From assembly GCF_025685395.1 (NCBI RefSeq), contig NZ_JAGSYA010000004.1:2790001-2854000 (forward strand): a stretch of DNA of 64,000 nt. The letters run 5' to 3'. The stretch is from Terriglobus tenax (GTDB taxonomy: Bacteria > Acidobacteriota > Terriglobia > Terriglobales > Acidobacteriaceae). The notes beneath the pieces are model-generated. The model worked only from the letters and a program-made list of their open reading frames with translations. It did no database searches and was not told where the DNA came from. Below are positions 1 to 64,000 of the stretch, one piece after another (the stretch's first letter is position 1; every line of letters begins with the position of its first letter). The translations under genes were made by a program, and so were the position numbers.

Positions 1-242
1 GCTATGGTTTCGCCGGTGCCGGCGCGTCCACGGCTCATGCCGGGCCAGGGGAAGAAGGTCAGGATGGTGCCCGGGGTGCCGGTGTCGTCTCCAAAGTAGA
101 AGTGATAGGTGCCGGGGTCATCGAAGTTCACGGTGCGCTTGACGAAGCGCAGGCCAAGCACGCCGGTGTAGAAGTCGAGGTTCTTCTGCGGGTCAGAAGC
201 GATTGCCGTTACGTGGTGAAGTCCAACGATGGGGGTAGCCAT
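1..242 (-). CDS. VOC family ring-cleaving dioxygenase / glyoxalase-like protein (3' part cut by window edge)
   Basis: The minus-strand reading begins MATPIVGLHHVTAIASD and continues with NLDFYTGVLGLRFVKRTVNFDDP, the usual N-terminal beta-alpha-beta unit of vicinal-oxygen-chelate proteins of the MhqO/LinE-like group. The His in GLHHVT is the expected first metal ligand. Only about 80 residues are inside the window; the C-terminal part lies to the left. The gene directly upstream on the same strand encodes a MarR repressor, a pairing typical of quinone or aromatic-electrophile detoxification loci. The family call is secure. Substrate and true dioxygenase activity are inference. Confidence 0.85.
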   Translation of the reverse strand, partial: MATPIVGLHHVTAIASDPQKNLDFYTGVLGLRFVKRTVNFDDPGTYHFYFGDDTGTPGTILTFFPWPGMSRGRAGTGETI

Positions 243-315
243 GATGTTTCTCTCTTTCTGCAAACTCGGTTGATGCTGCGTTCGTGTTTCTGAAAATGTG
301 TGCGCGGAGTGCGCT

Positions 316-810
316 CTATCCGTGTTTGTCGTCCCCGAGCAGGCTGCCGGTGTGGCGTTCCAGCAGACGGAGCGACTCAAAGGTGGTGCGCTGCTGGCTG
401 CTCGAGAGCACTTCAAACCACTGGCGGAGCTCGGCGCGGTGCTGCTGGTAGGCCTGCTCAATGAGCGCGCGGCCGGCCTCGGTGAGCACCAGAACCCTGG
501 CGCGGCGATCGTGCTCGCTGGCCTGGCGCTGGATGAGCCCTTTGCGCTCGACCCGGTCGACGACCGCTGTCATGGAGCCGGTTGCGAGCAGGATGCTGGC
601 CTGCACCTCGGTGATGGTCAGCGGTCCCTTGTGCAGCAGAGCTTCCAGAAGCATGAAGTCCGAGAGGCTAAGTCCAGCGGCTGCAACGCTTTGCTCGGTG
701 AGCTGGCTGAGCGAGCGGTAGGTTCGCGCAAGGGCGATCCAAAGGTGCTCGGCCGTGGGGGTTCCGGGCTGGCGTTCCTGCTGTGCGTTCTGTTCTGCCG
801 TGGGTGTCAT
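316..810 (-). CDS. MarR family transcriptional regulator
   Basis: About 164 residues with the MarR winged-helix layout: a first helix WIALARTYRSLSQLTEQ, then LSLSDFMLLEALLHKGPLTITEVQASILLATGSMTAVVDRVERKGLI, followed by the wing RQASEHDRRARVLVLTEAGRAL. I chose the ATG at 810 because AAGGA sits seven bases upstream; a longer GTG start at 843 has no such site. The gene precedes the VOC gene in the same direction with a gap of about 70 bp, so it probably autoregulates and controls that gene. It resembles MhqR-type sensors of quinones or organic peroxides, but the ligand cannot be read from the sequence. Confidence 0.88.
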   Translation of the reverse strand: MTPTAEQNAQQERQPGTPTAEHLWIALARTYRSLSQLTEQSVAAAGLSLSDFMLLEALLHKGPLTITEVQASILLATGSMTAVVDRVERKGLIQRQASEHDRRARVLVLTEAGRALIEQAYQQHRAELRQWFEVLSSSQQRTTFESLRLLERHTGSLLGDDKHG

Positions 811-1112
811 CTCTGTATCCTTTGGCCGGTTGCTTCCGGTCACATAACAGTAGATGAATTGTCCTTACATAAAGATTCTTTTCAAAAGGATTTCAAGCAT
901 AAGCATCACCCTGACCTTTATGAGACCAACAGGGAGACGGGCGCAGCATCCCTCATCCGGGTGGTTTCCCGGTGGGATGGAGGAGGGAGAGTTCTTTCGA
1001 GGGAAGGGAACAGCAGGGGGAAGGAAGACTGCGGGGATAGAGTGTCTTCTGCGTACCTTCCGTGAGAAGGCCGGGCAGTGTCAAGCCCTCTCTCATTTTT
1101 TAGGATTTGTAT

Positions 1113-1502
1113 CTATCTCGGGCGTCCGAAGAACAAGACATAGCCGTCCGGATCGGAAACTTCAAAGCCACGCAAACCGTCTTCCGTGTCCTTTAATGGT
1201 GTACTGAAGGTCGTGCCGTGATCGGCAAGCTCAGCCGCCAGAGTATCCGGGGCAGGCACAGACACATAGGCATCCCACCTCATGAAGGGATGACGTGTAG
1301 GGTTGGGCATCGGAGCCACGTTTTGATCGGACTTGACGAAGAGTTGCGCTCCGTCACGCCTGAGGATAGCGAAGAAAGGATCCTGATCTGGCTCCTGCGA
1401 CGTAACCTCGAATCCAAGCTTTTCGGTATAGAACTTGATGGTTCGATTCACGTTGCTGACGATGAAGAACGGTGAAATTGCATTGGTCGTTGCCCGTGCC
1501 AT
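1113..1502 (-). CDS. VOC family (glyoxalase/bleomycin resistance-like) protein
   Basis: A 129-residue single VOC module. It starts MARATTNAISPFFIVSNVNR with the helix TIKFYTEKLGFEVT and ends FEVSDPDGYVLFFGRPR, the standard closing strand of the family. Start ATG at 1502 is preceded by GGAGG at eight bases; an in-frame ATG at 1517 is less likely. The usual His at the first metal position is not evident (FFIVSNV), so it may bind a ligand without metal, as bleomycin-resistance-type members do. It stands alone between the MarR unit and the two-component genes. No substrate can be assigned. Confidence 0.85.
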   Translation of the reverse strand: MARATTNAISPFFIVSNVNRTIKFYTEKLGFEVTSQEPDQDPFFAILRRDGAQLFVKSDQNVAPMPNPTRHPFMRWDAYVSVPAPDTLAAELADHGTTFSTPLKDTEDGLRGFEVSDPDGYVLFFGRPR

Positions 1503-1553
1503 AACCGTCGCCTCCAATCATCTGGTACTGACTCGCTGCAAAGTGTATACCGT

Positions 1554-2186
1554 TTACTGCTGTTCGAGGATGCCGCGCTTCAGGGCCAGCGAGACGGCGT
1601 GGGTGCGGTCGTTCGCGTTCAGCTTGCTGAGGATGTTCTTCATGTGCGCCTTGATGGTCTCCTCGGCGAGGTTGAGCTCGTAGGCGACCTGCTTGTTGGA
1701 GTTGCCCTGGGCGACGAGGCGAAGGACGGTCATCTCGCGCTCGGTGAGGGACTCTTCGCCGGCGTGGAGGGCGATCTCGCTGGCGATTTCAGGCGGAACG
1801 CGGCGACCACCGCCGTAGACGTAGCGGACGGTATCGACCAGTTCGCGGCGCAGAAGGCTCTTGAGCAGGTAAGCGGAAGCGCCTGCCTTGAGAGTGCGCA
1901 TGGCCTGCACGTCGCCGGCGTAGGTGGTGAGGATGATGATCTTGGCCTGGGGGAAGGATTCGCGAATCTTGACGACGGCTTCCAGGCCGGAGACGTTGGG
2001 CATCTGCAGGTCCATCAGAAGGACATCGGGACGCAGGTTTTTGTAGGCCTCAATGGCTTCGGCGCCGTCGGAGACCTCTCCGATGACTTCCATGTCATTT
2101 TGCAGGCCAATTGAGTGGCAGACGCCTTCCCGCATGAGGGGATGGTCGTCGGCGACGAGGACACGAATTTTTCCAGCAGTACGCAT
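1554..2186 (-). CDS. NarL/FixJ-type response regulator (receiver + LuxR HTH)
   Basis: 210 residues. The receiver domain (about 7-125) has the acidic pair D13/D14, phospho-acceptor D59 in VLLMDLQMP, T87 and K109. The LuxR-type HTH (about 145-205) carries LTEREMTVLRLVAQGNSNKQVA and the recognition helix region EETIKAHMKNILSKL. It lies directly downstream of two large sensor kinases transcribed the same way, so it is the likely phosphotransfer partner of one or both. A second regulator at 13455-14093 is a close paralogue. A TAACCCCC/GAGGTA dyad lies about 47 bp upstream of the start and may be an autoregulatory operator. Confidence 0.95.
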   Translation of the reverse strand: MRTAGKIRVLVADDHPLMREGVCHSIGLQNDMEVIGEVSDGAEAIEAYKNLRPDVLLMDLQMPNVSGLEAVVKIRESFPQAKIIILTTYAGDVQAMRTLKAGASAYLLKSLLRRELVDTVRYVYGGGRRVPPEIASEIALHAGEESLTEREMTVLRLVAQGNSNKQVAYELNLAEETIKAHMKNILSKLNANDRTHAVSLALKRGILEQQ

Positions 2187-2232
2187 ATATCTCTAACTCC
2201 ACATTCAGGGTGCTAGATGCCAAAGCTTACGA

Positions 2233-2250
2233 TAACCCCCATAAGAGGTA
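2233..2250. promoter_or_regulatory. Candidate operator dyad upstream of the response regulator
   Basis: TAACCCCC-AT-AAGAGGTA, read on the minus strand as TACCTCTT-AT-GGGGGTTA. It resembles the 7-2-7 inverted arrangement bound by NarL-type regulators and sits 47 bp upstream of the gene for such a regulator. Similar C-rich/G-rich dyads occur near other starts in this window. Function is inferred. Confidence 0.35.
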
Positions 2251-2274
2251 AGAGTTTAGGCCAACTGGAGGGTA

Positions 2275-2450
2275 AGGTTACCGGGGCATCCAGATGGAAA
2301 ACTTTTGTGGGATGTGCGGGGCGGGCTAAAGCCCTTTTCCTTTTCCGGATTGTTAAGGGCACTGGGTCTGGAACTGGCTACCGAAAAAAGAGCATCGCGC
2401 AAAGCGTGATACCCACCCTTCGCACAAAGCCGCGAAGAATGGGGCAACGG
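2275..2450. repeat. Intergenic sequence with three hairpins, probable dispersed repeat
   Basis: The gap between the regulator and the first kinase contains GGGC-TAAA-GCCC, then ATCGCGC-AAA-GCGTGAT (2394-2410, one G-T pair) and CTTCGC-8 nt-GCGAAG (2418-2437), the last flanked by CCCA/TGGG. I recall similar stretches as dispersed intergenic repeats in Acidobacteriaceae that are often mispredicted as a short minus-strand ORF, but could not check this. No other copy was found in this window. Confidence 0.4.
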
Positions 2451-2474
2451 ACTTGTTCACGTCACGCTTCCCGC

Positions 2475-5400
2475 CTAGCGGTCGAGGTAGTCGATGCGTG
2501 TTTTGTTGAGTACGGCCATGATGCGCTGTCGGTAGGGGCTGAGGATGCGAGGGACGCGGACGTAGGCGATGGTTCCGGGCACGGAGACTTCAATGACCGT
2601 GCCGAGCGGTGTGCTGGAGAGGCGGTAGCGCGCGCCGATCTTGCGGGCGCGTTCTTCCATGCCGGGCAGGCCGAAGTGGCGGTCGCGACGTCCGTTCTGA
2701 AGAACGGATTCGGGGATGCCATGGCCGTTGTCGCGGATGATGAGTGCAAAGTTCTTGCCGTAGCGGACCGTGACGTCAATCTCGCGTGCGCCGGAGTGCT
2801 GGTAGGCGTTGAGGATGGCTTCGCGGCCGAGCATGAAGAGCTCGTCCTGCACGGCTTCCTGCAGGGTGGCGGTGGCTCCGTCAGTGCGGACGGTCAGCTT
2901 TGCGGTGGACTCGACGCCGAAGGATTTGGAGAGAGTTCCGAGAGAGTCCTGCAGAGGAGTCTTCGTGGTGGGTGCGTGGCGCAGGTTCTGGACGCGGCTG
3001 CGGCCTTCGACCAGGACATCTTCGGCGAGGTCGAGGGCATGTTCCATTTCGTCACGGCTCTGCCAGTCTTTGGGAGCGGTCTGGGAGATGATGCTGAAGC
3101 GCAGAAGCAGCGCCTGGAAGCCCTGCAGAAGGGTGTCATGCAGGTCGCGCGCGATGCGTTCGCGCTCAAGGCTGCGCTCGCGGAGGCGCAGCTGTACGGC
3201 GCGGCATGCGGCCCGATAGCGCAGGAAGAAGAAGAGCCAGATGCCGCAGACCAGAAGGCCGAAGGTAAGCAGGCGGAACCAGAGTGTCTGCGTGAAGTAG
3301 GGCTTTACCTGCAGAACGAGGGGCGTGGACATGTTGGTCCAGCGGCCGTCGCCGTAGGAGGACTGAAGAGCAAAGTGATAGGTGCCGGGCGGAAGGTTGG
3401 TGTAGACGGCTTCGCGGCGATTGCCGACCTCCTGCCAATCCTTATCGAAGTTGACGAGCCGGTAGCGGAAGAGGAGACGTTCCTCGCGGAAGAGGCTGAC
3501 GGCGCTGTAGTGCAACTGGAGGTCGTGGGTATGCGGCGGCGCGATGGCGGAGTCGAGCGGAAGGGTATGGCCGTCGGCAACGACGGAGAGCAGGCCGGGC
3601 GGCAGAGCGGGCGGGCGGGAGGCGATGACCTCTGGCCGGATGGAGTAGACGCCGAGCTGCGTGGTGAAGAAGAGGCGGTCATCCTGCAGGGCAACGCCGG
3701 TGGGCTGCAGACGGTGACGCAGGGGTGAGCCTTCGATGCCGTCGGAGGCGTCGTAGTGCAGGAAACGCAGAGGGGTGCGCGGGTCCTGCAGGAAGTGGTC
3801 GATCTCGGTCTGGAAGAGGTGGAGAATGCCATCTTCTGTATTGAGCCAGAGGTCTTTGCTGGAGGAGGAGAGGATGGCGGTGACGCGGTAGAGAGGGCCG
3901 GCAGTGCTGCGGACCTCCTGAGAGGTAGATCCGTTGAAGTAGACGAGGCCTTTTTCACCGGCGATCCATGCGGTGGTGTTTTCGGGAGCGATGGCGGTGA
4001 TGGCTCCGCCATGCAGAGCTTCGATCTGGTTTTGAGGAAGCCAGCGGGTGTCCTGACGGCGAATGGCGAGGGTTCCGTCCTCCATGCCGATCCACAGTTT
4101 TCGATTGCTGGTGACGATGGCGGTGACGCGCTTGCCGGTGTCCTGGTGGAAGCGATGCCATTGTTTGCCATCCCAGCCGAAGAGACCGGGAGTGGTGGAG
4201 TTGCTCCAGAGCATGCCGCTGTCATCGACGGTCATGGCGCTGGCATTGACGGGAGTCCGTTCCGCCTCGGCGGGCAGCGTGGTCCAGCGGTTGTGGCTGG
4301 AGAGATGGCCGATGCCGTGGGCGCTGGCGACCCACAGGCCGCCTTCGTTGTCGGCGGCGATGGCGGTGATGCGGGCAAACGAGGTGGGAACGGCGGTCGC
4401 GGTTGCGGTTCCGTTGGGAGCGACGAGCCAGACTCCTCCACCTTCAGAGCGGGCGATGTAGACCTGGTTGCCGGGGCCGGGCTGCACACCGAAGTCGCTG
4501 CCGTGGATGCCGAAATGCATGGGGACGAACGGGCCGTTACGCATGCGCTCCAGGCCGCGCTCGGTGCCGATCCAGGTGATGCCGTCACGATCGATGAACG
4601 CGGCAAGTGCGAGATCGGAACCAAGCCCTTCTTCCTGGCGGAAGTGCTCGATGCGTGCGCCTGCAAGATCGTTGGGGCGGTCAAAGGAGACGCGCATGAT
4701 GCCCTGACCGCGCGAGGTGAGCCAGAGATCGCCAGCCTTGTCGAAGAGGATGTCCGGGGCGGAGCTGAGTCGGCTGGGAAGTGTGATGCAGTGCATGGAA
4801 GATGCTGCTGGCGGTGTGCTGACAACCTGGCAGATGGAGGTGGGTGTGCTTTCCCAGAGCATGCCGCCGGGGGAGACGCCGTAGGATACGGCGGCATCTT
4901 CATGGAGGGGAAGGTGTGTGAAGCGATGCGAGCCGCTGGGCAGTTCAAAGACGTCGCCGGTGGCGGTGTGGACACGGATGGAATCGTTGCGTTCCACCAC
5001 GGCTTCGGTCATGTTGTGCGGCTGTGCGTCTCCGCTGGGAGGCAGGGGAAGGAAGCTGCTGCCGTCAAAGCGATAGAGCATCTGCGAGGTGAAGGCCCAG
5101 AGCACGCCCTCGGAGGTGACGAGGAGGCTGTTGACGGGGAGATCGGAGGCGAGGCTGAAGCGTCGCGCTTTGCCTGCGTGGAGAAGGACGATGTCGCCGC
5201 CGTTGGTGCCGATCCAGAGATCGTCATTGGGCAGGGTCTTCAGGGTGGTGACTTCGGTGGTGGTGTAGGGGGATTCGTCGACGACAGAGATGGGCTGGAA
5301 GTGCATGCCGTCGAAGCGGAAGAGGCCGCGCTTGGTGCCGATCCAGAGCGAGCCGTCGGATGCCTGCGCGATGGCGGTGATGCCGGAGGGCGCACCATCG

Positions 5401-5618
5401 CTGTCGAGCCAGGTGGTGTGGAGCATCTGGCGCAGAGAGCGTTGCGGTTCTGCGTGAACTGGCTTGCCCAGCGAAGACCACAGCGCACATGCGCACAGCA
5501 TGAGCCCTGCCTTGCGGGAGAGACAGGGAGAAAGCGACTGCAGGATTCGTCCAGGTGTCGTGCGTGAGGGAATCATGGCTACGCTGACCTGTGTACGTTG
5601 TTTTGAGGTAGAAAGCAT
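2475..5618 (-). CDS. Two-component sensor histidine kinase, propeller-Y_Y_Y type
   Basis: 1047 residues. After a signal or anchor segment near residues 35-56 come repeated propeller strands with SLWIGTKRGLFRFDG-type motifs (to about 690), then a Y_Y_Y domain ending PPGTYHFALQSSYGDGRW. One membrane span (about 779-800, LLTFGLLVCGIWLFFFL) follows, then a HisKA_3 helix RERIARDLHDTLLQ with phospho-acceptor His near 827, and an HATPase domain with DNGHGIP and FGLPGMEERARKIGA. The periplasmic propeller probably senses an extracellular ligand or partner. An ATG at 5576 (MIPSRTTPG) is an alternative start; the first ATG directly abuts a C/G dyad. It is an orphanless pair with the NarL-type regulator downstream. 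Confidence 0.93.
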   Translation of the reverse strand: MLSTSKQRTQVSVAMIPSRTTPGRILQSLSPCLSRKAGLMLCACALWSSLGKPVHAEPQRSLRQMLHTTWLDSDGAPSGITAIAQASDGSLWIGTKRGLFRFDGMHFQPISVVDESPYTTTEVTTLKTLPNDDLWIGTNGGDIVLLHAGKARRFSLASDLPVNSLLVTSEGVLWAFTSQMLYRFDGSSFLPLPPSGDAQPHNMTEAVVERNDSIRVHTATGDVFELPSGSHRFTHLPLHEDAAVSYGVSPGGMLWESTPTSICQVVSTPPAASSMHCITLPSRLSSAPDILFDKAGDLWLTSRGQGIMRVSFDRPNDLAGARIEHFRQEEGLGSDLALAAFIDRDGITWIGTERGLERMRNGPFVPMHFGIHGSDFGVQPGPGNQVYIARSEGGGVWLVAPNGTATATAVPTSFARITAIAADNEGGLWVASAHGIGHLSSHNRWTTLPAEAERTPVNASAMTVDDSGMLWSNSTTPGLFGWDGKQWHRFHQDTGKRVTAIVTSNRKLWIGMEDGTLAIRRQDTRWLPQNQIEALHGGAITAIAPENTTAWIAGEKGLVYFNGSTSQEVRSTAGPLYRVTAILSSSSKDLWLNTEDGILHLFQTEIDHFLQDPRTPLRFLHYDASDGIEGSPLRHRLQPTGVALQDDRLFFTTQLGVYSIRPEVIASRPPALPPGLLSVVADGHTLPLDSAIAPPHTHDLQLHYSAVSLFREERLLFRYRLVNFDKDWQEVGNRREAVYTNLPPGTYHFALQSSYGDGRWTNMSTPLVLQVKPYFTQTLWFRLLTFGLLVCGIWLFFFLRYRAACRAVQLRLRERSLERERIARDLHDTLLQGFQALLLRFSIISQTAPKDWQSRDEMEHALDLAEDVLVEGRSRVQNLRHAPTTKTPLQDSLGTLSKSFGVESTAKLTVRTDGATATLQEAVQDELFMLGREAILNAYQHSGAREIDVTVRYGKNFALIIRDNGHGIPESVLQNGRRDRHFGLPGMEERARKIGARYRLSSTPLGTVIEVSVPGTIAYVRVPRILSPYRQRIMAVLNKTRIDYLDR

Positions 5619-5634
5619 CCCCCCAATTGGGGAT
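5617..5634. promoter_or_regulatory. C/G-rich dyad at the 5' end of the first sensor kinase gene
   Basis: ATCCCC-CCAATT-GGGGAT, an inverted repeat overlapping the most upstream possible start codon of the kinase. Its core matches the hairpin at 26682-26711. It could be an operator, in which case the kinase more likely starts at 5576. Function is inferred. Confidence 0.35.
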
Positions 5635-5800
5635 ATGGGTTCTACCGCTGGTCAGCGCCGCAGGCTGCGAATGGTCTGCAGGGCTGACTTTTTGATTGCC
5701 ATAAGCCGTTGTTGTGGGCCTACATGAAAGAGATTCTGCACCACAAGCTTAGATGATCTACGTGCAAACGAGGGCTTGCGGTTGGGCAAACATTACTTTT

Positions 5801-8800
5801 TTACGAGACGAGGCTGTTGTCGCGGAAGCGTCTGCGAATGGCCTGCCACAGGCGCGCAAGGCGTCCGGCACGTTGTTGCCCATGGTGCGATTGCAGAAGC
5901 ACGAGGGTGCCTTTGCCCGCCATGTGCCCGGAGCGTATCTGGAATGTGCAGCCGAGGCGTTCTGCGCGTTCGCTCATGCCTCGAATGCCCCAGTGGCCGG
6001 GCACAGCGAGGCCGGAGCTGAGCTTCTCCGGCAGGCCGACGCCATCGTCTTCAATGGCGACCTGAAAGGTGTTGTCGTCGCAGGTGATCTGTACGCGGAC
6101 AAGCGTAGCGTGGGCGTGTTGCATGGCGTTGCGAATGGCTTCCTTGCTGATCTGGAAGATCTCTTCGGCGTCAAGCTGGCAGCCGGCGAGGGCCGCGGCA
6201 TCGCCTTCGACGAGCACGGTAGCGTCGGAGAGGAAGGCCATCTCGTCGGCAAACTCTCCGAGGGCATCGGGGAGATCGCGGAGCTCAAGAGGGCGGGTGC
6301 GGATTTCGTGGATGGCATCGCGGCTTTCGACAAGCGACTCTTCCGCCTGTCGCAGACTGACGGCGAGGGCGTGATGGTTCTGGTCATCGCCGGGGAGACG
6401 CAGAAGGTAGGCCTGGAAACGCAGGATGAGTCCCTGGATGTCCTGCAGAAGCGTGTCATGCAGGTCGCGGGCAAGGCGGGTACGTTCGCGAACGCGGCCT
6501 TCGAGGCGGGCGTTGTAAACGGCTTTGAGCTGGGTGAGCTTGCGGTTCCACTCCAGATAGACGAGCAGCAGGGCAATGGAAAAGTAGAGAGCGAACATCC
6601 ACCAGCGTGACCACCAGGGCGGAGCGATGCGGATGGCGAGTACAACTTCGCCGTCCGGAGGGACGGCGCCGTCAACGGCGCTCTGCAGGTGCAGGGTGTA
6701 GCTGCCGGGAGGCAGATGGGAGAACGAGAGCATGTGCTGGCCGGGAGGTGTGATGCTCCAGCGTTTGTCGATGCCCTGCAGGCGGTAGCGGAAGCGTTCG
6801 ACCTGGGCATCACGGAAGTCGAGCGCGGCAAACTGCAGCGTGAAGCTGCTGTGGTTGTAGGCCAGGTCGAGTGTCTTCAAGTAGCTGGCGGCTCGCTTGA
6901 GAAGTGGAGCTTCGCCGGTCTGCAGGGAGACGCCGTCGACAAGTACGTCCGTCAGCAAGACCCTGGGCACGAAGGTGGAACGCTGCACCTGGCGCGGCAT
7001 GAAGCTGACAAGTCCACTGAAGCCGCCGAAGTAGATGCGGCCGGAGGCGCCGTGGGTGCAGGCTGACCATCCGGTAAGGTCCATGCCGGGAAGTCCGTCG
7101 ATGGTGGAGAACTCTTCGAAGCTATGCGAGGAGGGAGTGAAACGCAAGATGCCGTGGTTGGTACTGAGCCAGAGACGGCGGTCACTGTCTTCCTGGATGC
7201 AACTGATGACCTGGCCGCCGACCGTGTTGTCCTGGCTTATGCGGGTGAAGGTGCGTGTGGCCGGTTCGAAGCGGTCAAGGCCGCTTTGCGTGCCGACCCA
7301 GAGCGTGCCGCCGGAGTCAAAGAACAGGTCGACGACGCGGCTGTCGCTGGGGCCGTGATCGGTTCCCTCGAGGTAGGGGAAGGATTCCAGTGCGCCAGTC
7401 TGCGGGGAGAAGTGCAGGACGCCCATGCTGGTGCCGAACCAGAAGCTGTCATCCGGAGATTGTGTGAGGGCGTTGATGTTTCCACCGGGCTGGGTGTGAA
7501 AGGCGGTGGTGAAGGAATCGGACTCCGGGTGATAGAGATCGAAGCCGCTCCAGGTTGCCACCCAGATGCGGCCCTGGTGATCTTCGATCACGCGCTGGGA
7601 GTGTGCACCGCTCAGGTAGGCTTCATGACGATCCTTACGGCCAAACTGTTTGAGCCTGCCTTGCGCATCCATGCGGTAGAGGCCCTTGTCGGTTCCAAAC
7701 CACATGCGCTGCTGCTTGTCGCGCAGGATGCTGAGGACATCGGTTCCGTCGAGAAAGGGAAAGGGGCGGGTAAGGTCACCCGTTGCCTGGTTCTGGCGCT
7801 GCAGGATGCCGGAGGTGCCGACGAGGATGTTTGCGGGATCTTCTTCGAAGACGGTGGTGACGAGGGGAGACGCAAGACCGCTGTCCGAATCAGGCAGGTA
7901 GGCGGTCGTGCGGAACTGCAGCGCGCTGCGCAGGATCATGACGGGAGGCGTGTCATGAAAGCCCACCCAGATGTCGCCGCGGCGGTCCTGAAAGAGCGTG
8001 GTGATGTTGTTGGAGGGCAGGCTGTCGATGCGCCCCGGGCGATGGGAGAAGGTCTCGATCCTGTTCTCGTTTTGCAGGTAGTGGAAGATGCCTGCGCTTT
8101 CGGTTCCGAACCACATGTCGCCGTCGTGGTCTTCGATCATGGCGCGCAGTTCTCCGAAGCCCGCGAGGTCTACGTTGCCCAGAGTCGTGACCCTGTCGAG
8201 AGCCGTTTGCGCGGCGTTCATCTTGTAAAGGTGCGTGCGGACGATGGCCCACAGGTTGCCGTGCCGGTCTTCCCGCAGGTAGGTAACGGCAGGCGAAAAC
8301 TCGGTTGGGATGCGGCGCAGGACCTTTTGCGACTTCGGTTCGAAGAGCAGGATCCCGGTGCGTGTCGCAACCCACAGGTTGCCGTGCTGTTCCTGGAAGA
8401 TTCCCTTGATGTCCTGGGCCGTGGGCTGGGGGTCCTTGCTGATGGCAATGGTGCTGGTGCCGCCGGTCTGCGGATCAAACCGAATGAGGCCTGCACCGGT
8501 TCCCATCCACAGGATGCCGGAGTTGTCCTCTGCGATGCTGCGCACGAAATATTCGGGGTACCCAGGCTTTGCGAGAGAGGAAGGAACTTCATAGTGACGG
8601 AAGGTTTCCGTCTCTGGCGCGTAGCGGTCAAAGGAGTGGTCGTAACTGATCCAGAGATTTCCTTTGCTGTCTTTGAACAGCGACTGGATGTAGGAGCCGC
8701 CCAGGGAGTTCTCCCGCGTAGGGTCGTGCAGGAACGGCCGGACCTTGAGACCGTCATAGCGGTTCAGCCCGTATTGCGTGCCGAACCACAGGAAACCGCG

Positions 8801-9028
8801 GTCGTCCTGAAGGATCTGGGCAACGCGTGTCTGCGAGAGTGTGACACCCGCAGGCAGAGAGCGCACCACGTTGCTGCCAAAGGCCGGCGCGTGGTCAGGC
8901 GGTGCAGGCCGCTGCGCGAAGGCAGAGGCGATTGCAGACACGCACAGGGAGACCGCCGCGGCGAGGCGCAGACGTTGCGCTGAGCGGCTTGCCGGAGATC
9001 GCTTGCTATGCGTTGGTCGAAGTGACAT
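5801..9028 (-). CDS. Second propeller-Y_Y_Y sensor histidine kinase
   Basis: 1075 residues, a paralogue of the kinase downstream. The N-terminal signal peptide ends near ASAFAQ (about 39). Two propeller modules contain GFLWFGTQYGLNRYDG, GILWMGTGAGL and GTLWVGTQSGLDRF motifs, then a Y_Y_Y domain with PPGSYTLHLQSAVDG, a membrane span WWMFALYFSIALLLVYLEW, and a HisKA_3 helix RTRLARDLHDTLLQ with His near 857. The HATPase domain has EDDGVGLP and WGIRGMSERAERLG. Both kinases and the response regulator lie on one strand with short gaps, so they may form one regulatory unit. The ligand is unknown. Confidence 0.93.
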   Translation of the reverse strand: MSLRPTHSKRSPASRSAQRLRLAAAVSLCVSAIASAFAQRPAPPDHAPAFGSNVVRSLPAGVTLSQTRVAQILQDDRGFLWFGTQYGLNRYDGLKVRPFLHDPTRENSLGGSYIQSLFKDSKGNLWISYDHSFDRYAPETETFRHYEVPSSLAKPGYPEYFVRSIAEDNSGILWMGTGAGLIRFDPQTGGTSTIAISKDPQPTAQDIKGIFQEQHGNLWVATRTGILLFEPKSQKVLRRIPTEFSPAVTYLREDRHGNLWAIVRTHLYKMNAAQTALDRVTTLGNVDLAGFGELRAMIEDHDGDMWFGTESAGIFHYLQNENRIETFSHRPGRIDSLPSNNITTLFQDRRGDIWVGFHDTPPVMILRSALQFRTTAYLPDSDSGLASPLVTTVFEEDPANILVGTSGILQRQNQATGDLTRPFPFLDGTDVLSILRDKQQRMWFGTDKGLYRMDAQGRLKQFGRKDRHEAYLSGAHSQRVIEDHQGRIWVATWSGFDLYHPESDSFTTAFHTQPGGNINALTQSPDDSFWFGTSMGVLHFSPQTGALESFPYLEGTDHGPSDSRVVDLFFDSGGTLWVGTQSGLDRFEPATRTFTRISQDNTVGGQVISCIQEDSDRRLWLSTNHGILRFTPSSHSFEEFSTIDGLPGMDLTGWSACTHGASGRIYFGGFSGLVSFMPRQVQRSTFVPRVLLTDVLVDGVSLQTGEAPLLKRAASYLKTLDLAYNHSSFTLQFAALDFRDAQVERFRYRLQGIDKRWSITPPGQHMLSFSHLPPGSYTLHLQSAVDGAVPPDGEVVLAIRIAPPWWSRWWMFALYFSIALLLVYLEWNRKLTQLKAVYNARLEGRVRERTRLARDLHDTLLQDIQGLILRFQAYLLRLPGDDQNHHALAVSLRQAEESLVESRDAIHEIRTRPLELRDLPDALGEFADEMAFLSDATVLVEGDAAALAGCQLDAEEIFQISKEAIRNAMQHAHATLVRVQITCDDNTFQVAIEDDGVGLPEKLSSGLAVPGHWGIRGMSERAERLGCTFQIRSGHMAGKGTLVLLQSHHGQQRAGRLARLWQAIRRRFRDNSLVS

Positions 9029-9186
9029 GAAGATTCTGGGTTGCGGAGCTTCTTACCAATGTACAGATTGCGGGCTCTGCCAGACCCCACGAACGAGGGA
9101 GGAAAACGAACTCAACATGAGGGATGTTGTGTGTGGCAAAGCGGGCGATGCTGTGAGCGGTAGAAGAATTTTGAAGGAGAGCGACC

Positions 9187-9342
9187 ATGTCACGTTTGTA
9201 TGATCTGGTGTTGAGAGCATCCTCGTTCGTGGTGCTCTTTGGTGTTTCCAGCTTAGGGTTTGCGATTGCGGTAGCTGTAACGACATGGATTCTGCGGCCT
9301 GTCCTTACGGCCCGGTATCGCGACCTGATCCGCCTGAAATAG
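9187..9342 (+). CDS. Small single-span membrane protein, 51 residues
   Basis: ATG at 9187 is preceded by AAGGAG at an ideal seven-base distance and opens a 51-codon frame, MSRLYDLVLR..., with one hydrophobic span (about residues 12-38, SSFVVLFGVSSLGFAIAVAV) flanked by Arg and Lys on both sides. The C-terminal tail is basic (TARYRDLIRLK). It lies between the divergent kinase gene and the Old Yellow Enzyme gene and is followed within two bases by a strong hairpin. No family is recognised. Start, ribosome site and terminator together argue it is real. A role at the membrane near the sensor kinases is only a guess. Confidence 0.6.
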   Translation: MSRLYDLVLRASSFVVLFGVSSLGFAIAVAVTTWILRPVLTARYRDLIRLK

Positions 9343-9343
9343 A

Positions 9344-9366
9344 GGCCCGGAGAGAGACTCCGGGCC
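9344..9366. terminator. Hairpin between the small membrane protein gene and the Old Yellow Enzyme gene
   Basis: GGCCCGGAG-AGAGA-CTCCGGGCC, a perfect nine-base stem two bases after the small gene's stop. There is no T-run on the plus side; on the minus side it is followed by TCTATTTC. It probably ends transcription from both convergent genes. Confidence 0.6.
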
Positions 9367-9402
9367 GAAGCAGACGAGGTGTGGATTATGTCTGGCAGGT
9401 TT

Positions 9403-10557
9403 CTACTCAAGTGTGCTGCTGGAAACGAAGGGGAGGCGCGGCGGTTTGTGGCCTGCTGCCGCGCGGACATATTGCACCGGCCATGAAATGTCATGGCGCA
9501 GCTGCTGCGCCGCGTGCAGGGGCCAGTAGGGATCGCGAAGAAGCTCACGTGCCAGAAGGACGAGGTCGGCCTGTCCGCTGCGGATGATCTGGTCCGCCTG
9601 CTCGGGAGAGGTGATCATGCCCACGGCACCGGTACGAATCTCCGCTGTGCGACGAACCTGTTCGGCAAAGATGGTCTGGTAGCCGGGGCCGACCGGGATG
9701 GTGGATTTGGCGACGTTGCCGCCGGTGCTGACATCGATAAGGTCAACGCCCGCGTTCTTCAACAGGGGAATCAACTGCAGGCTTTCGGCGACGGTCCAGC
9801 CGAAGCCGTCCGGGTGCGGCTGGCCGTCGAACTCAAGCCAGTCGGTGGCAGAGATGCGAACGAAGAGAGGAAGCGATACCGGCCATACGTCGCGGACCTG
9901 CGCGATGGTTTCCAGAAGGAAGCGTGCGCGGTTTTCAAAGCTGCCGCCGTACTCGTCGTCGCGCGTGTTGCTGAGCGGCGAGAGGAACTGGTGGAAGAGA
10001 TAGCCATGGGCCGCGTGCACTTCAAGGACGTCGAAGCCTGCCTGAACGGCGCGGAGTGTGGCTGCGCGGAAGTCCTGCTGCAGGCGGAGGATTTCGCTTT
10101 TGCTGAGGCTGTGCGGAACGGCGTGATGCTCACTGAAGGCGATAGGGGAGGCACCGAGGATGTTGGTCCAGCCGCCTTCTTCTTCGGGGATGAGGCGGGT
10201 TTCTTCCCAGGGCGGAGACATGCTTGCCTTGCGTCCGGCGTGGCCAAGCTGAATGCCCGCGGCCGAGCCCTGCTGATGCAGGAAGTTGACGATGCGCTGC
10301 AGGCCTGGGATATGGCCGTCTGACCAGAGGCCGAGGTCGCCGGGGGAGATGCGGCCTTCGGGAGAGACAGAGGTTGCTTCCGTGAGGATGAGGCCGGCGC
10401 CGCCGATGGCACGGGAGCCCAGGTGCACGAAGTGCCAGTCATCTGCCAGGCCGTTTGTGGCCGAGTACTGACACATGGGTGAAACAGCGATGCGGTTGAG
10501 AAGCGTGAGTTCGCGAAGCTGAAGCGGGCTGAATAACCCGAGCGATGGATGGTGCAT
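9403..10557 (-). CDS. Old Yellow Enzyme family NADPH:flavin oxidoreductase, YqjM/NamA class
   Basis: 384 residues from ATG 10557 (GGAGG just upstream). It is a FMN-binding TIM barrel of the thermophilic-like OYE class: the SPMCQYSA motif holds the class-typical active-site Cys, GIQLGHAGRKAS the Gln/His pocket, HAAHGYLFHQFLSPLSN the substrate-binding His pair, and GAVGMI with LARELLRDP the phosphate-binding end. These cytosolic enzymes reduce C=C bonds of enones and quinones or N-oxides with NADPH. The protein is close to full length for the class. It is encoded upstream of an alpha/beta hydrolase on the same strand, but that gene has its own terminator, so co-transcription is uncertain. Confidence 0.93.
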   Translation of the reverse strand: MHHPSLGLFSPLQLRELTLLNRIAVSPMCQYSATNGLADDWHFVHLGSRAIGGAGLILTEATSVSPEGRISPGDLGLWSDGHIPGLQRIVNFLHQQGSAAGIQLGHAGRKASMSPPWEETRLIPEEEGGWTNILGASPIAFSEHHAVPHSLSKSEILRLQQDFRAATLRAVQAGFDVLEVHAAHGYLFHQFLSPLSNTRDDEYGGSFENRARFLLETIAQVRDVWPVSLPLFVRISATDWLEFDGQPHPDGFGWTVAESLQLIPLLKNAGVDLIDVSTGGNVAKSTIPVGPGYQTIFAEQVRRTAEIRTGAVGMITSPEQADQIIRSGQADLVLLARELLRDPYWPLHAAQQLRHDISWPVQYVRAAAGHKPPRLPFVSSSTLE

Positions 10558-10651
10558 GATGCCTCCGTTTGTACGTTCGACAAACAACGGGCTGCGCGCT
10601 TCCCTCGATCGAGTCTTTCGAAGTCCCCTGCATCGGAGAAGTGGAACGTGG

Positions 10652-10689
10652 GAAAAGAATGGGAGAGAGACGGGCAGCGTCTCTCTCCC
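10652..10689 (-). terminator. Rho-independent terminator of the alpha/beta hydrolase gene
   Basis: GGGAGAGAGACG-GGCAG-CGTCTCTCTCCC, a 12-base perfect stem. Read on the minus strand it is followed by ATTCTTTTCCC. It lies 12 bp after the hydrolase stop. Confidence 0.85.
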
Positions 10690-10700
10690 ACCGTGTGAGG

Positions 10701-11522
10701 CTACGAGCGGAAGAACTCGAGGAGGTCCTTGTTGATGACATCGGCGTTGGCCACAGGCATGGCGTGCGAGAAGCCCTTGTAGGTGACGAGCTTTGCTCCC
10801 TTGATGAGCTTGGCGGTCTTCTCTCCGGATGCCTTGAAGGGGACCACCTGATCGTCTTCACTGTGCAGGACCAGAGCGGGAATATCGATGCGTGCGAGGT
10901 CTTCGTGGAAATCGGTCTCAGAGAACTGTTTTACGCAATCGTACTGGCCCTTGATGCTGCCGGCCATGCCGAGCGCCCAGAAACTGTCGCGTTGGCCCTG
11001 GGTGGGTTTGCCGCCGGAGGCGTCATGCGCGAAGAAGGTTGTAGGGAAGTCAACATAGAACTGCGAGCGGTCTGTCATGACGGCTTTGCGGATGCCATCG
11101 AGAGCTTCAAGGGAAACGCCGTAGGGATTGGACTCGGACTTGAGCATGAGCGGGGGAACCGCGCTGACGAGGGCGATCTTTGCGACCCGGCTGGAGCCAT
11201 GGCGGCCGATGTAGTGGGCAACCTCTCCGCCGCCGGTGGAGTGGCCTACGAGGATAGCGTCCTTGAGGTCGAGCTTTTCAATCAGCTGTGCCAGGTCGTC
11301 GGCGTAGGTGTCCATATCATTGCCGTCCCAGGTCTGTTCGGAGCGGCCGTGGCCACGGCGGTCGTGGGCGATGACGCGATAGCCCAGCTGACCGAAGAAC
11401 AACATCTGCGGGTCCCAGGCGTCGGAGCTGAGAGGCCATCCGTGTGAGAAGACAATCGGCTGACCCTTGCCCCAGTCCTTGTAGTAGATCTCAACACCGT
11501 CTTTAGTCGTGAAGTTGCTCAT
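10701..11522 (-). CDS. Alpha/beta hydrolase, non-heme chloroperoxidase (perhydrolase) type
   Basis: 273 residues from ATG 11522, which follows AAGGAGGAACG. The oxyanion-hole strand VFSHGWPL, the nucleophile elbow GHSTGG, the acid in HSEDDQVVP and the base in GFSHAM give a complete Ser-Asp-His triad. The HDRRGHGRS segment and overall length match cofactor-free haloperoxidases such as bromoperoxidase and arylesterase. There is no signal peptide, so it is cytosolic. The natural substrate is probably an ester or a simple acid/peroxide, but the family is broad. It lies divergent from the cNMP-binding oxidoreductase, sharing a 245 bp promoter gap. Confidence 0.9.
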
Positions 11523-11767
11523 CGTTCCTCCTTGCGCTGTGTGCGCGGTTGCGGCCACTTGTCGATGGCAACGCACAGGATCAGCATCGTCCTTCCGCAA
11601 TGGATGCGCCATCCACTTTGGTAGGTGTGCCGCCTCGCTCTTTTGGGTGTATGGTGGCCTGCCCGGACGGGGTTACCCGAAGGAGTAGCAACGGCCACGC
11701 CCGTTTGTGTGTGTGTGGATAGCGTGGGAAGGCGCACACTGCAGAGGAGCGGAAGAGGGGATTCACA

Positions 11768-13447
11768 ATGGCGCCAAAGACATATCTGCCGGCAGATGAA
11801 GATGCGTACAGCAGGCGGGAACTGGTTTTTCCGAGTCTTACGGCGGAGCAGGTGGAACGCAGCCTGCCCTATGGAGAGATATGCCACTTCAAAGCCGGTG
11901 AGACTATTTACGAACGCGGGACGCGCGATGTGCAACTGATGATTGTGCTGAGCGGCAGCGTGCTGATGGTGGGACCGAGTCCGAGCGGCGGCGGCGAAAA
12001 CATCATCACCATTCACCAGGCAGGGGAGTTTACAGGGGAGCTGGATCTTTTTACCCAGCGCGAGGCCCTGGTGAGCGCGCGTGCAGCGACGGATACAAAG
12101 CTTCTGCGCATCGGGCGGCGGCGGTTCCGCGAGTATGTTGCGGCGGAGACCGATATTTCTGACCTGATTATGCGTGCCGCCATTCTTCGCCGTCTGGGGC
12201 TGGTGCAGCACAAGCAGGTGGGTGCGCTGGTTCTTGGACCGGGGCGTGCGACGAATACGCTGCGGCTGGAACAGTTCTTTTCCCGCAACGGGTATCCGTA
12301 CCTGCTGAAGGATACAGAGACGGATGGTGACGCGGAGTTGCTTGCGGGAACGTTCAACCTGACGCTGGCGGAACTGCCGGTGGTGATTTCCGGAACATGC
12401 GTGTATCGCAATCCTGATATTGCTGTGCTGGCGGATGCGCTCGGCATCAGCGAAGAGGTGAATGAGGGCGATGTTTTTGATGTCGCGGTGGTAGGTGCCG
12501 GACCGGCGGGGCTTGCGGCGTCTGTCTACGCAGCCTCAGAGGGGCTGAGCACCGTGGTGATTGAAGGCAACGCTCCCGGAGGACAGGCGGGGACGAGTTC
12601 GCGCATTGAGAACTATCTTGGTTTTCCTTCGGGGATCTCCGGGCTGGAGCTTGCGACGCGCGCGCAGACACAGGCGCAGAAGTTTGGTGCGCGGCTGCTG
12701 ATTTCGCGGAATGTTGCAGGGGTTGACTGTTCGTCGCATCCGTTCCGGTTGACGCTGGAAGGCGGCAAGACGCTGCAGGCTCGTTCGGTTGTTGTGGCCA
12801 CGGGCGCTCGCTATAGGAAGCTGAATGTTTCCAATTACAGCCGGTTCGAGATGGATGGTCTTCACTACTCGGCGACGGCGATTGAGGCACGGCTGTGCTC
12901 CGGCGAAGAGGTGATTGTGGTGGGCGGCGGTAACTCCGCGGGACAGGCAGCGATGTATCTGTCAGGGTATGCGAAGCATGTGCACATCCTGATTCGGGGT
13001 GCCGAGCTTGCGTCGACGATGTCAGACTACCTGGTGCAGCGGATTGATTCGAGTATGCACATCACGTTGCATCCGCAGTGCGAGATAACGGAGCTTGCCG
13101 GGGAAGAGCATCTGCGCGAGGTGACGTGGACCAACAGGAGCACCGGTGAGAAGACGACGCTGCCTGTGGCTAATGTGTTTGTAATGATTGGCGCCGACCC
13201 CTGCACGGAGTGGCTGGATGGCTGCGTGCAGCTGGATGAGAAGGGGTTTGTTGTGACCGGGCCGCACTGCGGGCAGGTTGATAGCGGCCGATACCGGTCT
13301 TCGATGGCGGGTATTTTTGCCGTGGGCGATGTGCGGTCAGGATCGGTGAAGCGTGTGGCTTCGGGCGTAGGTGAGGGATCGGTGGTGGTGGCCGACATCC
13401 ATCAGTATCTGAAGGAGCTGCAGGAAGCGGTTGTTCCGGCAGGCTGA
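11768..13447 (+). CDS. Cyclic-nucleotide-binding / thioredoxin-like / thioredoxin-reductase-like fusion, without redox cysteines
   Basis: 559 residues. Residues about 20-140 form a cNMP-binding (Crp-like) domain with FKAGETIYERG and EFTGELDLFT. About 150-230 is a short glutaredoxin/thioredoxin-like unit (LEQFFSRNGYPYLLKD, LPVVISG). The rest is a TrxB-type flavoprotein with GAGPAG (243-248), GGQAGTSSRIENYLGFP, ATGARYRKL, the NADPH site GGGNSAGQAA (386-395) and the FAD end GIFAVGDVRSG. The Cys-x-x-Cys expected between the NADPH motifs of thioredoxin reductases is absent (HYSATAIEARLC), and the thioredoxin-like unit has no CxxC. It is therefore likely a ferredoxin/quinone-type NADPH reductase gated by a nucleotide or anion signal. 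It stops 7 bp from the convergent response regulator. Confidence 0.88.
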   Translation: MAPKTYLPADEDAYSRRELVFPSLTAEQVERSLPYGEICHFKAGETIYERGTRDVQLMIVLSGSVLMVGPSPSGGGENIITIHQAGEFTGELDLFTQREALVSARAATDTKLLRIGRRRFREYVAAETDISDLIMRAAILRRLGLVQHKQVGALVLGPGRATNTLRLEQFFSRNGYPYLLKDTETDGDAELLAGTFNLTLAELPVVISGTCVYRNPDIAVLADALGISEEVNEGDVFDVAVVGAGPAGLAASVYAASEGLSTVVIEGNAPGGQAGTSSRIENYLGFPSGISGLELATRAQTQAQKFGARLLISRNVAGVDCSSHPFRLTLEGGKTLQARSVVVATGARYRKLNVSNYSRFEMDGLHYSATAIEARLCSGEEVIVVGGGNSAGQAAMYLSGYAKHVHILIRGAELASTMSDYLVQRIDSSMHITLHPQCEITELAGEEHLREVTWTNRSTGEKTTLPVANVFVMIGADPCTEWLDGCVQLDEKGFVVTGPHCGQVDSGRYRSSMAGIFAVGDVRSGSVKRVASGVGEGSVVVADIHQYLKELQEAVVPAG

Positions 13448-13454
13448 CGGCTGG

Positions 13455-14093
13455 TTACTGCAGATCGAGAAAGCCGCGGCGGATGGCGATGGTCACGGCA
13501 TGGGTGCGATCGTTAGCTGCCAGCTTGGAGAGGATGCTCTTCATGTGCGCCTTGACGGTGTCTTCGCTGATGGAGAGCTTGTCGGCGATCATCTTGTTGG
13601 CGTTGCCGGCGGCTACCTGTTGCAGGACCTGGATCTCTCGAGCGGTCAGGGTGTCGTCGGCGGCGTGTTCGGCCATTTCGGCGGCAATCTCCGGAGGGAT
13701 GCGCCGATGGCCGGCGTGCACGGCACGGATGGTATCGAGCATGTACATGCGCAGCATGCTTTTCAGCAGGTAGCCGGAGGCTCCGGCCTTGATGGCACGT
13801 AGTGCCTGCACGTCGCCTTTGTAGGTGGTGAGGACGATCATGCGGGCGTTGGGGAAGCTTTCGCGGATGAGGCCGATGGCTTCGAGCCCTGTGATGTCGG
13901 GGAGGCGCAGATCCATCAGCGTGATGTCCGGCTGATGCACGCGGAACAGTTCCACGGCTTCATGGCCGGTGGAGGCCTCGGCGATCAGGTGCATGTCGTG
14001 CTGAGTTGCCAGCATGGCACCAATTCCTTCGCGGAAGACCGGATGATCGTCGACGGTCATGATGCGGATTGGCTGGTCAGAGTTCTTATACAT
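13455..14093 (-). CDS. NarL/FixJ-type response regulator, paralogue of 1554-2186
   Basis: 212 residues. The receiver has D15/D16 and phospho-acceptor D61 in ITLMDLRLP, the T in VLTTYKG and the Lys in GYLLKSML. The LuxR HTH contains LTAREIQVLQQVAAGNANKMIADKL and SEDTVKAHMKSILSKLAANDRTHA, nearly identical in the recognition helix to the other regulator in this window. No kinase gene is adjacent, so it probably takes phosphate from one of the propeller kinases at 2.5-9 kb or from elsewhere. It is divergent from the FAD monooxygenase gene, with a 290 bp gap rich in repeats. Confidence 0.93.
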   Translation of the reverse strand: MYKNSDQPIRIMTVDDHPVFREGIGAMLATQHDMHLIAEASTGHEAVELFRVHQPDITLMDLRLPDITGLEAIGLIRESFPNARMIVLTTYKGDVQALRAIKAGASGYLLKSMLRMYMLDTIRAVHAGHRRIPPEIAAEMAEHAADDTLTAREIQVLQQVAAGNANKMIADKLSISEDTVKAHMKSILSKLAANDRTHAVTIAIRRGFLDLQ

Positions 14094-14144
14094 CGGATGG
14101 ATTTCGCTGTCTTTCTAAAGTGCCATGGATTCCCGTGAATGACT

Positions 14145-14245
14145 CTACACTTTTGAGCGATGCGGACCCCGGATTCTGGTGCTTGTATTGTGCAGAACGG
14201 AAGGTGTAGCGGGAGTTTTGCCCGCGGTATCCCCCAAAAGTGTAG
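14145..14245. promoter_or_regulatory. Widely spaced inverted repeat in the divergent promoter region
   Basis: CTACACTTTTG (14145-14155) and its exact reverse complement CAAAAGTGTAG (14235-14245) lie 79 bp apart between the response regulator and the monooxygenase gene. A related GAAGGTGTAGC near 14199-14209 lies between them. The spacing suits a looping or cooperative regulator rather than a hairpin. Confidence 0.4.
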
Positions 14246-14383
14246 GCAAGGTCTGGCCCAGAGTGGGGCCGAAAGCGATGTTATGTGTGACGTAGCATGC
14301 AAGAAAAGGGGGATGCCGGATGTGCGGCAACCCATGGGGACTACTGGTTGAGTTCAGACCTCGAATCTTTAAAGGCAGCGCGA

Positions 14384-15508
14384 ATGGGTTCCAGAAAAGC
14401 GATTGTTGTGGGTGGTTCCGTCGGTGGGTTGTTTGTGGGCGGTCTGTTGCGCCGTGCCGGGTGGGAGATTGCGATCTATGAACGGTCGCCGACGGGGCTG
14501 GCAGGAAAGGGCGCCGGCCTGGTTCCACAGCAGGAGGTTGCCGAGATTCTGCGCGAGATTCAACGGCCGGATGTGTTGCGGACGGGCGTCGTCGCGGAGG
14601 AACGCATCTTCCTGGAACGGTCAGGGCAGGTGATTGGAGCTCTGAAGACACCGCAGGCACAGATCTCCTGGGATTTATTATTTACAGCCTTTCGCAGCGA
14701 GGTGCCGGACGCGTGCTATCACCTGGGCAAGCCGGTTGTGCGTGTGGAGACGGATGAGGAACAGGCGCGCGTGGTGTTTGCGGATGGATCAGAGGATATC
14801 GCCGACCTGGTGATCGGGGCCGATGGGATTGGCTCGGTGGTGCGGCAAGCGGTGGCGCCTGGTACGGAGCCAAGGTATGCCGGCTATGCCGCGTATCGCG
14901 GACTGGCGCCGGAGACGCAGTTGCCGGAGCAGAGCGCAGAGCTGGTGTCAGAGCGGTTTACGTTTTATAACGGACCGCGGTCGCAGTATCTTGGCTACCT
15001 GGTTGCGGGGGCCGATGGCAGCACGCGCGCGGGCGAGCGGCGTTACAACTGGGTGTGGTACCGGGTGCTGACAGAGCAGAGGCTGGCGGAGGCGTTGACT
15101 TCGGATGCAGGAGAGCGCCGGCAGTTCTCGGCTCCGGCGGGTGGCTTGTCGACGGCGACGAAGCAGGAGTTGCACAAGGCGGCGAAGGAGCTGCTGCCGC
15201 CGGTGTTGGGCGAGATTCTGTTGCGGGAAGAGCGGCCGTTTCTGCAGGCGATTTTCGATTATGAGGCGCCGCGGATGCGGCACGGCCGCATTGTGCTGCT
15301 GGGCGATGCCGCATATGTTGTGCGGCCGCATACGGCCATGGGCATCTCAAAGGCAGCGGGCGATGCCATGACGTTGCGCGATGTGCTGATTGAGGAGCCC
15401 ACCCTGGATGCCGCGTTGCAGAGCTATGAAGAACGTCGCATGGCCGCGGGCTCGGCGATTGCCGCGTATGGACAAAGGCTGGGCGCGGAGCTTGGGATGC
15501 ACGACTAA
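14384..15508 (+). CDS. FAD-dependent monooxygenase (PHBH-fold aromatic hydroxylase type)
   Basis: 374 residues from ATG 14384 (MGSRKAIVVGGSVGGL). The Rossmann motif GGSVGGLFVGGLLRRAGW binds the FAD ADP moiety, IGADGIGS is the DG motif, and LLGDAAYVVRPHTAMGISKAAGDA is the GD motif plus ribityl-binding loop. The sequence style (GGSxGGL start, AYRGLAPE, YLVAGADG) resembles 2,6-dihydroxypyridine 3-hydroxylase-like members, so an N-heterocyclic or phenolic substrate is plausible. It is cytosolic. An upstream in-frame ATG at 14297 would add 29 unlike residues. The gene ends at a strong terminator. Confidence 0.88.
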   Translation: MGSRKAIVVGGSVGGLFVGGLLRRAGWEIAIYERSPTGLAGKGAGLVPQQEVAEILREIQRPDVLRTGVVAEERIFLERSGQVIGALKTPQAQISWDLLFTAFRSEVPDACYHLGKPVVRVETDEEQARVVFADGSEDIADLVIGADGIGSVVRQAVAPGTEPRYAGYAAYRGLAPETQLPEQSAELVSERFTFYNGPRSQYLGYLVAGADGSTRAGERRYNWVWYRVLTEQRLAEALTSDAGERRQFSAPAGGLSTATKQELHKAAKELLPPVLGEILLREERPFLQAIFDYEAPRMRHGRIVLLGDAAYVVRPHTAMGISKAAGDAMTLRDVLIEEPTLDAALQSYEERRMAAGSAIAAYGQRLGAELGMHD

Positions 15509-15540
15509 GAGAAGGTGACGTCGTTGCAAGGAGTGCCGCG

Positions 15541-15568
15541 CGGCTCACTCTCTTGAGTGAGCCGTTTT
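15541..15568 (+). terminator. Rho-independent terminator of the FAD monooxygenase gene
   Basis: CGGCTCACTC-TCTT-GAGTGAGCCG followed by TTTT: a perfect ten-base stem. It also rules out the GTG at 15557 as the start of the next gene. Confidence 0.9.
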
Positions 15569-15649
15569 GCCCTCGAAGCAGTCTGTTCGTTCTTTGTGTT
15601 TCACGCGATGCTGAGGACAATGCAAGTCCTGTCAAGCGGAGGCATCGCT

Positions 15650-17065
15650 GTGAAGCGGTTCGATACCCAGATCTGTGTGTGGATAGTCCGGTGCATTGTT
15701 GCCGGCTTTATGGCGGTGCTGTGTTCCCGCGGCGCGCTGGCGCAGTATGCGCGTTACCCAACGATCTCCGGTGAGGCGCGTTCGATTGAGACCTCGTCGA
15801 TGCCGCGGTGGGCGATGATGGATTTTTCGCTGCGTTCGAGAACCGAAGGGCAGACGGCTGTGAACCAGGACCGGGATAAGTCTGCGGTGTATGACCTGAC
15901 GCGCGTGCGCGTGGGACTCCGGGTGGAGCCGGCGCAATGGCTGAACCTGTATGTGCAGGCACAGGATGCCCATGCGCTTGGCCTGGCGAAGGAACAGACG
16001 GCAGGCAATATGAAAGACACCTTCGATCTGCGGCAGGCGCTTGTGTCTTTGCGTAGCGGCAGAATGCAGCTGATGGTGGGTCGCCAGCCACTTCGGTTTG
16101 CCGATGAACGGCTTGTGGGTATCAGCGACTGGACGAATGTGAGCCGTACGTTTGATGGCATCGTGTTCCGCACGGAGGGTGATACGCGCCTGACGTTGTT
16201 CAGCTCGTCGGTGGTGAATATCTCGCCGGAGAGCTTTGACCGGTCAGCTGCGGGCCTGCACTTTCATGGCGCGCTGGTATCGATTGACAAGGCTGTTCCG
16301 AAGACGGCGATTGAGCCGTTTGTGTTTGTGAAGACTTTCTCCGGGGTGAAGAGTCCGCTGCAGAAGTCCAGCCAGGAGACGGAGGCGACCTTCGGAGCGT
16401 TTGTCGCGGGGAACCTGCCGGGGCGCTTTTTCTATCGCGTTACGGGAGCGTTGCAGAGAGGCAGCTATGCCGGGCAGAGCATTGATGCAGGCGGCCTGAT
16501 TGTGCGTGCCGGATACACCATGGAAAAGGTGCGATGGAAGCCGGAGTCAAGCCTTGAGTATGACTATGCGACGGGCGATGACGGTTCGGACCCGACGAAA
16601 CGAAAGACTTTTGACCAGCTTTATCCGAGTAACCACAATGCGTTTGGACTGACGGATATTTTTGGCTGGCAGAACATGAAGCAGCGGCGCGTGGGCGTTA
16701 CGGTTGCTCCCAGGAAGGGACTGACGGTCACGGCGGAAGCCGAGTCGCTGCACCTGGCGACGGTGCGCGATGGGGTGTACAGCGGTGGTGGCGGCGTGCT
16801 GGCGGCCCCGGGAACGAAGGGTTTTCTCTCGGATGATCTTGGAACGGGATTTGATGTGTATGCGAAGTACATTACGGGCAACTTCGTGACCAACATTGGC
16901 GTGGGCCATTATTCGCCGGGAGCAGCGGTGAAGGATACGGATGCGGGCGTGCCGCAGACGATTGCGTTTCTCTCGTTTACATATCGCTTCCGGCTGCATA
17001 GCGGCGATAAAGGCATGAAGGCGAACCATCATCATCTGCCGGTGGGCGAGTCAAACGATCGCTAA
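15650..17065 (+). CDS. Alginate-export family outer-membrane porin
   Basis: About 471 residues. The start is taken as GTG 15650 because GGAGG lies seven bases upstream and the product then begins with a clean signal peptide (KRFDTQICVWIVRCIVAGFMAVLCSRGALA, cut before QYARYP). Upstream codons run into the preceding terminator. The mature part is an alternating amphipathic beta barrel with DLTRVRVGLRVEP, YVQAQDAHALG, VGRQPLRFADERLVG and AFGLTDIFGWQNM, typical of the alginate_exp family (AlgE-like). It probably exports or imports an anionic polymer or small solute through the outer membrane. No exopolysaccharide genes are adjacent, so the substrate is unknown. Confidence 0.82.
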   Translation: MKRFDTQICVWIVRCIVAGFMAVLCSRGALAQYARYPTISGEARSIETSSMPRWAMMDFSLRSRTEGQTAVNQDRDKSAVYDLTRVRVGLRVEPAQWLNLYVQAQDAHALGLAKEQTAGNMKDTFDLRQALVSLRSGRMQLMVGRQPLRFADERLVGISDWTNVSRTFDGIVFRTEGDTRLTLFSSSVVNISPESFDRSAAGLHFHGALVSIDKAVPKTAIEPFVFVKTFSGVKSPLQKSSQETEATFGAFVAGNLPGRFFYRVTGALQRGSYAGQSIDAGGLIVRAGYTMEKVRWKPESSLEYDYATGDDGSDPTKRKTFDQLYPSNHNAFGLTDIFGWQNMKQRRVGVTVAPRKGLTVTAEAESLHLATVRDGVYSGGGGVLAAPGTKGFLSDDLGTGFDVYAKYITGNFVTNIGVGHYSPGAAVKDTDAGVPQTIAFLSFTYRFRLHSGDKGMKANHHHLPVGESNDR

Positions 17066-17070
17066 CAACC

Positions 17071-17126
17071 TTCCCCTATAGAGGGAGCGATACCGCCCCC
17101 GGTGGGAGCTTACCGGAGTCCGGGTA
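17071..17126. promoter_or_regulatory. Cluster of three C/G dyads upstream of the sigma-54 activator gene
   Basis: TTCCCC-TATAGA-GGGAG (17071-17087), TACCGCCCCC-GGTGGGA (17091-17107) and TACCGG-AGT-CCGGGTA (17111-17126) stand in tandem, 70-130 bp before the start of the next gene. The last is a clean inverted repeat. They fit a cooperative operator array; the binding protein is unknown. Confidence 0.4.
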
Positions 17127-17198
17127 TCTACCTAAGATCAGATCGTGCCATAGAGTTCTGGAGAACTGGCAAACGTTCACGATTCGATGGAGACCAGC

Positions 17199-18206
<1,008 letters not shown>

Positions 18207-18227
18207 CCCGCTTTCGAGTAAAAGAAG

Positions 18228-18270
18228 ACGGCCGGAACTCTACGATGCTGCCATGTAGAGTTCCGGCCGT
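18228..18270. terminator. Bidirectional terminator between convergent genes
   Basis: ACGGCCGGAACTCTAC pairs perfectly with GTAGAGTTCCGGCCGT across an 11-base loop, a 16-base stem. The minus side continues CTTCTTTTAC and the plus side TGCTGTTT. It lies between the activator and the small secreted protein gene. Confidence 0.9.
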
Positions 18271-18276
18271 TGCTGT

Positions 18277-18636
18277 TTAGCGAGCGGCTTTGGCGGTTGC
18301 TTTTCCCGCGTCTTTGACGGCGACAGCGGTCTTTTCTCCGGCCGTCTCGGTGTAGCGCACAATGACACGCGAGCCTTCCTTGGTGCCGAGCCACGTATCG
18401 GCGGGGACCTGTGCTGTCTTCTTGCCGGCCTTGATCGCCGTGTGGTCGGTGTACTTGATGGTGCGCTCCGTGCCATCTGCGGTCTTGATGGTGACGACTT
18501 TGGCCGTATGGTCAACGTGCTTGACCACGCCGCGGACCGCGTGCACCAGGTCCTCCTCTGCGTGGGCTGTGTAGCTGAGCCCAAGGGTGAGGGCGAGGGC
18601 AACGGTAATCTTCTGCAACGATGCAATGCGTGACAT
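18277..18636 (-). CDS. Small secreted protein of unknown function
   Basis: 119 residues from ATG 18636, which has AAGGAG six bases upstream. A signal peptide (SLQKITVALALTLGLSYTAHA) is followed by a Lys/Thr-rich domain: VRGVVKHVDHTAKVVTIKTADGTERTIKYTDHTAI, a pattern like small periplasmic OB-fold proteins that bind metals or nucleic acids. The C-terminus is Ala/Lys-rich (KDAGKATAKAAR). No enzymatic motif is seen. It shares the upstream gap with the oxalate decarboxylase gene in divergent orientation. Confidence 0.75.
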   Translation of the reverse strand: MSRIASLQKITVALALTLGLSYTAHAEEDLVHAVRGVVKHVDHTAKVVTIKTADGTERTIKYTDHTAIKAGKKTAQVPADTWLGTKEGSRVIVRYTETAGEKTAVAVKDAGKATAKAAR

Positions 18637-18726
18637 GCTGATCTCCTTTTCCAGATGCGCGGACAAGACATCTCTTGATCTGGCAGAAGTCAAGGTAGCA
18701 AGGGCCGCTTCGTGCCGCCACTCTCC

Positions 18727-18786
18727 ATGGAGGGAGTGGAGTATCCCTCCATCGTGTTCTGCCATGCCGTTACCCATTTAGGGGAA
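18727..18786. promoter_or_regulatory. Two dyads in the divergent promoter region of the secreted protein and oxalate decarboxylase genes
   Basis: ATGGAGGGA-8 nt-TCCCTCCAT (18727-18752) is a perfect nine-base dyad. TACCCAT-TT-AGGGGAA (18771-18786) is a 7-2-7 dyad close to NarL-type sites. Both are candidate operators. Confidence 0.4.
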
Positions 18787-18844
18787 GCCGTAGATACGCG
18801 ATATGGGGCACAGGAAAGCCCCTTGTAGAGGCTGGGGAAGATGC

Positions 18845-18860
18845 TGGTATCGCCCTAGCA
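18845..18860 (+). promoter_or_regulatory. Possible sigma-54 (-24/-12) promoter of the oxalate decarboxylase gene
   Basis: TGGTATCGCCCTAGCA keeps the invariant GG and GC dinucleotides at sigma-54 spacing and lies 50 bp before the ATG. A sigma-54 activator gene is encoded 0.7 kb away. The flanking consensus bases match only partly. Confidence 0.3.
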
Positions 18861-18910
18861 TTTGAAACGTAGCAGCGGTACGAATTTCAACTCTGCAGGG
18901 AGAACGTTAC

Positions 18911-20176
18911 ATGAGCGAGCCAACGAACAAGAAAGACAACATGATGTATCCATCACGGAGAAGTTTCCTTGGAGCAGGTTCGGCTGCGATTGCTGCTGCC
19001 GCCATTGCGGCGCTGCCTGCTCATGGCCAGTCTCGCCAGAATGTTGATAAGGCGGAGCATGATCATTCCGTCAGCAACCCGGGGCAGGAGAACCAGAACC
19101 TGCTGGCACAGAACCCGAATTCGAACACGCCTCCGCCGAGCGACTTCGGGGATGTGGGTCCGATCTGGTACTCGTTTGACCTGGTGAAGAAGCGTATCCA
19201 GGAAGGCGGCTGGACGCACCAGGTAACACAGCGTGAGTTCCCGACCTCGACCGAGATTGCCGGCGTGAACATGCGCCTGACGGCCGGCAGCTACCGTGAG
19301 ATGCATTGGCATACCGCCGATGAGTGGGCGTACATGCTGTACGGCAATGCTCGCGTGACAGTGCTGAACCCGGATGGAACGATCTTTATTGACGATGTGA
19401 GCGAAGGCGATCTGTGGGTGTTCCCGGCTGGCTATCCGCACTCGATCCAGGGCCTGGGCCCGGATGGCTGCGAGTTCCTGCTGGTGTTCAACCAGGGCGC
19501 GTTCTCGGAAGACAATACGTTCCTGCTGTCAGAGTGGGTTGCCCATACCCCGACGGACGTTCTGAAGAAGAACTTCGGTCTGCCGGAGAGCGAGCTGCAG
19601 AAGCTGCCGACGGGATCGCTGTACATCTTCCCGAGCGATCTGCCGAAGTCGCTTGCTGAGGACAAGGCGCAGGTGGGTGGACGCAAGGTGGAGTCGACGC
19701 CGCAGTACACCTTCAAGATGCGTTCGATGGAGCCGACGAAGAAGACGGCAGGTGGCGAGGTCCGCGTGGTGGACTCGAGCAACTTCCCGACCTCGAAGCA
19801 CATTGCCGCGGGCCTGGTGATTGTGAAGCCGGGTGCGATGCGTGAGCTGCACTGGCATCCGAATGCCTCAGAGTGGCAGTTCTACATCAAGGGCAAGGCG
19901 CGTATGACGGTGTTCATGCCGGTGGGCAATGCGCGCACCATGGACTACAACGCCAATGACGTGGGCTTTGTGCCAGCGGTAGCCGGACACTATGTCGAGA
20001 ATACGGGCGACACGGACCTGGTCTTCCTGGAGATGTTTGCGACGGACCGCTTCATGGACATCTCGCTGAATAGCTGGATCCGCCGTACGCCGGTGGAGAC
20101 GGTATCTGCCCACCTGAACCTGGATGCGGAAACCATTGCGAAGATTCCTGCGGAGAAGCAGGAGGTTATTCGCTAA
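18911..20176 (+). CDS. oxdC: Oxalate decarboxylase family bicupin, Tat-exported
   Basis: 421 residues. The N-terminus has a Tat motif (SRRSFLGAG, residues 15-23). Two cupin domains follow. The first carries Mn ligands H132, H134, E138 and H177 (HWHTADEW ... PHSIQ), the second H314, H316, E321 and H360 (HWHPNASEW ... GHYVEN). The active-site lid reads SEDNT where B. subtilis OxdC has SENST, so the catalytic Glu (E200) is kept, favouring decarboxylase over oxidase activity. It should convert oxalate to formate and CO2 in the periplasm. A formate dehydrogenase is encoded 20 kb away. The start is supported by AGGGAGA upstream. Confidence 0.93.
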   Translation: MSEPTNKKDNMMYPSRRSFLGAGSAAIAAAAIAALPAHGQSRQNVDKAEHDHSVSNPGQENQNLLAQNPNSNTPPPSDFGDVGPIWYSFDLVKKRIQEGGWTHQVTQREFPTSTEIAGVNMRLTAGSYREMHWHTADEWAYMLYGNARVTVLNPDGTIFIDDVSEGDLWVFPAGYPHSIQGLGPDGCEFLLVFNQGAFSEDNTFLLSEWVAHTPTDVLKKNFGLPESELQKLPTGSLYIFPSDLPKSLAEDKAQVGGRKVESTPQYTFKMRSMEPTKKTAGGEVRVVDSSNFPTSKHIAAGLVIVKPGAMRELHWHPNASEWQFYIKGKARMTVFMPVGNARTMDYNANDVGFVPAVAGHYVENTGDTDLVFLEMFATDRFMDISLNSWIRRTPVETVSAHLNLDAETIAKIPAEKQEVIR

Positions 20177-20527
20177 CGCGGGTATCCATTGTTGATGGAC
20201 AACGGGTCTCTCTTCGGAGAGGCCCGTTGCTGTTAAATGCGGAGTTGTCTGGGGTTCTCTGGTTCTGTGCCCGGCCTGTTACAACCTGGGGATATTGCCC
20301 TCCATCAGCAAGGGCGCATTGTTGTTCGGTGCAAGATCTTTCTGGAAGGCTTTAGCTTGCAGAGGACCAGAGCGTGCCTGAGGAATCGGGAAAGATTCTC
20401 CGAGGCTGAAGACCTTACCCTGGATGGGAGCAAGGGCCTGAAGTCCTCTGCTCCCTTCGGTTGAGGGCTGAATCTCTCAAAAACATGCCTTGCCATCCAT
20501 CAAGAAAAAACTAAAGGTGGAGACTCG
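20177..20527. other. Intergenic gap between convergent genes
   Basis: It holds the terminator at 20200-20229. In the remaining roughly 300 bp I see no ribosome-site-backed frame. Short frames on both strands do not resemble proteins. The stretch may be a decayed or repeat-like sequence. Confidence 0.5.
20200..20229 (+). terminator. Terminator of the oxalate decarboxylase gene
   Basis: CAACGGG-T-CTCTC-TTCG-GAGAG-G-CCCGTTG: a 12-pair stem with one mismatch and a stable TTCG tetraloop, 24 bp after the stop codon. Confidence 0.8.
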
Positions 20528-21901
20528 CTAATCAAAGGCGACGACGAGGAAGGTGATGTCGTCTCTCTGCAGGTTGTGAGTGCCGTTTGAGGTCCATGCC
20601 TGCAGGGCGGACTGCAGCAGTGTGGCAAAGCGTTCCGGGGGCTGCGTGCTGTTTGCGCGCAGCAGAGCTTCGAGCTGATGATCTCCGAACTCTTCGCCTG
20701 CCGCGTTGGATGCTTCGGAAAGTCCGTCTGTGTAGATAAGGAGGCGGTCTCCCGCGGTAGTGTTGAAGCGCGTGTCGGTATATTGCTCGTGATTGCGAAC
20801 GCCCAGCAGGAGGCCTTCGCTGTCCAGGTGGACGACGCGTTGCTGCTGCGCGCTCCAATAGAGCGGCGGCGGGTGGCCGGCCGAGGTGTAGGAGAAGCTG
20901 TTGTTGCTGCGATGGATGGCGAAGTATGTGGCGGTGACGTACTGGCCCCTGGCCTCGGAACATAGAACGGCATTGAGGTCTGTCAAGATGGGGCCTGGCG
21001 CGGAGGTATCGCCGGCAAAGGTGCGCACGGCTGCCTTGACCATGGAGGTTACGAGAGCGGCTCCGATGCCATGGCCGATGACGTCGGCGAGAAGGATGTG
21101 GAGTTCCTCGTCGTCCTGGACGGGAAAGTCGTAGAAGTCTCCGCCCAGAGCTTCCATGGGGAGATAGCGTACGGCGACGCGAATGCCTGCGTGCTCAACC
21201 GGCTTTGACAGGATGGACTGCTGAATGACGCCGGCGGCTTCCATCTCGGTGTTGAGCTGCGTGAGCTGGGTTCTGGTTGTGGCGTAGGCGTTGAGGGTTT
21301 CGTTCGAGAGACAGAGGAGAAATGCGAGGAAGCCGAAGGGTTCCAGGATGCTGGTCCAATGGCCGTACATCATGCCACGTGCGTGGTCATAGGCATAGCC
21401 GGCAAAGAAGAGCAGGGCACCGAGGGTGACGATGGGCGAGGCCAGTCGCAGACGCGCGGTGAGCTGGTCGCGCCCGGGCAGGAGGCAGACCGGCAGGCCG
21501 AGGATGAGCGCGGTTCCGGGGAGAGGAAGGATCTCCGGCTGGCTCTGCAGGAAGATGGCCGCGAGTGTGAGCGCTGCGACGGCGCCGTAGGCCACCATGA
21601 GCCATGCGAACGAGCGTGACTTTAACTGGTAAAGCCCCCGCAGCAGGAGCAGCAGAGGCAGGGGCGCGAGCAGGGAGAAGCCCCGTTGCAGATAGGCCGG
21701 TGTGTGGCCGTTCCAGGCAAAGGCGAGGTCGAGCCAGTGGTTCCGTATGAGCAGGCTGCCGCTGTAAAGAAGTGCGAAGAGCCCGAACCATACGAAGGGG
21801 AGCCGGCTGCGTGTCGGGAGAAAGATAGCGGCGCCGATGGACAGCAGAGCGACACTGCAGCCAACGATGCCGAGGCATAGAAGGACGAATTCGTATCTCA
21901 T
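20528..21901 (-). CDS. Membrane-anchored SpoIIE/RsbU-type PP2C serine phosphatase
   Basis: 457 residues. The first 215 or so contain six or seven hydrophobic spans with no known ligand motif. A short linker helix (TQLTQLNTEMEAAGVIQQSILS) leads to the PP2C-SpoIIE domain with ALGGDFYDF, LADVIGHGIGAALVTSMVK, TSAGHPPPLYW, LLIYTDGLSEA and NLQRDDITFLVVAF, which supply the metal-binding aspartates. Such enzymes dephosphorylate anti-sigma-factor antagonists in partner-switching pathways. No STAS or anti-sigma kinase gene is nearby, so its target is elsewhere. The gene follows the DUF4136 gene on the same strand but after a terminator. Confidence 0.92.
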   Translation of the reverse strand: MRYEFVLLCLGIVGCSVALLSIGAAIFLPTRSRLPFVWFGLFALLYSGSLLIRNHWLDLAFAWNGHTPAYLQRGFSLLAPLPLLLLLRGLYQLKSRSFAWLMVAYGAVAALTLAAIFLQSQPEILPLPGTALILGLPVCLLPGRDQLTARLRLASPIVTLGALLFFAGYAYDHARGMMYGHWTSILEPFGFLAFLLCLSNETLNAYATTRTQLTQLNTEMEAAGVIQQSILSKPVEHAGIRVAVRYLPMEALGGDFYDFPVQDDEELHILLADVIGHGIGAALVTSMVKAAVRTFAGDTSAPGPILTDLNAVLCSEARGQYVTATYFAIHRSNNSFSYTSAGHPPPLYWSAQQQRVVHLDSEGLLLGVRNHEQYTDTRFNTTAGDRLLIYTDGLSEASNAAGEEFGDHQLEALLRANSTQPPERFATLLQSALQAWTSNGTHNLQRDDITFLVVAFD

Positions 21902-21911
21902 AGCGGGAAAG

Positions 21912-21950
21912 AAAAATGCCCCGGCAGACCTTGATTGAAGTCCGCCGGGG
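21912..21950 (-). terminator. Rho-independent terminator of the DUF4136 gene
   Basis: CCCCGGC-A-GAC pairs with GTC-C-GCCGGGG; read on the minus strand the stem is followed by ATTTTTCTTTC. Confidence 0.85.
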
Positions 21951-21971
21951 AGAAGTGCGTGTTTGGGTGAA

Positions 21972-22514
21972 TTACTTCGGGGGGAAGGCGCGGAAGAGCT
22001 TCTGGATGTCCTTGCCCAGTTGTTCGGCGTTCTTTTCGGGATTGTTGGAAAGAGCGTCGGACTGTGTTCCCCGCCAGATCAGCTTGTGGTTCTTGCTGTC
22101 GAAGACGTCGACGACGAGAGTTCCAACCTGCGTGACCATGGTTGTGGTGATAGAGTTGCCGAAGTTATTGAAGCCGGCACCGCCGAAGCCGCGCCATCCC
22201 CAGCCGCCACCGCCGAAGCCGTTGTAGAAGGTGTCGAGGGTCTTCTGGTCCTTGGTGGATTGGAAAGCGGTGAGGACGGCATCCCCGCCCTGCGATACCT
22301 TCGTCCATCCCTTTGCGGCAAGCTGGGAATCGATGTCCTGCCGGATGCGATCTTCCCAAAGTCCGTCTCCCGCGGAGACATGTGCCCAGGAGTAGGTCTT
22401 ATAGGTTGAAAAGTTCACCGCGTGATCGTAGTCGGTGGAGATCTGTGCTGCGTGAGCCGCGAAGGTGGAAACAGCCAGAGCGCCTGCGAACAGAAACTTG
22501 CAAATGGTCTTCAT
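21972..22514 (-). CDS. DUF4136 domain secreted protein
   Basis: 180 residues from ATG 22514 (MKTICKFLFAGALAVSTFAAHA signal peptide; an ATG 12 bases upstream is less likely). The mature part starts AQISTDYDHAVNFSTYKTYSW and ends VGTLVVDVFDSKNHKLIWRGTQSDALSNNPEKNAEQLGKDIQKLFRAFPP, the hallmark beginning and end of DUF4136. A Gly/Trp/Phe-rich loop (FGGGGWGWRGFGG) lies in the middle. Members are periplasmic or lipoproteins of unknown function in Bacteroidota and Acidobacteriota. No lipobox Cys is seen here, so it is probably soluble in the periplasm. Confidence 0.88.
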   Translation of the reverse strand: MKTICKFLFAGALAVSTFAAHAAQISTDYDHAVNFSTYKTYSWAHVSAGDGLWEDRIRQDIDSQLAAKGWTKVSQGGDAVLTAFQSTKDQKTLDTFYNGFGGGGWGWRGFGGAGFNNFGNSITTTMVTQVGTLVVDVFDSKNHKLIWRGTQSDALSNNPEKNAEQLGKDIQKLFRAFPPK

Positions 22515-22562
22515 ACAACTCTCCATGGATAGGGCCCGGAGGGGCGTTCAAAGCAATTGGTC

Positions 22563-22985
22563 TTAGCGCTTGGCGAGGGCCACGGTGTGTTCCTGCGCGG
22601 CATTCGCGGCTTCGTACTTCTTCTCCATCCTGGTGGGATCGAGATGGAAACCCATCAGCTCACCGGCAACCCAGACGCGATTCAGATACTCCACGTTGCC
22701 GTACTTATGGAAGGCGACGGCGGAATCGTTGTAAGGCTCAACGGTCTGAGTCGGCGTTACGTCGAGGAATGCGGCGTGCTTACCATCGGTGCTCTCGATC
22801 AGAACGACATTCTCGCTGCCGGTGTCCTGTGTGATGCGATAGTTGCCGGCAGGCAGGCGGGTGTTCTCCGCGTAAAAGGGGAAGGGGGCGTTGAAGGTGA
22901 CTCCATAGCCGAGCTGTGCATGCAGGGAAGTGGTAGCGGCAAACGCGAACACCGCGAACAAGATCAGAACCATGCTCTTTTTCAT
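22563..22985 (-). CDS. Small secreted protein, unknown function
   Basis: 140 residues starting at ATG 22985 behind AAAGGAGAGATAT. A signal peptide (MKKSMVLILFAVFAFAATTSLHA) is followed by a compact beta-rich domain: APFPFYAENTRLPAGNYRITQDTGSENVVLIESTDGKHAAFLDV. The phrase 'PFPFYAENTRLPAGNYRI' resembles short secreted proteins common in Acidobacteriota genomes. No catalytic motif is seen. It lies 48 bp upstream of the DUF4136 gene on the same strand, so the two may be co-transcribed. Confidence 0.8.
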   Translation of the reverse strand: MKKSMVLILFAVFAFAATTSLHAQLGYGVTFNAPFPFYAENTRLPAGNYRITQDTGSENVVLIESTDGKHAAFLDVTPTQTVEPYNDSAVAFHKYGNVEYLNRVWVAGELMGFHLDPTRMEKKYEAANAAQEHTVALAKR

Positions 22986-23390
22986 ATATCTCTCCTTTGG
23001 GCACCGGTTGCCGATGCCGCTGCCTTTTCCTAATGCACGGCGCGTGCCGAACCGGAAGGAGATGGGTGGCGTGGCATCCGCATCGCGAAAAACCTTGTCT
23101 GGGGGAGGGTTTGCGCGATGGTGGAGACAGTGGACACGTTGCTGCGGAGCTGTGGAAGAAGAGCGATGATCGTCGCCGTTTCGTCAGCGATGTCGATATA
23201 TGGACACACACGATTCGTGAGTGCGCTGACCGGCTGGATATGGATGCCCGCTGAGCGACCTAAGAGCAGGAGAGAAAAACCACTCCTCTGAGGGATTACG
23301 CGGATTGCAGGGCGTGTTCCTATGGTGCTATCCGCTCTTGAAGCGGTCCCTTCTGGCTTCACCGGGAATGGCGGTACAGGAGCTTCACCG
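22986..23390. other. Intergenic gap, divergent promoters
   Basis: About 400 bp between the small secreted protein gene and the next plus-strand reading. I see the ribosome site of the former and no convincing gene, repeat or RNA structure in the rest. Confidence 0.5.
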
Positions 23391-23684
23391 ATGAGCATAC
23401 CTTCGATACCCAACATGACTGCGAGCGATGGCGCACAGGGTGATGATGCGGCGGGAAGATCCATGGAGATAGAACGCGAACAGCTGCTGACGGAAGCAAG
23501 CCTGCTGAAGGAGGAGGTTCGCACTCTGTCTGCAGTGATTGCGGAACTGCTGTGCAAGAACGAGCGTTTGCGCGTTCGTGTGGAGCAGTACGAACTCCAT
23601 CGCAGGTTTGCCGGGTATTCGAAGCGCGATGGCATTGCCGACCGTGGATTGATCGAGATTTTGAATTTCCCCCGAATGGGGTAA
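23391..23684 (+). CDS. Small coiled-coil protein, unknown function
   Basis: 97 residues from ATG 23391, with AGGAG eight bases upstream. Residues about 27-70 (EIEREQLLTEASLLKEEVRTLSAVIAELLCKNERLRVRVEQYE, given here in part: SLLKEEVRTLSAVIAELL) form a heptad-patterned helix that should make a coiled-coil dimer. No family is recognised. The last codons lie inside a C/G dyad (23667-23684) and a hairpin follows, which supports a transcript end but could also mean the reading frame is accidental. It lies 113 bp before the sigma factor gene in the same direction. Confidence 0.45.
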   Translation: MSIPSIPNMTASDGAQGDDAAGRSMEIEREQLLTEASLLKEEVRTLSAVIAELLCKNERLRVRVEQYELHRRFAGYSKRDGIADRGLIEILNFPRMG

Positions 23685-23685
23685 T

Positions 23686-23712
23686 GAACGCTTGCCCGCA
23701 TGGGCGTTTTGC
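23686..23712 (+). terminator. Probable terminator after the coiled-coil reading frame
   Basis: AACGC-TT-GCCC-GCAT-GGGCGTT followed by TTGC: a seven-pair stem with a two-base bulge. Confidence 0.4.
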
Positions 23713-23797
23713 ATTCTGTGAATATGCATGATTCTTAGCGTAATGACAGAGGTCTTCAAACGCTGTCGCGAGATCCGCAAAAGAGGAGCTTCATTCA

Positions 23798-24394
23798 ATG
23801 TCCAGTCAATATTGCAGAACCTTTACGAATATCTGTGATGCCCCCGTAGGCCGTCTTGTGGAGTCTGCGCGCCAGGGAGATTCCGATGCGTTTGAAGAGC
23901 TGGTGCGGCGGCATCGCAAGCGGGCGTACAACGTTGCGTATCGCATTCTCAAGCACAGCGAAGATGCGGAAGATGCCGTACAGGATGCGATGGTGCGGTT
24001 GTTCAAGAAGATCGATACCTTCCGCGGCGACTCCGCTTTTTCGACCTGGTTGAGCCGGATTGTGATCAACGTTTCGCTGATGCACCTTCGTAAGCGCGGC
24101 AATACCGCCGTCTACTCGCTGGAAGAGACGGTTGGGCCGGAGCATACGCTGATGGAGGTGCTGACCTCTGACGCAGCATCGCCGGAGCATGAGTGCCTGC
24201 AGCGTGAGTATCTGAGCCTGGTGCAGCGCGTGCTCGGCAAGCTTTCCAGCAATCTGCATGACATTACGCTTGACCGCTTTGCGGAAGAGCTTTCGATTGA
24301 CGAGATCTCAAAGAAGCGTGGCATCAGCCAGGCAGCCACCAAGTCGCGCCTGCTGCGTGCACGCAAGATGATTCTTGCCGAGGTTCCGCGATAG
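23798..24394 (+). CDS. RNA polymerase sigma factor, ECF/sigma-70 family
   Basis: 198 residues. Region 2 is clear (DAFEELVRRHRKRAYNVAYRILKHSEDAEDAVQDAMVRLFKKIDTFRGDSAFSTWLSRIVINVSLMHLRKR). Region 4 is less canonical: LDRFAEELSIDEISKKRGISQAATKSRLLRARKMIL keeps the HTH (ISQAATKSRLLRAR). A linker of about 40 residues separates them. No anti-sigma gene with a zinc or membrane domain is adjacent, so control may be by transcription, or by the small coiled-coil protein upstream. The gene ends before a strong terminator shared with the convergent multicopper oxidase gene. Confidence 0.93.
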   Translation: MSSQYCRTFTNICDAPVGRLVESARQGDSDAFEELVRRHRKRAYNVAYRILKHSEDAEDAVQDAMVRLFKKIDTFRGDSAFSTWLSRIVINVSLMHLRKRGNTAVYSLEETVGPEHTLMEVLTSDAASPEHECLQREYLSLVQRVLGKLSSNLHDITLDRFAEELSIDEISKKRGISQAATKSRLLRARKMILAEVPR

Positions 24395-24438
24395 GCCGAG
24401 GAAACGATCAAGGTAGAGCAGAACGACTGGACATGGAT

Positions 24439-24477
24439 AGAGCGCCTCAACTTCATGGGTTGAGGCGCTCTGTTTTT
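24439..24477. terminator. Strong bidirectional terminator
   Basis: AGAGCGCCTCAAC pairs perfectly with GTTGAGGCGCTCT across a seven-base loop and is followed on the plus strand by GTTTTTC. It separates the convergent sigma factor and multicopper oxidase genes. Confidence 0.92.
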
Positions 24478-24495
24478 CGTTTTGTGTGAGGAGGT

Positions 24496-25974
24496 CTACT
24501 GGAAGAGGATCTTGGCCATCATGCCTTTGTCCTCATGCTGAATGAGGTGGCAGTGGAAGACGCTCATGCCACGAATGATGGGATCGGTGAAGTCCATGAC
24601 CATGTCGACTGTTCCGCCGACGGGCACATTGACTGTGTCCAGCCAGTCCGGGTTCTCCGCTGCGACGGCGTTGGTGGCATACGGAAGAAAATGTACCTGG
24701 TGGATATGAAACGGGTGGAGCTCGCCTGTTTCGTTGATGACGCGCCAGTGTTGATAGTCGCCAATGTTGACGGTAAGCATGGGGGCGTCAGACGGCTCAA
24801 AGGCTTTTCCATTGATATAGAAGCCGTGCTTGTCTTCGGTGAAGCGAACGATATAGGCAGGCTCTGTGCTTTTGAGGTGCGCGAGCAACGGTGCGGCGAT
24901 GCGTTTATGCAGGGCCGGCGGAAGCTTTGCCGTTGAGGATGCCGGGATGCGATGAGGCGCGGCCGCAGTGTTCAGATCGGCAAGCACCATGGCGGGATTC
25001 GGGTCGCCGTCCGGGCCAGTATCGACACAGCGTGTCCTGAGGGAAGCGTGTGTGCCTGCGGGTGGGCCAGTGATGATGGCTTCCACGCGGCCTGCAGGTG
25101 GGACAAGGATATGTTCCAGCATCTCGAATGGCCGCGAGGGATCATGGTAGGCCAGCGGCATGCCGTCGCGGGCGATGACTTTCATGGTGGAAGCATCGAT
25201 GGCGAGATCGGCATAGAGATCAGGAGATGCGTTGACGATGCGCCAGAACTGGCGTTCGCCGGGTGCGATGTCGATGGATGGTCTGATGACTCCGTTGACG
25301 GTGAAGATGCGCTCAGGAGCTTCTCCGCCCCGACTGCATCCGGTTGCGGGAAGCTCGACGCGCTTTGCCTCTGCGAGTGACGGTGCGTCCTGCTCGAGTT
25401 CTGTGTCGCGCAGAATGAGGAGGCGTTCGCGAAGGCTGCGGACCTCGGGGACGTAACGTTCCATGCCGTCGATGATGATGGCTCCGGACATGCCATCGAG
25501 CAGCTGACGATAGTTCTCTCCATGCGGATGCGTGTGATACCAGTAGAGCCCCGGCGGCTGGTCACCCGGAATCTCCACGCGATAGTGCAGCGACTCGCCG
25601 GGCATTGCCATCATGGTGAGGACGTCGTCCTGCGGTGCCTGCGGAGAGACATGGAGACCGTGGAAGTGCAGGTTGGTCATGTCGCTGCAGGAGCCATGCG
25701 TGCACTGTTCCCCGGAGTGCGATGTGAGGTGGTTGCGGTAGTCCACCTGAATGGTTTGCCCCGGCGATGCATGGATGACGGGAGGAATCTCCTTGCCCTG
25801 GTAGGCGAAGGAAGCTTTGCCGGTTTGACCATCGGTGACGGCGTCAAGTATGACGGGCGAGGCGGCCACGGGAATGGTGGGGAGATTTTGTTGTGCGAAG
25901 GAAGAGCAGGAACAGCACAGCAGAGCCAGGGCGAGGGAAGGAAGGCCATGGCGTGCGCTGATGGAGGGTGTCAT
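24496..25974 (-). CDS. Exported multicopper oxidase
   Basis: 492 residues. A signal peptide or lipobox region (LALALLCCSCSSFA) precedes three cupredoxin domains. All four copper-ligand motifs are present: HFHG (103-106), HTHPHG (147-152), HPFHIHQVHF and HCHLIQHEDKGMM (474-486, with the type-1 Cys at 475 and axial Met at 485). These enzymes oxidise phenols, metals or other one-electron donors and reduce oxygen to water in the periplasm. There is no Met-rich insert of CueO type, so copper-oxidase specificity is not supported. The gene stands alone, in the same direction as dps. Confidence 0.94.
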   Translation of the reverse strand: MTPSISARHGLPSLALALLCCSCSSFAQQNLPTIPVAASPVILDAVTDGQTGKASFAYQGKEIPPVIHASPGQTIQVDYRNHLTSHSGEQCTHGSCSDMTNLHFHGLHVSPQAPQDDVLTMMAMPGESLHYRVEIPGDQPPGLYWYHTHPHGENYRQLLDGMSGAIIIDGMERYVPEVRSLRERLLILRDTELEQDAPSLAEAKRVELPATGCSRGGEAPERIFTVNGVIRPSIDIAPGERQFWRIVNASPDLYADLAIDASTMKVIARDGMPLAYHDPSRPFEMLEHILVPPAGRVEAIITGPPAGTHASLRTRCVDTGPDGDPNPAMVLADLNTAAAPHRIPASSTAKLPPALHKRIAAPLLAHLKSTEPAYIVRFTEDKHGFYINGKAFEPSDAPMLTVNIGDYQHWRVINETGELHPFHIHQVHFLPYATNAVAAENPDWLDTVNVPVGGTVDMVMDFTDPIIRGMSVFHCHLIQHEDKGMMAKILFQ

Positions 25975-25997
25975 GGGTGGGCTCCTTATCTGGGAAA

Positions 25998-26046
25998 CAA
26001 AAAAAGAACGATGCGGACGTTCGGGGAGGCCGGTCCTGCCGCATCG
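25998..26046 (-). terminator. Rho-independent terminator of dps
   Basis: CGATGCGG at 26009-26016 pairs with CCGCATCG at 26039-26046; on the minus strand the stem is followed by TTCTTTTTTTG. The loop is long (22 bases). Confidence 0.85.
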
Positions 26047-26089
26047 CTCTGGTCGAAATAGGCTGCCAGGCAGCTTCGAATGAAGTGGT

Positions 26090-26605
26090 TTAGTTACGCG
26101 TCATCTCAAACAGGAACCAGCTGCGGCGTTGCGACTGGTCAATCCAGTTTTCAAGCAGGCTCGCGGTGGCTACATCGCCGAACTCATCGCAGAGCGTGTG
26201 CAGGGAGAACATGCGGAGCGCGAGCGCCTTCTCGTCTTCGTGCAGCTCACTCAGCATGTCGGCGGGCGTGACGTAGTCGGCGTCGTTGTCCGCCGAGCGC
26301 TGGAGGCGGGCGATGTGGCCGATGGAGCGGATCGTGGTGCCGCCAAGCTTGCGGGCGCGCTCCGCGATGTCGTCGGTCATGGCGAAGATCTGGTCGCCGT
26401 GGTCATCGAGCAGAAGGTGATAGTCGCGGAAGTGCGGTCCGCTCATGTGCCAGTGGAAGTTCTTCGTTTTGAGATAGAGCGCGAAGACATCGGCCAGAAG
26501 GACGGTAAGGCCCGCGGAGATATCGTTGACTGCTTTCGGGGCAACGTCGGATGCCACGGTGAGAGGGGCTTTGCGTCGCTGTATGAGTTCAGATCTTTTC
26601 GTCAT
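26090..26605 (-). CDS. dps: Dps family DNA-protecting ferritin
   Basis: 171 residues. The ferroxidase motif KNFHWHMSGPHFRDYHLLLDDHGDQI gives H51 and H63 as iron ligands, with D78 and E82 (TDDIAER) from the next turn, matching the inter-subunit site of Dps. The Lys/Arg-rich N-terminus (MTKRSELIQRRK) could bind DNA. It should form a cytosolic dodecamer that oxidises and stores iron with H2O2 and shields DNA. The C-terminus is compact (SWFLFEMTRN) and lacks a basic tail. Confidence 0.95.
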   Translation of the reverse strand: MTKRSELIQRRKAPLTVASDVAPKAVNDISAGLTVLLADVFALYLKTKNFHWHMSGPHFRDYHLLLDDHGDQIFAMTDDIAERARKLGGTTIRSIGHIARLQRSADNDADYVTPADMLSELHEDEKALALRMFSLHTLCDEFGDVATASLLENWIDQSQRRSWFLFEMTRN

Positions 26606-26681
26606 GTGGATCCTCGCTGTGATTGCTTACCTGTTTATGGTGCGACGGGCGTGGATTTTCTCACAGCCTCTGCCGGGTAGA

Positions 26682-26711
26682 GGAAGCATCCCCCTCTCGG
26701 GGGATGCTTCC
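26682..26711. promoter_or_regulatory. Perfect 13-base inverted repeat upstream of dps
   Basis: GGAAGCATCCCCC-TCTC-GGGGGATGCTTCC, about 75 bp upstream of the dps start. It is not a terminator because no converging gene ends here. Its ATCCCC/GGGGAT core equals that near the first kinase gene. Confidence 0.5.
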
Positions 26712-26771
26712 GGATGGGGCAGCGAAAGGCGTTGTGCGTGCCCCACGCATGGCGTGATGTGTTGAGGCATT

Positions 26772-26783
26772 GACACATGTGTC
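26772..26783. promoter_or_regulatory. Palindromic operator overlapping a -35-like element of the RND operon
   Basis: GACACATGTGTC is a perfect palindrome that overlaps TTGACA (26770-26775). A repressor bound here would block the promoter of the efflux operon. No regulator gene lies next to the operon. Confidence 0.45.
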
Positions 26784-26959
26784 GACAGGACGACACCGGC
26801 CGTGCATGCCTGCCAGTGTTTGCAGCCACTTAGGGTTGGCACGAAGCGTGCATTCTTTCATGGCGAATCTGCCTGTGCGCGTATCGGTGTACAGAGTAAA
26901 CGAACAACAAGGCAGAGCACACAGGGATCAACCCTCCGTGTGCAAACGAGGAGCTCGCT

Positions 26960-29900
26960 ATGATGTGGCTGGTCCGGATCGCACTCAAACGTCCTTACAC
27001 GTTTGTGGTGATGTCGATCCTGATTGCGGTGTTTGGTCTGGGGTCCGTGGCGACGATGCCGACGGATATTTTTCCTGCGATCAATATTCCGGTTGTGAGT
27101 GTGATCTGGACGTACAGCGGTATCTCTCCGGATGATATGACCAACCGCATCGTGACGATCTCAGAGCGCGCGATGACGACCACGGTCAACGATATCGAGC
27201 ATATCGAATCGCGGTCGTATAGCGGTGTCGCGGTCATCCACGTTTACTTTCAACCGACCGCCAATGTGGATATGGGCGTCTCGCAGATTACGGCTGTAAG
27301 CCAGACGCTGCTGCGGTTGTTTCCTCCGGGAACCTTTCCGCCGCTGATTGTGAAGTATGACGCGTCAAGTGTGCCGATTCTGCAGCTCGGAATTGAGAGC
27401 CAGACACTGACGGAGCAGAAGCTGGCGGACTTTGCGCAGAACTTCATCCGCACGGACCTGTCGAGTATTCCCGGTATTGCGGTGCCGCTGCCGTATGGCG
27501 GCAAGACGCGCTCGATCATGGTGGATACGGACCCGCAGGCGATGTACTCCTACCAGGTGTCGGCGGCGGATATTTCGAACGCTATTACGAACCAGAGCCC
27601 GATTCTGCCGGCAGGCACCATCAAGATGGGTACGCGGGATTACCTGGTGAAGACGAACAGCAGCCCCACCGCGGTGCAGCAGTTCAACATGATTCCGATC
27701 AAGAGCACGAACGGGGCCGAGGTTTACGTGAAGGACGTGGCCCATGTGCGCGATGGCTTCCAGGTGCAGACGAATATTGTGCGGCAGGACGGAACACGCG
27801 GCGCTCTGCTGACCGTATTGAAGAACGGTTCGACGTCCACGCTTTCGATTGTGAGCAATGTGCGGAAGAAGATTCCGTTGATTGCCGCCGGATTGCCGAA
27901 GGGGCTGCAGATCAAGCCGTTGTTTGACCAGTCAGTATTTGTGCGCGAGGCCGTGATTGATGTGGTGCGCGAGGCGACGATTGCCGCCGGGCTTACCGGC
28001 ATTATGATCCTGCTGTTCCTGGGCAGTGCACGCAGCACCCTGATTGTGTGTCTCTCCATCCCGTTGTCGATCCTGACGTCGATCCTGCTGCTGAATGTGA
28101 TGGGCGAGACGATCAACGTGATGACACTTGGCGGCCTTGCACTGGCGGTGGGCATCCTGGTGGATGACGCGACGGTTGAGATTGAGAACACCAATCGCAA
28201 TATCGCGATGCGAAAGCCGATTGTCCGGGCGATCCTGGATGGAGCTTCGCAGATTGCAACGCCCACGCTGGTGGCGACGCTCTCCATCTGCATTGTGTTT
28301 GTGCCTGCGTTCCTGTTGTCGGGTACGGCGAAGTTTCTGTTTACTCCACTGGCCATGGCGGTTGTTTTCGCCATGATGACCTCGTATCTGCTGACGCGCA
28401 CACTGGTGCCGACGCTGATGCACTACCTGATGAAGCCCGAGGTGCCGCGCATTGAGCGGCCCGAGGACGAGCCAGCACGTCCGGACGATAGCCGGTTGTG
28501 GAAGATTCACAAGGCGTTCAATCACAGGTTCGAGCAGGTACGGCACAGCTATAAAGGTCTGCTGGAGAAGGTTCTGCATCACCGCCGCGTTTTTGCGTTG
28601 TCCTACGGCGCGTTGATTCTTGCCTCGTTTGTGCTGCTGATCTTTATTGGGCAGGACTTCTTTCCTTCTGTCGATGCGGGGCAGATCAAGCTGCATCTGC
28701 GTGCGCCCGCCGGCACGCGGATTGAAGAGACCGAGGTCCTGTTCAGCAATGTGGAGCGCGAGATCCGCACGATTATTCCACGGGACAAGATCGATACGAT
28801 TCTGGACAACATTGGTCTTCCTGCAAGTGGTGTGAACCTTGCCTTCGGTGGGACGTCGACGATCGGGAATGGCGATGGCGACATCCTGATTGCCATGAAG
28901 GATGGCGAGCGCAGCGAGCCGTATGTGGCGCAGATTCGCAAGATGCTGCACGACAAGTTTCCGGACAGCACGAGCTTCTTTGAACCGGCGGACATGACGA
29001 CACAGATCCTGGATTTCGGTCTGGCTGCGCCGATCGACATCCAGATTGGGGGCCGTGACAACGACGGCGACTACAAGGTGGCACGAGCGATCCGGGACGA
29101 GGTGAAGCGGCTGCCCGGGACGGCGGATGTCAACATCTTCCAGGAGCCGAACTACCCCACGATCAACGTGGATGTTGACCGCGTAAGGGCGCAGCAGGCG
29201 GGGTTGAGCCAGAGAGATGTTGTGGGCAACACGCTGGTTTCGTTGAGTGCGAGCGGACAGTTGGCGCCGAACCAGTGGGTTGATCCTGCGAACGGTGCAA
29301 GCTATTCGATCCTGGTGCAGACGCCGCAGTACAAGCTGGATTCGTTGTCGGCACTGGCGCAGACGCCGGTTACGGGAACGCCGGGATCGCTTTATTCGCC
29401 GGTGGCTTCCGCGGGAACGCTGCAGGCGCCGGCGGCCGGCACGCTTGACTACGGAAATCCGAATGCGACGAATAACCCTGCAGAGTACCTGGGCAACCTG
29501 GCCAGCTTCAAGCGTGGCGTGACGATGGAGGCGATCGATCACTACGACATCCGGCCGGTCTACGACATTATGGTGACGCCGGATGGGCGCGATCTTGGAA
29601 GCGTGTCCAAGGATGTGGAGAAGATCATCCGCAAGTACCAGTCACAGCTTCCTGCCGGATCCACGATTACGCTCCGTGGTCAGACGAAGACGATGAAGGA
29701 GTCGTTCACGCGGCTTGGCATCGGTGTTCTGTGCGCCATTCTGCTGGTGTATCTGCTGATGGCAGTCAATTTCCAGTCGTGGACCGATCCGCTGATTGTG
29801 CTGTCGACCATTCCTTCGGCGCTGGCCGGCATCCTGTGGATGCTGTTTCTTACCAGGACCACGCTGAGCGTGCCTTCCCTGATGGGAACGCTGATGACGA

Positions 29901-30262
29901 TTGGTGTGGCGACTTCAAACGCCATCCTGATTATTACCTTTGCGAACGATGAGCAACTGGATGGAAAGAAGCCGCTGGAGGCTGCGCTGTCCGCGGGCTT
30001 TGTGCGCATGCGTCCGGTGATTATGACGGCGCTGGCCATGGTGCTTGGCATGTTGCCGATGGCGATGGCCTTTGGGCAGGGCGGCGAACAGAACGCTCCG
30101 TTGGGCCGTGCGGTGATTGGCGGTTTGTTGTTCGTAACCGTATCGAATTTGTTTTTCATCCCGGTTGTTTACAGCTACCTGCGCAAGTCAGCACCTGTTG
30201 ATTATGACAAGTTGATTGACCTGGAAGCCGCGGAAACAGCGGATATGGCGGAGGCGCAGTGA
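26960..30262 (+). CDS. RND efflux transporter permease (HAE1-like)
   Basis: 1100 residues. The N-terminal span after MMWLVRIALKRP and the strings GILVDDATVEIEN (near 400, TM4 proton-relay aspartates), GLTGIMILLFLGSARSTLIV and the C-terminal block AILLVYLLMAVNFQSWTDPLIVL are standard for hydrophobe/amphiphile RND pumps. The ribosome site AGGAG lies eight bases before the ATG. Two large periplasmic loops are present, the second with an Ala/Gly/Pro-rich insert near 800-840 that lengthens the protein beyond the roughly 1040 usual for AcrB. It forms a tripartite pump with the next two genes. Substrate is unknown. Confidence 0.95.
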   Translation: MMWLVRIALKRPYTFVVMSILIAVFGLGSVATMPTDIFPAINIPVVSVIWTYSGISPDDMTNRIVTISERAMTTTVNDIEHIESRSYSGVAVIHVYFQPTANVDMGVSQITAVSQTLLRLFPPGTFPPLIVKYDASSVPILQLGIESQTLTEQKLADFAQNFIRTDLSSIPGIAVPLPYGGKTRSIMVDTDPQAMYSYQVSAADISNAITNQSPILPAGTIKMGTRDYLVKTNSSPTAVQQFNMIPIKSTNGAEVYVKDVAHVRDGFQVQTNIVRQDGTRGALLTVLKNGSTSTLSIVSNVRKKIPLIAAGLPKGLQIKPLFDQSVFVREAVIDVVREATIAAGLTGIMILLFLGSARSTLIVCLSIPLSILTSILLLNVMGETINVMTLGGLALAVGILVDDATVEIENTNRNIAMRKPIVRAILDGASQIATPTLVATLSICIVFVPAFLLSGTAKFLFTPLAMAVVFAMMTSYLLTRTLVPTLMHYLMKPEVPRIERPEDEPARPDDSRLWKIHKAFNHRFEQVRHSYKGLLEKVLHHRRVFALSYGALILASFVLLIFIGQDFFPSVDAGQIKLHLRAPAGTRIEETEVLFSNVEREIRTIIPRDKIDTILDNIGLPASGVNLAFGGTSTIGNGDGDILIAMKDGERSEPYVAQIRKMLHDKFPDSTSFFEPADMTTQILDFGLAAPIDIQIGGRDNDGDYKVARAIRDEVKRLPGTADVNIFQEPNYPTINVDVDRVRAQQAGLSQRDVVGNTLVSLSASGQLAPNQWVDPANGASYSILVQTPQYKLDSLSALAQTPVTGTPGSLYSPVASAGTLQAPAAGTLDYGNPNATNNPAEYLGNLASFKRGVTMEAIDHYDIRPVYDIMVTPDGRDLGSVSKDVEKIIRKYQSQLPAGSTITLRGQTKTMKESFTRLGIGVLCAILLVYLLMAVNFQSWTDPLIVLSTIPSALAGILWMLFLTRTTLSVPSLMGTLMTIGVATSNAILIITFANDEQLDGKKPLEAALSAGFVRMRPVIMTALAMVLGMLPMAMAFGQGGEQNAPLGRAVIGGLLFVTVSNLFFIPVVYSYLRKSAPVDYDKLIDLEAAETADMAEAQ

Positions 30263-31590
30263 TGGAACGGACCGGAGCAGAGGGAAAGGAGCAAACGACG
30301 ATGTCAGGACCGAATGAGTTGAAGCAGGGAGATGCCGTGCAGACGCCGCAGGAGCGCTATTGGAATCGCCCTGTCGCGCTGGTGGTGGTTGTGGTGTTGA
30401 TGGTGCTGGCGATCGGAGTGGTTCCGCGCCTGCTGCATGCCATGGCCCTTAAGAACGAGGAAGCGGCGAGCGTTGCCGCGATTCCGACGGTGTATGTGAC
30501 GACCGTACAGCCATCGGCGGGGAGTGTGGCGCTGCAGCTGTCAGGAACATTGTCGCCGATTACGGAGTCTCCGATTCTGGCCAGGGCGGATGGATATCTG
30601 AAGAAGCGTTATGTCGATATTGGCGATCATGTCCGCGCGGGACAGGTGCTGGGTGTGATCTCCGCGCCGGACCTTGACCAACAGGTACAGCAGGCAGGCG
30701 CGATGGTGCAGCAGAGCCGGGCTTCGGTGCAACAGAGCCAGGCTTCGCTGGAGCAGTCGAAGGCCAATGCCGGTATTGCCGGTGTAACGGCGGAGCGCTG
30801 GGCTGCGCTGGTGAAGCGCGGCGCTGTTTCCCGGCAGGCCAATGATAACTACCAGTTTGCGTATAGCGCGCAGGCAGCGGCCGTGGGCGCGGCCGAAGCC
30901 AATCTGGAAGTGGCAAAGGGAAATCTTTCGTCCAGTGCCGCTAACCTGAGCCGGTACCGGGAGCTGCAGGGGTTTGAGGTGATTCGCGCGCCGTTCGATG
31001 GCGTGATCACGCAGCGCAATGTGGATGAGGGAGCCCTGGTGACCTCAACCAGCACCTTGCTTTTCCGCATGGCGAAGAATGATGTGCTGCGTACCTACAT
31101 CGATGTGCCGCAGGAGAGTGCCTCTTCCATCAAGGTGGGGCAGACGGCCGATCTGACATTCGTGCAGCGCGCGGGGAAGGTCTATCACGGTACGGTGGTG
31201 CGGACCGCGAACTCGCTGGATGTGAATACGCGCACGCTGCTGACCGAAGTGGATATCGACAACCATGCGGGAGAACTGCTGCCGGGGATGTATGCGACGG
31301 TGAGCTTCAATGTGCCGCAGATCGTTCCCACGGTGACGGTACCGGGCGAGGCGATGGTTTTTCGCGCGAATGGAACTGAGATCGCGGTTGTTGGCGCGGA
31401 TCATCATGTCCACTTCCGGGATGTTGTGGTGGGACACGATTATGGCGCGACGCTGGAGATTCGTTCCGGGCTGCTGCCGGGAGAGAGCATTGTGGTCAAT
31501 CCCAACGATGCAACGACTGAGGATGCGCGTGTGAATCCTGTGTATGTGAAACAGGCTTCGGGCACGCTGGCATCGGCAAAGGGCAAGTGA
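30262..31590 (+). CDS. RND efflux periplasmic adaptor subunit (membrane fusion protein)
   Basis: Up to 442 residues. A membrane anchor (VALVVVVVLMVLAIGVVPRLL) is followed by a lipoyl half-motif (LARADGYLKKRYVDIGDHVRAGQVLG), a long alpha hairpin (QQAGAMVQQSRASVQQSQASLEQSKANA), a second lipoyl half (RAPFDGVITQRNVDEGALV) and the beta-barrel and membrane-proximal domains. The ATG overlaps the permease stop (GTGATG), with GGAGG seven bases before; an ATG at 30301 also has a good site. It connects the permease to the outer-membrane channel. Confidence 0.93.
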   Translation: MERTGAEGKEQTTMSGPNELKQGDAVQTPQERYWNRPVALVVVVVLMVLAIGVVPRLLHAMALKNEEAASVAAIPTVYVTTVQPSAGSVALQLSGTLSPITESPILARADGYLKKRYVDIGDHVRAGQVLGVISAPDLDQQVQQAGAMVQQSRASVQQSQASLEQSKANAGIAGVTAERWAALVKRGAVSRQANDNYQFAYSAQAAAVGAAEANLEVAKGNLSSSAANLSRYRELQGFEVIRAPFDGVITQRNVDEGALVTSTSTLLFRMAKNDVLRTYIDVPQESASSIKVGQTADLTFVQRAGKVYHGTVVRTANSLDVNTRTLLTEVDIDNHAGELLPGMYATVSFNVPQIVPTVTVPGEAMVFRANGTEIAVVGADHHVHFRDVVVGHDYGATLEIRSGLLPGESIVVNPNDATTEDARVNPVYVKQASGTLASAKGK

Positions 31591-31607
31591 CGGTGATGGA
31601 GCAGGGT

Positions 31608-33581
31608 ATGCGATCGAAACAAGGACAAAGCAGAACACGCATGACAGGTTTAGCCGGCCTGCTGGCTGCGGGAAGTGTGCTGTTTTCAGGCATGGCCTGC
31701 GGAGCACAGCAGCTGCCGGAGGCGCCGAGTGCGGCGCGCCGGGCTGGCGACAACGGATTTCGTGGAGTGAACCGCACGCCGTGGTTTCTTGGTCAGTACC
31801 GCGCTCCGCGCATGGAGGACACGTATCTGAAGAGCGTCGACCAGGTTCCCGTGCGGGATGGGAAACTGAAGCTTACGCTGCAGGATGCGATCCTGATGGC
31901 GATCAAAAATAACTTCGATGTTGAGATCCAGCGTTATGATCTGGACTTTGCGGCGGCAGACCTGTTGCGTGCGCGTGGCGGTGGTGTGCTGCGCGGCGTG
32001 TCCACGACGGTCGCGGAGCTTCCTTCGGGGGAAGGTGGACCGGGGGCTCCATTGCTGACGGCGATCGGCGGCTACTCGCCGGTGCTGCAGTTGCCGAGCA
32101 GCGCTGCCGATCTTGCGACGACAACGCAGAGCTCGTCGGATCTTTCTATCCTGGGGCAGTCGCCGTTTTCGAGCGGACCGGCGTTGCCGCAGTTCGATCC
32201 TTCGGTAGTGACGAACATCAGCCTGGCGCAGCAGTATTATCCGCAGTCGAATGCCTTTGCTACCGGCAACAATTTTTTCTCAAGCCATACGACGGCGGGA
32301 TCGCTGACCTATAACCAGGGTTTGTCGCTGGGAACGCAAATCAGTGCGTCGATCACAGGATCGCGCCTGAACCAGTCCTCGGCGCGTGTGAACCTGAATC
32401 CTTTTATTACGGGAACGCTGAGTCTTTCGATCACGCAGCCATTGCTGCAGGGATTCGGCCCGGGCGTGAACCGGCGCTTCATCCATATTGCGCAGAACGA
32501 GAAGAACATTGCGCGGGATGTGTTTGAGCAGCAGTTGATCAGCACGGTTTCTGACACGACGCGGCTGTATTGGGACCTGGTGAGTCTTCAGGAAGATTTG
32601 AAGGTAAAGCAGGAGTATATGGAAGCGGCCCAGCGTCTGTACAAAGATACGAAGAACCAGGTGGAGCTGGGCACGCAGGCTCCGGTGGACCTGACATCGG
32701 CGGCGGCCCAGGTGGCCAGCAGCCGGCAGGCTTACATCAACGCTGAAGGACTGGTGTTGCAGCAGGAACTGCTGTTGAAAGAAGTGCTGACGCATAACGG
32801 AATTTCTGACGGTACGCTGGCTGCGGCTCGTATTGAAGCCGCGACGAAGATTCCGGCACCTGCGCTTGAAGACGCACCCTCGCTTGAAAACCTGTTGAGC
32901 ACGGCGATGAACCAGAGGCCGGATGTCGCGCTTGCGGGAGAGCAGATTGCGACGGCAAAGACTGCTTTGAAGGGATCGCACAACCAGATGTTGCCGGAGC
33001 TGAACCTGGTTGCTTCCATGCAGAACAACGGCGCCGCGGGAACGCCTGCGACACCGTCGGGGACAAGCACGGCGGCTCCGGCGAACCTGGTCGGTGGATA
33101 TGGCAGCGCATTGAGTCAGATGTTCCAGCGCAGCTATCCCGACTACATGGTGGGAGCGGAGTTGCGGATTCCGGTTCATAACCGGATCGCGAAGTCAGAT
33201 TACGTGCGGGATGAACTTCAGTTCCGCCAGAGCGAGGTTCGCCTGCAGCAGCTCAGGAGCCGCGTACGGATCCAGGTGGGCGATGCATACATCGCGTTGC
33301 AGCAGGCGAAAGAAAGTTATCGTGCCGCCGCCGATGCGCGCGTGTTGCAGGCGCAGGCGCTGGATGTGGAGCAGGCGAAGTTTGAGGCCGGCGTGGCAAC
33401 GGCGTATGAGCTGATCCAGTACCAGAGCAACTTTGCTGCGGCGGAGTCGGCCGAGGTAGCTGCGCGCGGCATTTATGCGAAGTCCAGGACTGCGCTGGAG
33501 CGTGCCGCCGGAACCATTCTGGATGACAACAGTGTTGCCGTGGATGAGGCCTATGCGAATGGCGGCAACGCCGGCCACTAA
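31608..33581 (+). CDS. TolC family outer-membrane efflux protein
   Basis: About 657 residues from ATG 31608 (GGAG six bases upstream); in-frame starts at 31587 and 31596 are possible. A signal peptide (LAGLLAAGSVLFSGMACGA) is followed at once by QQLPEAPSAARR; I recall LPDAPS/LPEAPS sequences after signal peptides in many Acidobacteriota exported proteins. The OEP repeats are visible: LYWDLVSLQEDLKVKQEYMEAAQ and VQLRQ-type helices up to GVATAYELIQYQSNFAAAE. A Gln/Ser/Ala-rich loop of about 100 residues (150-260) makes it longer than E. coli TolC. It is the last gene of the pump operon. Confidence 0.92.
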   Translation: MRSKQGQSRTRMTGLAGLLAAGSVLFSGMACGAQQLPEAPSAARRAGDNGFRGVNRTPWFLGQYRAPRMEDTYLKSVDQVPVRDGKLKLTLQDAILMAIKNNFDVEIQRYDLDFAAADLLRARGGGVLRGVSTTVAELPSGEGGPGAPLLTAIGGYSPVLQLPSSAADLATTTQSSSDLSILGQSPFSSGPALPQFDPSVVTNISLAQQYYPQSNAFATGNNFFSSHTTAGSLTYNQGLSLGTQISASITGSRLNQSSARVNLNPFITGTLSLSITQPLLQGFGPGVNRRFIHIAQNEKNIARDVFEQQLISTVSDTTRLYWDLVSLQEDLKVKQEYMEAAQRLYKDTKNQVELGTQAPVDLTSAAAQVASSRQAYINAEGLVLQQELLLKEVLTHNGISDGTLAAARIEAATKIPAPALEDAPSLENLLSTAMNQRPDVALAGEQIATAKTALKGSHNQMLPELNLVASMQNNGAAGTPATPSGTSTAAPANLVGGYGSALSQMFQRSYPDYMVGAELRIPVHNRIAKSDYVRDELQFRQSEVRLQQLRSRVRIQVGDAYIALQQAKESYRAAADARVLQAQALDVEQAKFEAGVATAYELIQYQSNFAAAESAEVAARGIYAKSRTALERAAGTILDDNSVAVDEAYANGGNAGH

Positions 33582-33704
33582 AGGTATTGCGTCCATGCGG
33601 AACGCGAAGAGATGAAGCGGTATCCCTCCTTTGAACCCTGCCGGAGATTCCGGCAGCCCGCCTTAGGCCTCTGGCGCTGAGCCTCCCCATTCAGCGCTTC
33701 CCGT

Positions 33705-33742
33705 GGAGCGGCTGGTCCCTGATGCCAGCCGCTCCCATTTTT
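33705..33742 (+). terminator. Rho-independent terminator of the RND operon
   Basis: GGAGCGGCTGG pairs with CCAGCCGCTCC across a nine-base loop and is followed by CATTTTT. It also shows that the DUF1275 gene does not start at 33722. Confidence 0.92.
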
Positions 33743-33790
33743 GCGTGCGGTGGGTTGCAATCGTCTGGACGTGCGGCCGCATCTGTTTCA

Positions 33791-34483
33791 ATGAGCGTGA
33801 TGATGAATCCGGAAGCAGAAACGGATGTGAAGGTGGGGCTTGCCACGCATGCGGCGCTGGCCGCGGCGGGCGGTTACCTGGATGCGTTTACCTATATTGG
33901 GCATGGCCACGTCTTTGCGAATGCGATGACGGGAAACGTCGTGCTGCTGGCCAATGATGTTGTCACACGGGTGTGGGCGGACGCGGCGCGGCACTTCTTT
34001 GTGATCGTGATGTTTCTGTGCGGCATTACGGTGGCCCGGTTGCTGCAGTGCCGGAGTATTGCCTCGGTTGTCCGTGTTCCCGAAGCTGCCGTACTGGTTG
34101 GGGAGATTGCGGTTCTAAGCTGGCTTAGCTTCTCGACCCGTTACGGCGCATCGTTGCGGATTACGATGCTGATTGCCTTTGCGGCGTCGCTGCAGATGGC
34201 GACCTTCCGGCAGGTCAACAAGAAGTCCTACAGCTCCACCTTTACGACCGGCAATCTTCATACGATGCTGCAGAGCCTGCTTTCGTGGGTGCTGGCGGGC
34301 CACTCCGCGGAGGATCTGCGGCAGGCCGGAGACTTTGCGACGATCTGCAGTATGTTCTTTGCTGGCGCGGTGCTTGGGGCCTTTGCAACGCCGCGACTTC
34401 ACAACCATGCGCTGTGGGGCGAGTGCGCCATTCTGCTTGTGGTGTTGGGAAGGGTCTTACAGGTGCGGGCGAAGGCCGCTTAA
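33791..34483 (+). CDS. DUF1275 (YoaK-like) membrane protein
   Basis: About 230 residues, start uncertain among ATGs at 33791, 33800 and 33803. The family signature is clear: AAGGYLDAFTYIGHGHVFANAMTGNVVLLA in the first span and FRQVNKKSYSSTFTTGNLHTML in the middle. Six hydrophobic segments are visible. DUF1275 proteins are small inner-membrane proteins without established function. The gene is a single unit between two terminators. Upstream in-frame codons lie inside the RND terminator. Confidence 0.88.
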   Translation: MSVMMNPEAETDVKVGLATHAALAAAGGYLDAFTYIGHGHVFANAMTGNVVLLANDVVTRVWADAARHFFVIVMFLCGITVARLLQCRSIASVVRVPEAAVLVGEIAVLSWLSFSTRYGASLRITMLIAFAASLQMATFRQVNKKSYSSTFTTGNLHTMLQSLLSWVLAGHSAEDLRQAGDFATICSMFFAGAVLGAFATPRLHNHALWGECAILLVVLGRVLQVRAKAA

Positions 34484-34490
34484 CGTGCAA

Positions 34491-34518
34491 GGCCGCATCC
34501 CTGGATAAGGATGCGGCC
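34491..34518. terminator. Hairpin between convergent DUF1275 and cydB genes
   Basis: GGCCGCATCC-CTGGATAA-GGATGCGGCC: a perfect ten-base stem eight bases after the DUF1275 stop and ten bases after the cydB stop. No T-run is present on either side. Confidence 0.7.
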
Positions 34519-34527
34519 GCGAGCTGG

Positions 34528-35562
34528 TTAGAGTGCGTGCGAGATGGTGGAGACCGACTTCGGAGAAGATGACCGGAAGATGCGGAAGAGGAAGATCATG
34601 GAAGGGACCAGCAGGAACAAGCCGCAGACGGCTACAGCCAGGATGGTCCAGAGGATGTTGTCGGGCGCGGCGCTCTGCTGGATGGTCATTTGCCCCGGGC
34701 CGGCCATGCCGGGATACTGCGAGAGTGCCCAGCCCCAGATAATCAGCGCTGTCTGCAGAATGACGCAGACCTGAGCCAGGCGGTAACGGCGTTTCCACAG
34801 GGCGGTGAAGGCGCAGATGGAGGCGATGGCCGTAAAGATCTGCTCATACCGTGCCCACCAGTTATGCGTCAGACCGTGAAAGACATCTGGCGCGCCGTGA
34901 ATGGAGAGCAGGAAGGTGAGCGCCGCGAAGAAACCGACGGAAGCTCCGGCGATGAGAGCGCGGTTGCGGAAGGCCTCCTGCAGTTGCGGGTTGGAGCTTT
35001 CCTGCGTGAGGTAGACCGCGGCGAGATACGCGAAGATGGATGCCGTGAAGAGACCGGTGACGACGGTGAACGGTGTAAGCCACTGCAGGGTTGCACCGTT
35101 GTAGTTGCTTGCGGTCATGATGGAAGTGACCGAGCCCTGTGCGACGGCTCCGATGACAATGCCCAGACAGATGGGCGTAAGCAGGCTGGCGATGGAGAAG
35201 ATGCGGGCAAAGAGCAGCTGCATGCTACGGCTTTGCGTGAAGTAGGCACGGAAGACAAAGGCCGCGCCGCGGAACAGGATGCCTGCCAGGCAAAGGAAGA
35301 TCGGGATGAAGAGCGCCGACATGATGGCGGCGAAGACCTTTGGAAAGCCGGAGAAGAGAAGAACAATCGCAAAGATGAGCCAGATGTGGTTGGTTTCCCA
35401 GACGGGCGTGATGGTGTCATCGATGAGAGACAACTGGGCTTCGCGTGTTTTTCCGGAGGCGGTGAACTCCAGCATGCCGGCGCCGTAATCGGCGCCTCCC
35501 AGCAACGCGTAGATCGTAACAACGGTGACGATGGCTCCTGCGAGCAGAATGCTAGGCTGCAT
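34528..35562 (-). CDS. cydB: Cytochrome bd ubiquinol oxidase subunit II
   Basis: 344 residues from ATG 35562 (MQPSILLAGAIVTVVTIYALLGGADYGAGMLEF). Eight or nine spans can be traced. The quasi-conserved parts ADYGAGM, TITPVWETNHIWLIFAIVLLFSGFP and the C-terminal IFLFRIF fit the CydB fold that packs against subunit I. The start overlaps the subunit I gene by 11 bp, showing translational coupling. It is the last gene of the formate dehydrogenase-bd oxidase operon. Confidence 0.93.
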   Translation of the reverse strand: MQPSILLAGAIVTVVTIYALLGGADYGAGMLEFTASGKTREAQLSLIDDTITPVWETNHIWLIFAIVLLFSGFPKVFAAIMSALFIPIFLCLAGILFRGAAFVFRAYFTQSRSMQLLFARIFSIASLLTPICLGIVIGAVAQGSVTSIMTASNYNGATLQWLTPFTVVTGLFTASIFAYLAAVYLTQESSNPQLQEAFRNRALIAGASVGFFAALTFLLSIHGAPDVFHGLTHNWWARYEQIFTAIASICAFTALWKRRYRLAQVCVILQTALIIWGWALSQYPGMAGPGQMTIQQSAAPDNILWTILAVAVCGLFLLVPSMIFLFRIFRSSSPKSVSTISHAL

Positions 35563-36895
35563 GGACGGCTCCTTCTTCCTCAATGGTTTCCAGTTCTTCA
35601 AGCGTGGGCGTGCGGATGACGTGTCCTGCCATGAGCCAGACGACGACCAGGCCGAGGACCGCGTAGAGCACATTCATGCTGTAGAACAGGCGTCCCAGGT
35701 GCGTGGTGGATGTGACGGCATCGCGGGTGAGCAGAATGCCCTGGATGATCCACGGCTGACGGCCAAGTTCGGTGACCATCCAACCGCTTTCGAGTGCGAC
35801 GAAGCCAAGTGGGGCAATGGCGACCAGAAGCCAGAGGGCGCGCCGGTCGGTAATGAACTGTTTGTCTTTCCATGCGCCCCAGCCGGCGATGAGCGCGACA
35901 AAGGTGAGAAGAGAGCCGCAGCCCACCATGATCTGAAAGCTGATGTGGACCAGAAGGACGTTTGGCCAGTGCTCACGCGGGAAGCTATCCAGGCCCTGAA
36001 TGGTGGCGTGTGGCTTGTGGAAAGCGAGAAGGCTGAGGCCGTCGGGAATTTCAAGAGCGTACTTTGTGGTGTGCGCGTTCTCGTCCGGGATGCCGCCAAT
36101 ACGAAGCGGTGCGCCGGTTTCGGTTTTGAATTGCCCTTCCAGGCTGGCGAGCTTGGTGGGCTGCTTCTGCGCTACCATGCGGGCCAGCGCGTCTCCGCTG
36201 ACAAACTGCAGCAGGCAGGCGACGGCGCCGACGGTGAAGGCGATCTTGATGGCGCTTTCATGGAAGCGGTTGCGGCCGGTGCGCAGCAGCATGATGGCGT
36301 GAATGCCCGCCGTGGCAAAGCCGGTAGCGCAATAGGCCGCCAGGCCCATGTGGATTCCTTCCGGAAGCCCGGCGGGGTTGAGCATGGCCTGCAGCGGATG
36401 AATGTCGACGAACTGGCCGTTCTCGATACGGAAGCCGGTGGGGGTGTTCATCCATCCATTCACGAAGGTGACGAAGATGGCCGAAGCAAGTCCGCTGATG
36501 GAAACGACGAGGCCGGAGAGAAGGTGGACACGCGGGCTTACACGGTTCCATCCATAGAGGTAGATGCCGAGGAAGATCGCCTCGGTGAAGAAGGCGAAGC
36601 CCTCCATGGAGAACGGCATACCGATCACATCGCCGGCGGCGGCCATGAAGCGTGGCCACAGCAGACCTAGTTCAAAGGAGAGGACCGTGCCGGTGAGTGC
36701 GCCAATCACGAAGAGGATGGCTGTGCCCTTGGCCCAGCGCTTCGCGATGAGAAGGTACTCGGAGTTACCGGTGCGCTGCCAGAGATACTCCGCGATCACC
36801 ATCATGAGCGGAAGAGCGACGCCCATGGCCGCAAAGATGATGTGGAATGCCAGAGATGCTGCCATCTGAGAGCGTGCTGCGATGAAGTCGTTCAC
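35552..36895 (-). CDS. cydA: Cytochrome bd ubiquinol oxidase subunit I, short-Q-loop type
   Basis: 447 residues. GTG start at 36895 with GGAGG six bases upstream. H18 (AFHIIFA) is the heme b595 ligand; the MEGFAFFTEAIFLGIYLYGW segment holds the proton-channel glutamates; GWMVTELGRQPW (371-382) is the conserved quinol-site motif. The Q-loop is short compared with E. coli CydA, as in CIO-type oxidases. It oxidises quinol and reduces oxygen to water, with high oxygen affinity. Its position in one operon with formate dehydrogenase genes is unusual and suggests a shared electron flow. Confidence 0.94.
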   Translation of the reverse strand: MNDFIAARSQMAASLAFHIIFAAMGVALPLMMVIAEYLWQRTGNSEYLLIAKRWAKGTAILFVIGALTGTVLSFELGLLWPRFMAAAGDVIGMPFSMEGFAFFTEAIFLGIYLYGWNRVSPRVHLLSGLVVSISGLASAIFVTFVNGWMNTPTGFRIENGQFVDIHPLQAMLNPAGLPEGIHMGLAAYCATGFATAGIHAIMLLRTGRNRFHESAIKIAFTVGAVACLLQFVSGDALARMVAQKQPTKLASLEGQFKTETGAPLRIGGIPDENAHTTKYALEIPDGLSLLAFHKPHATIQGLDSFPREHWPNVLLVHISFQIMVGCGSLLTFVALIAGWGAWKDKQFITDRRALWLLVAIAPLGFVALESGWMVTELGRQPWIIQGILLTRDAVTSTTHLGRLFYSMNVLYAVLGLVVVWLMAGHVIRTPTLEELETIEEEGAVHAA

Positions 36896-36934
36896 GTCGC
36901 CTCCGAGGAGAAGAGATTTGCCGCGGCTGAGCCG

Positions 36935-37315
36935 TTAGCAGGTAAGGTTTGGGTTGGGGAACATGTCCGCGTTGTCGGCGTCACTTTTGTCGAGGCAGGC
37001 GAAGTCCTTTTCGACGGTGATGGTGAGGAGTTGATCGCCGTAGACGGGGAAAGCGCCGTACATGCCGACCAGCTCGCCGTCGGCCCACTTGCGTACTTCG
37101 TGACTGGGAATCAGGACACGGATCTCATCGCCGATGTGGGAGACCTCAAACTTCGTGACCTGTTCGGTGTGCTCAATTGCATAGGACAAGCGGTCCCACG
37201 GGTCTGTGGGGCTGAGAGAGAGAGACTCTTCGACTCGTCCGGTCTCGTGCAGCTTCGCAACCTCGGGTTTGCTGAGGCGTAGCCGGATGGAGTTGCCTAG
37301 AATGCGAAGTTTCAT
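36935..37315 (-). CDS. Unknown protein in the formate dehydrogenase operon
   Basis: 126 residues, MKLRILGNSIRLRLSKPEVAKLHETGRVEES... The first 30 residues form a small beta-alpha unit, and the last residues (PNPNLTC) end with a Cys. The start ATGA overlaps the fdhD stop by 4 bp, so it is translationally coupled. Short proteins with this opening (ILGNSIRLRL) are known to me as uncharacterised neighbours of fdhD in some genomes. No metal or Fe-S motif is visible. A role in maturation or assembly of the formate dehydrogenase is a guess from context. Confidence 0.8.
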   Translation of the reverse strand: MKLRILGNSIRLRLSKPEVAKLHETGRVEESLSLSPTDPWDRLSYAIEHTEQVTKFEVSHIGDEIRVLIPSHEVRKWADGELVGMYGAFPVYGDQLLTITVEKDFACLDKSDADNADMFPNPNLTC

Positions 37316-38211
37316 GCCACTGTCTCCTTTTCAAAATGCGTGATGCGCGAGGCACCGTGGTAGATGTTGAAGCGTGTTGACTTGAGAAAGCCCACCAGCG
37401 TGATGTCAAACTGCCGCGCAACATCGACGGCAAGACTGGAAGGGGCACCGAGCGCAACGACCATGGGAATGCCGGCCATGACAGACTTCTGCAACAGTTC
37501 AAAGCTGGCACGGCCGGAAAGAAACAGCAGCGAATCGCGGAGCGGCAGCGCGTCAGAGAGGAGAGCGTTGCCGAAGAGCTTGTCGACCGCATTGTGCCGG
37601 CCTACATCTTCGCGAACGGCGAGGAGTTGGCCCGAGCTTGAAACCAGTCCTGCGGCATGAAGTCCGCCGGTGCGCGAGAAGATTTGCTGTCGGTCCTCCA
37701 GAATGTGGGTCAGGCTGTACAGCGTCTCCGAAGCGATGTGGAAGTTATTTGCCGCGCGTGGCGGAGCCTGAACCCGCAGTGCCATCAGAGATGCCTTGCC
37801 GCACACACCGCAGCTTGAGGTGGTGTAGAAGTTACGCTCCAGCGTGAGATCGGGTACGGTGAGGTCTGGCCGCAGCTTCAGCGTGATCGTGCTGCGTCGC
37901 TGGAGCTCATTGGCTGCCGGTCCGCTCGCGTGGAGCAGATCCTCTGCGTTCTCCAGGTCGTCGAAGTCGTGAATCACGCCTTCGGAAAGAAGAAAGCCAG
38001 CGGCCAGTTCGGCATCGTTGCCCGGGGTGCGCATGGTTACCGAGATGGATTTGGTGCGGCGGTCATGCTGCGGCCCGTGCTCAAGCTGGATCTCCAGAGG
38101 CTCTTCCACCGCGAGCTCATCGTCTGTGCTGACCGCGTGTCCGTCACTGACACGGAGAATGGAAGAGGTCCTGGATGCTTCGAGAAGCGTACATACAAGA
38201 TCGTCGCTCAT
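37312..38211 (-). CDS. fdhD: Formate dehydrogenase sulfurtransferase FdhD
   Basis: 299 residues. The CxxC active site is C134/C137 in TTSSCGVCGKASL. The AAGFLLSEGVI, GGLHAAGLVS and REDVGRHNAVDKLFG blocks bind bis-MGD in the family. FdhD transfers sulfur from a cysteine desulfurase to the molybdenum cofactor before its insertion into formate dehydrogenase. It lies 18 bp after the DUF1641 gene and overlaps the next gene, consistent with a maturation role in the operon. Confidence 0.96.
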   Translation of the reverse strand: MSDDLVCTLLEASRTSSILRVSDGHAVSTDDELAVEEPLEIQLEHGPQHDRRTKSISVTMRTPGNDAELAAGFLLSEGVIHDFDDLENAEDLLHASGPAANELQRRSTITLKLRPDLTVPDLTLERNFYTTSSCGVCGKASLMALRVQAPPRAANNFHIASETLYSLTHILEDRQQIFSRTGGLHAAGLVSSSGQLLAVREDVGRHNAVDKLFGNALLSDALPLRDSLLFLSGRASFELLQKSVMAGIPMVVALGAPSSLAVDVARQFDITLVGFLKSTRFNIYHGASRITHFEKETVA

Positions 38212-38229
38212 GGCATTCGCTGTGCTCTC

Positions 38230-38685
38230 TTAATCGTGTTTGGTGGTGCCGGATGCGTTCATGGAGTCTCCGACGGCCTGCATGAGGCCGAGGCCGAGGC
38301 CCATGACCTGGCGGGTTTCCGGGCGGAAGAGCTGGCGGATGATCCTGAACCACGACGGCGGAGACTTCCGGGTGCTGGCCACGATCTCATGCACCTGGTT
38401 GGCGTCGAGAGAGGTGAGGATGTCGCCGAAGATCAGGCCGAGGCGCATGGCTGCGATCGCCGGCTTTGAACTGACAACGTCGGTGAGCTTGCCTATGACG
38501 GTTTCACCGGCATTGAAAGCTCCATTGGCTGCCGCGATCACGCCGGTTTTATGCAGATTCTGCAGAAGCTCGTAGGCTTCCAGAATTGCTTCGGCGTGCT
38601 CGTGCGGGGCCGCTTCAATACGGCGGATGAGGTCGGCCCTGCTGTCTTCGGGCGTAAATCTGCGGAACTCGACTGCCTTTGCCAT
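38230..38685 (-). CDS. DUF1641 protein, partner of YjgC/YrhE-type formate dehydrogenase
   Basis: 151 residues from ATG 38685, which shares one base with the stop of the formate dehydrogenase gene (TAATG). The sequence (AHAEAILEAYELLQNLHKTGVIAAANGAF, then GLIFGDILTSLDANQ) matches DUF1641, found next to formate-dehydrogenase-like genes in Bacillus (YjgD, YrhD). It is helical, without cofactor motifs, and is required as a partner in some systems. A membrane span is not evident. The role here is inferred from gene order. Confidence 0.88.
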   Translation of the reverse strand: MAKAVEFRRFTPEDSRADLIRRIEAAPHEHAEAILEAYELLQNLHKTGVIAAANGAFNAGETVIGKLTDVVSSKPAIAAMRLGLIFGDILTSLDANQVHEIVASTRKSPPSWFRIIRQLFRPETRQVMGLGLGLMQAVGDSMNASGTTKHD

Positions 38686-41600
38686 TAGCGTTTCCTCGGA
38701 GCGTTGTAATAAGGATTCTCGGTGATCTGCACCAGCTTGGGTTCGCCGGGGAAGTGATAGTCCTTGCGCTTCCACTTGCGCTCCACCTCAACGCCCATCT
38801 GCGGTGTGCGCTTGCCGCTGACGCGGAAGTTCATGGATGGCAGCGGGCTGTTGCCGCGCTCCGGCAGAATATCCATGCGTACGGCGGTTTCCTTGTACGC
38901 GGGGGTAAAGGTGGCTGAGTCGGTATGCGATCCGGTGAGGATGTTCAGCGGGCCTTCCTGCGAGGTGAGCGGCATGAAGACCTGCTTGCCCTGCACGCGA
39001 CCGGTAACCAGAACCTTTGCCTTGAGCGAGCCGTAGCGGCTGGTGAGACGTACCCACTGGCCGGACTCGATCCCGCGGTCGGCGGCGAGCTCGGGCGAGA
39101 TTTCGACATAGCGTTCCGGGTTCTCTTCGTGAATGCCGGGGACGCGGTGCGTCATGTTGCCTTCGTGGAAGTGCTCAAGCTGGCGACCGTTGTTCAGCAG
39201 CAGGTCGAAGCTTGCATCCGGTGACTCCGCTGGCTGGCGGTATTCCAGCGGATAAAGGCGGGCCTTGCCATCCGGGAAAGCGAAGCTGTCGAGGTAGAGC
39301 ACAGGCTCGTCCTTGCCATCGGGATGCACCGGCCACTGCAGCGTATTCCAGCCTTCCAGGCGATCGTAGGTAACACCGGCATAGATGGGCGAGAGGGATG
39401 CGAGCTCGGCCATGATCTCTGACGGGTGCGTGTAGTTCCAGTCGGCACCCATCTTCTTTGCCAGTGCCTGGGTGATCTTCCAGTCGGCGAGGCTGTCGCC
39501 GAGTTCCGGCAGCGCCTGATGGAAGCGCTGGATACGGCGCTCAGTGTTGGTGAAGGTGCCGTCCTTTTCAAGGGCCGGTGCGGCAGGGAAGATGACGTCG
39601 GCGTAGCGGCAGGTTTCGGAGAAGAAGATGTCCTGCACGACGAAGAGATCCAGCTTCTCGAAGGCTCCGGCGATGCGGTTTGCGTTGGAGTCGGCAGAGA
39701 TCATGTCTTCGCCGGCGAGATACAGGGCACGCATCTTGCCTTCGTAGATTGCTTCCACCATCTGGTGGTTGTTCATGCCCGCGTGATGTGGAAGCGTGGT
39801 GTTCCAGGCCTGTTCGTATTGGGTGCGAACAGTTTCATCCAGCACGCTCTGATAGCCGGGGAAGTTGGTGGGCGAGGCGCCAATGTCGCCCGCGCCCTGC
39901 ACGTTGTTGTGGCCGCGCAAAGGGAAGGCTCCGCAGTGCGGGCGGCCGTAGTTGCCGGTGATGAGTAACAGGTTGGAGATGGCGGTAGAGCTATCCGACC
40001 CCATGACATGCTGCGTGATGCCCATGGCCCACAGGATGCACATGGTCTCGGCTTTGACGATCTCTTCCGCAACCTGGTGCAGCGTTTCCAGTGGAACCTC
40101 GCATGTCTGCGACGCGAACTCCATGGTGAAGGGTTCCAGGCTCTTGCGATACTCTTCCAGGCCGTTGACGCGGTCGCGCAGGAAGTCCGTCTTGGCGTAG
40201 CCGTTGTCGATCGCATAGCGGCTCATGGCCGAGAGCCAGACCAGGTCCGTACCGGGCTTGGGGCGGAAGAAGATGTTGGCGCGCTCGGCAATCTCATGTT
40301 TGCGCAGGTCGGCGACGATGATCTTCTGCCCGTGGAACTTATGCGCGCGCTTGATGCGGGTGGAAAGTACAGGGTGCGACTCGGTGGTGTTGCTGCCGAC
40401 GATCAGCACCAGCTTTGACTTGCCGATGTCTTCAATGCCACCGGCATCGCCCGCCAGACCCACAGTGCGGAACAGGCCTTCAGTCGCTGGGGACTGGCAG
40501 TACCGCGAGCAGTTGTCGATGTTGTGCGTTCCGATGACGGTGCGTGCGAACTTCTGCATCAGGAAGCCGTCTTCGTTGCTGGTCTTCGAGGAGATGATGA
40601 CACCGATGGAGTCCGGACCGGATTCCTGCTTGATGGAGGACAGGCGCGAGGAGACGTAGTTGAGAGCTTCCTCCCAGGAGACTTCGCGGAAGCTGTCGCC
40701 TTCGCGGATCAGCGGCTTCTGCAGGCGATCCTTATGGTTGACGAAGTCCCAGCCGAACTTGCCCTTCACACAGGTGGAGATCTGGTTGGCTGCGCCGTGC
40801 AGGGGAACGATCTTCAGGATCTCGCGGTCCTTGGTCCATACGTCGTAGCTGCAACCGACGCCGCAGTAGGTGCAGACGGTCTTGGTTTTCTTGACGCGCT
40901 CTTCGCGCATCTTGGACTCAACCTGCGAGACCTGCATGATGGCGCCGTAGCCCATCTCCGGCTCCAGGTTCTTGACTACGTCAATCATCTTGTTGAGCGA
41001 GTCATGCGGAATTCCGCTCAGGTAGCCGGCTTCGCCGAGCATGTTCTTTTCCATCAGCGCATTGCAGGGGCAGACGGTAACGCAGTGTCCGCAGGAGACG
41101 CAGCTGGAACCGGCGATCTGCTCGCCGCCGTCCCACAGCACACGCGGATGCTCGCGCTCCCAGTCGATGGTCAGGGTCTCATTCACCTGCACGGTCTGGC
41201 AGGCCTGCACGCACTGTCCGCACAGGATGCACTGGCTGGGGTCGTAGCGGTAGAAGGGGTTGGACATGTCCACTTCATACGGCTTGGGCTTGAAGGGATG
41301 AACCTGGTGGCGGACATTGAGTTCCAGCGCGGTGTTATGCACGCGGCAGTTCTCGTTGTTGTTATCGCACACGGTGCAGTAGAGCATGTGGTTGCCGAGG
41401 ATGGTGTCGAAGGCTTCGGCGCGCGCCTGTTCCGCCTGCGGAGAGTTGGTGACGACGCGCAGACCGGCTTTTACTTTTTGACCGCAGGAGCGAACGATCT
41501 TGCCGTCGACTTCCACCAGGCAGGTATCGCAGCTCTGAATGGGGCCCATCAGGGGCGAGTGGTAGCAGATGTGGGGAATCTCGGTGTTGCGCAGGATCGC

Positions 41601-41687
41601 TTCCACGAGAAGTTCGCCGGCCTGGGCTTCAACAGGCTTGTCATTGAGCACAATCTGTACGTTCGACGGAGTTTGCTGATCATCCAT
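38685..41687 (-). CDS. fdhF: Formate dehydrogenase catalytic subunit, molybdopterin type with N-terminal Fe-S arm
   Basis: 1000 residues from ATG 41687. The N-terminal arm resembles NuoG: a 2Fe-2S domain (C41, C53, C56, C68), a His/Cys cluster region (H100, C104, C107), and two 4Fe-4S ferredoxin motifs (C153-C163 and C196-C206). The catalytic part has its own 4Fe-4S site (C272, C275, C279, C306) and bis-MGD binding. The Mo-ligand is C397 in NCSRYCQSP, and the residue after it is Gln, where classical formate dehydrogenases have His. It belongs to the YjgC/YrhE lineage. Electron acceptor subunits are not encoded next to it. Confidence 0.92.
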   Translation of the reverse strand: MDDQQTPSNVQIVLNDKPVEAQAGELLVEAILRNTEIPHICYHSPLMGPIQSCDTCLVEVDGKIVRSCGQKVKAGLRVVTNSPQAEQARAEAFDTILGNHMLYCTVCDNNNENCRVHNTALELNVRHQVHPFKPKPYEVDMSNPFYRYDPSQCILCGQCVQACQTVQVNETLTIDWEREHPRVLWDGGEQIAGSSCVSCGHCVTVCPCNALMEKNMLGEAGYLSGIPHDSLNKMIDVVKNLEPEMGYGAIMQVSQVESKMREERVKKTKTVCTYCGVGCSYDVWTKDREILKIVPLHGAANQISTCVKGKFGWDFVNHKDRLQKPLIREGDSFREVSWEEALNYVSSRLSSIKQESGPDSIGVIISSKTSNEDGFLMQKFARTVIGTHNIDNCSRYCQSPATEGLFRTVGLAGDAGGIEDIGKSKLVLIVGSNTTESHPVLSTRIKRAHKFHGQKIIVADLRKHEIAERANIFFRPKPGTDLVWLSAMSRYAIDNGYAKTDFLRDRVNGLEEYRKSLEPFTMEFASQTCEVPLETLHQVAEEIVKAETMCILWAMGITQHVMGSDSSTAISNLLLITGNYGRPHCGAFPLRGHNNVQGAGDIGASPTNFPGYQSVLDETVRTQYEQAWNTTLPHHAGMNNHQMVEAIYEGKMRALYLAGEDMISADSNANRIAGAFEKLDLFVVQDIFFSETCRYADVIFPAAPALEKDGTFTNTERRIQRFHQALPELGDSLADWKITQALAKKMGADWNYTHPSEIMAELASLSPIYAGVTYDRLEGWNTLQWPVHPDGKDEPVLYLDSFAFPDGKARLYPLEYRQPAESPDASFDLLLNNGRQLEHFHEGNMTHRVPGIHEENPERYVEISPELAADRGIESGQWVRLTSRYGSLKAKVLVTGRVQGKQVFMPLTSQEGPLNILTGSHTDSATFTPAYKETAVRMDILPERGNSPLPSMNFRVSGKRTPQMGVEVERKWKRKDYHFPGEPKLVQITENPYYNAPRKR

Positions 41688-41780
41688 GGGGCGGATACCT
41701 CTTCTGCGGAGTCGCCTGTATCGGGCCAGGCGCTGCTTTGCGCTTTCATATCCAAAGTAGGGTTGTACGCGGAAATCCTC

Positions 41781-41820
41781 GACCCCGCTGCGGGGGAAAA
41801 GGCACCCCCTCATTCGGGTG
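41781..41820. promoter_or_regulatory. Two C/G dyads upstream of the formate dehydrogenase operon
   Basis: GACCCCGCTGCGGGGG (41781-41796) and CACCCCCTCATTCGGGTG (41803-41820) lie 95-135 bp upstream of the first gene of the operon. Both are inverted repeats like those at other promoters here. Confidence 0.35.
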
Positions 41821-41899
41821 ACTGGAGAGCCGGAGATTCTTTTGAGAAAGAAAGTGCAGGGCGCATGGGCGCCTCTCCCAGGGCTGCCGATAGAAGCAG

Positions 41900-42922
41900 C
41901 TAGCTGGTACGGTTCAGGCGGCGGTAGAAGGTGCTGCGATGAATACCAAGTTTGCGCGCCGCCGCGGAGATATTGCCATTCTCCGCTTCCACGGCACGGC
42001 GCAGGGCTTCGTCTTTCAGGTCTTCCAGGTTTTCCGGGCCGGTGTGCGCCGTTTCTGTTGCCGCAATGCGGGCCGAGGCGGTGCAGGCTTTGCCGACATC
42101 CGCATAGAAAATACCCGGCGTGTGGTACGGGCGCAGCTCCTGCTGGCCGTACATAGGACGGTGCTGGAAGATCTCAGACCAGTGCAGCGCGTGAATGGAC
42201 GCGGGTGACAGCCCAAGGTAGGCAAGGGCGCGCGTGCTTGCGCCGGTCAGCAGACCGTCTTCAAAGGTGAGGATGCCTTCTTCGGGGGTATTAAGCCAGG
42301 AAGGATGCGGGTGGAAGCGGACCAGGAGGTCCGTCGCAATTTCCGCCACCCAATCATGCTCAATATGGGCGACGGCATGCCGGACCAGACGGCCCGGGGA
42401 GTGGATGCTTTCGCAGGCGTGGTTGGAGATGTCGAGCACGCCGGCCAGGTGCCCGGTGGGCGCCATGATGGGCATGGCGTTGCAGGCCAGGAAGCGGTTT
42501 TCGTCGAAGAAATGCTGCTGACCAAGCACCTGGACGAACCGGCGCTCGACGATGGCGGTACCGATGGCGTTGGTCCCGGTGATCTGTTCGCGCCAGTTGG
42601 CGCCAGGCATCAGGGAGACGCGGCGGGCTCGTCCGAGGAAGGCGTTGTCGCCTTGCGAATCAAGGATAATTCCTGTGGAATCAGCCAGTAACAGGATGCG
42701 GCCGGTGCTTGCGAGGGTGTGTTCCAGGATGCGCATCTCGCGCAGGGCAAGGCGGCGAAGCTGGTGGTGGCGGTCCTGCTGCAGGTGGAGTTCGGAGTCG
42801 GTGAGCGGGTTCTGGTTTACATGCCAGTGGGGCGACATGCCGTAGTGACGGCAGCGATGCCACGAGGCCTGGATGATCTCCGGGAGGGGGTGCCGAAGGC
42901 TGATCGAATTCGCCTGCTGCAT
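41900..42922 (-). CDS. AcoR-like regulator: GAF sensor and Fis HTH, no AAA+ domain
   Basis: 340 residues. The N-terminal region (IIQASWHRCRHYGMSPHW, then GAF domain to about 200: LMPGANWREQITGTNAIGTAIVERRFVQVLG and FLACNAMPIMAPTGHLAGVLDIS) is the same as in AcoR/AcxR activators. The Fis-type HTH (about 305-338, NISAAARKLGIHRSTFYRRLN) is at the end. The AAA+ ATPase that normally lies between them, with GAFTGA, is missing, and the linker of about 100 residues has no Walker motif. It cannot itself activate sigma-54 polymerase. It is divergent from the aldehyde/alcohol dehydrogenase operon, which it most likely controls. Confidence 0.88.
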   Translation of the reverse strand: MQQANSISLRHPLPEIIQASWHRCRHYGMSPHWHVNQNPLTDSELHLQQDRHHQLRRLALREMRILEHTLASTGRILLLADSTGIILDSQGDNAFLGRARRVSLMPGANWREQITGTNAIGTAIVERRFVQVLGQQHFFDENRFLACNAMPIMAPTGHLAGVLDISNHACESIHSPGRLVRHAVAHIEHDWVAEIATDLLVRFHPHPSWLNTPEEGILTFEDGLLTGASTRALAYLGLSPASIHALHWSEIFQHRPMYGQQELRPYHTPGIFYADVGKACTASARIAATETAHTGPENLEDLKDEALRRAVEAENGNISAAARKLGIHRSTFYRRLNRTS

Positions 42923-43018
42923 AAAGACTCCGCTGACTGTAGACGATGAGCCCGCGTGGGTGGTCTACGAAGAGGAGATTACTCCCCAAATCGAGCGATG
43001 TCGACGTCTGTTGCAAGT

Positions 43019-43041
43019 TGCGACAGTGCGACATATGTCGC
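43019..43041. promoter_or_regulatory. Operator-like repeats between the AcoR-like regulator and the aldehyde dehydrogenase gene
   Basis: TGCGACA occurs at 43019-43025 and 43027-43033, and the second copy forms a perfect 14-base palindrome GCGACATATGTCGC (43028-43041). This is the only strong dyad in the divergent gap. It is the best candidate binding site of the Fis-type regulator. Confidence 0.5.
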
Positions 43042-43129
43042 CTTGGCAACGGTTATTCCGGGGGAGCAGGATTTGCCGTGAACAGGGAAGCTCCTGCCCG
43101 TGACCGGGAGCAGAAAAGGAAGAAACACA

Positions 43130-44665
43130 GTGGCCACCTCACCTTCTATTCAGCTTGACCCCATGCACTATGGACATCCCGTCCCGTTTCGGAAACGCTA
43201 TGGCAATTACATCGGCGGAGAGTGGGTTGAGCCCGTCTCCGGCCAGTATTTTGAAAACATTACGCCGGTGACCGGCAAGGTTCTGTGCGAAGTTCCGCGC
43301 TCGGGAGCGGCGGACATCGAGAAGGCGCTGGATGCGGCGCACAAGGCGAAGAAGGCCTGGGCGAAGACCTCGGTGACCGAGCGCTCGAACATTCTGATCA
43401 AGATTGCGCAGCGCATTGAAGATAATGTGGAGCTGCTGGCCGCGGCCGAGACCTGGGACAACGGCAAGCCCATCCGCGAGACCACCGCTGCTGATGTCCC
43501 GCTGAGCGCAGACCACTTCCGCTACTTTGCAGGCGCGATTCGCGCACAGCAGGGCGGCATCTCCGAGATTGACCATGACACGGTGGCCTATCACTACCAT
43601 GAGCCGCTGGGTGTCGTAGGCCAGATCATTCCGTGGAACTTCCCGCTGTTGATGGCGGCCTGGAAGCTGGCTCCGGCGCTGGCCGCGGGCAACTGCATTG
43701 TGCTGAAGCCCGCGGAGCAGACGCCGGTCTCGATCCTGATGTTGATGGAGATTGTGGGCGACCTGCTGCCGGCGGGTGTGCTGAACGTGGTCAACGGCTT
43801 TGGCCGCGAGGTGGGCAAGGAACTTGCCACCAACCCGCGCATCAATAAGATCGCGTTTACGGGCTCTACCGTCACCGGCCGCATGATCATGCAATACGCG
43901 TCGGAGAATATCATTCCGATGACGCTGGAGCTTGGCGGCAAGTCGCCGAACATCTTCTTCCAGGATGTGATGAGCGAGGACGATGAGTATGTGGACAAGG
44001 CCCTGGAGGGCCTTGCGTTGTTTGCGTTCAACCAGGGAGAGGTTTGTACCTGCCCGTCGCGCGCTCTGATTCACGAGTCGATCTATGACAAGTTCATGGA
44101 GCGTGCTCTGGCGCGGGTGAAGGCCATCAAGCAGGCCAACCCGCTGGATATGGATACGATGATTGGCGCGCAGGCGTCAAAGCAGCAGTTTGAAAAGATC
44201 GTGTCGTACCTGGACCTGGGCCGCAAAGAAGGTGCGGAGCTTCTGATTGGCGGCGATGCCGCGAAGATGGAAGGCGACCTTGCGGGCGGCTTCTACATTC
44301 AGCCGACGATCTTCAAGGGCCATAACAAGATGCGCATCTTCCAGGAAGAGATCTTCGGGCCGGTGCTGGCGGTGACCACCTTCAAGACGGACGACGAAGC
44401 CCTGGAGATTGCCAACGACACGCTGTATGGCCTGGGCGCTGGCGTGTGGACACGCGATATGAACCGTGCCTACCGCTTTGGCCGCGGCATTGAAGCCGGC
44501 CGCGTGTGGACCAACTGCTACCATATGTATCCCGCGCACGCTGCCTTTGGCGGATACAAGCAGAGCGGCATTGGCCGCGAGAACCACCTGATGATGCTGG
44601 ACCACTACCAGCAGACGAAGAACCAGCTGGTCAGTTACAGCACGAAGAAGCTGGGGCTGTTCTAA
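43130..44665 (+). CDS. NAD-dependent aldehyde dehydrogenase (acetaldehyde/AcoD-ExaC type)
   Basis: About 511 residues from GTG 43130 (GGAAG upstream). Motifs in order: [21 protein letters not shown] (NAD binding), [17 protein letters not shown] with the general-base Glu, [12 protein letters not shown] with the nucleophile Cys, and EIFGPVLAV. The C-terminus [23 protein letters not shown] fits the type that oxidises acetaldehyde and related short aldehydes to acids. It is followed without gap by the DUF779 gene and then by an alcohol dehydrogenase, an ethanol oxidation unit. Confidence 0.95.
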
Positions 44666-45043
44666 ATGACAAACCTGCCTGAGCAGGTAGTTGCAACACC
44701 GGCGGCCTTGAGTTTGATAGATGAGCTTAAGGCCGCGCACGGCCCGCTGATGTTTTACCAGTCCGGCGGGTGCTGCGAAGGCAGCGCGCCAATGTGCTTC
44801 CCGGAAGGGGAGTTCCGCATTGGCAGCCGTGATGTGAAGGTGGGAGAGATTGGTGGCTCTCCGTTTTATATTTCGCCGCAACAGTTTGAGTACTGGAAAC
44901 ATACCCAACTGATCATTGACGTTATTCCGGGGTTCGGCGCGGCATTCTCGCTGGAAGGCCCGGGAGGACTGCAGTTCCTTACACGATCGCGTGTATTTAC
45001 TGACGACGAAATTCGTGCGCTCCGGGATGCCGGTCGCATTTAG
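44666..45043 (+). CDS. DUF779 protein
   Basis: 125 residues starting at ATG 44666, directly after the aldehyde dehydrogenase stop. The family signature [21 protein letters not shown] has a Cys-rich loop (C-C-x6-C) that may bind a metal. The middle [24 protein letters not shown] is conserved in the family. DUF779 proteins are usually encoded beside aldehyde and alcohol dehydrogenases. The function is not established; a redox or metal-carrier role is inference. Confidence 0.93.
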
Positions 45044-45063
45044 CAAGGAAAGGTGGAACGACT

Positions 45064-46098
45064 GTGTCGAAGACGATGAAAGCTGCCGTGGTACGTGAGT
45101 TTGGAAAGCCACTGGTGATTGAAGAAGTGCCGGTTCCCGAGGTTGGGCCCGGGCAGGCATTGATGAAGGTGATCTCCACCGGTGTGTGTCATACGGACCT
45201 GCACGCTGCGGAAGGCGACTGGCCAGTGAAGCCGAGCCCGCCGTTTATCCCCGGTCATGAAGGTGTTGGTTACGTGGTTGCCGTGGGCGACGGCGTGAAG
45301 ACGGTGAAGGAAGGCGACCGCATTGGCGTGCCGTGGCTATACAGCGCATGCGGCAGCTGCGAGTTCTGCCTGAGCGGATGGGAGACGCTGTGCAAACAGC
45401 AGAAGAACGCCGGTTATTCGGTGGATGGAAGCTTCGCGGAGTATGTGCTGGTAGATCCGAACTACGTCGGCCATATTCCGGACAACCTGGAGTTCACGCC
45501 GGTGGCGCCGATTCTGTGTGCGGGCGTGACGGTGTACAAGGGGCTGAAAGAGACCGAGGCGCGTCCGGGGCAGTGGGTTGCCATTTCGGGCATTGGCGGC
45601 CTGGGGCACCTGGCCGTGCAGTATGCCAAGGCGATGGGGCTGCATGTGGTTGCCATCGACATTGCGCAGGAGAAGCTGGACCTGGCGAAGAAGCTGGGCG
45701 CGGAGGCGGCGGTCAACGGACTGGACGCCGATGCAGTCGACCAGGTGATGAAGATTACCGGTGGCGGAGCGCATGGTGTGCTGGTGACGGCGGTTTCGCC
45801 AAAGGCATTTGCGCTGGCGGAGAACCTGTTGCGCCGCAAGGGCATTATGTCGCTGTGCGGTCTGCCGCCGGGAGATTTTCCGGTGTCGATCTTTGACCTG
45901 GTGCTGAATCGCAAGACGCTGCGCGGATCGATTGTGGGCACGCGTGTAGATCTGGCCGAGTGCCTGAGCTTTGCCGCCGAAGGCAAGGTGAAGGTGACCT
46001 ACAAGACGGCGGCCCTGGAAGACATCAACTCCATCTTCGACCAGATGAAGGCGGGCAAGATCGATGGCCGCATTGTGATGGAGCTGGCGAAGCCGTAA
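45064..46098 (+). CDS. adhP: Zinc-dependent alcohol dehydrogenase AdhP
   Basis: 344 residues, GTG start at 45064. Catalytic zinc ligands are in [15 protein letters not shown] (Cys), PGHEGVG (His) and a later Cys ([10 protein letters not shown]). Structural zinc Cys are in [20 protein letters not shown] is bound at [18 protein letters not shown]. Strings VPWLYSACG and [27 protein letters not shown] are typical of AdhP. It interconverts ethanol and acetaldehyde, feeding the aldehyde dehydrogenase encoded upstream. A terminator follows. Confidence 0.96.
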
Positions 46099-46122
46099 GG
46101 CGCAAAAAAGGAAGAAAAGCGC

Positions 46123-46160
46123 TGCGGGGCTGGATTTCAAGGAATCCAGCCCCGCATTTT
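46123..46160 (+). terminator. Rho-independent terminator of the alcohol/aldehyde dehydrogenase operon
   Basis: TGCGGGGCTGGATT pairs with AATCCAGCCCCGCA across a six-base loop and is followed by TTTT. Confidence 0.93.
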
Positions 46161-46165
46161 CGCGT

Positions 46166-46765
46166 TTAAACGCGCAAAAGTAAGGTAATGGCGTCTTCGG
46201 CGTCTTTGATGGCTTTTGGCTTGCTGAGCCCGTAGGCGCGGGGATGTGCGATGAGCAGGGCGGCGGTCCCGTGCAGGCAGGTAAGCACCTGACGCATGCG
46301 CATGTTGGAGGTCGAGACAGGGGTATCGTCGGGAAGCACTTTGCGGATGAGAGCGTGAATTGCCTGTAAAAACTGTTCGCCCAGTTGCTCGCGTTCGGCG
46401 ATGACCCCCTCATCCGAGTGACGGATCAGGAAGACTAATGAGTAATGGTCAGGATAGGTGACGGCGAAGTTTAATAAGGCGGTGACGAAAATACGGATCT
46501 GCTCCCAGGCTTCACTGGCAGCTTCCATCTGTCGAAACATCTTGCTGGTGAAATCGGTGTACAGTTGGGCGCACAGATGCTGGGTGAGCGCCTCCTTGTT
46601 GGCAAAGTGCCGGTAGGCCGCCATCTGGGAGCAACCGGCAACCTGGGCTACGTGACGCATGGAGAGGTGGTCGTAACCCTCTTCGACAAAGATCCTGCCG
46701 GCGGCATCGATGATGCGCTGGCGAAGACCGGGGGATTCGAGTTCCGTCGGTTTCCGGGGCGACAT
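46166..46765 (-). CDS. TetR family transcriptional regulator
   Basis: 199 residues from ATG 46765 (MSPRKPTELESPGLRQRIIDAAGRIFVEEGYDHLSMRHVAQVAGCSQMAAYRHFANKEAL, here cited in part as GYDHLSMRHVAQVAG and QMAAYRHFANKEAL). The HTH is clear; the C-terminal ligand domain (FAVTYPDHYSLVFLIRHSD) is of TetR_C type. It is divergent from the efflux operon to the right, and its start codon faces a 38-base dyad that is the likely operator. It probably represses the pump genes and itself until a ligand is bound. Confidence 0.94.
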   Translation of the reverse strand: MSPRKPTELESPGLRQRIIDAAGRIFVEEGYDHLSMRHVAQVAGCSQMAAYRHFANKEALTQHLCAQLYTDFTSKMFRQMEAASEAWEQIRIFVTALLNFAVTYPDHYSLVFLIRHSDEGVIAEREQLGEQFLQAIHALIRKVLPDDTPVSTSNMRMRQVLTCLHGTAALLIAHPRAYGLSKPKAIKDAEDAITLLLRV

Positions 46766-46788
46766 GAAATTAACTCTAGCAGTTTTAT

Positions 46789-46826
46789 GTTTACAGTGTA
46801 TACTTCGTATCGTGTACGGCGTAAAC
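46789..46826. promoter_or_regulatory. Operator-like dyad between the TetR gene and the efflux operon
   Basis: GTTTACAGTGTATAC (46789-46803) and GTGTACGGCGTAAAC (46812-46826) are inverted copies with 11 of 15 bases matching, eight bases apart. This fits a TetR-dimer pair on the only promoter region of both units. Confidence 0.6.
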
Positions 46827-48296
46827 AATTCAAACACGGGTAAGAGAGTCCAGCGCGGGGCGGCCACGCTGGCGGCGCTGCTGCTGGTCTCCGCTATGCC
46901 GTCTTTGCTGGCGCAGACGGTTGCGGCCGGCTGCGAACAGGTGCTTACAGCGCGGCAGGCGTCGCGGTGCATTGGGACTGCGTCAAGCTTCCGGCCGATT
47001 CCCAAGCTGGATGCGACGCATACCTATGAGCTGGCTGAGTTGATTGACATTGCCGAGAGCGCCAGCCCGGAGGCGCGTATTGCCTGGGCGCAGGCCAAGC
47101 GCGCCATGGAAGAGGCGGGCGTGCAGCGTGCGCAGTATCTGCCGCTGCTGGGTTTTGCCGTGCAGGGTAGTGATGCGCGGGTGATCACCCCGTTCCCTAA
47201 GCCACTGGCTCCGCGTGGCTATGTGACAGTGGAGCTGCCGACGGCGCTGGCTCAACTGGAGCTGCAGTACAGCCTGCTGGATTATGGCCGCCGCCCGAAG
47301 CTGGAGGGTAGCAAAGCTCTGGAGGTGGCCTCCGCGCTGAAGTTCGGGCGGACCAGCCAGACCATTGCTTACCAGACGGCGGTGCAGTTTTTCCGGGTGC
47401 AGCAGGCGATGGGGCAACTGGACGCCGCAAAGCAGATTCTGCTGACGGCGCAGACGCTGCGCTCGAACGCGCAGTCGCAGTTCGACAATGGCCGTTCGAC
47501 GCTGCCGGATGTGCAGAACGCGCAGGCTGGTGAAGCGGGAGCGCGGTATGACCTGGCCAGCGCCGAGGGCGAGGTGCAGAAGGCAAAGCTGTCGCTGACG
47601 GAGACGATTGGAGTAGAGCCGACGGCGGAGATTGCCGTTGTTGCGATGAACAAGGTCGCACCTGAGGATTTTGATGCACCGGTGGAAGAGCTGATCGACA
47701 AGGCATGGAAGAACCGGCCTGATCTGCTGGCGCGCGCGCAGGAGTTGAACCGTGCGCAGCAGGCGACCAAGGCCGCCCGGGCGAAGTATCTGCCTGAGGT
47801 TGGTCTGACTGCTACGGGCGGGCAGACGAATATGTGGCCCACCGCTGACTTTGGCCAGCTGGGGCGAGCGAATGTTTCCACGTGGTCCGCGGCTGTCCGC
47901 CTGAAGTGGGAGATCTTCAATGGCGCGCGCGGACACGAGGTGAATGCCGCCATGGCGGAACAGAAGGCTGCCGCGGAAGAGCAGCGCGCCACGCAGGATG
48001 CCGTGACCCGGCAGGTGTGGGACTCGTATGTGGACTACAAGACCGCGATCGAGCAGCAGCATGCATCGCAGAGTTTTCTGGATTCTTCCACGGTTTCGTA
48101 TGAGTCCTCGCTCGATGCGTTCCGCTACGGAGTGCGGTCGCTGGTGGATGTGGTGCAGGCGGAGCGGCAACTGGCGCAGGCGCGGCTTGAGGATGTGCGT
48201 GCGCGCGCCCATGTACAGCAGAGCGCGGCGGCACTTAGCTACGCGATTGGAAATATGCCATCAGTCAATGGCTCAACAACAGGATGGAAACCGTGA
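46812..48296 (+). CDS. TolC family outer-membrane channel of an MdtNOP-like pump
   Basis: About 494 residues if it starts at GTG 46812; an ATG at 46764 is also in frame but overlaps the TetR start. A signal peptide (GAATLAALLLVSAMPSLLAQ) precedes an OEP fold with paired helices: HTYELAELIDIAESASPEARIAWAQAKRAMEEAGVQRAQYLPLLG and the second repeat ELIDKAWKNRPDLLARAQELNRAQQATKAARAKYLPEVGL. A short Cys-containing stretch (GCEQVLTARQASRC) after the signal is unusual. It is the first gene of an efflux operon with the order outer-membrane channel, YtcA, adaptor, FUSC. Confidence 0.9.
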   Translation: MYGVNNSNTGKRVQRGAATLAALLLVSAMPSLLAQTVAAGCEQVLTARQASRCIGTASSFRPIPKLDATHTYELAELIDIAESASPEARIAWAQAKRAMEEAGVQRAQYLPLLGFAVQGSDARVITPFPKPLAPRGYVTVELPTALAQLELQYSLLDYGRRPKLEGSKALEVASALKFGRTSQTIAYQTAVQFFRVQQAMGQLDAAKQILLTAQTLRSNAQSQFDNGRSTLPDVQNAQAGEAGARYDLASAEGEVQKAKLSLTETIGVEPTAEIAVVAMNKVAPEDFDAPVEELIDKAWKNRPDLLARAQELNRAQQATKAARAKYLPEVGLTATGGQTNMWPTADFGQLGRANVSTWSAAVRLKWEIFNGARGHEVNAAMAEQKAAAEEQRATQDAVTRQVWDSYVDYKTAIEQQHASQSFLDSSTVSYESSLDAFRYGVRSLVDVVQAERQLAQARLEDVRARAHVQQSAAALSYAIGNMPSVNGSTTGWKP

Positions 48297-48556
48297 ACTC
48301 GTTCTTCAGGGCTGTACTCATGTTTCTGGCGCTGTGCCTGATGGTGGGCTGCGCCCGCAACCCCAACGTTGAAATCGTCGGCTCATACTTTCCAGGCTGG
48401 ATGGTCTCTCTGGCGCTTGGCGTTGTGTTGACGGCGGTGGTGCATGTGCTGCTGCGCCGTGAGGGACTGCTGAGTTCGGTCGGGCATCCGGCCATCATTC
48501 ATCCGGCGCTGCTGGTGTTCTTTACGGCGCTGCTGTGGCTGTGCTTTTTCGCGTAA
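48284..48556 (+). CDS. ytcA: YtcA family small lipoprotein/membrane protein
   Basis: 90 residues (87 if the GTG at 48293 is used). A lipobox is present (FLALCLMVGC). The mature part IVGSYFPGWMVSLALGVVLTAVVHVLLRR and the final FFTALLWLCFF align with E. coli YtcA, which is encoded with mdtNOP. The start overlaps the end of the channel gene by 13 bp. It probably is a small accessory of the pump in the inner membrane or envelope; its function is not known. Confidence 0.88.
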   Translation: METVNSFFRAVLMFLALCLMVGCARNPNVEIVGSYFPGWMVSLALGVVLTAVVHVLLRREGLLSSVGHPAIIHPALLVFFTALLWLCFFA

Positions 48557-48576
48557 AGGCAAGGGATCAGAAACCA

Positions 48577-49773
48577 ATGACTACCAACGACAGACAAAAT
48601 CGAGCAGAGCTTGGCCGCAGGATCGGGATCGGCATTGTGGTGCTGGCCGTGATTGTGTTCACGGTAGCGGTGCTTCAGGTGGACCGTCATCCGCGCACGG
48701 ATGACGCTACGGTGCGCGCCAACGCGATTGCCTTTGCACCGGAAGTGGAAGGACGGCTGACGAAGCTGCTTGTGAAGGACAACCAGGTGGTCCACAAGGG
48801 CGACCTGCTGTTTGAGATCGACCCGCGTCCTTACCAGTACGCTCTGGAGCAGGCACGTGCCGACCAGGCCATGCTGGAAGGGCAGATCAACGATGAACGC
48901 CGCCGCATTGCCACCGAACAGAGCGCGGTAGGCGCGGCACGCGCGGGAATTTTGAGCTCGCAGAGCGGCATCAGCGCGGCGCAGGCAAACTACCAGGCAT
49001 CGATGGCCGCGGTGGAGCGCGCCCATGCGGCGCAGGCTGCGGCGGAAGCGCAGCTGAAGCTGGCGCAGAATGACTATGACCGTATCGCTCCGCTGCTGGC
49101 AAAGCATTACGTGACCACGCAGCAGGTGGATACCGCGGAAACCGCGCTTCGCGTTGCACGCGAGTCCGCGCACCAGGCGGCATCGCAGTTACTGCAGGCA
49201 CAGGCGCAGCAGTCCATGGCGATGGCGGCGAAGCAGTCAGCGGATGCAGGCTTCCAGGTTTCACAGGCCAAGCTGGGTGAGGCCGAGCATACCGTGGACA
49301 CGCTGGAGACGCTGATGGCGCAACGTCCGAACCGCGCGGCGAAGATTCAGCAGGCGGAGCTGAACCTGGAGTGGTGCCAGGTGCGTGCTCCGTTTGATGG
49401 CTACGTGGTGAACATGAACATCTCAGAGGGTGCGTATGCGCACCCGGGAACCACGATGTTCACGCTGGTGGATACCAGCACGTGGTGGGTGCTGGCGAAT
49501 TATCGTGAGTCGAAGCTGAAACATATTCAGCCGGGTCAGCATGTTGAGGTCTACCTGATGGAGCATCCGAACAAGCGCTTCGACGGCGTGGTGGATAGCG
49601 TGGGCCGCGGCGTGTTTCCTGAAGATGGTGGAGAGCAGGCGGGATTCCCGAATGTAGACCGCACGCTGAACTGGGTTCACTTGTCGGCACGCTTCCCGGT
49701 GCGTATCCGTGTGACGGATCCTGATCCTGAGATGTTCCGCGTAGGCGCCACAGCCATTACGGTGGTGCGGTAA
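48577..49773 (+). CDS. HlyD family membrane fusion protein (MdtN-like)
   Basis: 398 residues from ATG 48577. One N-terminal span (IGIGIVVLAVIVFTVAVL) is followed by the lipoyl half DDATVRANAIAFAPEVEGRLTKLLVKDNQVVHKGDLLFEIDPRPY, a long coiled hairpin rich in Ala/Gln, and RAPFDGYVVNMNISEGAYAHPGTTMFTLVD. The EmrA/MdtN class lacks the typical RND adaptor domain after the barrel. It links the FUSC inner-membrane protein to the channel. Confidence 0.93.
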   Translation: MTTNDRQNRAELGRRIGIGIVVLAVIVFTVAVLQVDRHPRTDDATVRANAIAFAPEVEGRLTKLLVKDNQVVHKGDLLFEIDPRPYQYALEQARADQAMLEGQINDERRRIATEQSAVGAARAGILSSQSGISAAQANYQASMAAVERAHAAQAAAEAQLKLAQNDYDRIAPLLAKHYVTTQQVDTAETALRVARESAHQAASQLLQAQAQQSMAMAAKQSADAGFQVSQAKLGEAEHTVDTLETLMAQRPNRAAKIQQAELNLEWCQVRAPFDGYVVNMNISEGAYAHPGTTMFTLVDTSTWWVLANYRESKLKHIQPGQHVEVYLMEHPNKRFDGVVDSVGRGVFPEDGGEQAGFPNVDRTLNWVHLSARFPVRIRVTDPDPEMFRVGATAITVVR

Positions 49774-49777
49774 GCCC

Positions 49778-51598
49778 ATGTCCACGCGACCGTCCACAAG
49801 CGTGTTCTTCCAGATGCTGGAGGAGGAACTCGCCCCCTTTCCGGGCAGGCTGCCGGGGGCGATGCGGGATGCGCTGGCCATTGTGCTGGCGATTGTCATT
49901 GCGATGACGCTGCGGATCCCGGGCTTCTCGCTGTCTGCCGCATTGTTGCTGATGATGCAGCGGGAGCGGCCCGGCCTTACCTTCCGGATTGGATTTGAGA
50001 TCTTCGCCGGGGCTGTGGGCGCTGCATTCATGTCGATTATGTGGGTGCAGTTTACTGACGGCACGGAAGACGCACGTTTTCTCGGCATCACGTTGTGCAT
50101 CTTCGTTTCCGCCTTCTGCATGGCTGCAAGCACGCTGCCGCTGTTCTTTACGATCCTTGGGTTCTACGGCTTTGTGGACCTGGCGTATTGGGATACGCAC
50201 CATTCCACGCATGCGGCTGTATCGTACGCGCTGAACCATGTTGCATCGCTTGCGATTGTGCTGGCGTGCGCTACCGCTGTGGAGTATGTCTTCTCTTCCA
50301 GGCATCCCGAGGAAGAGCTTATCCGGGAGATGAAGCGACGGCTGAGTGTACTGGCGCGGTTTTATACGTCCGTAGCAAATGGAGACCGCACTCTGCGGCC
50401 GCTGGAGTATCGCAATGCGCACCAGGCTTTGCTGCAGGTGGAGCATGGTGGCGACTTCCGCCTGCATGAGCTGTACGACTGGCTTCGCAATCAGGGACAC
50501 CGCTCACGCGTGCCGGTGGGTTTGCAATACCGTATCGGCGTGCTGACGCGTGTGATTCATAAGAGCGTTGGATTTGGATATGCCACGCATTCACCGCAGG
50601 AGCTGGAAGACCTGAAACGCTCCGCACTGATGATTGCAAATGTCTGCGAAGATCTTGTAGACCCGGAAAAGTCCACGCATCATGAGCGCGTGGAAGCGCT
50701 GCCCGAGGAGCATCTCAACGAGGTCTACCAGGAGCTGCTGCAGTACACCACCGTGTCCGCTGCGGCGGGCGAGGTGACGACACGGCAGAAGAAGAAGCGT
50801 CATACGATACGGAGCTTCCGTCTCTTCCATCCTGGTGTCTTCCAGCAGAGCGGGCCGGTGCTGTATGCGCTGAAGCTGACGCTGTGTGCGCTGATCTGCT
50901 ACATCCTTTACAACGCCGTTGCATGGCCGGGAATCCTGACCTGCGTGGTGACGGTACTGTTCACGGGGCTAAGCTCTACGGGAGCGATGAAGCAGAAGCA
51001 GTTCTATCGCTTCTCTGGCGCGGTGATTGGCGGTGTGCTGGGAATCCTGGCGATCTCAGTTCTGTTCCCCAATATGGATTCGATTACATCGCTGGTGGTT
51101 GTGGTGTATCCGCTGGCGATGCTGGCCGGCTGGGTAATGCGCAGCCCGCGCATCGGGTATGTGGGCGTACAGATAGGGTTTGCCTTCTTTCTGACGACGC
51201 TGCAGGGATTTGGCGCGGCCACGCAGTTCACCGCTGCACGCGACCGTGTCATCGGCATTACGCTCGGCATCCTCGTGATGTGGTTTGTCTTCGACCAGCT
51301 GTGGCCGACGCGTACCAGCGACGTGCTGGCCGCGACCCTGCAAAAGGTGCAGACGGCAACGCATCGGCTGCAGGAGATGATGCGGCACGAGGGCGCTGAA
51401 ACATCGGCGTTTGAGTTCCAGCGATTGAGAAACCAGGTGTCGCTTGAACTGACCAGCATGCAGCAGATGGCATCAGCCGTGCAGTTTGAGTTGGGCCGGC
51501 ATCGGAGACGCGAAATTGCTCTGACACGCAAGCTGGTCGCACAGATTGAGACAGAAGCCGCAAGGTTTTATGCCGAGGCGGGACGGTATGCGGTGTAA
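49778..51598 (+). CDS. FUSC family inner-membrane transport protein (MdtO-like)
   Basis: 606 residues. Two blocks of hydrophobic spans (about 25-160 and 360-500) each followed by a soluble helical part form the duplicated FUSC plan: AMRDALAIVLAIVIAMTLRIPGFSLSAALLLMM in the first and ALKLTLCALICYILYNAVAWPGILTCVVTVLFTGLSSTGAMKQKQFYRFSGAVIGGVLGIL in the second. This family exports aromatic acids or drugs; E. coli MdtO is the homologue by gene order. A perfect 18-base terminator follows. Confidence 0.93.
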   Translation: MSTRPSTSVFFQMLEEELAPFPGRLPGAMRDALAIVLAIVIAMTLRIPGFSLSAALLLMMQRERPGLTFRIGFEIFAGAVGAAFMSIMWVQFTDGTEDARFLGITLCIFVSAFCMAASTLPLFFTILGFYGFVDLAYWDTHHSTHAAVSYALNHVASLAIVLACATAVEYVFSSRHPEEELIREMKRRLSVLARFYTSVANGDRTLRPLEYRNAHQALLQVEHGGDFRLHELYDWLRNQGHRSRVPVGLQYRIGVLTRVIHKSVGFGYATHSPQELEDLKRSALMIANVCEDLVDPEKSTHHERVEALPEEHLNEVYQELLQYTTVSAAAGEVTTRQKKKRHTIRSFRLFHPGVFQQSGPVLYALKLTLCALICYILYNAVAWPGILTCVVTVLFTGLSSTGAMKQKQFYRFSGAVIGGVLGILAISVLFPNMDSITSLVVVVYPLAMLAGWVMRSPRIGYVGVQIGFAFFLTTLQGFGAATQFTAARDRVIGITLGILVMWFVFDQLWPTRTSDVLAATLQKVQTATHRLQEMMRHEGAETSAFEFQRLRNQVSLELTSMQQMASAVQFELGRHRRREIALTRKLVAQIETEAARFYAEAGRYAV

Positions 51599-51611
51599 AG
51601 CAGACGAGAAC

Positions 51612-51650
51612 AAAGAACGAGGCCGGAGCGATGCTCCGGCCTCGTTCTTT
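51612..51650 (+). terminator. Terminator of the MdtNOP-like operon
   Basis: AAAGAACGAGGCCGGAGC pairs perfectly over 18 bases with GCTCCGGCCTCGTTCTTT across GAT. The A-start and T-end make it work in both directions. Confidence 0.95.
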
Positions 51651-51892
51651 AAAAGCAGATCCTTACAGGATGAGAAATCATCTTTGAATATATTTCTAAA
51701 TAAACGATTTGCTTCAGCAGTGTCATCCATACAAGTCCTGCACAGGTACGTGCAATCAAGCACTTGCAGGAGAGATCTATACAAAATCTGCACAGAACGC
51801 GTCCAAATAGCAGGTCTTCCCCTCAGTCGCATTCAACAGATTCAATCTCATTTACCAGGGGGAAACAAGATTCCCGTGCACGAGGTGCGACC

Positions 51893-52582
51893 ATGACATC
51901 GAAAGAGTTACAGCGGTATATGGCTTCGTTGATCGCAATGCTTCCAACTTTCACACTCATGAAAGATATGCTTCTTGCGCCGATCCGCGAAGGAATTCTT
52001 AGAGGCGTGCTATTTGAGAGTTCAACGTCTCTTAAGACCCACTTTTATATCAATGTTTTTTCATTCCCACTCTGCTACCCGGAAAGCCATGTATATCTAA
52101 ACTTTGGTTTCAGACTGAGGAACCAAAACGGTGAAATATGGGATGCCACATCGCCGAATACTTGGAGAGACTTCGAGAGGGCGATCCATGCTCAGGTCAT
52201 TCCATACTTAGATCGACTGAGTTCCGCCGCAGAGTTCGCAAAGGTAGCCGAGAAATATCCCCAGGGGAATCCTCAAACTTTGAAGGCCACCGCATTCGCT
52301 TTTGCCAGGGCAGAGCAATGGAAAGAAGCGATGGGAGCCCTTGATGCTCTCTTGGAGCAACTAGATTGCGCTGTATCGTGGCAGCACGAGATTGCAAACA
52401 ATAGCAGAATCCTCCGTGATCTAATCGCAAAAAATCCTGACGCGGCTCGGAGGCAGCTACTTGCTTGGGAAGCGGAAAGTATCGTCAACCTTGGTTTACA
52501 ACACGTAGATCTTCAAAGGTATGATGCTACGGTCAGGATGCGGAAGCTCTGCTCTCCCAGCCCGCGACGAAAATCTTCTTGA
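51893..52582 (+). CDS. Unknown cytosolic protein with a C-terminus that runs into a traD relic
   Basis: 229 residues from ATG 51893. The fold is unrecognised: it has KDMLLAPIREGILRGVLFESSTS and FSFPLCYPESHVYLNFGFRLRNQNGEIWDA, which I have seen in uncharacterised small proteins of many soil bacteria. A helical part follows (LKATAFAFARAEQWKEAMGALDALLEQLD). The DNA is visibly more A/T-rich than its neighbours. The last 18 or so codons (after QRYDA) overlap, in another frame, a relic of a conjugative coupling protein, so the natural C-terminus has probably been lost or altered. No membrane span or signal. Confidence 0.6.
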   Translation: MTSKELQRYMASLIAMLPTFTLMKDMLLAPIREGILRGVLFESSTSLKTHFYINVFSFPLCYPESHVYLNFGFRLRNQNGEIWDATSPNTWRDFERAIHAQVIPYLDRLSSAAEFAKVAEKYPQGNPQTLKATAFAFARAEQWKEAMGALDALLEQLDCAVSWQHEIANNSRILRDLIAKNPDAARRQLLAWEAESIVNLGLQHVDLQRYDATVRMRKLCSPSPRRKSS

Positions 52583-52686
52583 AGACATCCGAGCCACGCG
52601 CTGCCAAGTGGATCTCCGAAAGTATCGGCGAGATTGAGGTCGAGCGGCTGAAGGAGTCGCGCAGCATGGGGTTATTCTCGATTTGA
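52528..52686 (+). pseudogene. C-terminal relic of a TraD-like type IV secretion coupling protein
   Basis: Reading the plus strand in the frame of TAC 52528 gives YGQDAEALLSQPATKIFLKT, then SEPRAAKWISESIGEIEVER and LKESRSMGLFSI, then TGA. I recognise this as the stretch close to the C-terminus of the type IV secretion DNA-binding-domain (TraD/TraG-like) ATPases, where SQPxTKIFLRTSEPRAAxWIS is typical. The frame is preceded by a stop (TGA at 52522-52524), so only about 50 codons remain. No tra, vir or relaxase gene is nearby. It overlaps the end of the glycosidase gene on the other strand. Confidence 0.7.
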
Positions 52687-54378
52687 GGTTGAAAACACCA
52701 GATCGGCATAGAGTGTGGTTGTCCAGCCATAATCGTGAATCGCCTGGTGGTATGGACTGGCTGGGTCGAGTCGTCCTTTGCGAGGGAGCTTATTGGGATG
52801 GGTCGCACTTTCTTCGTCATAGAACTCAAAAAGCGAGCCCAATTCCAAATAACGCCGTTCAATCTCGCGCATCGTCTTCTCGCGTATCTTGGAAGCTTCA
52901 GCCCTCCGGCCAACACGATCTAGCCCGAGTGCCACAAGCCAATTCGTATTCACCCACACAGGGCCTCGCCACATGTCGTGTGGGTTTGCAAAACCTTCAC
53001 TGGCTATCGCAGACGGTAGCGGGACCGGAGTTCCAAAACTCCGTGGATCGTTGATGTGAGCAATTAATTTCTTCACTTGATGCTTACTTGCCGCCCCGCA
53101 AAGCAGCGGCATAAACCCCGACACGGATTTCACTCTGGTCTGCGCCTTTGCGACTGGGTCGTAATCGAAGTAAAGGCCAACGTCTTCGTTCCACATTAGC
53201 GCATTCATCGTGCGGTTGAGCTCTTCATGCTTTTGCCGCCACTCGAGCGCTTCTTTTGAGTGGCCCAGCAACTTGGCAAACTCCTCCATCACCGCACATT
53301 CCATCGAAAGGAAGGCGTTGAAGTCAACAGCATATAGGCGCGTAGCTCCATCAAACCGTGGGCTGTTGTCCATACCGCTTTCGCCCGATCGCGATAAAGG
53401 GTCAGGATCGATGAACCAATGTGCTGCGTCATCCGGCGCAACTCGATGTTCGAAATCCCATTGCAGGTATTTCGTTAGCTTCGGATAAAACTGAGCTATC
53501 CATTCTCCGTCAGGTTGTTTGCCTGCCAGTTGTTGTACACCGAATGCCAGCAACGGCGGTTGTGTAACGGAAGAAAATTTAAGAGGACTGAGCTGATGTG
53601 GGATGCATCCATCAGGTCTCTGGCCATCAAAGACGGCGGAGATGGCGTCTTGCGCAACAGACTGGTCAATATGCCGCCAACCTAAAGCATGGAACACTGA
53701 ATCCCACAGCCACATATCGCGATGCGGCCACCGATCCGGCGTAGTCCAGCGATGACGGATCAGTCCTTCGGGGGAATTAACCTGACCCTTCATGACAGAG
53801 AGTGCCTTGTATAAAGTTTGCTTGCGCTTCAAGGGAAGAGATGTAGGGATAGCCTGTTCTCTAAGCCACTGCTGACGCTGCTTGAGTAGCTGCGACATAT
53901 CAAGGTGAAGCAGTGATGGATCAAAATGCGAACGAGCACCGATCAATGTACGTGAGCCGTCCGAAGCTCGATCAAGCAGCGGAGGAAGAGTCTTGATGGT
54001 GTATGGCCCTTCGATCAGAAGATGAAAGGCATCCACGAAGGCTCCTTTGACGGAGCCTTTATCTGTTCTCAGAATAAAGGTGTCGTTGGTAAGTTGAACT
54101 TCACCGGGGACGCATTTGCCGAAGGTTATCTCTGTACGGGCCGGATGAACCAGTATCAATCCCGCAGGTTCATCGGTGGATCGCGCGACGAGTCCAGATT
54201 CGTAGCTGGTCGCTCCGTCAAGCGCCGAGAACGCCAGAAGCTGACCGTTGCTCCAGATATTGGGTATTGTTATCTCAGTTTCAGTCATTGCCTGCAATGG
54301 ATTGCTCCATAGGCTAACGGAGCCTGCTGTGGTGAGTGCAAGGAAACTGCGCCGATCGATGTTCTTCAGGAAAGTCAT
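52672..54378 (-). CDS. MGH1-like/GH63-family glycoside hydrolase
   Basis: 568 residues. A Tat-like signal (DRRSFLALTTAGSVSLW) starts the protein. The core is an (alpha/alpha)6 barrel: WDSVFHALGWRHIDQSVAQDAISAVFDGQRPDGCIPHQ, then SPRFDGATRLYAVDFNAFLSMECAVMEEFAKLLG, DMWRGPVWVNTNWLVALGL and DYGWTTTLYADLVF, as in GH63/MGH1-like and trehalase-like enzymes. It should hydrolyse alpha-linked glycosides outside the cytoplasm. It lies 18 bp after the GH28-like gene, forming one operon. The gene ends in the traD relic. Confidence 0.88.
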   Translation of the reverse strand: MTFLKNIDRRSFLALTTAGSVSLWSNPLQAMTETEITIPNIWSNGQLLAFSALDGATSYESGLVARSTDEPAGLILVHPARTEITFGKCVPGEVQLTNDTFILRTDKGSVKGAFVDAFHLLIEGPYTIKTLPPLLDRASDGSRTLIGARSHFDPSLLHLDMSQLLKQRQQWLREQAIPTSLPLKRKQTLYKALSVMKGQVNSPEGLIRHRWTTPDRWPHRDMWLWDSVFHALGWRHIDQSVAQDAISAVFDGQRPDGCIPHQLSPLKFSSVTQPPLLAFGVQQLAGKQPDGEWIAQFYPKLTKYLQWDFEHRVAPDDAAHWFIDPDPLSRSGESGMDNSPRFDGATRLYAVDFNAFLSMECAVMEEFAKLLGHSKEALEWRQKHEELNRTMNALMWNEDVGLYFDYDPVAKAQTRVKSVSGFMPLLCGAASKHQVKKLIAHINDPRSFGTPVPLPSAIASEGFANPHDMWRGPVWVNTNWLVALGLDRVGRRAEASKIREKTMREIERRYLELGSLFEFYDEESATHPNKLPRKGRLDPASPYHQAIHDYGWTTTLYADLVFSTSNRE

Positions 54379-54396
54379 AGTTATTTCCTTGCGAGC

Positions 54397-56025
54397 CTAG
54401 ATTCTGGTGTTGGTGGCTTCCGCCAGAATGTTGTCTGGCGTAGCCCGGCTGAGATGCACTCTGAAGTCGCTTCCAGATCTAAGGTCGAATGCCGGAATAA
54501 GTTTCGGCGCAGTAATAGCAAGAAAGTCAGATCGGTTGACATCTTGCAACACAAACGATGGGCGCTCGTCCGCTGTTTGCGGAGCGATTTCGATATGAGA
54601 GAACTCGATGTTCTTCAGGTGTCGCAGGAAAAATCCTTGTGACGGCATGGGACCAAACATATCGGGATCGGGATAGGCCTCTATTCTTTCTGGTGGATCG
54701 ATCAGGCTTTGGGCTCGGCTTTGTCCACCGCGGTGATCCATATAGAACTGCGAAATCTTAATATCTTCAATCGGGTGCCCTGGAATGCCGGAGAGAATGT
54801 TGCATAAGTTTGATTTGGAGTTGAACGATACGACGTTCGATACCAAAACTCTTTGCAGCTTCCCTGCTTCAGTGCTGCCTTTCGGTCCACGTAATCTGCC
54901 TCCAAGCCGAAAGAAGAGCGGTCCGGATTCCAGATTGCGCATCGTGATATTTGAGATCGTTATGTCTTCACAAAGAGCTCCATCTTCGCTCTCCAGTGAC
55001 AAACTATTGCAGCCTTCAAAGACGCAGTTGGTGATGGCGATGTTTTTGAATCCGCCGTTTGATTCTGTGCCGCACTTGATGCGGCCGGTGCGATAAAGTT
55101 TGAGATCATCGGGAAAGACCTTGTAGGTGCCATTGAGAACGCTACCCAGTTCGTAGTAGCCGGTGACATAGCATCCAGCGATCGTGACATTTTCAGTGGA
55201 ACGCGGGTAGCCTAGCGCTAAGCTCGATTTCGGGCAGATACCATCGTCCCATGGCGAGTTGACAGTGCAGTCAGAGACACGAACATTGCGGCAGCAATCC
55301 AGGTCGATGCCATCGCGGTCTGTGTCGATAGTGAGATTACGGATGGTCAGGTTATCGACGCCGGTGAGAAGCATGCCGAAGTGACCACCCTTCAGGATGC
55401 TGAAATCCTGAAAGAGCACATTTCTGCAGTTTTTTAGAGCAATCGCTTTGTTCCCGACACCCGCTTGTTCTGCCTTGTAGAGAGGATAGCCACCTCGAAT
55501 GTCATCTGGCTTCCACGGACCGTATGAAAGCCCTTTACCATAGATCAAGCCTGGGCCACTGATACCGATGTTCTGCAGACCTTCTCCCCAGATAAGGGAG
55601 TTGTGCCAGTGGTTGTGACCGAAGTCCTGGTAGGCCTGCATCGATGATGCTGGTTCGGCTGTGTCATAGACACCGCCCATCTCTCCGGTTGTCTGGCCGG
55701 GCAAAGGCGATGCTGCTGCCAGAATGACGCTTCCCGGAGATAGATACAGGTGCACGTTGCTCTTCAGACGAATGGAAAAACTGAGGAACTCCCCGGCCGG
55801 AAAGAAGACCGTTCCGCCACCGGCTGCAGCTACAGCCTCAATTGCGGCGTTGATGGCCGTTGTGTCCAGTTGACGGCCATCGCCGCTTGCTCCAAAACTG
55901 CGGACGTTGAAGAACGCGAAGGATTCCGGCTGAGCAGAGTTCAAAGCACGGCTTTGTCCTGCATGAGCAAGAGTTCCTGGAAAAGCGAGTGCAGAGAGTT
56001 TGAAGAGATCGCGGCGTGATTGCAT
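54397..56025 (-). CDS. GH28-like (polygalacturonase/rhamnogalacturonase family) glycoside hydrolase
   Basis: 542 residues with a Tat signal (QSRRDLFKLSALAFPGTLAHA). The parallel beta-helix begins FFNVRSFGASGDGRQLDTTAINAAIEAV, then GGGTVFFPAGEFL. The active-site strings TDRDGIDLDCC and SPWDDGICPKSS contain the catalytic aspartates, and GRIKCGTESNGG is the RIK-like motif of GH28. It should cleave alpha-galacturonide or rhamnogalacturonide links in the periplasm or outside. It is the first of two genes on this strand in the pectin locus. Confidence 0.9.
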   Translation of the reverse strand: MQSRRDLFKLSALAFPGTLAHAGQSRALNSAQPESFAFFNVRSFGASGDGRQLDTTAINAAIEAVAAAGGGTVFFPAGEFLSFSIRLKSNVHLYLSPGSVILAAASPLPGQTTGEMGGVYDTAEPASSMQAYQDFGHNHWHNSLIWGEGLQNIGISGPGLIYGKGLSYGPWKPDDIRGGYPLYKAEQAGVGNKAIALKNCRNVLFQDFSILKGGHFGMLLTGVDNLTIRNLTIDTDRDGIDLDCCRNVRVSDCTVNSPWDDGICPKSSLALGYPRSTENVTIAGCYVTGYYELGSVLNGTYKVFPDDLKLYRTGRIKCGTESNGGFKNIAITNCVFEGCNSLSLESEDGALCEDITISNITMRNLESGPLFFRLGGRLRGPKGSTEAGKLQRVLVSNVVSFNSKSNLCNILSGIPGHPIEDIKISQFYMDHRGGQSRAQSLIDPPERIEAYPDPDMFGPMPSQGFFLRHLKNIEFSHIEIAPQTADERPSFVLQDVNRSDFLAITAPKLIPAFDLRSGSDFRVHLSRATPDNILAEATNTRI

Positions 56026-56108
56026 CTGGCTGAGAGCATTAGCAGCCGCTTACGAAAAGACGCAACGATAAGACATTCTTATCGGGTAAATAGCCCGGTA
56101 ATACGGAA

Positions 56109-57356
56109 TTACCAGGTATGGACAGCTAGAACCGTTGGAGTGCCCGCCACACCATCCACCACGTCGGTTTCAATCACAATTTCCACGTTGGCAGTGGATT
56201 TAGCAGCGACGTTCTTCGGCAATTTCCCCATCAGTTCGGGCGAGAGCAAAAGCTTCACGCCCTCTGTCATACTGGGTGGCCGCAGTCCGGCAATGACGAA
56301 TGTGGTCTGGCCGGTGGAAGCAGGTATAAAACGTGCGAGTAGAGCGTAGTCCTTATGGACCTTGACGTTCGCATCGGTAGACCAATCACGTTTTTCTGGC
56401 GCTTGCCGGTCTTCAATCCAGAACTGGCTCATGTCTGGATTGTTCGCGAAATGAAACCGGAGAGGTTCAGTCATCTTGAGCGTCCAGTAGTTGTTGTAGG
56501 CCCCAAATAGAACGGCTGGGCCGCTCTTGATGTCTTCAAAGGAGGTTCTGGATTGCCCTTGAACCCTGGTCATTCGTTTATGTTCTGAAAAATACCGTGT
56601 CAGGTCTGCAATCAATCCCACGCTGCTCGCGCTCAATACCTGTGCCTGACTTACTGGATGTGTGGGGAAAACAGGGTTGGCCGCATCAATCAATTGAGAA
56701 GTATTCAACGGATGGTCATTGATGCAGATTAGAACCGGTGCAGAAGTATTGAATGCAGGGGACCAGAAGGTGTCGGCTGCATTCTGAGACCGGGCACGCA
56801 GAGAAAAAACGAGAGCAAGAACGATGGAAACTGCTGCCAGCGTAAAGATGGGCCAACGAAGCTTCGAAGACTTTCCCGGCTCCTGGGCAGCGAGCGTAAC
56901 TGCCTGCAATCGTTCTGCTGAGGCCACATCTACAGTCTTTGTTTCGTGTGAGTCTGACGGAACCGCTTGGTTCTCCAGCCATCCCGATGGGGGAGTGAAC
57001 TGAGGAATGTATGACCCCGGACGCAACGCTAGCCGCAGTTCGTCCTGGTGCTGCGGATCGTTATAGTAGTGCACCATTCGCTTTCGAATCTCGGCTGCAG
57101 TGACGCGAACAATGGGGTCGCGGACGGAATCGTAGTCCGGCTGCCTGCCAAATACTTCGATCCCAAGGACGCGTTCTTTCAACGACTCCGAGTCGCCATC
57201 AAGCGACCGGGCGACAACAAACCGCAACAGGCTGGGATACCGTTTGCTGCGATTGAACGAAGAGTCGCTCAATAGCCGATCGACCTGCTTCCAGACGGCT
57301 GCACGGTCTTCTTCCGTTGAGGGAATCCATTCGGTGGCTGATTCGTGCATCGACAT
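56109..57356 (-). CDS. Membrane-anchored probable regulator of the pectin locus
   Basis: About 415 residues from ATG 57356. The N-terminal domain (about 30-125: RSKRYPSLLRFVVARSLDGDSESLKERVLGIEVFGRQPDYDSVRDPIVRVTAAEIRKRMVHYY, cited as KERVLGIEVFGRQPDYD and DPIVRVTAAEIRKRM) recurs at the start of many large acidobacterial proteins, where I take it for a DNA-binding-like or signalling domain. One membrane span (FTLAAVSIVLALVFSL, about 170-190) separates it from an exported C-terminal domain of about 220 residues. This plan suits signal transfer across the membrane. It is divergent from the TonB receptor gene. Function is inference. Confidence 0.7.
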   Translation of the reverse strand: MSMHESATEWIPSTEEDRAAVWKQVDRLLSDSSFNRSKRYPSLLRFVVARSLDGDSESLKERVLGIEVFGRQPDYDSVRDPIVRVTAAEIRKRMVHYYNDPQHQDELRLALRPGSYIPQFTPPSGWLENQAVPSDSHETKTVDVASAERLQAVTLAAQEPGKSSKLRWPIFTLAAVSIVLALVFSLRARSQNAADTFWSPAFNTSAPVLICINDHPLNTSQLIDAANPVFPTHPVSQAQVLSASSVGLIADLTRYFSEHKRMTRVQGQSRTSFEDIKSGPAVLFGAYNNYWTLKMTEPLRFHFANNPDMSQFWIEDRQAPEKRDWSTDANVKVHKDYALLARFIPASTGQTTFVIAGLRPPSMTEGVKLLLSPELMGKLPKNVAAKSTANVEIVIETDVVDGVAGTPTVLAVHTW

Positions 57357-57377
57357 TCTGCGAAATTCTGGTTCCAA

Positions 57378-57763
57378 TCCGAATCAAAAAGCAAAGGCCT
57401 TATGACCATACAGCTCAGCGGTGGGAGATGCCATTGCGTATTTTACGTCGGGGTAAACGCCTCAAGGAAGGCTGCAGGCATATCTCTTTGCAGAGGGCCC
57501 AGACTCGGCATTAAGTATTTACAATTCAATAGTTTGCGTCGAATTCTTAACCTCTCTTATCCATCGCTCGTTATCCCGAAAGTGCTTGCAAGTGCTCGTT
57601 TGCCACTCCTAGAGTTGGCGGCGATTTAGGAACCTGGCAAACAGAGCATGTCAGCCAGGAAGGATCAAAGAGCAACAGGACTGGCCGATACGAATGGCCG
57701 GCCCCATGGAGAAAGCATATTTGTTGCCCTCAAAAGAGTGGCAACATCTCGGGAGGTACGACA
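57378..57763. other. Intergenic promoter region between the regulator and the TonB receptor
   Basis: 386 bp without a convincing gene. It contains the ribosome site GGGAGG before the TonB receptor start. Two AGTGCT-type words near 57581-57596 flank TTGCA. I see no clear terminator or large dyad. Confidence 0.5.
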
Positions 57764-60700
57764 ATGGGTGATTCAATCACAGTGGAACGGGGCAGGGTGC
57801 TCCTTAATAAGAAATGGTCGCGGCAGCGGACGCTTCATCTTGTGCTACGCGTTCGGATCTCCTGTCTGGCTGTTCTGGCTATCCTGCTCTGTATGTCGAC
57901 TGTTGGCATGGGCCAGGCCGTGGACACAGCCCAAGTGAGCGGGGTGGTTAAGGACACCTCCGGGGCGGCTATTCCGGGCGCTCAGGTGACCGTGACCAAT
58001 GTTGATAAGAACGTCGTACGGACCGTGGAGACGGTCGCTGATGGTTCTTATACCTTTGTGAACCTGGGAACGGGGTCTTATCAGATTGAGGTCAAGAGCT
58101 CGGGCTTCCGCTCTTACCTGCAAAAGGGGATCGTGCTCGCTGTCGGAGCGAATATTGCCATCTCTCCTGAACTCGCGATCGGAGAGACGACGGAACAGGT
58201 GACGGTTGAGTCAGTATCGAACAACGTTGAGATGTCGGATACCTCAACGTCACAGGTGGTGGATTCGAAACAGATTCTGAGCTTGCCGTTGAACGGTCGT
58301 CAGGTGACGTCGCTTGTCCTGCTTTCTGGAGCTGCTGCTGACGCCTCCTCATACGGCGATACTGTCAGCACGAAAACGTACGGCAGCGCAAACATCGGGG
58401 GGTCTGTTGCGATCTCTATTGCTGGAGGCCAATCGAACACGGTCAACTATGTTCTGGATGGCGGTGACCACAACAATGCGTATACCAATGTGAATCTGCC
58501 ATTTCCTTTCCCGGATGCGACGGACCAGTTCAGCATCCAGACAAGCGGTGTGAGTGCTCGATATGGGCTTCATTCCGGTGGAACCATGAATGCCGTGACC
58601 AAATCGGGAACGAATGTTTTTCACGGCAGCATTTTCGAATTCGTGCGTAATGGCGAACTCAACGCGCGTAACTACTTTTCAACCGGGCAGGACACACTGG
58701 TCCGTAATCAGTTTGGAGGAACGCTCGGTGGGCCTGTTCTTCACAACCGCTTGTTCTTCTTCGGCGGATACCAGGGAACTCGCATTTCAACCGCAACCAC
58801 CAGCAGCATTGCGTTTGTCCCCACCCAGGCGACATTGAATGGCGATTTCAGCGCAATGGCTTCAGCAGGATGTGTCACTGCGGGAGCGGTGCAGCTTAAA
58901 GACCCGGTCACGGGTGCGAATTTTGTGGGGAACCAGATTCCCACGAGTCGTTATGTGGCTCCAGCTCTTGCGCTCTTGAAGTATGTGCCGGCGAGTACAG
59001 ATCCCTGCGGCAAGATCTCTTATGGCATTCCAACCGTCGAGCATGAGGACCAGTTTATTGGCCGTGTCGATCTAACGGTCAGTGGCAAGCAGACGCTGTT
59101 CGCTCGATACTTCAAAACAATTTTGGATAACCCCGCGCCGGCATTCAATAACAACGTAATTAACACAACTAAGAATGGATTGAAGGATTACATCCACTCT
59201 GCCGTGTTTGGTCACATATACACATTCACTCCAAAGCTGATCAATTCGCTACGGTTGACGGCGACTCGATCGAATGTGAATCGTACGACGTCAGCGGGTG
59301 CGATCAATGCGAATACGATCGGTGTCCCGGTCTACCAGCCCTCCCCCAATTATTTAGCGCTCAATGTCGGTGGCTTCTTCAGCTCAGGCGGCGCTGCACC
59401 TGCGTACTACATCTCCAATGCGGTTCAAATTGCTGATGATGTGGACTGGATTATCGGAAAGCACCATCTTTCGCTTGGATGGAATGGGATCTATAACCAG
59501 CTCAACTATCAGAACATCAACAACGGCAATGGTTCATTCGGCTTCAACGGGCAGGCGACGAAGCTGGGCCTGTCAGACTTTCTACTTGGCGTAACCAGTA
59601 GCTTTGCCCAGGGCAATACCGCGATCTTTTATCCGCGGCAGAAATACATTGGAGCTTATGTCCATGACGAGATCAGGGTCGCTCCCCGTCTGACTGCACA
59701 TGTCGGCTTGCGTTGGGAGCCGTTTCTGCCCGCGGAAGACAAGAAGAATTTCCTGGATCATTTTTCTCCTGACAACTTTTCCGCTGGAATCGTCAGCAAG
59801 CAATATATCAATGCTCCTCCAGGTCTGCTGTTTATCGGCGATACCGGTGTTCCCAAGACGTATGCAAATCATCGTTATAAGCAGTTCGCTCCTCGCGTAG
59901 GTATTGCATTCGATCCGACAGGCGATGGTAAGTCCAGCATCCGCGCATCGTACGGAATCCTGTATGACTATCCGGAACTGAACTATGCATCCAAGCCGGG
60001 ACAGGGTGCGCCATTCGGTAGTTCGGTGTCACTGGCCAGCTCAACCACCGGCCTGACGAATCCTTATGCAACGTATCCGGGCGGCAATCCGTTTCCAACG
60101 CCACAGCCGCCGGTCTCTACAAGCACCTTTGTCACCTCAGGACAATACTTCAACATTCCAGTCAATCTGAAGCCCATGTACCAGCAGGTGTGGTCCTTGA
60201 GTCTTCAACGACAGTTGCCGAAATCTGTACTGCTTACAGCAACATACCTTGGCAGTAGAACGACGCACGTATGGACAGCAGGTGAGACGAATCCAGCGGT
60301 TTACATTCCCGGAAAATGCGGATCGGCTGATTGCTCCACCACCTCGAACACCAATCAACGGAGAGTGCTGTACCTCCAGAATGCGAACACCGGAAAATAC
60401 TTCGCCAATATTTTTGCGACAGATGACGGCGCCACTGCCAACTACAACGGTGTGCTCATCTCGACAAACTACCGTTCGAAGTCGCTCAATATTCTGGCGA
60501 ACTATACCTATTCACACTGCCTGAGCGATGGCAATTTTTCCGGATCGCTGGCTGCGGCGAATTTTCAGCAACCGGGAAAGAGGTCGGCGGACTACGGAAA
60601 CTGCGTATTCGATGTGCGTCATATCACCCACCTCTCGATGGTCTACACCACGCCGAAAGTCGGTAGTGGATGGACCGGCAGGCTTCTTGGTCAATGGAAG

Positions 60701-61123
60701 ATTTCGCCCCTTGCCACAATTCAAAGCGGTAACTACTTCTCTCCTGTATCGGGTGCCGACAACTCACGTAGCGGTGTTGGACTTGATCGTCCGAATATCG
60801 TTGGAGAGCGCTATCTGAAGAACAATGCGACCCATACCTGGCTCAATCCTGCGGGCTTCCAGGCAAATGCGATTGGAACTTTTGGGAATGCCGGCGCTTA
60901 TTCTCTGCAAGGACCAGGCTTCTTCAGTATTGACGCCGCTTTGAGCCGCTACGTTACGTTATTCCACGAGCACACCGTAGAGATTCGATTCGAAGCTTTC
61001 AACGCGCTCAATCATGTGAACTACGGCAACCCTACCAGTAGTATCGCTAGCTCAAACTTCGGGCGGATTACTTCGGCGAAATCGCCGCGTGCGCTTCAGT
61101 TCGCTGCAAAGTACAGCTTCTAA
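57764..61123 (+). CDS. TonB-dependent receptor with N-terminal carboxypeptidase-regulatory-like domain
   Basis: 1119 residues; start supported by GGGAGG eight bases before the ATG. After a signal segment (LAVLAILLCMSTVGMGQA) comes an Ig-like carboxypeptidase-regulatory domain (QVSGVVKDTSGAAIPGAQVTVTNVD ... GSYTFVNLGTGSYQIEV), a plug region with ILSLPLNGRQVTSLVLLSGAA, and a large barrel to the final ALQFAAKYSF with an aromatic end for BAM recognition. This Oar-like type is the usual polysaccharide or oligosaccharide receptor of Acidobacteriota. It probably takes up pectic oligosaccharides produced by the enzymes around it. No SusD partner is encoded beside it. Confidence 0.94.
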   Translation: MGDSITVERGRVLLNKKWSRQRTLHLVLRVRISCLAVLAILLCMSTVGMGQAVDTAQVSGVVKDTSGAAIPGAQVTVTNVDKNVVRTVETVADGSYTFVNLGTGSYQIEVKSSGFRSYLQKGIVLAVGANIAISPELAIGETTEQVTVESVSNNVEMSDTSTSQVVDSKQILSLPLNGRQVTSLVLLSGAAADASSYGDTVSTKTYGSANIGGSVAISIAGGQSNTVNYVLDGGDHNNAYTNVNLPFPFPDATDQFSIQTSGVSARYGLHSGGTMNAVTKSGTNVFHGSIFEFVRNGELNARNYFSTGQDTLVRNQFGGTLGGPVLHNRLFFFGGYQGTRISTATTSSIAFVPTQATLNGDFSAMASAGCVTAGAVQLKDPVTGANFVGNQIPTSRYVAPALALLKYVPASTDPCGKISYGIPTVEHEDQFIGRVDLTVSGKQTLFARYFKTILDNPAPAFNNNVINTTKNGLKDYIHSAVFGHIYTFTPKLINSLRLTATRSNVNRTTSAGAINANTIGVPVYQPSPNYLALNVGGFFSSGGAAPAYYISNAVQIADDVDWIIGKHHLSLGWNGIYNQLNYQNINNGNGSFGFNGQATKLGLSDFLLGVTSSFAQGNTAIFYPRQKYIGAYVHDEIRVAPRLTAHVGLRWEPFLPAEDKKNFLDHFSPDNFSAGIVSKQYINAPPGLLFIGDTGVPKTYANHRYKQFAPRVGIAFDPTGDGKSSIRASYGILYDYPELNYASKPGQGAPFGSSVSLASSTTGLTNPYATYPGGNPFPTPQPPVSTSTFVTSGQYFNIPVNLKPMYQQVWSLSLQRQLPKSVLLTATYLGSRTTHVWTAGETNPAVYIPGKCGSADCSTTSNTNQRRVLYLQNANTGKYFANIFATDDGATANYNGVLISTNYRSKSLNILANYTYSHCLSDGNFSGSLAAANFQQPGKRSADYGNCVFDVRHITHLSMVYTTPKVGSGWTGRLLGQWKISPLATIQSGNYFSPVSGADNSRSGVGLDRPNIVGERYLKNNATHTWLNPAGFQANAIGTFGNAGAYSLQGPGFFSIDAALSRYVTLFHEHTVEIRFEAFNALNHVNYGNPTSSIASSNFGRITSAKSPRALQFAAKYSF

Positions 61124-61140
61124 ACAGGAAGAGGAATTTC

Positions 61141-62322
61141 ATGTTGATGAACCGGCGTCAATTTACTGCGGGAGCCGCCAGCGCTTTGGCACTCAGGGCC
61201 TTTGCGCAAACACCAAATCCACTCACGAAGTGGAAAGGAAAGCTGAAGATTGTCCCGGCAACGCCGGAGAGCGATCGTCACTCTATCCACAGCTACTTCA
61301 ATGTCTCTCCGGAAAGTCCGGACGGGAAGTGGCTGCTCTATTACAGCTCTGGAGTCGCGAATGGCGAGTCCGGCGACATCCGGATATTGAACCGCAAGTC
61401 CGGCGAAGTAAAGATCATCGCCTCGAACATTACAACCGAGGACGCACACCGCGTGGCGTGCCAGCAGTGGGTGGCAAATGGAAAGAAGATCGTCTTCCAT
61501 GATTTCCGCGAGGGTTCCACTGCAGTGGTTTGCATCGATCTGCAAACTGGCAAAGAGAAGGTGCTGGCAAATGATCGTCTGGTGTGGTGGGGAGCGCCTT
61601 CCGGCGTGCTTGTGCCGCTCTACGGAAAGCAGTGGAATCCCGGCAAATATCCTGACCTGCAGTTTGCCAACGTTGAGACGGGTGAGATCACAACCATCGT
61701 CAAGGCTGCTGATGTCCGTGCGCAGTATCCGGAGCAGGTGAAGAAAGAATTTGGCGACAAGCCCATCTCTATCTGTTTTCCCGCGATGAGTCCCGATGGA
61801 AGCCGTGTGTTCTTCAAACTCGCGGTGGCTGAAATCAATCCCGATGGAAACTTCAGGTCTCCTTCAAACTCTTATCGCGAGACCATTGTCTGCTACGACG
61901 TACGTGCGAGGAAGTTTCTCTTTATCGAGCCGCGATGGGGACATCCGGCGTGGCTTGCGGACTCGCGCCGCATCATCAACTATGGCCCTGTGCTCACCGA
62001 TAGCAACACCGGCATCGACACAAAGATTCCCGGCGTTCCGGGATTTCCGGGATCACACCCTTCAGCCACTCCAGACCAGAAGTTGTTTGTGACGGATGTT
62101 GATCTTTCGAAGCAGGAGAAGGTGCCAGGCCTGTGGGGCGTTGCAGTAGGCCTGCTTGAAGGTGGAGATTCGACGATCATTCATCGTTTCGACAATGCTC
62201 ACGGGGCGACTACATGGCGTCACAACCACCCTCACCCCGTTTCCAGCCCAGACAATCAACGGATTTATTTCAACGTCAACGCGGGCACTTGGACGCGGCT
62301 CTTTGTCGCTCAGGCCGGATAA
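61141..62322 (+). CDS. Oligogalacturonate-lyase-like (PL22-like) exported protein
   Basis: 393 residues with a Tat signal (NRRQFTAGAASALALRAFAQ). The body is a seven-bladed propeller with SPDGKWLLYYSSG, MSPDGSRVFFKLAV and a C-terminal RHNHPHPVSSPDNQRIYFN, in which the HxHPHP string matches the metal-binding end of oligogalacturonate lyases (PL22). AHRVACQQWVANG, with a His and the QW motif, fits too. It should split unsaturated or saturated digalacturonides by beta-elimination in the periplasm. It lies 17 bp after the TonB receptor gene with a ribosome site GAGGAA. Confidence 0.82.
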   Translation: MLMNRRQFTAGAASALALRAFAQTPNPLTKWKGKLKIVPATPESDRHSIHSYFNVSPESPDGKWLLYYSSGVANGESGDIRILNRKSGEVKIIASNITTEDAHRVACQQWVANGKKIVFHDFREGSTAVVCIDLQTGKEKVLANDRLVWWGAPSGVLVPLYGKQWNPGKYPDLQFANVETGEITTIVKAADVRAQYPEQVKKEFGDKPISICFPAMSPDGSRVFFKLAVAEINPDGNFRSPSNSYRETIVCYDVRARKFLFIEPRWGHPAWLADSRRIINYGPVLTDSNTGIDTKIPGVPGFPGSHPSATPDQKLFVTDVDLSKQEKVPGLWGVAVGLLEGGDSTIIHRFDNAHGATTWRHNHPHPVSSPDNQRIYFNVNAGTWTRLFVAQAG

Positions 62323-62338
62323 CCTTATGGAGAATACG

Positions 62339-63445
62339 ATGAAACTGACGCTACGTGCGCTTGGATCAGTAGGAATACTTGCGGTTTGTCTCTCTGCTAT
62401 TGTTCCAGCTCAAGGTCAAACAATTCCTGCAGAATATGCTCCCATCCAGATTGGCAAAGGGCTTGCGAAGGATTTCAGCAATCGCAGTGTCCAGGGTAAG
62501 AACGTTGTCATCTATCCCGAGATCTGCGCATGGTATGGCTCTCTTATCTACGCCCGCGAGGCCCACGATAAGCAGCTTTTGGAAGCTTTGCAAAAACGGT
62601 TCGAGGATTTGCTTGCGTTCAATAATCAGGCGCGCGTGCCGAACACCAGACACGTCGACTTCGATGTCTTTGGCGTCGTTCCGCTGGAGTTGTATATGCA
62701 GACAGGCGAAAAGCGATACCTGGAAATGGGGCTTCGTTTCGCCGACCTGCAGTGGGAAAGCCCACAAGCAGACGGGCTCTCAAGCGAGACGCGCTACTGG
62801 ATTGACGACATGTATATGTTGACGATCCTTCAGCTTGAAGCATATCGCGCGACCAAAAATCCGAAGTATCTTCTGCGTGGCGCAAAAGAGATGGCGGCTT
62901 ACATTCAGAAGCTGCAACAGCCAAATGGGCTCTTCTTCCATTCTCCAGACGCGAAATACTTTTGGGGAAGAGGCAATGGCTGGGTGGCAGCCGGCATGAC
63001 GGAGATGCTGACCTCTCTTCCCAAGAGCAACCCGAATTATCCCGTCATTCTTGCTGGATACAAGAAGATGATGTCTGCATTGCTTGCATCGCAAGGCAAG
63101 GACGGTGTGTGGCGTCAGCTTCTTGATAAAGAAGAATCGTGGGCGGAGTCTTCATCCAGCGGTATGTTTACCTTCGCATTCGCCGAAGGCGTGCGCAATG
63201 GCTGGCTGGCAAAAGACCTTTACAGTCCTGCTGTCTATCGCGCGTGGACAGGCGTGAGTGGCTTGGTCGATCAAAACTCTCTTGTCACCAGTGTTTGCGA
63301 AGGAACAAATAAAGAAGATTCGCTTACGTACTACCTGTTGAGAAAGCGCCGCACCGGTGACTTGCACGGCCAGGCGGCTGTACTATGGGCAGCCACGGCA
63401 ATGGCTCGGCTTGAATCGTCCGATAAAGTGGTGGCGGCAAAATAG
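62339..63445 (+). CDS. GH105-like unsaturated rhamnogalacturonyl hydrolase
   Basis: 368 residues from ATG 62339 (GGAG six bases upstream). A signal peptide (LRALGSVGILAVCLSAIVPAQGQ) is followed by an (alpha/alpha)6 barrel. Key strings are TRYWIDDMYMLTILQ with the Asp pair, KYFWGRGNGWVAAGMTEML (the RGNGW motif of GH88/GH105), ESSSSGMFTFAFAEGVRNGWL and the C-terminal GTNKEDSLTYYLLR. The enzyme should remove unsaturated uronyl residues from products of pectate or rhamnogalacturonan lyases. It lies in one operon with the lyase-like gene; its stop overlaps the SGNH start. Confidence 0.87.
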   Translation: MKLTLRALGSVGILAVCLSAIVPAQGQTIPAEYAPIQIGKGLAKDFSNRSVQGKNVVIYPEICAWYGSLIYAREAHDKQLLEALQKRFEDLLAFNNQARVPNTRHVDFDVFGVVPLELYMQTGEKRYLEMGLRFADLQWESPQADGLSSETRYWIDDMYMLTILQLEAYRATKNPKYLLRGAKEMAAYIQKLQQPNGLFFHSPDAKYFWGRGNGWVAAGMTEMLTSLPKSNPNYPVILAGYKKMMSALLASQGKDGVWRQLLDKEESWAESSSSGMFTFAFAEGVRNGWLAKDLYSPAVYRAWTGVSGLVDQNSLVTSVCEGTNKEDSLTYYLLRKRRTGDLHGQAAVLWAATAMARLESSDKVVAAK

Positions 63446-64000
63446 TGACAAAGCTAGGAACTTCGACGCAGCGGAGTACCGTTCTTCACTCAGAGGTGCT
63501 CCGCACATTCCGTTATCAGTGTTTCGTAGTGTTTGTGATGATGTTGCTTTTCGTTCATGTGGATGCATGGGCACAGCAGGCAGCATTTGCATTACATGAT
63601 GGTGACCGGGTCGTCTTCTTTGGCGACAGCATTTCAGCGCAGCGGTTCTATACCACCTATCTACAGACTGCCGTTAGAGCACGCTTTCCAGAGTGGAACA
63701 TCCGCTTCTACAACGCTGGTGTTGGTGGAGACAACGTGCACGGAGGCATTGCCGGCAAGATTGATGCACGCATCGACAGGGATATCCTGAAGTTTCAGCC
63801 TACTGTCGTGACCATCATGCTCGGCATGAATGATCGGTCGCACGCGGCCGAATATGAAGCCGGGTACGAGCATATTCTGCAGCATCTCCGCGCAGCTTCT
63901 CCTGACCTGCGTATTACGGTCCTCGGCCCTACGCCGGTAGATGGGACGACTAATAACAATCCGTCGGCGAACACAGAATTGCGAAGGTTTCTTGAAGTCG
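63445..64000 (+). CDS. SGNH/GDSL hydrolase, 3' end cut by window
   Basis: At least 185 residues. The GTG at 63445 shares one base with the preceding stop; ATG 63538 (MMLLFVHVDAWAQ) is an alternative start with a signal peptide. Block I is VVFFGDSIS (nucleophile Ser near 62), block II is NAGVGGDNVHGG, block III is TIMLGMNDRS. The His-containing block V lies outside the window. In this locus it is likely a pectin or rhamnogalacturonan acetylesterase that deacetylates oligosaccharides. Confidence 0.85.
   Translation, partial: MTKLGTSTQRSTVLHSEVLRTFRYQCFVVFVMMLLFVHVDAWAQQAAFALHDGDRVVFFGDSISAQRFYTTYLQTAVRARFPEWNIRFYNAGVGGDNVHGGIAGKIDARIDRDILKFQPTVVTIMLGMNDRSHAAEYEAGYEHILQHLRAASPDLRITVLGPTPVDGTTNNNPSANTELRRFLEV

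Follow-up and report, generated by a model that had tools for sequence, protein, structure and literature searches.

A Terriglobus tenax operon that joins a ForCE-type formate dehydrogenase to cytochrome bd and probably links formate to oxygen through menaquinone

In the DNA analysed here – a 64,000-nucleotide window of the Terriglobus tenax genome (NZ_JAGSYA010000004.1, positions 2,790,001 to 2,854,000) – six genes occupy positions 34528-41687, all on the minus strand and with no gap larger than 39 bp, packed just as the original prediction had described them (Table 1). The TAA of forC and the ATG of forE have base 38685 in common, 18 bp separate forE from fdhD, and fdhD overlaps the DUF7009 gene by 4 bp; the 39-bp gap lies between the DUF7009 gene and cydA, whose GTG start is preceded by a GGAGG box, and cydA overlaps cydB by 11 bp. 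The cydB stop is followed by a strong hairpin (-26.2 kcal/mol, z -5.07, equalled by 0 of 200 shuffles); it lacks a U run, and the scan for terminators did not call it. A single sigma-70-like site was found in 34300-43200, inside cydA, against 1.8 expected by chance. Judged from this layout, the six genes are presumably co-transcribed. Their GC content (0.575-0.608, against 0.585 for the window) gives no compositional signal of foreign DNA.

Table 1. Genes and other features of the window, with the profile matches that identify them.
Feature	Position	Strand	Description
cydB	34528..35562	-	Cytochrome bd subunit II; PF02322 E 7e-63, profile 4-302 of 302
cydA	35552..36895	-	Cytochrome bd quinol oxidase subunit I; PF01654 469.6 bits
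DUF7009 gene	36935..37315	-	PF22668 E 3.3e-34; invariant pair of cysteines towards the C-terminal end
fdhD	37312..38211	-	Sulfurtransferase, formate dehydrogenase (FDH) maturation; PF02634 E 2.1e-63; NF001943 284.1 bits
forE	38230..38685	-	Small DUF1641/ForE-family partner; putative menaquinone-linking subunit by orthology
forC	38685..41687	-	Mo/W-bisPGD formate dehydrogenase, catalytic subunit, N-terminal Fe-S domain
Hairpin	34480..34530	-	Directly 3' of cydB; candidate transcript end
Oxalate decarboxylase-family bicupin	18911..20176	+	Outside the operon; TIGR03404 510.3 bits, cut-off 254.2
Porin, Alginate_exp family	15557..17065	+	Outside the operon; PF13372 E 2.1e-48

The dehydrogenase is, by its sequence, a ForC ortholog: it scores 805.6 bits against TIGR01591 (FDH alpha) and 1373.6 bits against B. 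subtilis YjgC/ForC1 (9gzq), its top solved match by far. Profiles recognise Fer2_4, NADH-G_4Fe-4S_3 and Fer4 domains, residues 1-330 contain 20 cysteines, and an N-terminal extension places 2Fe-2S and 4Fe-4S sites on the ForC polypeptide itself. The active-site motif CQ/RGH – here RYCQSPA at residue 395 and LRGHNN at 590 – is kept in all 95 of the ForC sequences compared. The forE product, originally labelled DUF1641, has no match to that Pfam family, even at E 10; its membership comes by way of relatives (PF07849 is matched by 16 of the 40 homologs aligned) and through the solved ForE1 (8rqz_A, E 8.4e-9). ForE homologs in relatives come directly after forC. The predicted ForE model (mean pLDDT 60.6) is too poor for a structure search.

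The same pair is found in B. subtilis as ForCE1 and ForCE2 (YjgCD, YrhED; PDB 8rqz/8rr0/9gzq), which share with the window enzyme the N-terminal Fe-S domain and CQ/RGH motif of the catalytic subunit and an adjoining small ForE, with neither a cytochrome b nor an NAD subunit. The available part of PMC8808070 reports formate:menaquinone oxidoreductase activity for B. subtilis ForCE; the formate-to-quinol step that had been proposed through DUF1641 is thus supported by ForCE orthology, but its chemistry is not new, since it has already been published. The same part of that paper places fdhD far from both for loci, whose operons are forC-forE, whereas the window operon includes fdhD. E. coli FDH-N (FdnGHI) likewise couples formate oxidation to menaquinone, but there the catalytic, Fe-S and transmembrane cytochrome parts are subunits of their own (PMC8808070, available part), in contrast to the single Fe-S-rich catalytic polypeptide plus ForE of the window. 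An FdnGHI-type cytochrome b and separate Fe-S subunit are absent from the six genes and two neighbours, as are the NAD-reducing subunits of Fds-type NAD-linked enzymes (R. capsulatus, C. necator), whose FdsA resembles ForC. The six operon genes therefore lack a cytochrome b and an NAD-reducing subunit, as first predicted. An NAD- or ferredoxin-linked dehydrogenase was considered and rejected, because the operon holds no such subunit and the best solved match is ForC. A second ForC is encoded in the window genome, with no oxidase adjoining it.

FdhD would mature ForCE, and the product of the fourth gene – of unknown kind in the original prediction and now assigned to DUF7009 (PF22668, 118.1 bits, cut-off 27) – probably assists. 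The protein has a conserved EKDFACLD...C, and DUF7009 genes adjoin fdhD in many relatives and are also found near other molybdopterin oxidoreductases, a context that makes it a probable molybdoenzyme accessory factor. A role as electron carrier was rejected, since gene context points to maturation instead. Fold searches gave their best hits among unrelated proteins (Foldseek E 1.3e-3, VIA-align Z 4.3). A small uncharacterised family thereby becomes a candidate for molybdoenzyme maturation.

CydA and CydB are both full-length, and this CydA is the sole one in its genome. Its nearest solved chains are 9r2g (a bd menaquinol oxidase) and 5doq (Geobacillus), with which it shares haem ligands, the quinol-loop K/E and GRQPW; H18, H182, K248, E253, M323 and E376 align with identical residues of 5doq, and we take these to be the haem-ligand and quinol-loop positions. 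Unlike those systems, the window cydAB sits inside a formate dehydrogenase operon. The genome also encodes two futalosine-pathway (menaquinone) proteins and three haem-copper oxidase subunit I genes; as these three oxidases draw on the same quinone pool, a formate path need not be exclusive.

The reading that we favour, and regard as probable, is that formate – partly from oxalate – feeds electrons through ForCE to menaquinol and on, via the quinone pool, to cytochrome bd and O2. ForCE would oxidise formate to CO2, with electrons running through its Fe-S clusters to reduce menaquinone at the ForC-ForE interface; co-expressed CydAB would re-oxidise the menaquinol, turning O2 into water and generating a proton-motive force, with the menaquinone pool coupling the two enzymes. 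This electron flow from ForCE through menaquinone to bd we infer from the sequences. Co-transcription would fix the ForCE:CydAB ratio and may allow formate to be burned at low oxygen. If this reading is true, the operon is a natural two-enzyme formate oxidase.

That the genes are merely co-expressed – bd mainly removing O2 or answering the same stress, and so protecting the Mo/Fe-S enzyme, while ForCE electrons exit through any quinol oxidase – seems unlikely. It would suit a pool common to three haem-copper oxidases, and also the sibling genome G409, in which forC-forE-fdhD-DUF7009 is present and no CydA match was found, so that ForCE can function without bd. Yet the product of ForCE is exactly the substrate of bd, and the presence of two divergent CydA kinds beside ForCE, in several orders, is in keeping with a requirement for a quinol oxidase.

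Altogether, six species, Edaphobacter modestus among them, have cydAB adjoining forCE; the pairs follow three gene orders, their CydAs are of two divergent kinds, and two further forCE copies retain a decayed cydA remnant. Only four of the six pairings are complete on the available DNA, because in the other two, near contig ends, cydB of L050 ends early (profile 1-212 of 302, 46 bases from the contig end) and cydA of L066 is truncated by the contig end. On a ForC tree of 34 rows, the fewest changes are four for linkage and six for arrangement. The CydA tree (31 rows, built without L164) carries a long-branch warning for L050, L066, L160 and L161, and the placement of L050 and L066 is unsure. 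The contigs carrying G609 and L050 are equal in size (77,636), and the two were tallied once; the contigs of L046/L170 and of L048/L169 are also equal in size. No earlier report linking ForCE to cytochrome bd was found among the titles and abstracts of the open-licence PMC papers listed, and the available parts of PMC13397495, PMC3750248 and PMC4378227 do not describe the pairing. Of the "new respiratory arrangement" first proposed, the ForCE half is known; for its pairing with bd, recurrent in other lineages, we could find no report, so that the parts are known and their combination looks new. Recurrence in several bacteria and in varied orders suggests a dedicated burning of formate with oxygen.

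A physical ForCE-CydAB complex, channelling menaquinol from the ForE site straight to CydA, would account for the tight linkage and overlapping genes, and membrane contact has been proposed for ForCE (PMC8808070 and PMC13397495, in the parts available). We nevertheless consider it very improbable: the partner CydAs diverge widely (31-33% as against 48-65% identity to the window CydA), which disfavours a single conserved ForCE-CydA interface, and Bacillus ForCE functions without a linked bd. No cydA hit was seen in the available flanks of 30 Bacillota ForC-clade loci.

Still less credible is a functionally meaningless linkage, arising by chance or by hitch-hiking on a mobile segment. In its favour, a scan of 14 further ForC-bearing genomes from the same genus found CydA in none, and on the ForC tree the window sequence clusters with a MAG, not with its genus-mate G409; the segment therefore looks imported, and the absence of CydA from those 14 scanned genomes makes import of the operon, or of its cydAB, probable. 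The cydA remnants show that the segment also decays. Against it, the pairing recurs with different orders and different cydAB. Three of 80 named ForC loci picked by ForC alone carry a same-strand cydA no more than 2 kb from forC, while an idealised estimate – in which each 4000-gene genome has one cydAB and the loci are independent – expects 0.02 cases of direct same-strand adjacency and 0.2 within 5 kb, and puts the chance of three same-strand adjacent cases at about 1e-6. Most ForC loci nevertheless lack a nearby cydA, which counts against the reading that we favour: in 76 of the 80, the available flanks contain neither a cydA copy nor a remnant. A scan of 163 ForC-bearing genomes for CydA found at least four with CydA no further than 5 kb from a forC on the list; these linkage counts are lower bounds, since the family census scored two ForC candidates per genome and listed part of the ForC places, and many genomes are fragmented. 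The second ForC of the window genome, which no oxidase adjoins, the incomplete cydB of L050 and the two decayed copies also count against the favoured reading.

We know of no settled physiological role for ForCE. Its place beside a terminal oxidase, with OxdC often near ForCE, gives it a testable one: aerobic formate/oxalate respiration in Acidobacteriota. The window's oxalate decarboxylase-family protein, which has a twin-arginine-like start (PSRRSFLG), is a candidate formate source, and would supply at least some formate from oxalate; that it is encoded 14 kb from the operon, on the opposite strand, counts against the favoured reading. The early suggestion of an oxalate origin, at least in part, gains support from oxalate decarboxylase homologs in the 10-kb flanks of forC at 6 of the 80 loci; the flanks contain an OFA-type MFS transporter at 24. 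As in known OxdC clusters, the OxdC bicupin lies near an OFA-type transporter in relatives, which differ from those clusters in joining OxdC to a respiratory formate dehydrogenase, to which L145 adds cydAB. A fuller oxalate-to-oxygen module – OxdC, OFA-type formate uptake, ForCE and a swapped, divergent bd partner, with DUF7009 as a new molybdoenzyme maturation factor – is a tentative extension that we hold to be possible, if somewhat doubtful. Oxalate decarboxylase, porin and OFA-type transporter recur beside forCE in other genomes, in support of the oxalate idea, and the window porin is homologous to the one that Edaphobacter/Granulicella encode next to oxdC and forCE (42.6% to that of L044).

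The original prediction that a formate dehydrogenase and cytochrome bd share a six-gene operon is borne out by the gene order and by the junctions, which are overlaps of 1, 4 and 11 bases or gaps of 18 and 39 bp; a strong hairpin lies 3' of cydB. The 1000-residue ForC is matched by Bacillus subtilis ForC1 over residues 12–982 with 1373 bits (the next-listed enzyme reaches 610). It has the CQ and RGH residues that mark the subfamily according to PMC8808070 and that occur in all 95 ForC sequences compared. The 151-residue ForE has no match in a Pfam search even at E 10 but matches the solved ForE1 (E 8.4e-9), and 16 of the 40 aligned ForE homologues – from 69 extracted – match DUF1641. According to PMC8808070, ForCE can reduce menadione, is purified together with menaquinone-7 and stabilises a menasemiquinone, and ForC on its own no longer shows the menadione activity; Acidobacteria are named there among the CQ/RGH sequences, with synteny to DUF1641 genes mentioned. 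According to a 2026 review (PMC13397495), ForCE forms a hetero-octamer whose interface contains lipids.

The operon's CydA, the only copy in the genome, is full length, and its closest solved chains are 9r2g, a bd menaquinol oxidase, and 5doq, from the Geobacillus bd. Its H18, H182, K248, E253, M323 and E376 – which we take to be haem ligands and quinol-loop residues – align, as counted by hand, with 5doq positions 21, 186, 252, 257, 325 and 378. The oxidation of menaquinol and the reduction of oxygen are known activities of the CydAB family, and two proteins of the futalosine (menaquinone) pathway are encoded in the genome. Formate would thus be oxidised at ForC and its electrons passed, with ForE, to menaquinone, as demonstrated in Bacillus; CydAB would oxidise the resulting menaquinol and reduce oxygen, the two enzymes being coupled through the menaquinone pool. 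An electron path leading exclusively from formate to cytochrome bd is disfavoured by the three other oxidases in the genome, which has three COX1. The predicted route to quinol through the DUF1641 partner thus appears, from ForCE orthology, right in kind, though not new: the ForCE part is already known, and what our literature searches did not meet is any report of its recurrent union with cytochrome bd, or of the neighbouring oxalate genes.

Features and gene orders at the loci discussed (L, loci of relatives)
Locus	Feature	Coordinates	Strand	Remarks
Window	Porin	15557–17065		same family as the porin of L044, L045, L046 and L048; 43% identical to that of L044
Window	Oxalate decarboxylase-family bicupin	18911–20176		510 bits vs cut-off 254
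Window	Six-gene operon	41687 down to 34528	minus	forC-forE-fdhD-DUF7009-cydA-cydB
Window	Regulator: DhaR-like N-terminal region, Fis-type helix-turn-helix	41900–42922	minus	212 bp upstream of operon
Window	Regulator and divergent ExaC-type acetaldehyde dehydrogenase, DUF779, AdhP-type alcohol dehydrogenase genes	41900–46098
Window	Outer-membrane efflux protein, HlyD, FUSC/MdtO-like genes	46710–51598
L127	Second ForC of the window's genome	G000:C4:870248-873202		own forE
L050 (unclassified MAG)	forC-forE-cydA-cydB			CydA 31% identical to window's
L137	forC-forE-cydA-cydB			CydA 33%; cydB 348 aa
L073 (Edaphobacter modestus)	cydA-cydB-forC-forE			CydA 63%
L073	MoaA C-terminus-like fragment between cydB and forC (by eye)	9223–9576
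L164	cydA-cydB-forC-forE			CydA 65%
L066 (MAG titled Verrucomicrobiota)	cydA-cydB-forC-forE			CydA 48%; cydA cut by contig end
L088 (E. modestus)	Decayed copy	12322–13773
L141	Decayed copy	8348–12131

The pairing recurs, though in a minority of ForC loci. Among 80 named ForC loci picked by ForC alone (records of the window's own genome were possibly left out), three (L050, L066, L073) have a same-strand cydA no more than 2 kb from forC; in L088 only a truncated cydA is left after forE, and in the remaining 76 cydA is absent from the flanks examined. A separate scan of 163 ForC-bearing genomes (69 + 80 + 14; 162 of the window's family) gave a CydA match of any kind, fragments counted, in 90; in at least four, a listed forC has a full-length cydA no farther than 5 kb away: the window's own, G411, G499 and G609 (taken as the same record as L050). 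G411 has an additional cydA remnant, and in G372 cydAB is divergent from fdhD-DUF7009, 11 kb from forC. The pairing thus occurs in at least six species and is complete in four – the window's, E. modestus (L073), G499 (L164) and G411 (L137) – being cut in L066, while in L050 cydB is incomplete, ending 46 bases ahead of the contig end. In the decayed copies of two species (L088, L141) forC is split over two frames and forE is open, directly followed by just the first ~65 residues of CydA, 68–69% identical to the window's.

The strongest argument for a functional pairing is that different kinds of oxidase stand beside the same enzyme. In a 31-row CydA tree, from which L164 is absent, L137 and L050 are separate from the window, L073 and L066, although L050 and L066 are long branches of unsure placement. 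That such widely different CydA serve beside ForCE also speaks against a fixed ForCE–CydAB supercomplex. In a ForC tree of 34 rows, of which 27 have at least 69% identity and seven are outgroups, linkage or its remnant in eight rows requires at fewest four changes, and arrangement six; an earlier 95-row tree, built before G499, had seven such rows, with three and five. These changes can be losses as well as gains.

CydA was found in none of 14 other ForC-bearing genomes scanned in the genus (4 + 10), and the sibling G409 has forC-forE-fdhD-DUF7009 without cydAB. The window's ForC joins L050 (100/99), not G409, in the 34-row tree. The simplest reading is that the operon was imported, or cydAB captured, in this species; base composition gave nothing pointing to a foreign origin of the operon. 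The second ForC is 72% identical to the operon's, and neither fdhD nor cydA was matched in its 20-kb stretch.

The oxalate decarboxylase gene, proposed originally as a formate supply, has counterparts in the flanks of 6 of the 80 ForC loci (L044, L045, L046, L048, L063, L077), and additionally in L138, L168 and L172. L145 holds OxdC, cydAB and fdhD-DUF7009 together, with forE 9 kb further, and L177 has OxdC near a cydA 68% identical to the window's, with no ForC match in the stretch. In L044, L045, L046 and L048, forE-forC runs in one direction and fdhD-DUF7009-porin in the opposite one, the porin being followed, in either order, by oxdC and an OFA-type transporter. OFA/monocarboxylate-type MFS carriers flank 24 of the 80 loci, eight of which belong to the Bacillota clade. 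The best NCBIfam model for the OFA-type carrier is an L-lactate transporter, above cut-off, and the oxalate/formate antiport models fall below theirs; oxalate and formate are accordingly candidate substrates only.

DUF7009 adjoins fdhD in many clusters (e.g. L044–L046, L048, L049, L073, L128, L136, L140, L164) and is present in L137 and L172 with no fdhD match. Eight aligned homologues share an invariant EKDFACLD block and one C-terminal cysteine; comparison of the predicted fold (pLDDT 80.6) found no convincing relative, and a literature search no paper. Around DUF7009 genes of other Acidobacteriota, 7 of 14 stretches contain a molybdopterin oxidoreductase match (22–31% identity to ForC), some of nitrate-reductase type by eye. 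DUF7009 may work alongside FdhD in inserting or sulfurating the cofactor. Also by eye, the recurring neighbours of DUF7009 in L029–L041, from other Acidobacteriota, include a di-iron protein resembling RIC, regulators of the CRP/Dnr type and molybdopterin oxidoreductases.

Upstream, the Fis-type regulator may well belong to the divergent aldehyde/alcohol dehydrogenase genes. Homologues of the window's efflux protein and HlyD lie near cydAB or forCE-cydAB in L050, L129, L137, L177 and L178, and FUSC/MdtO-like homologues in L129, L137 and L177, these recurring neighbours hinting at a weak-acid stress context.
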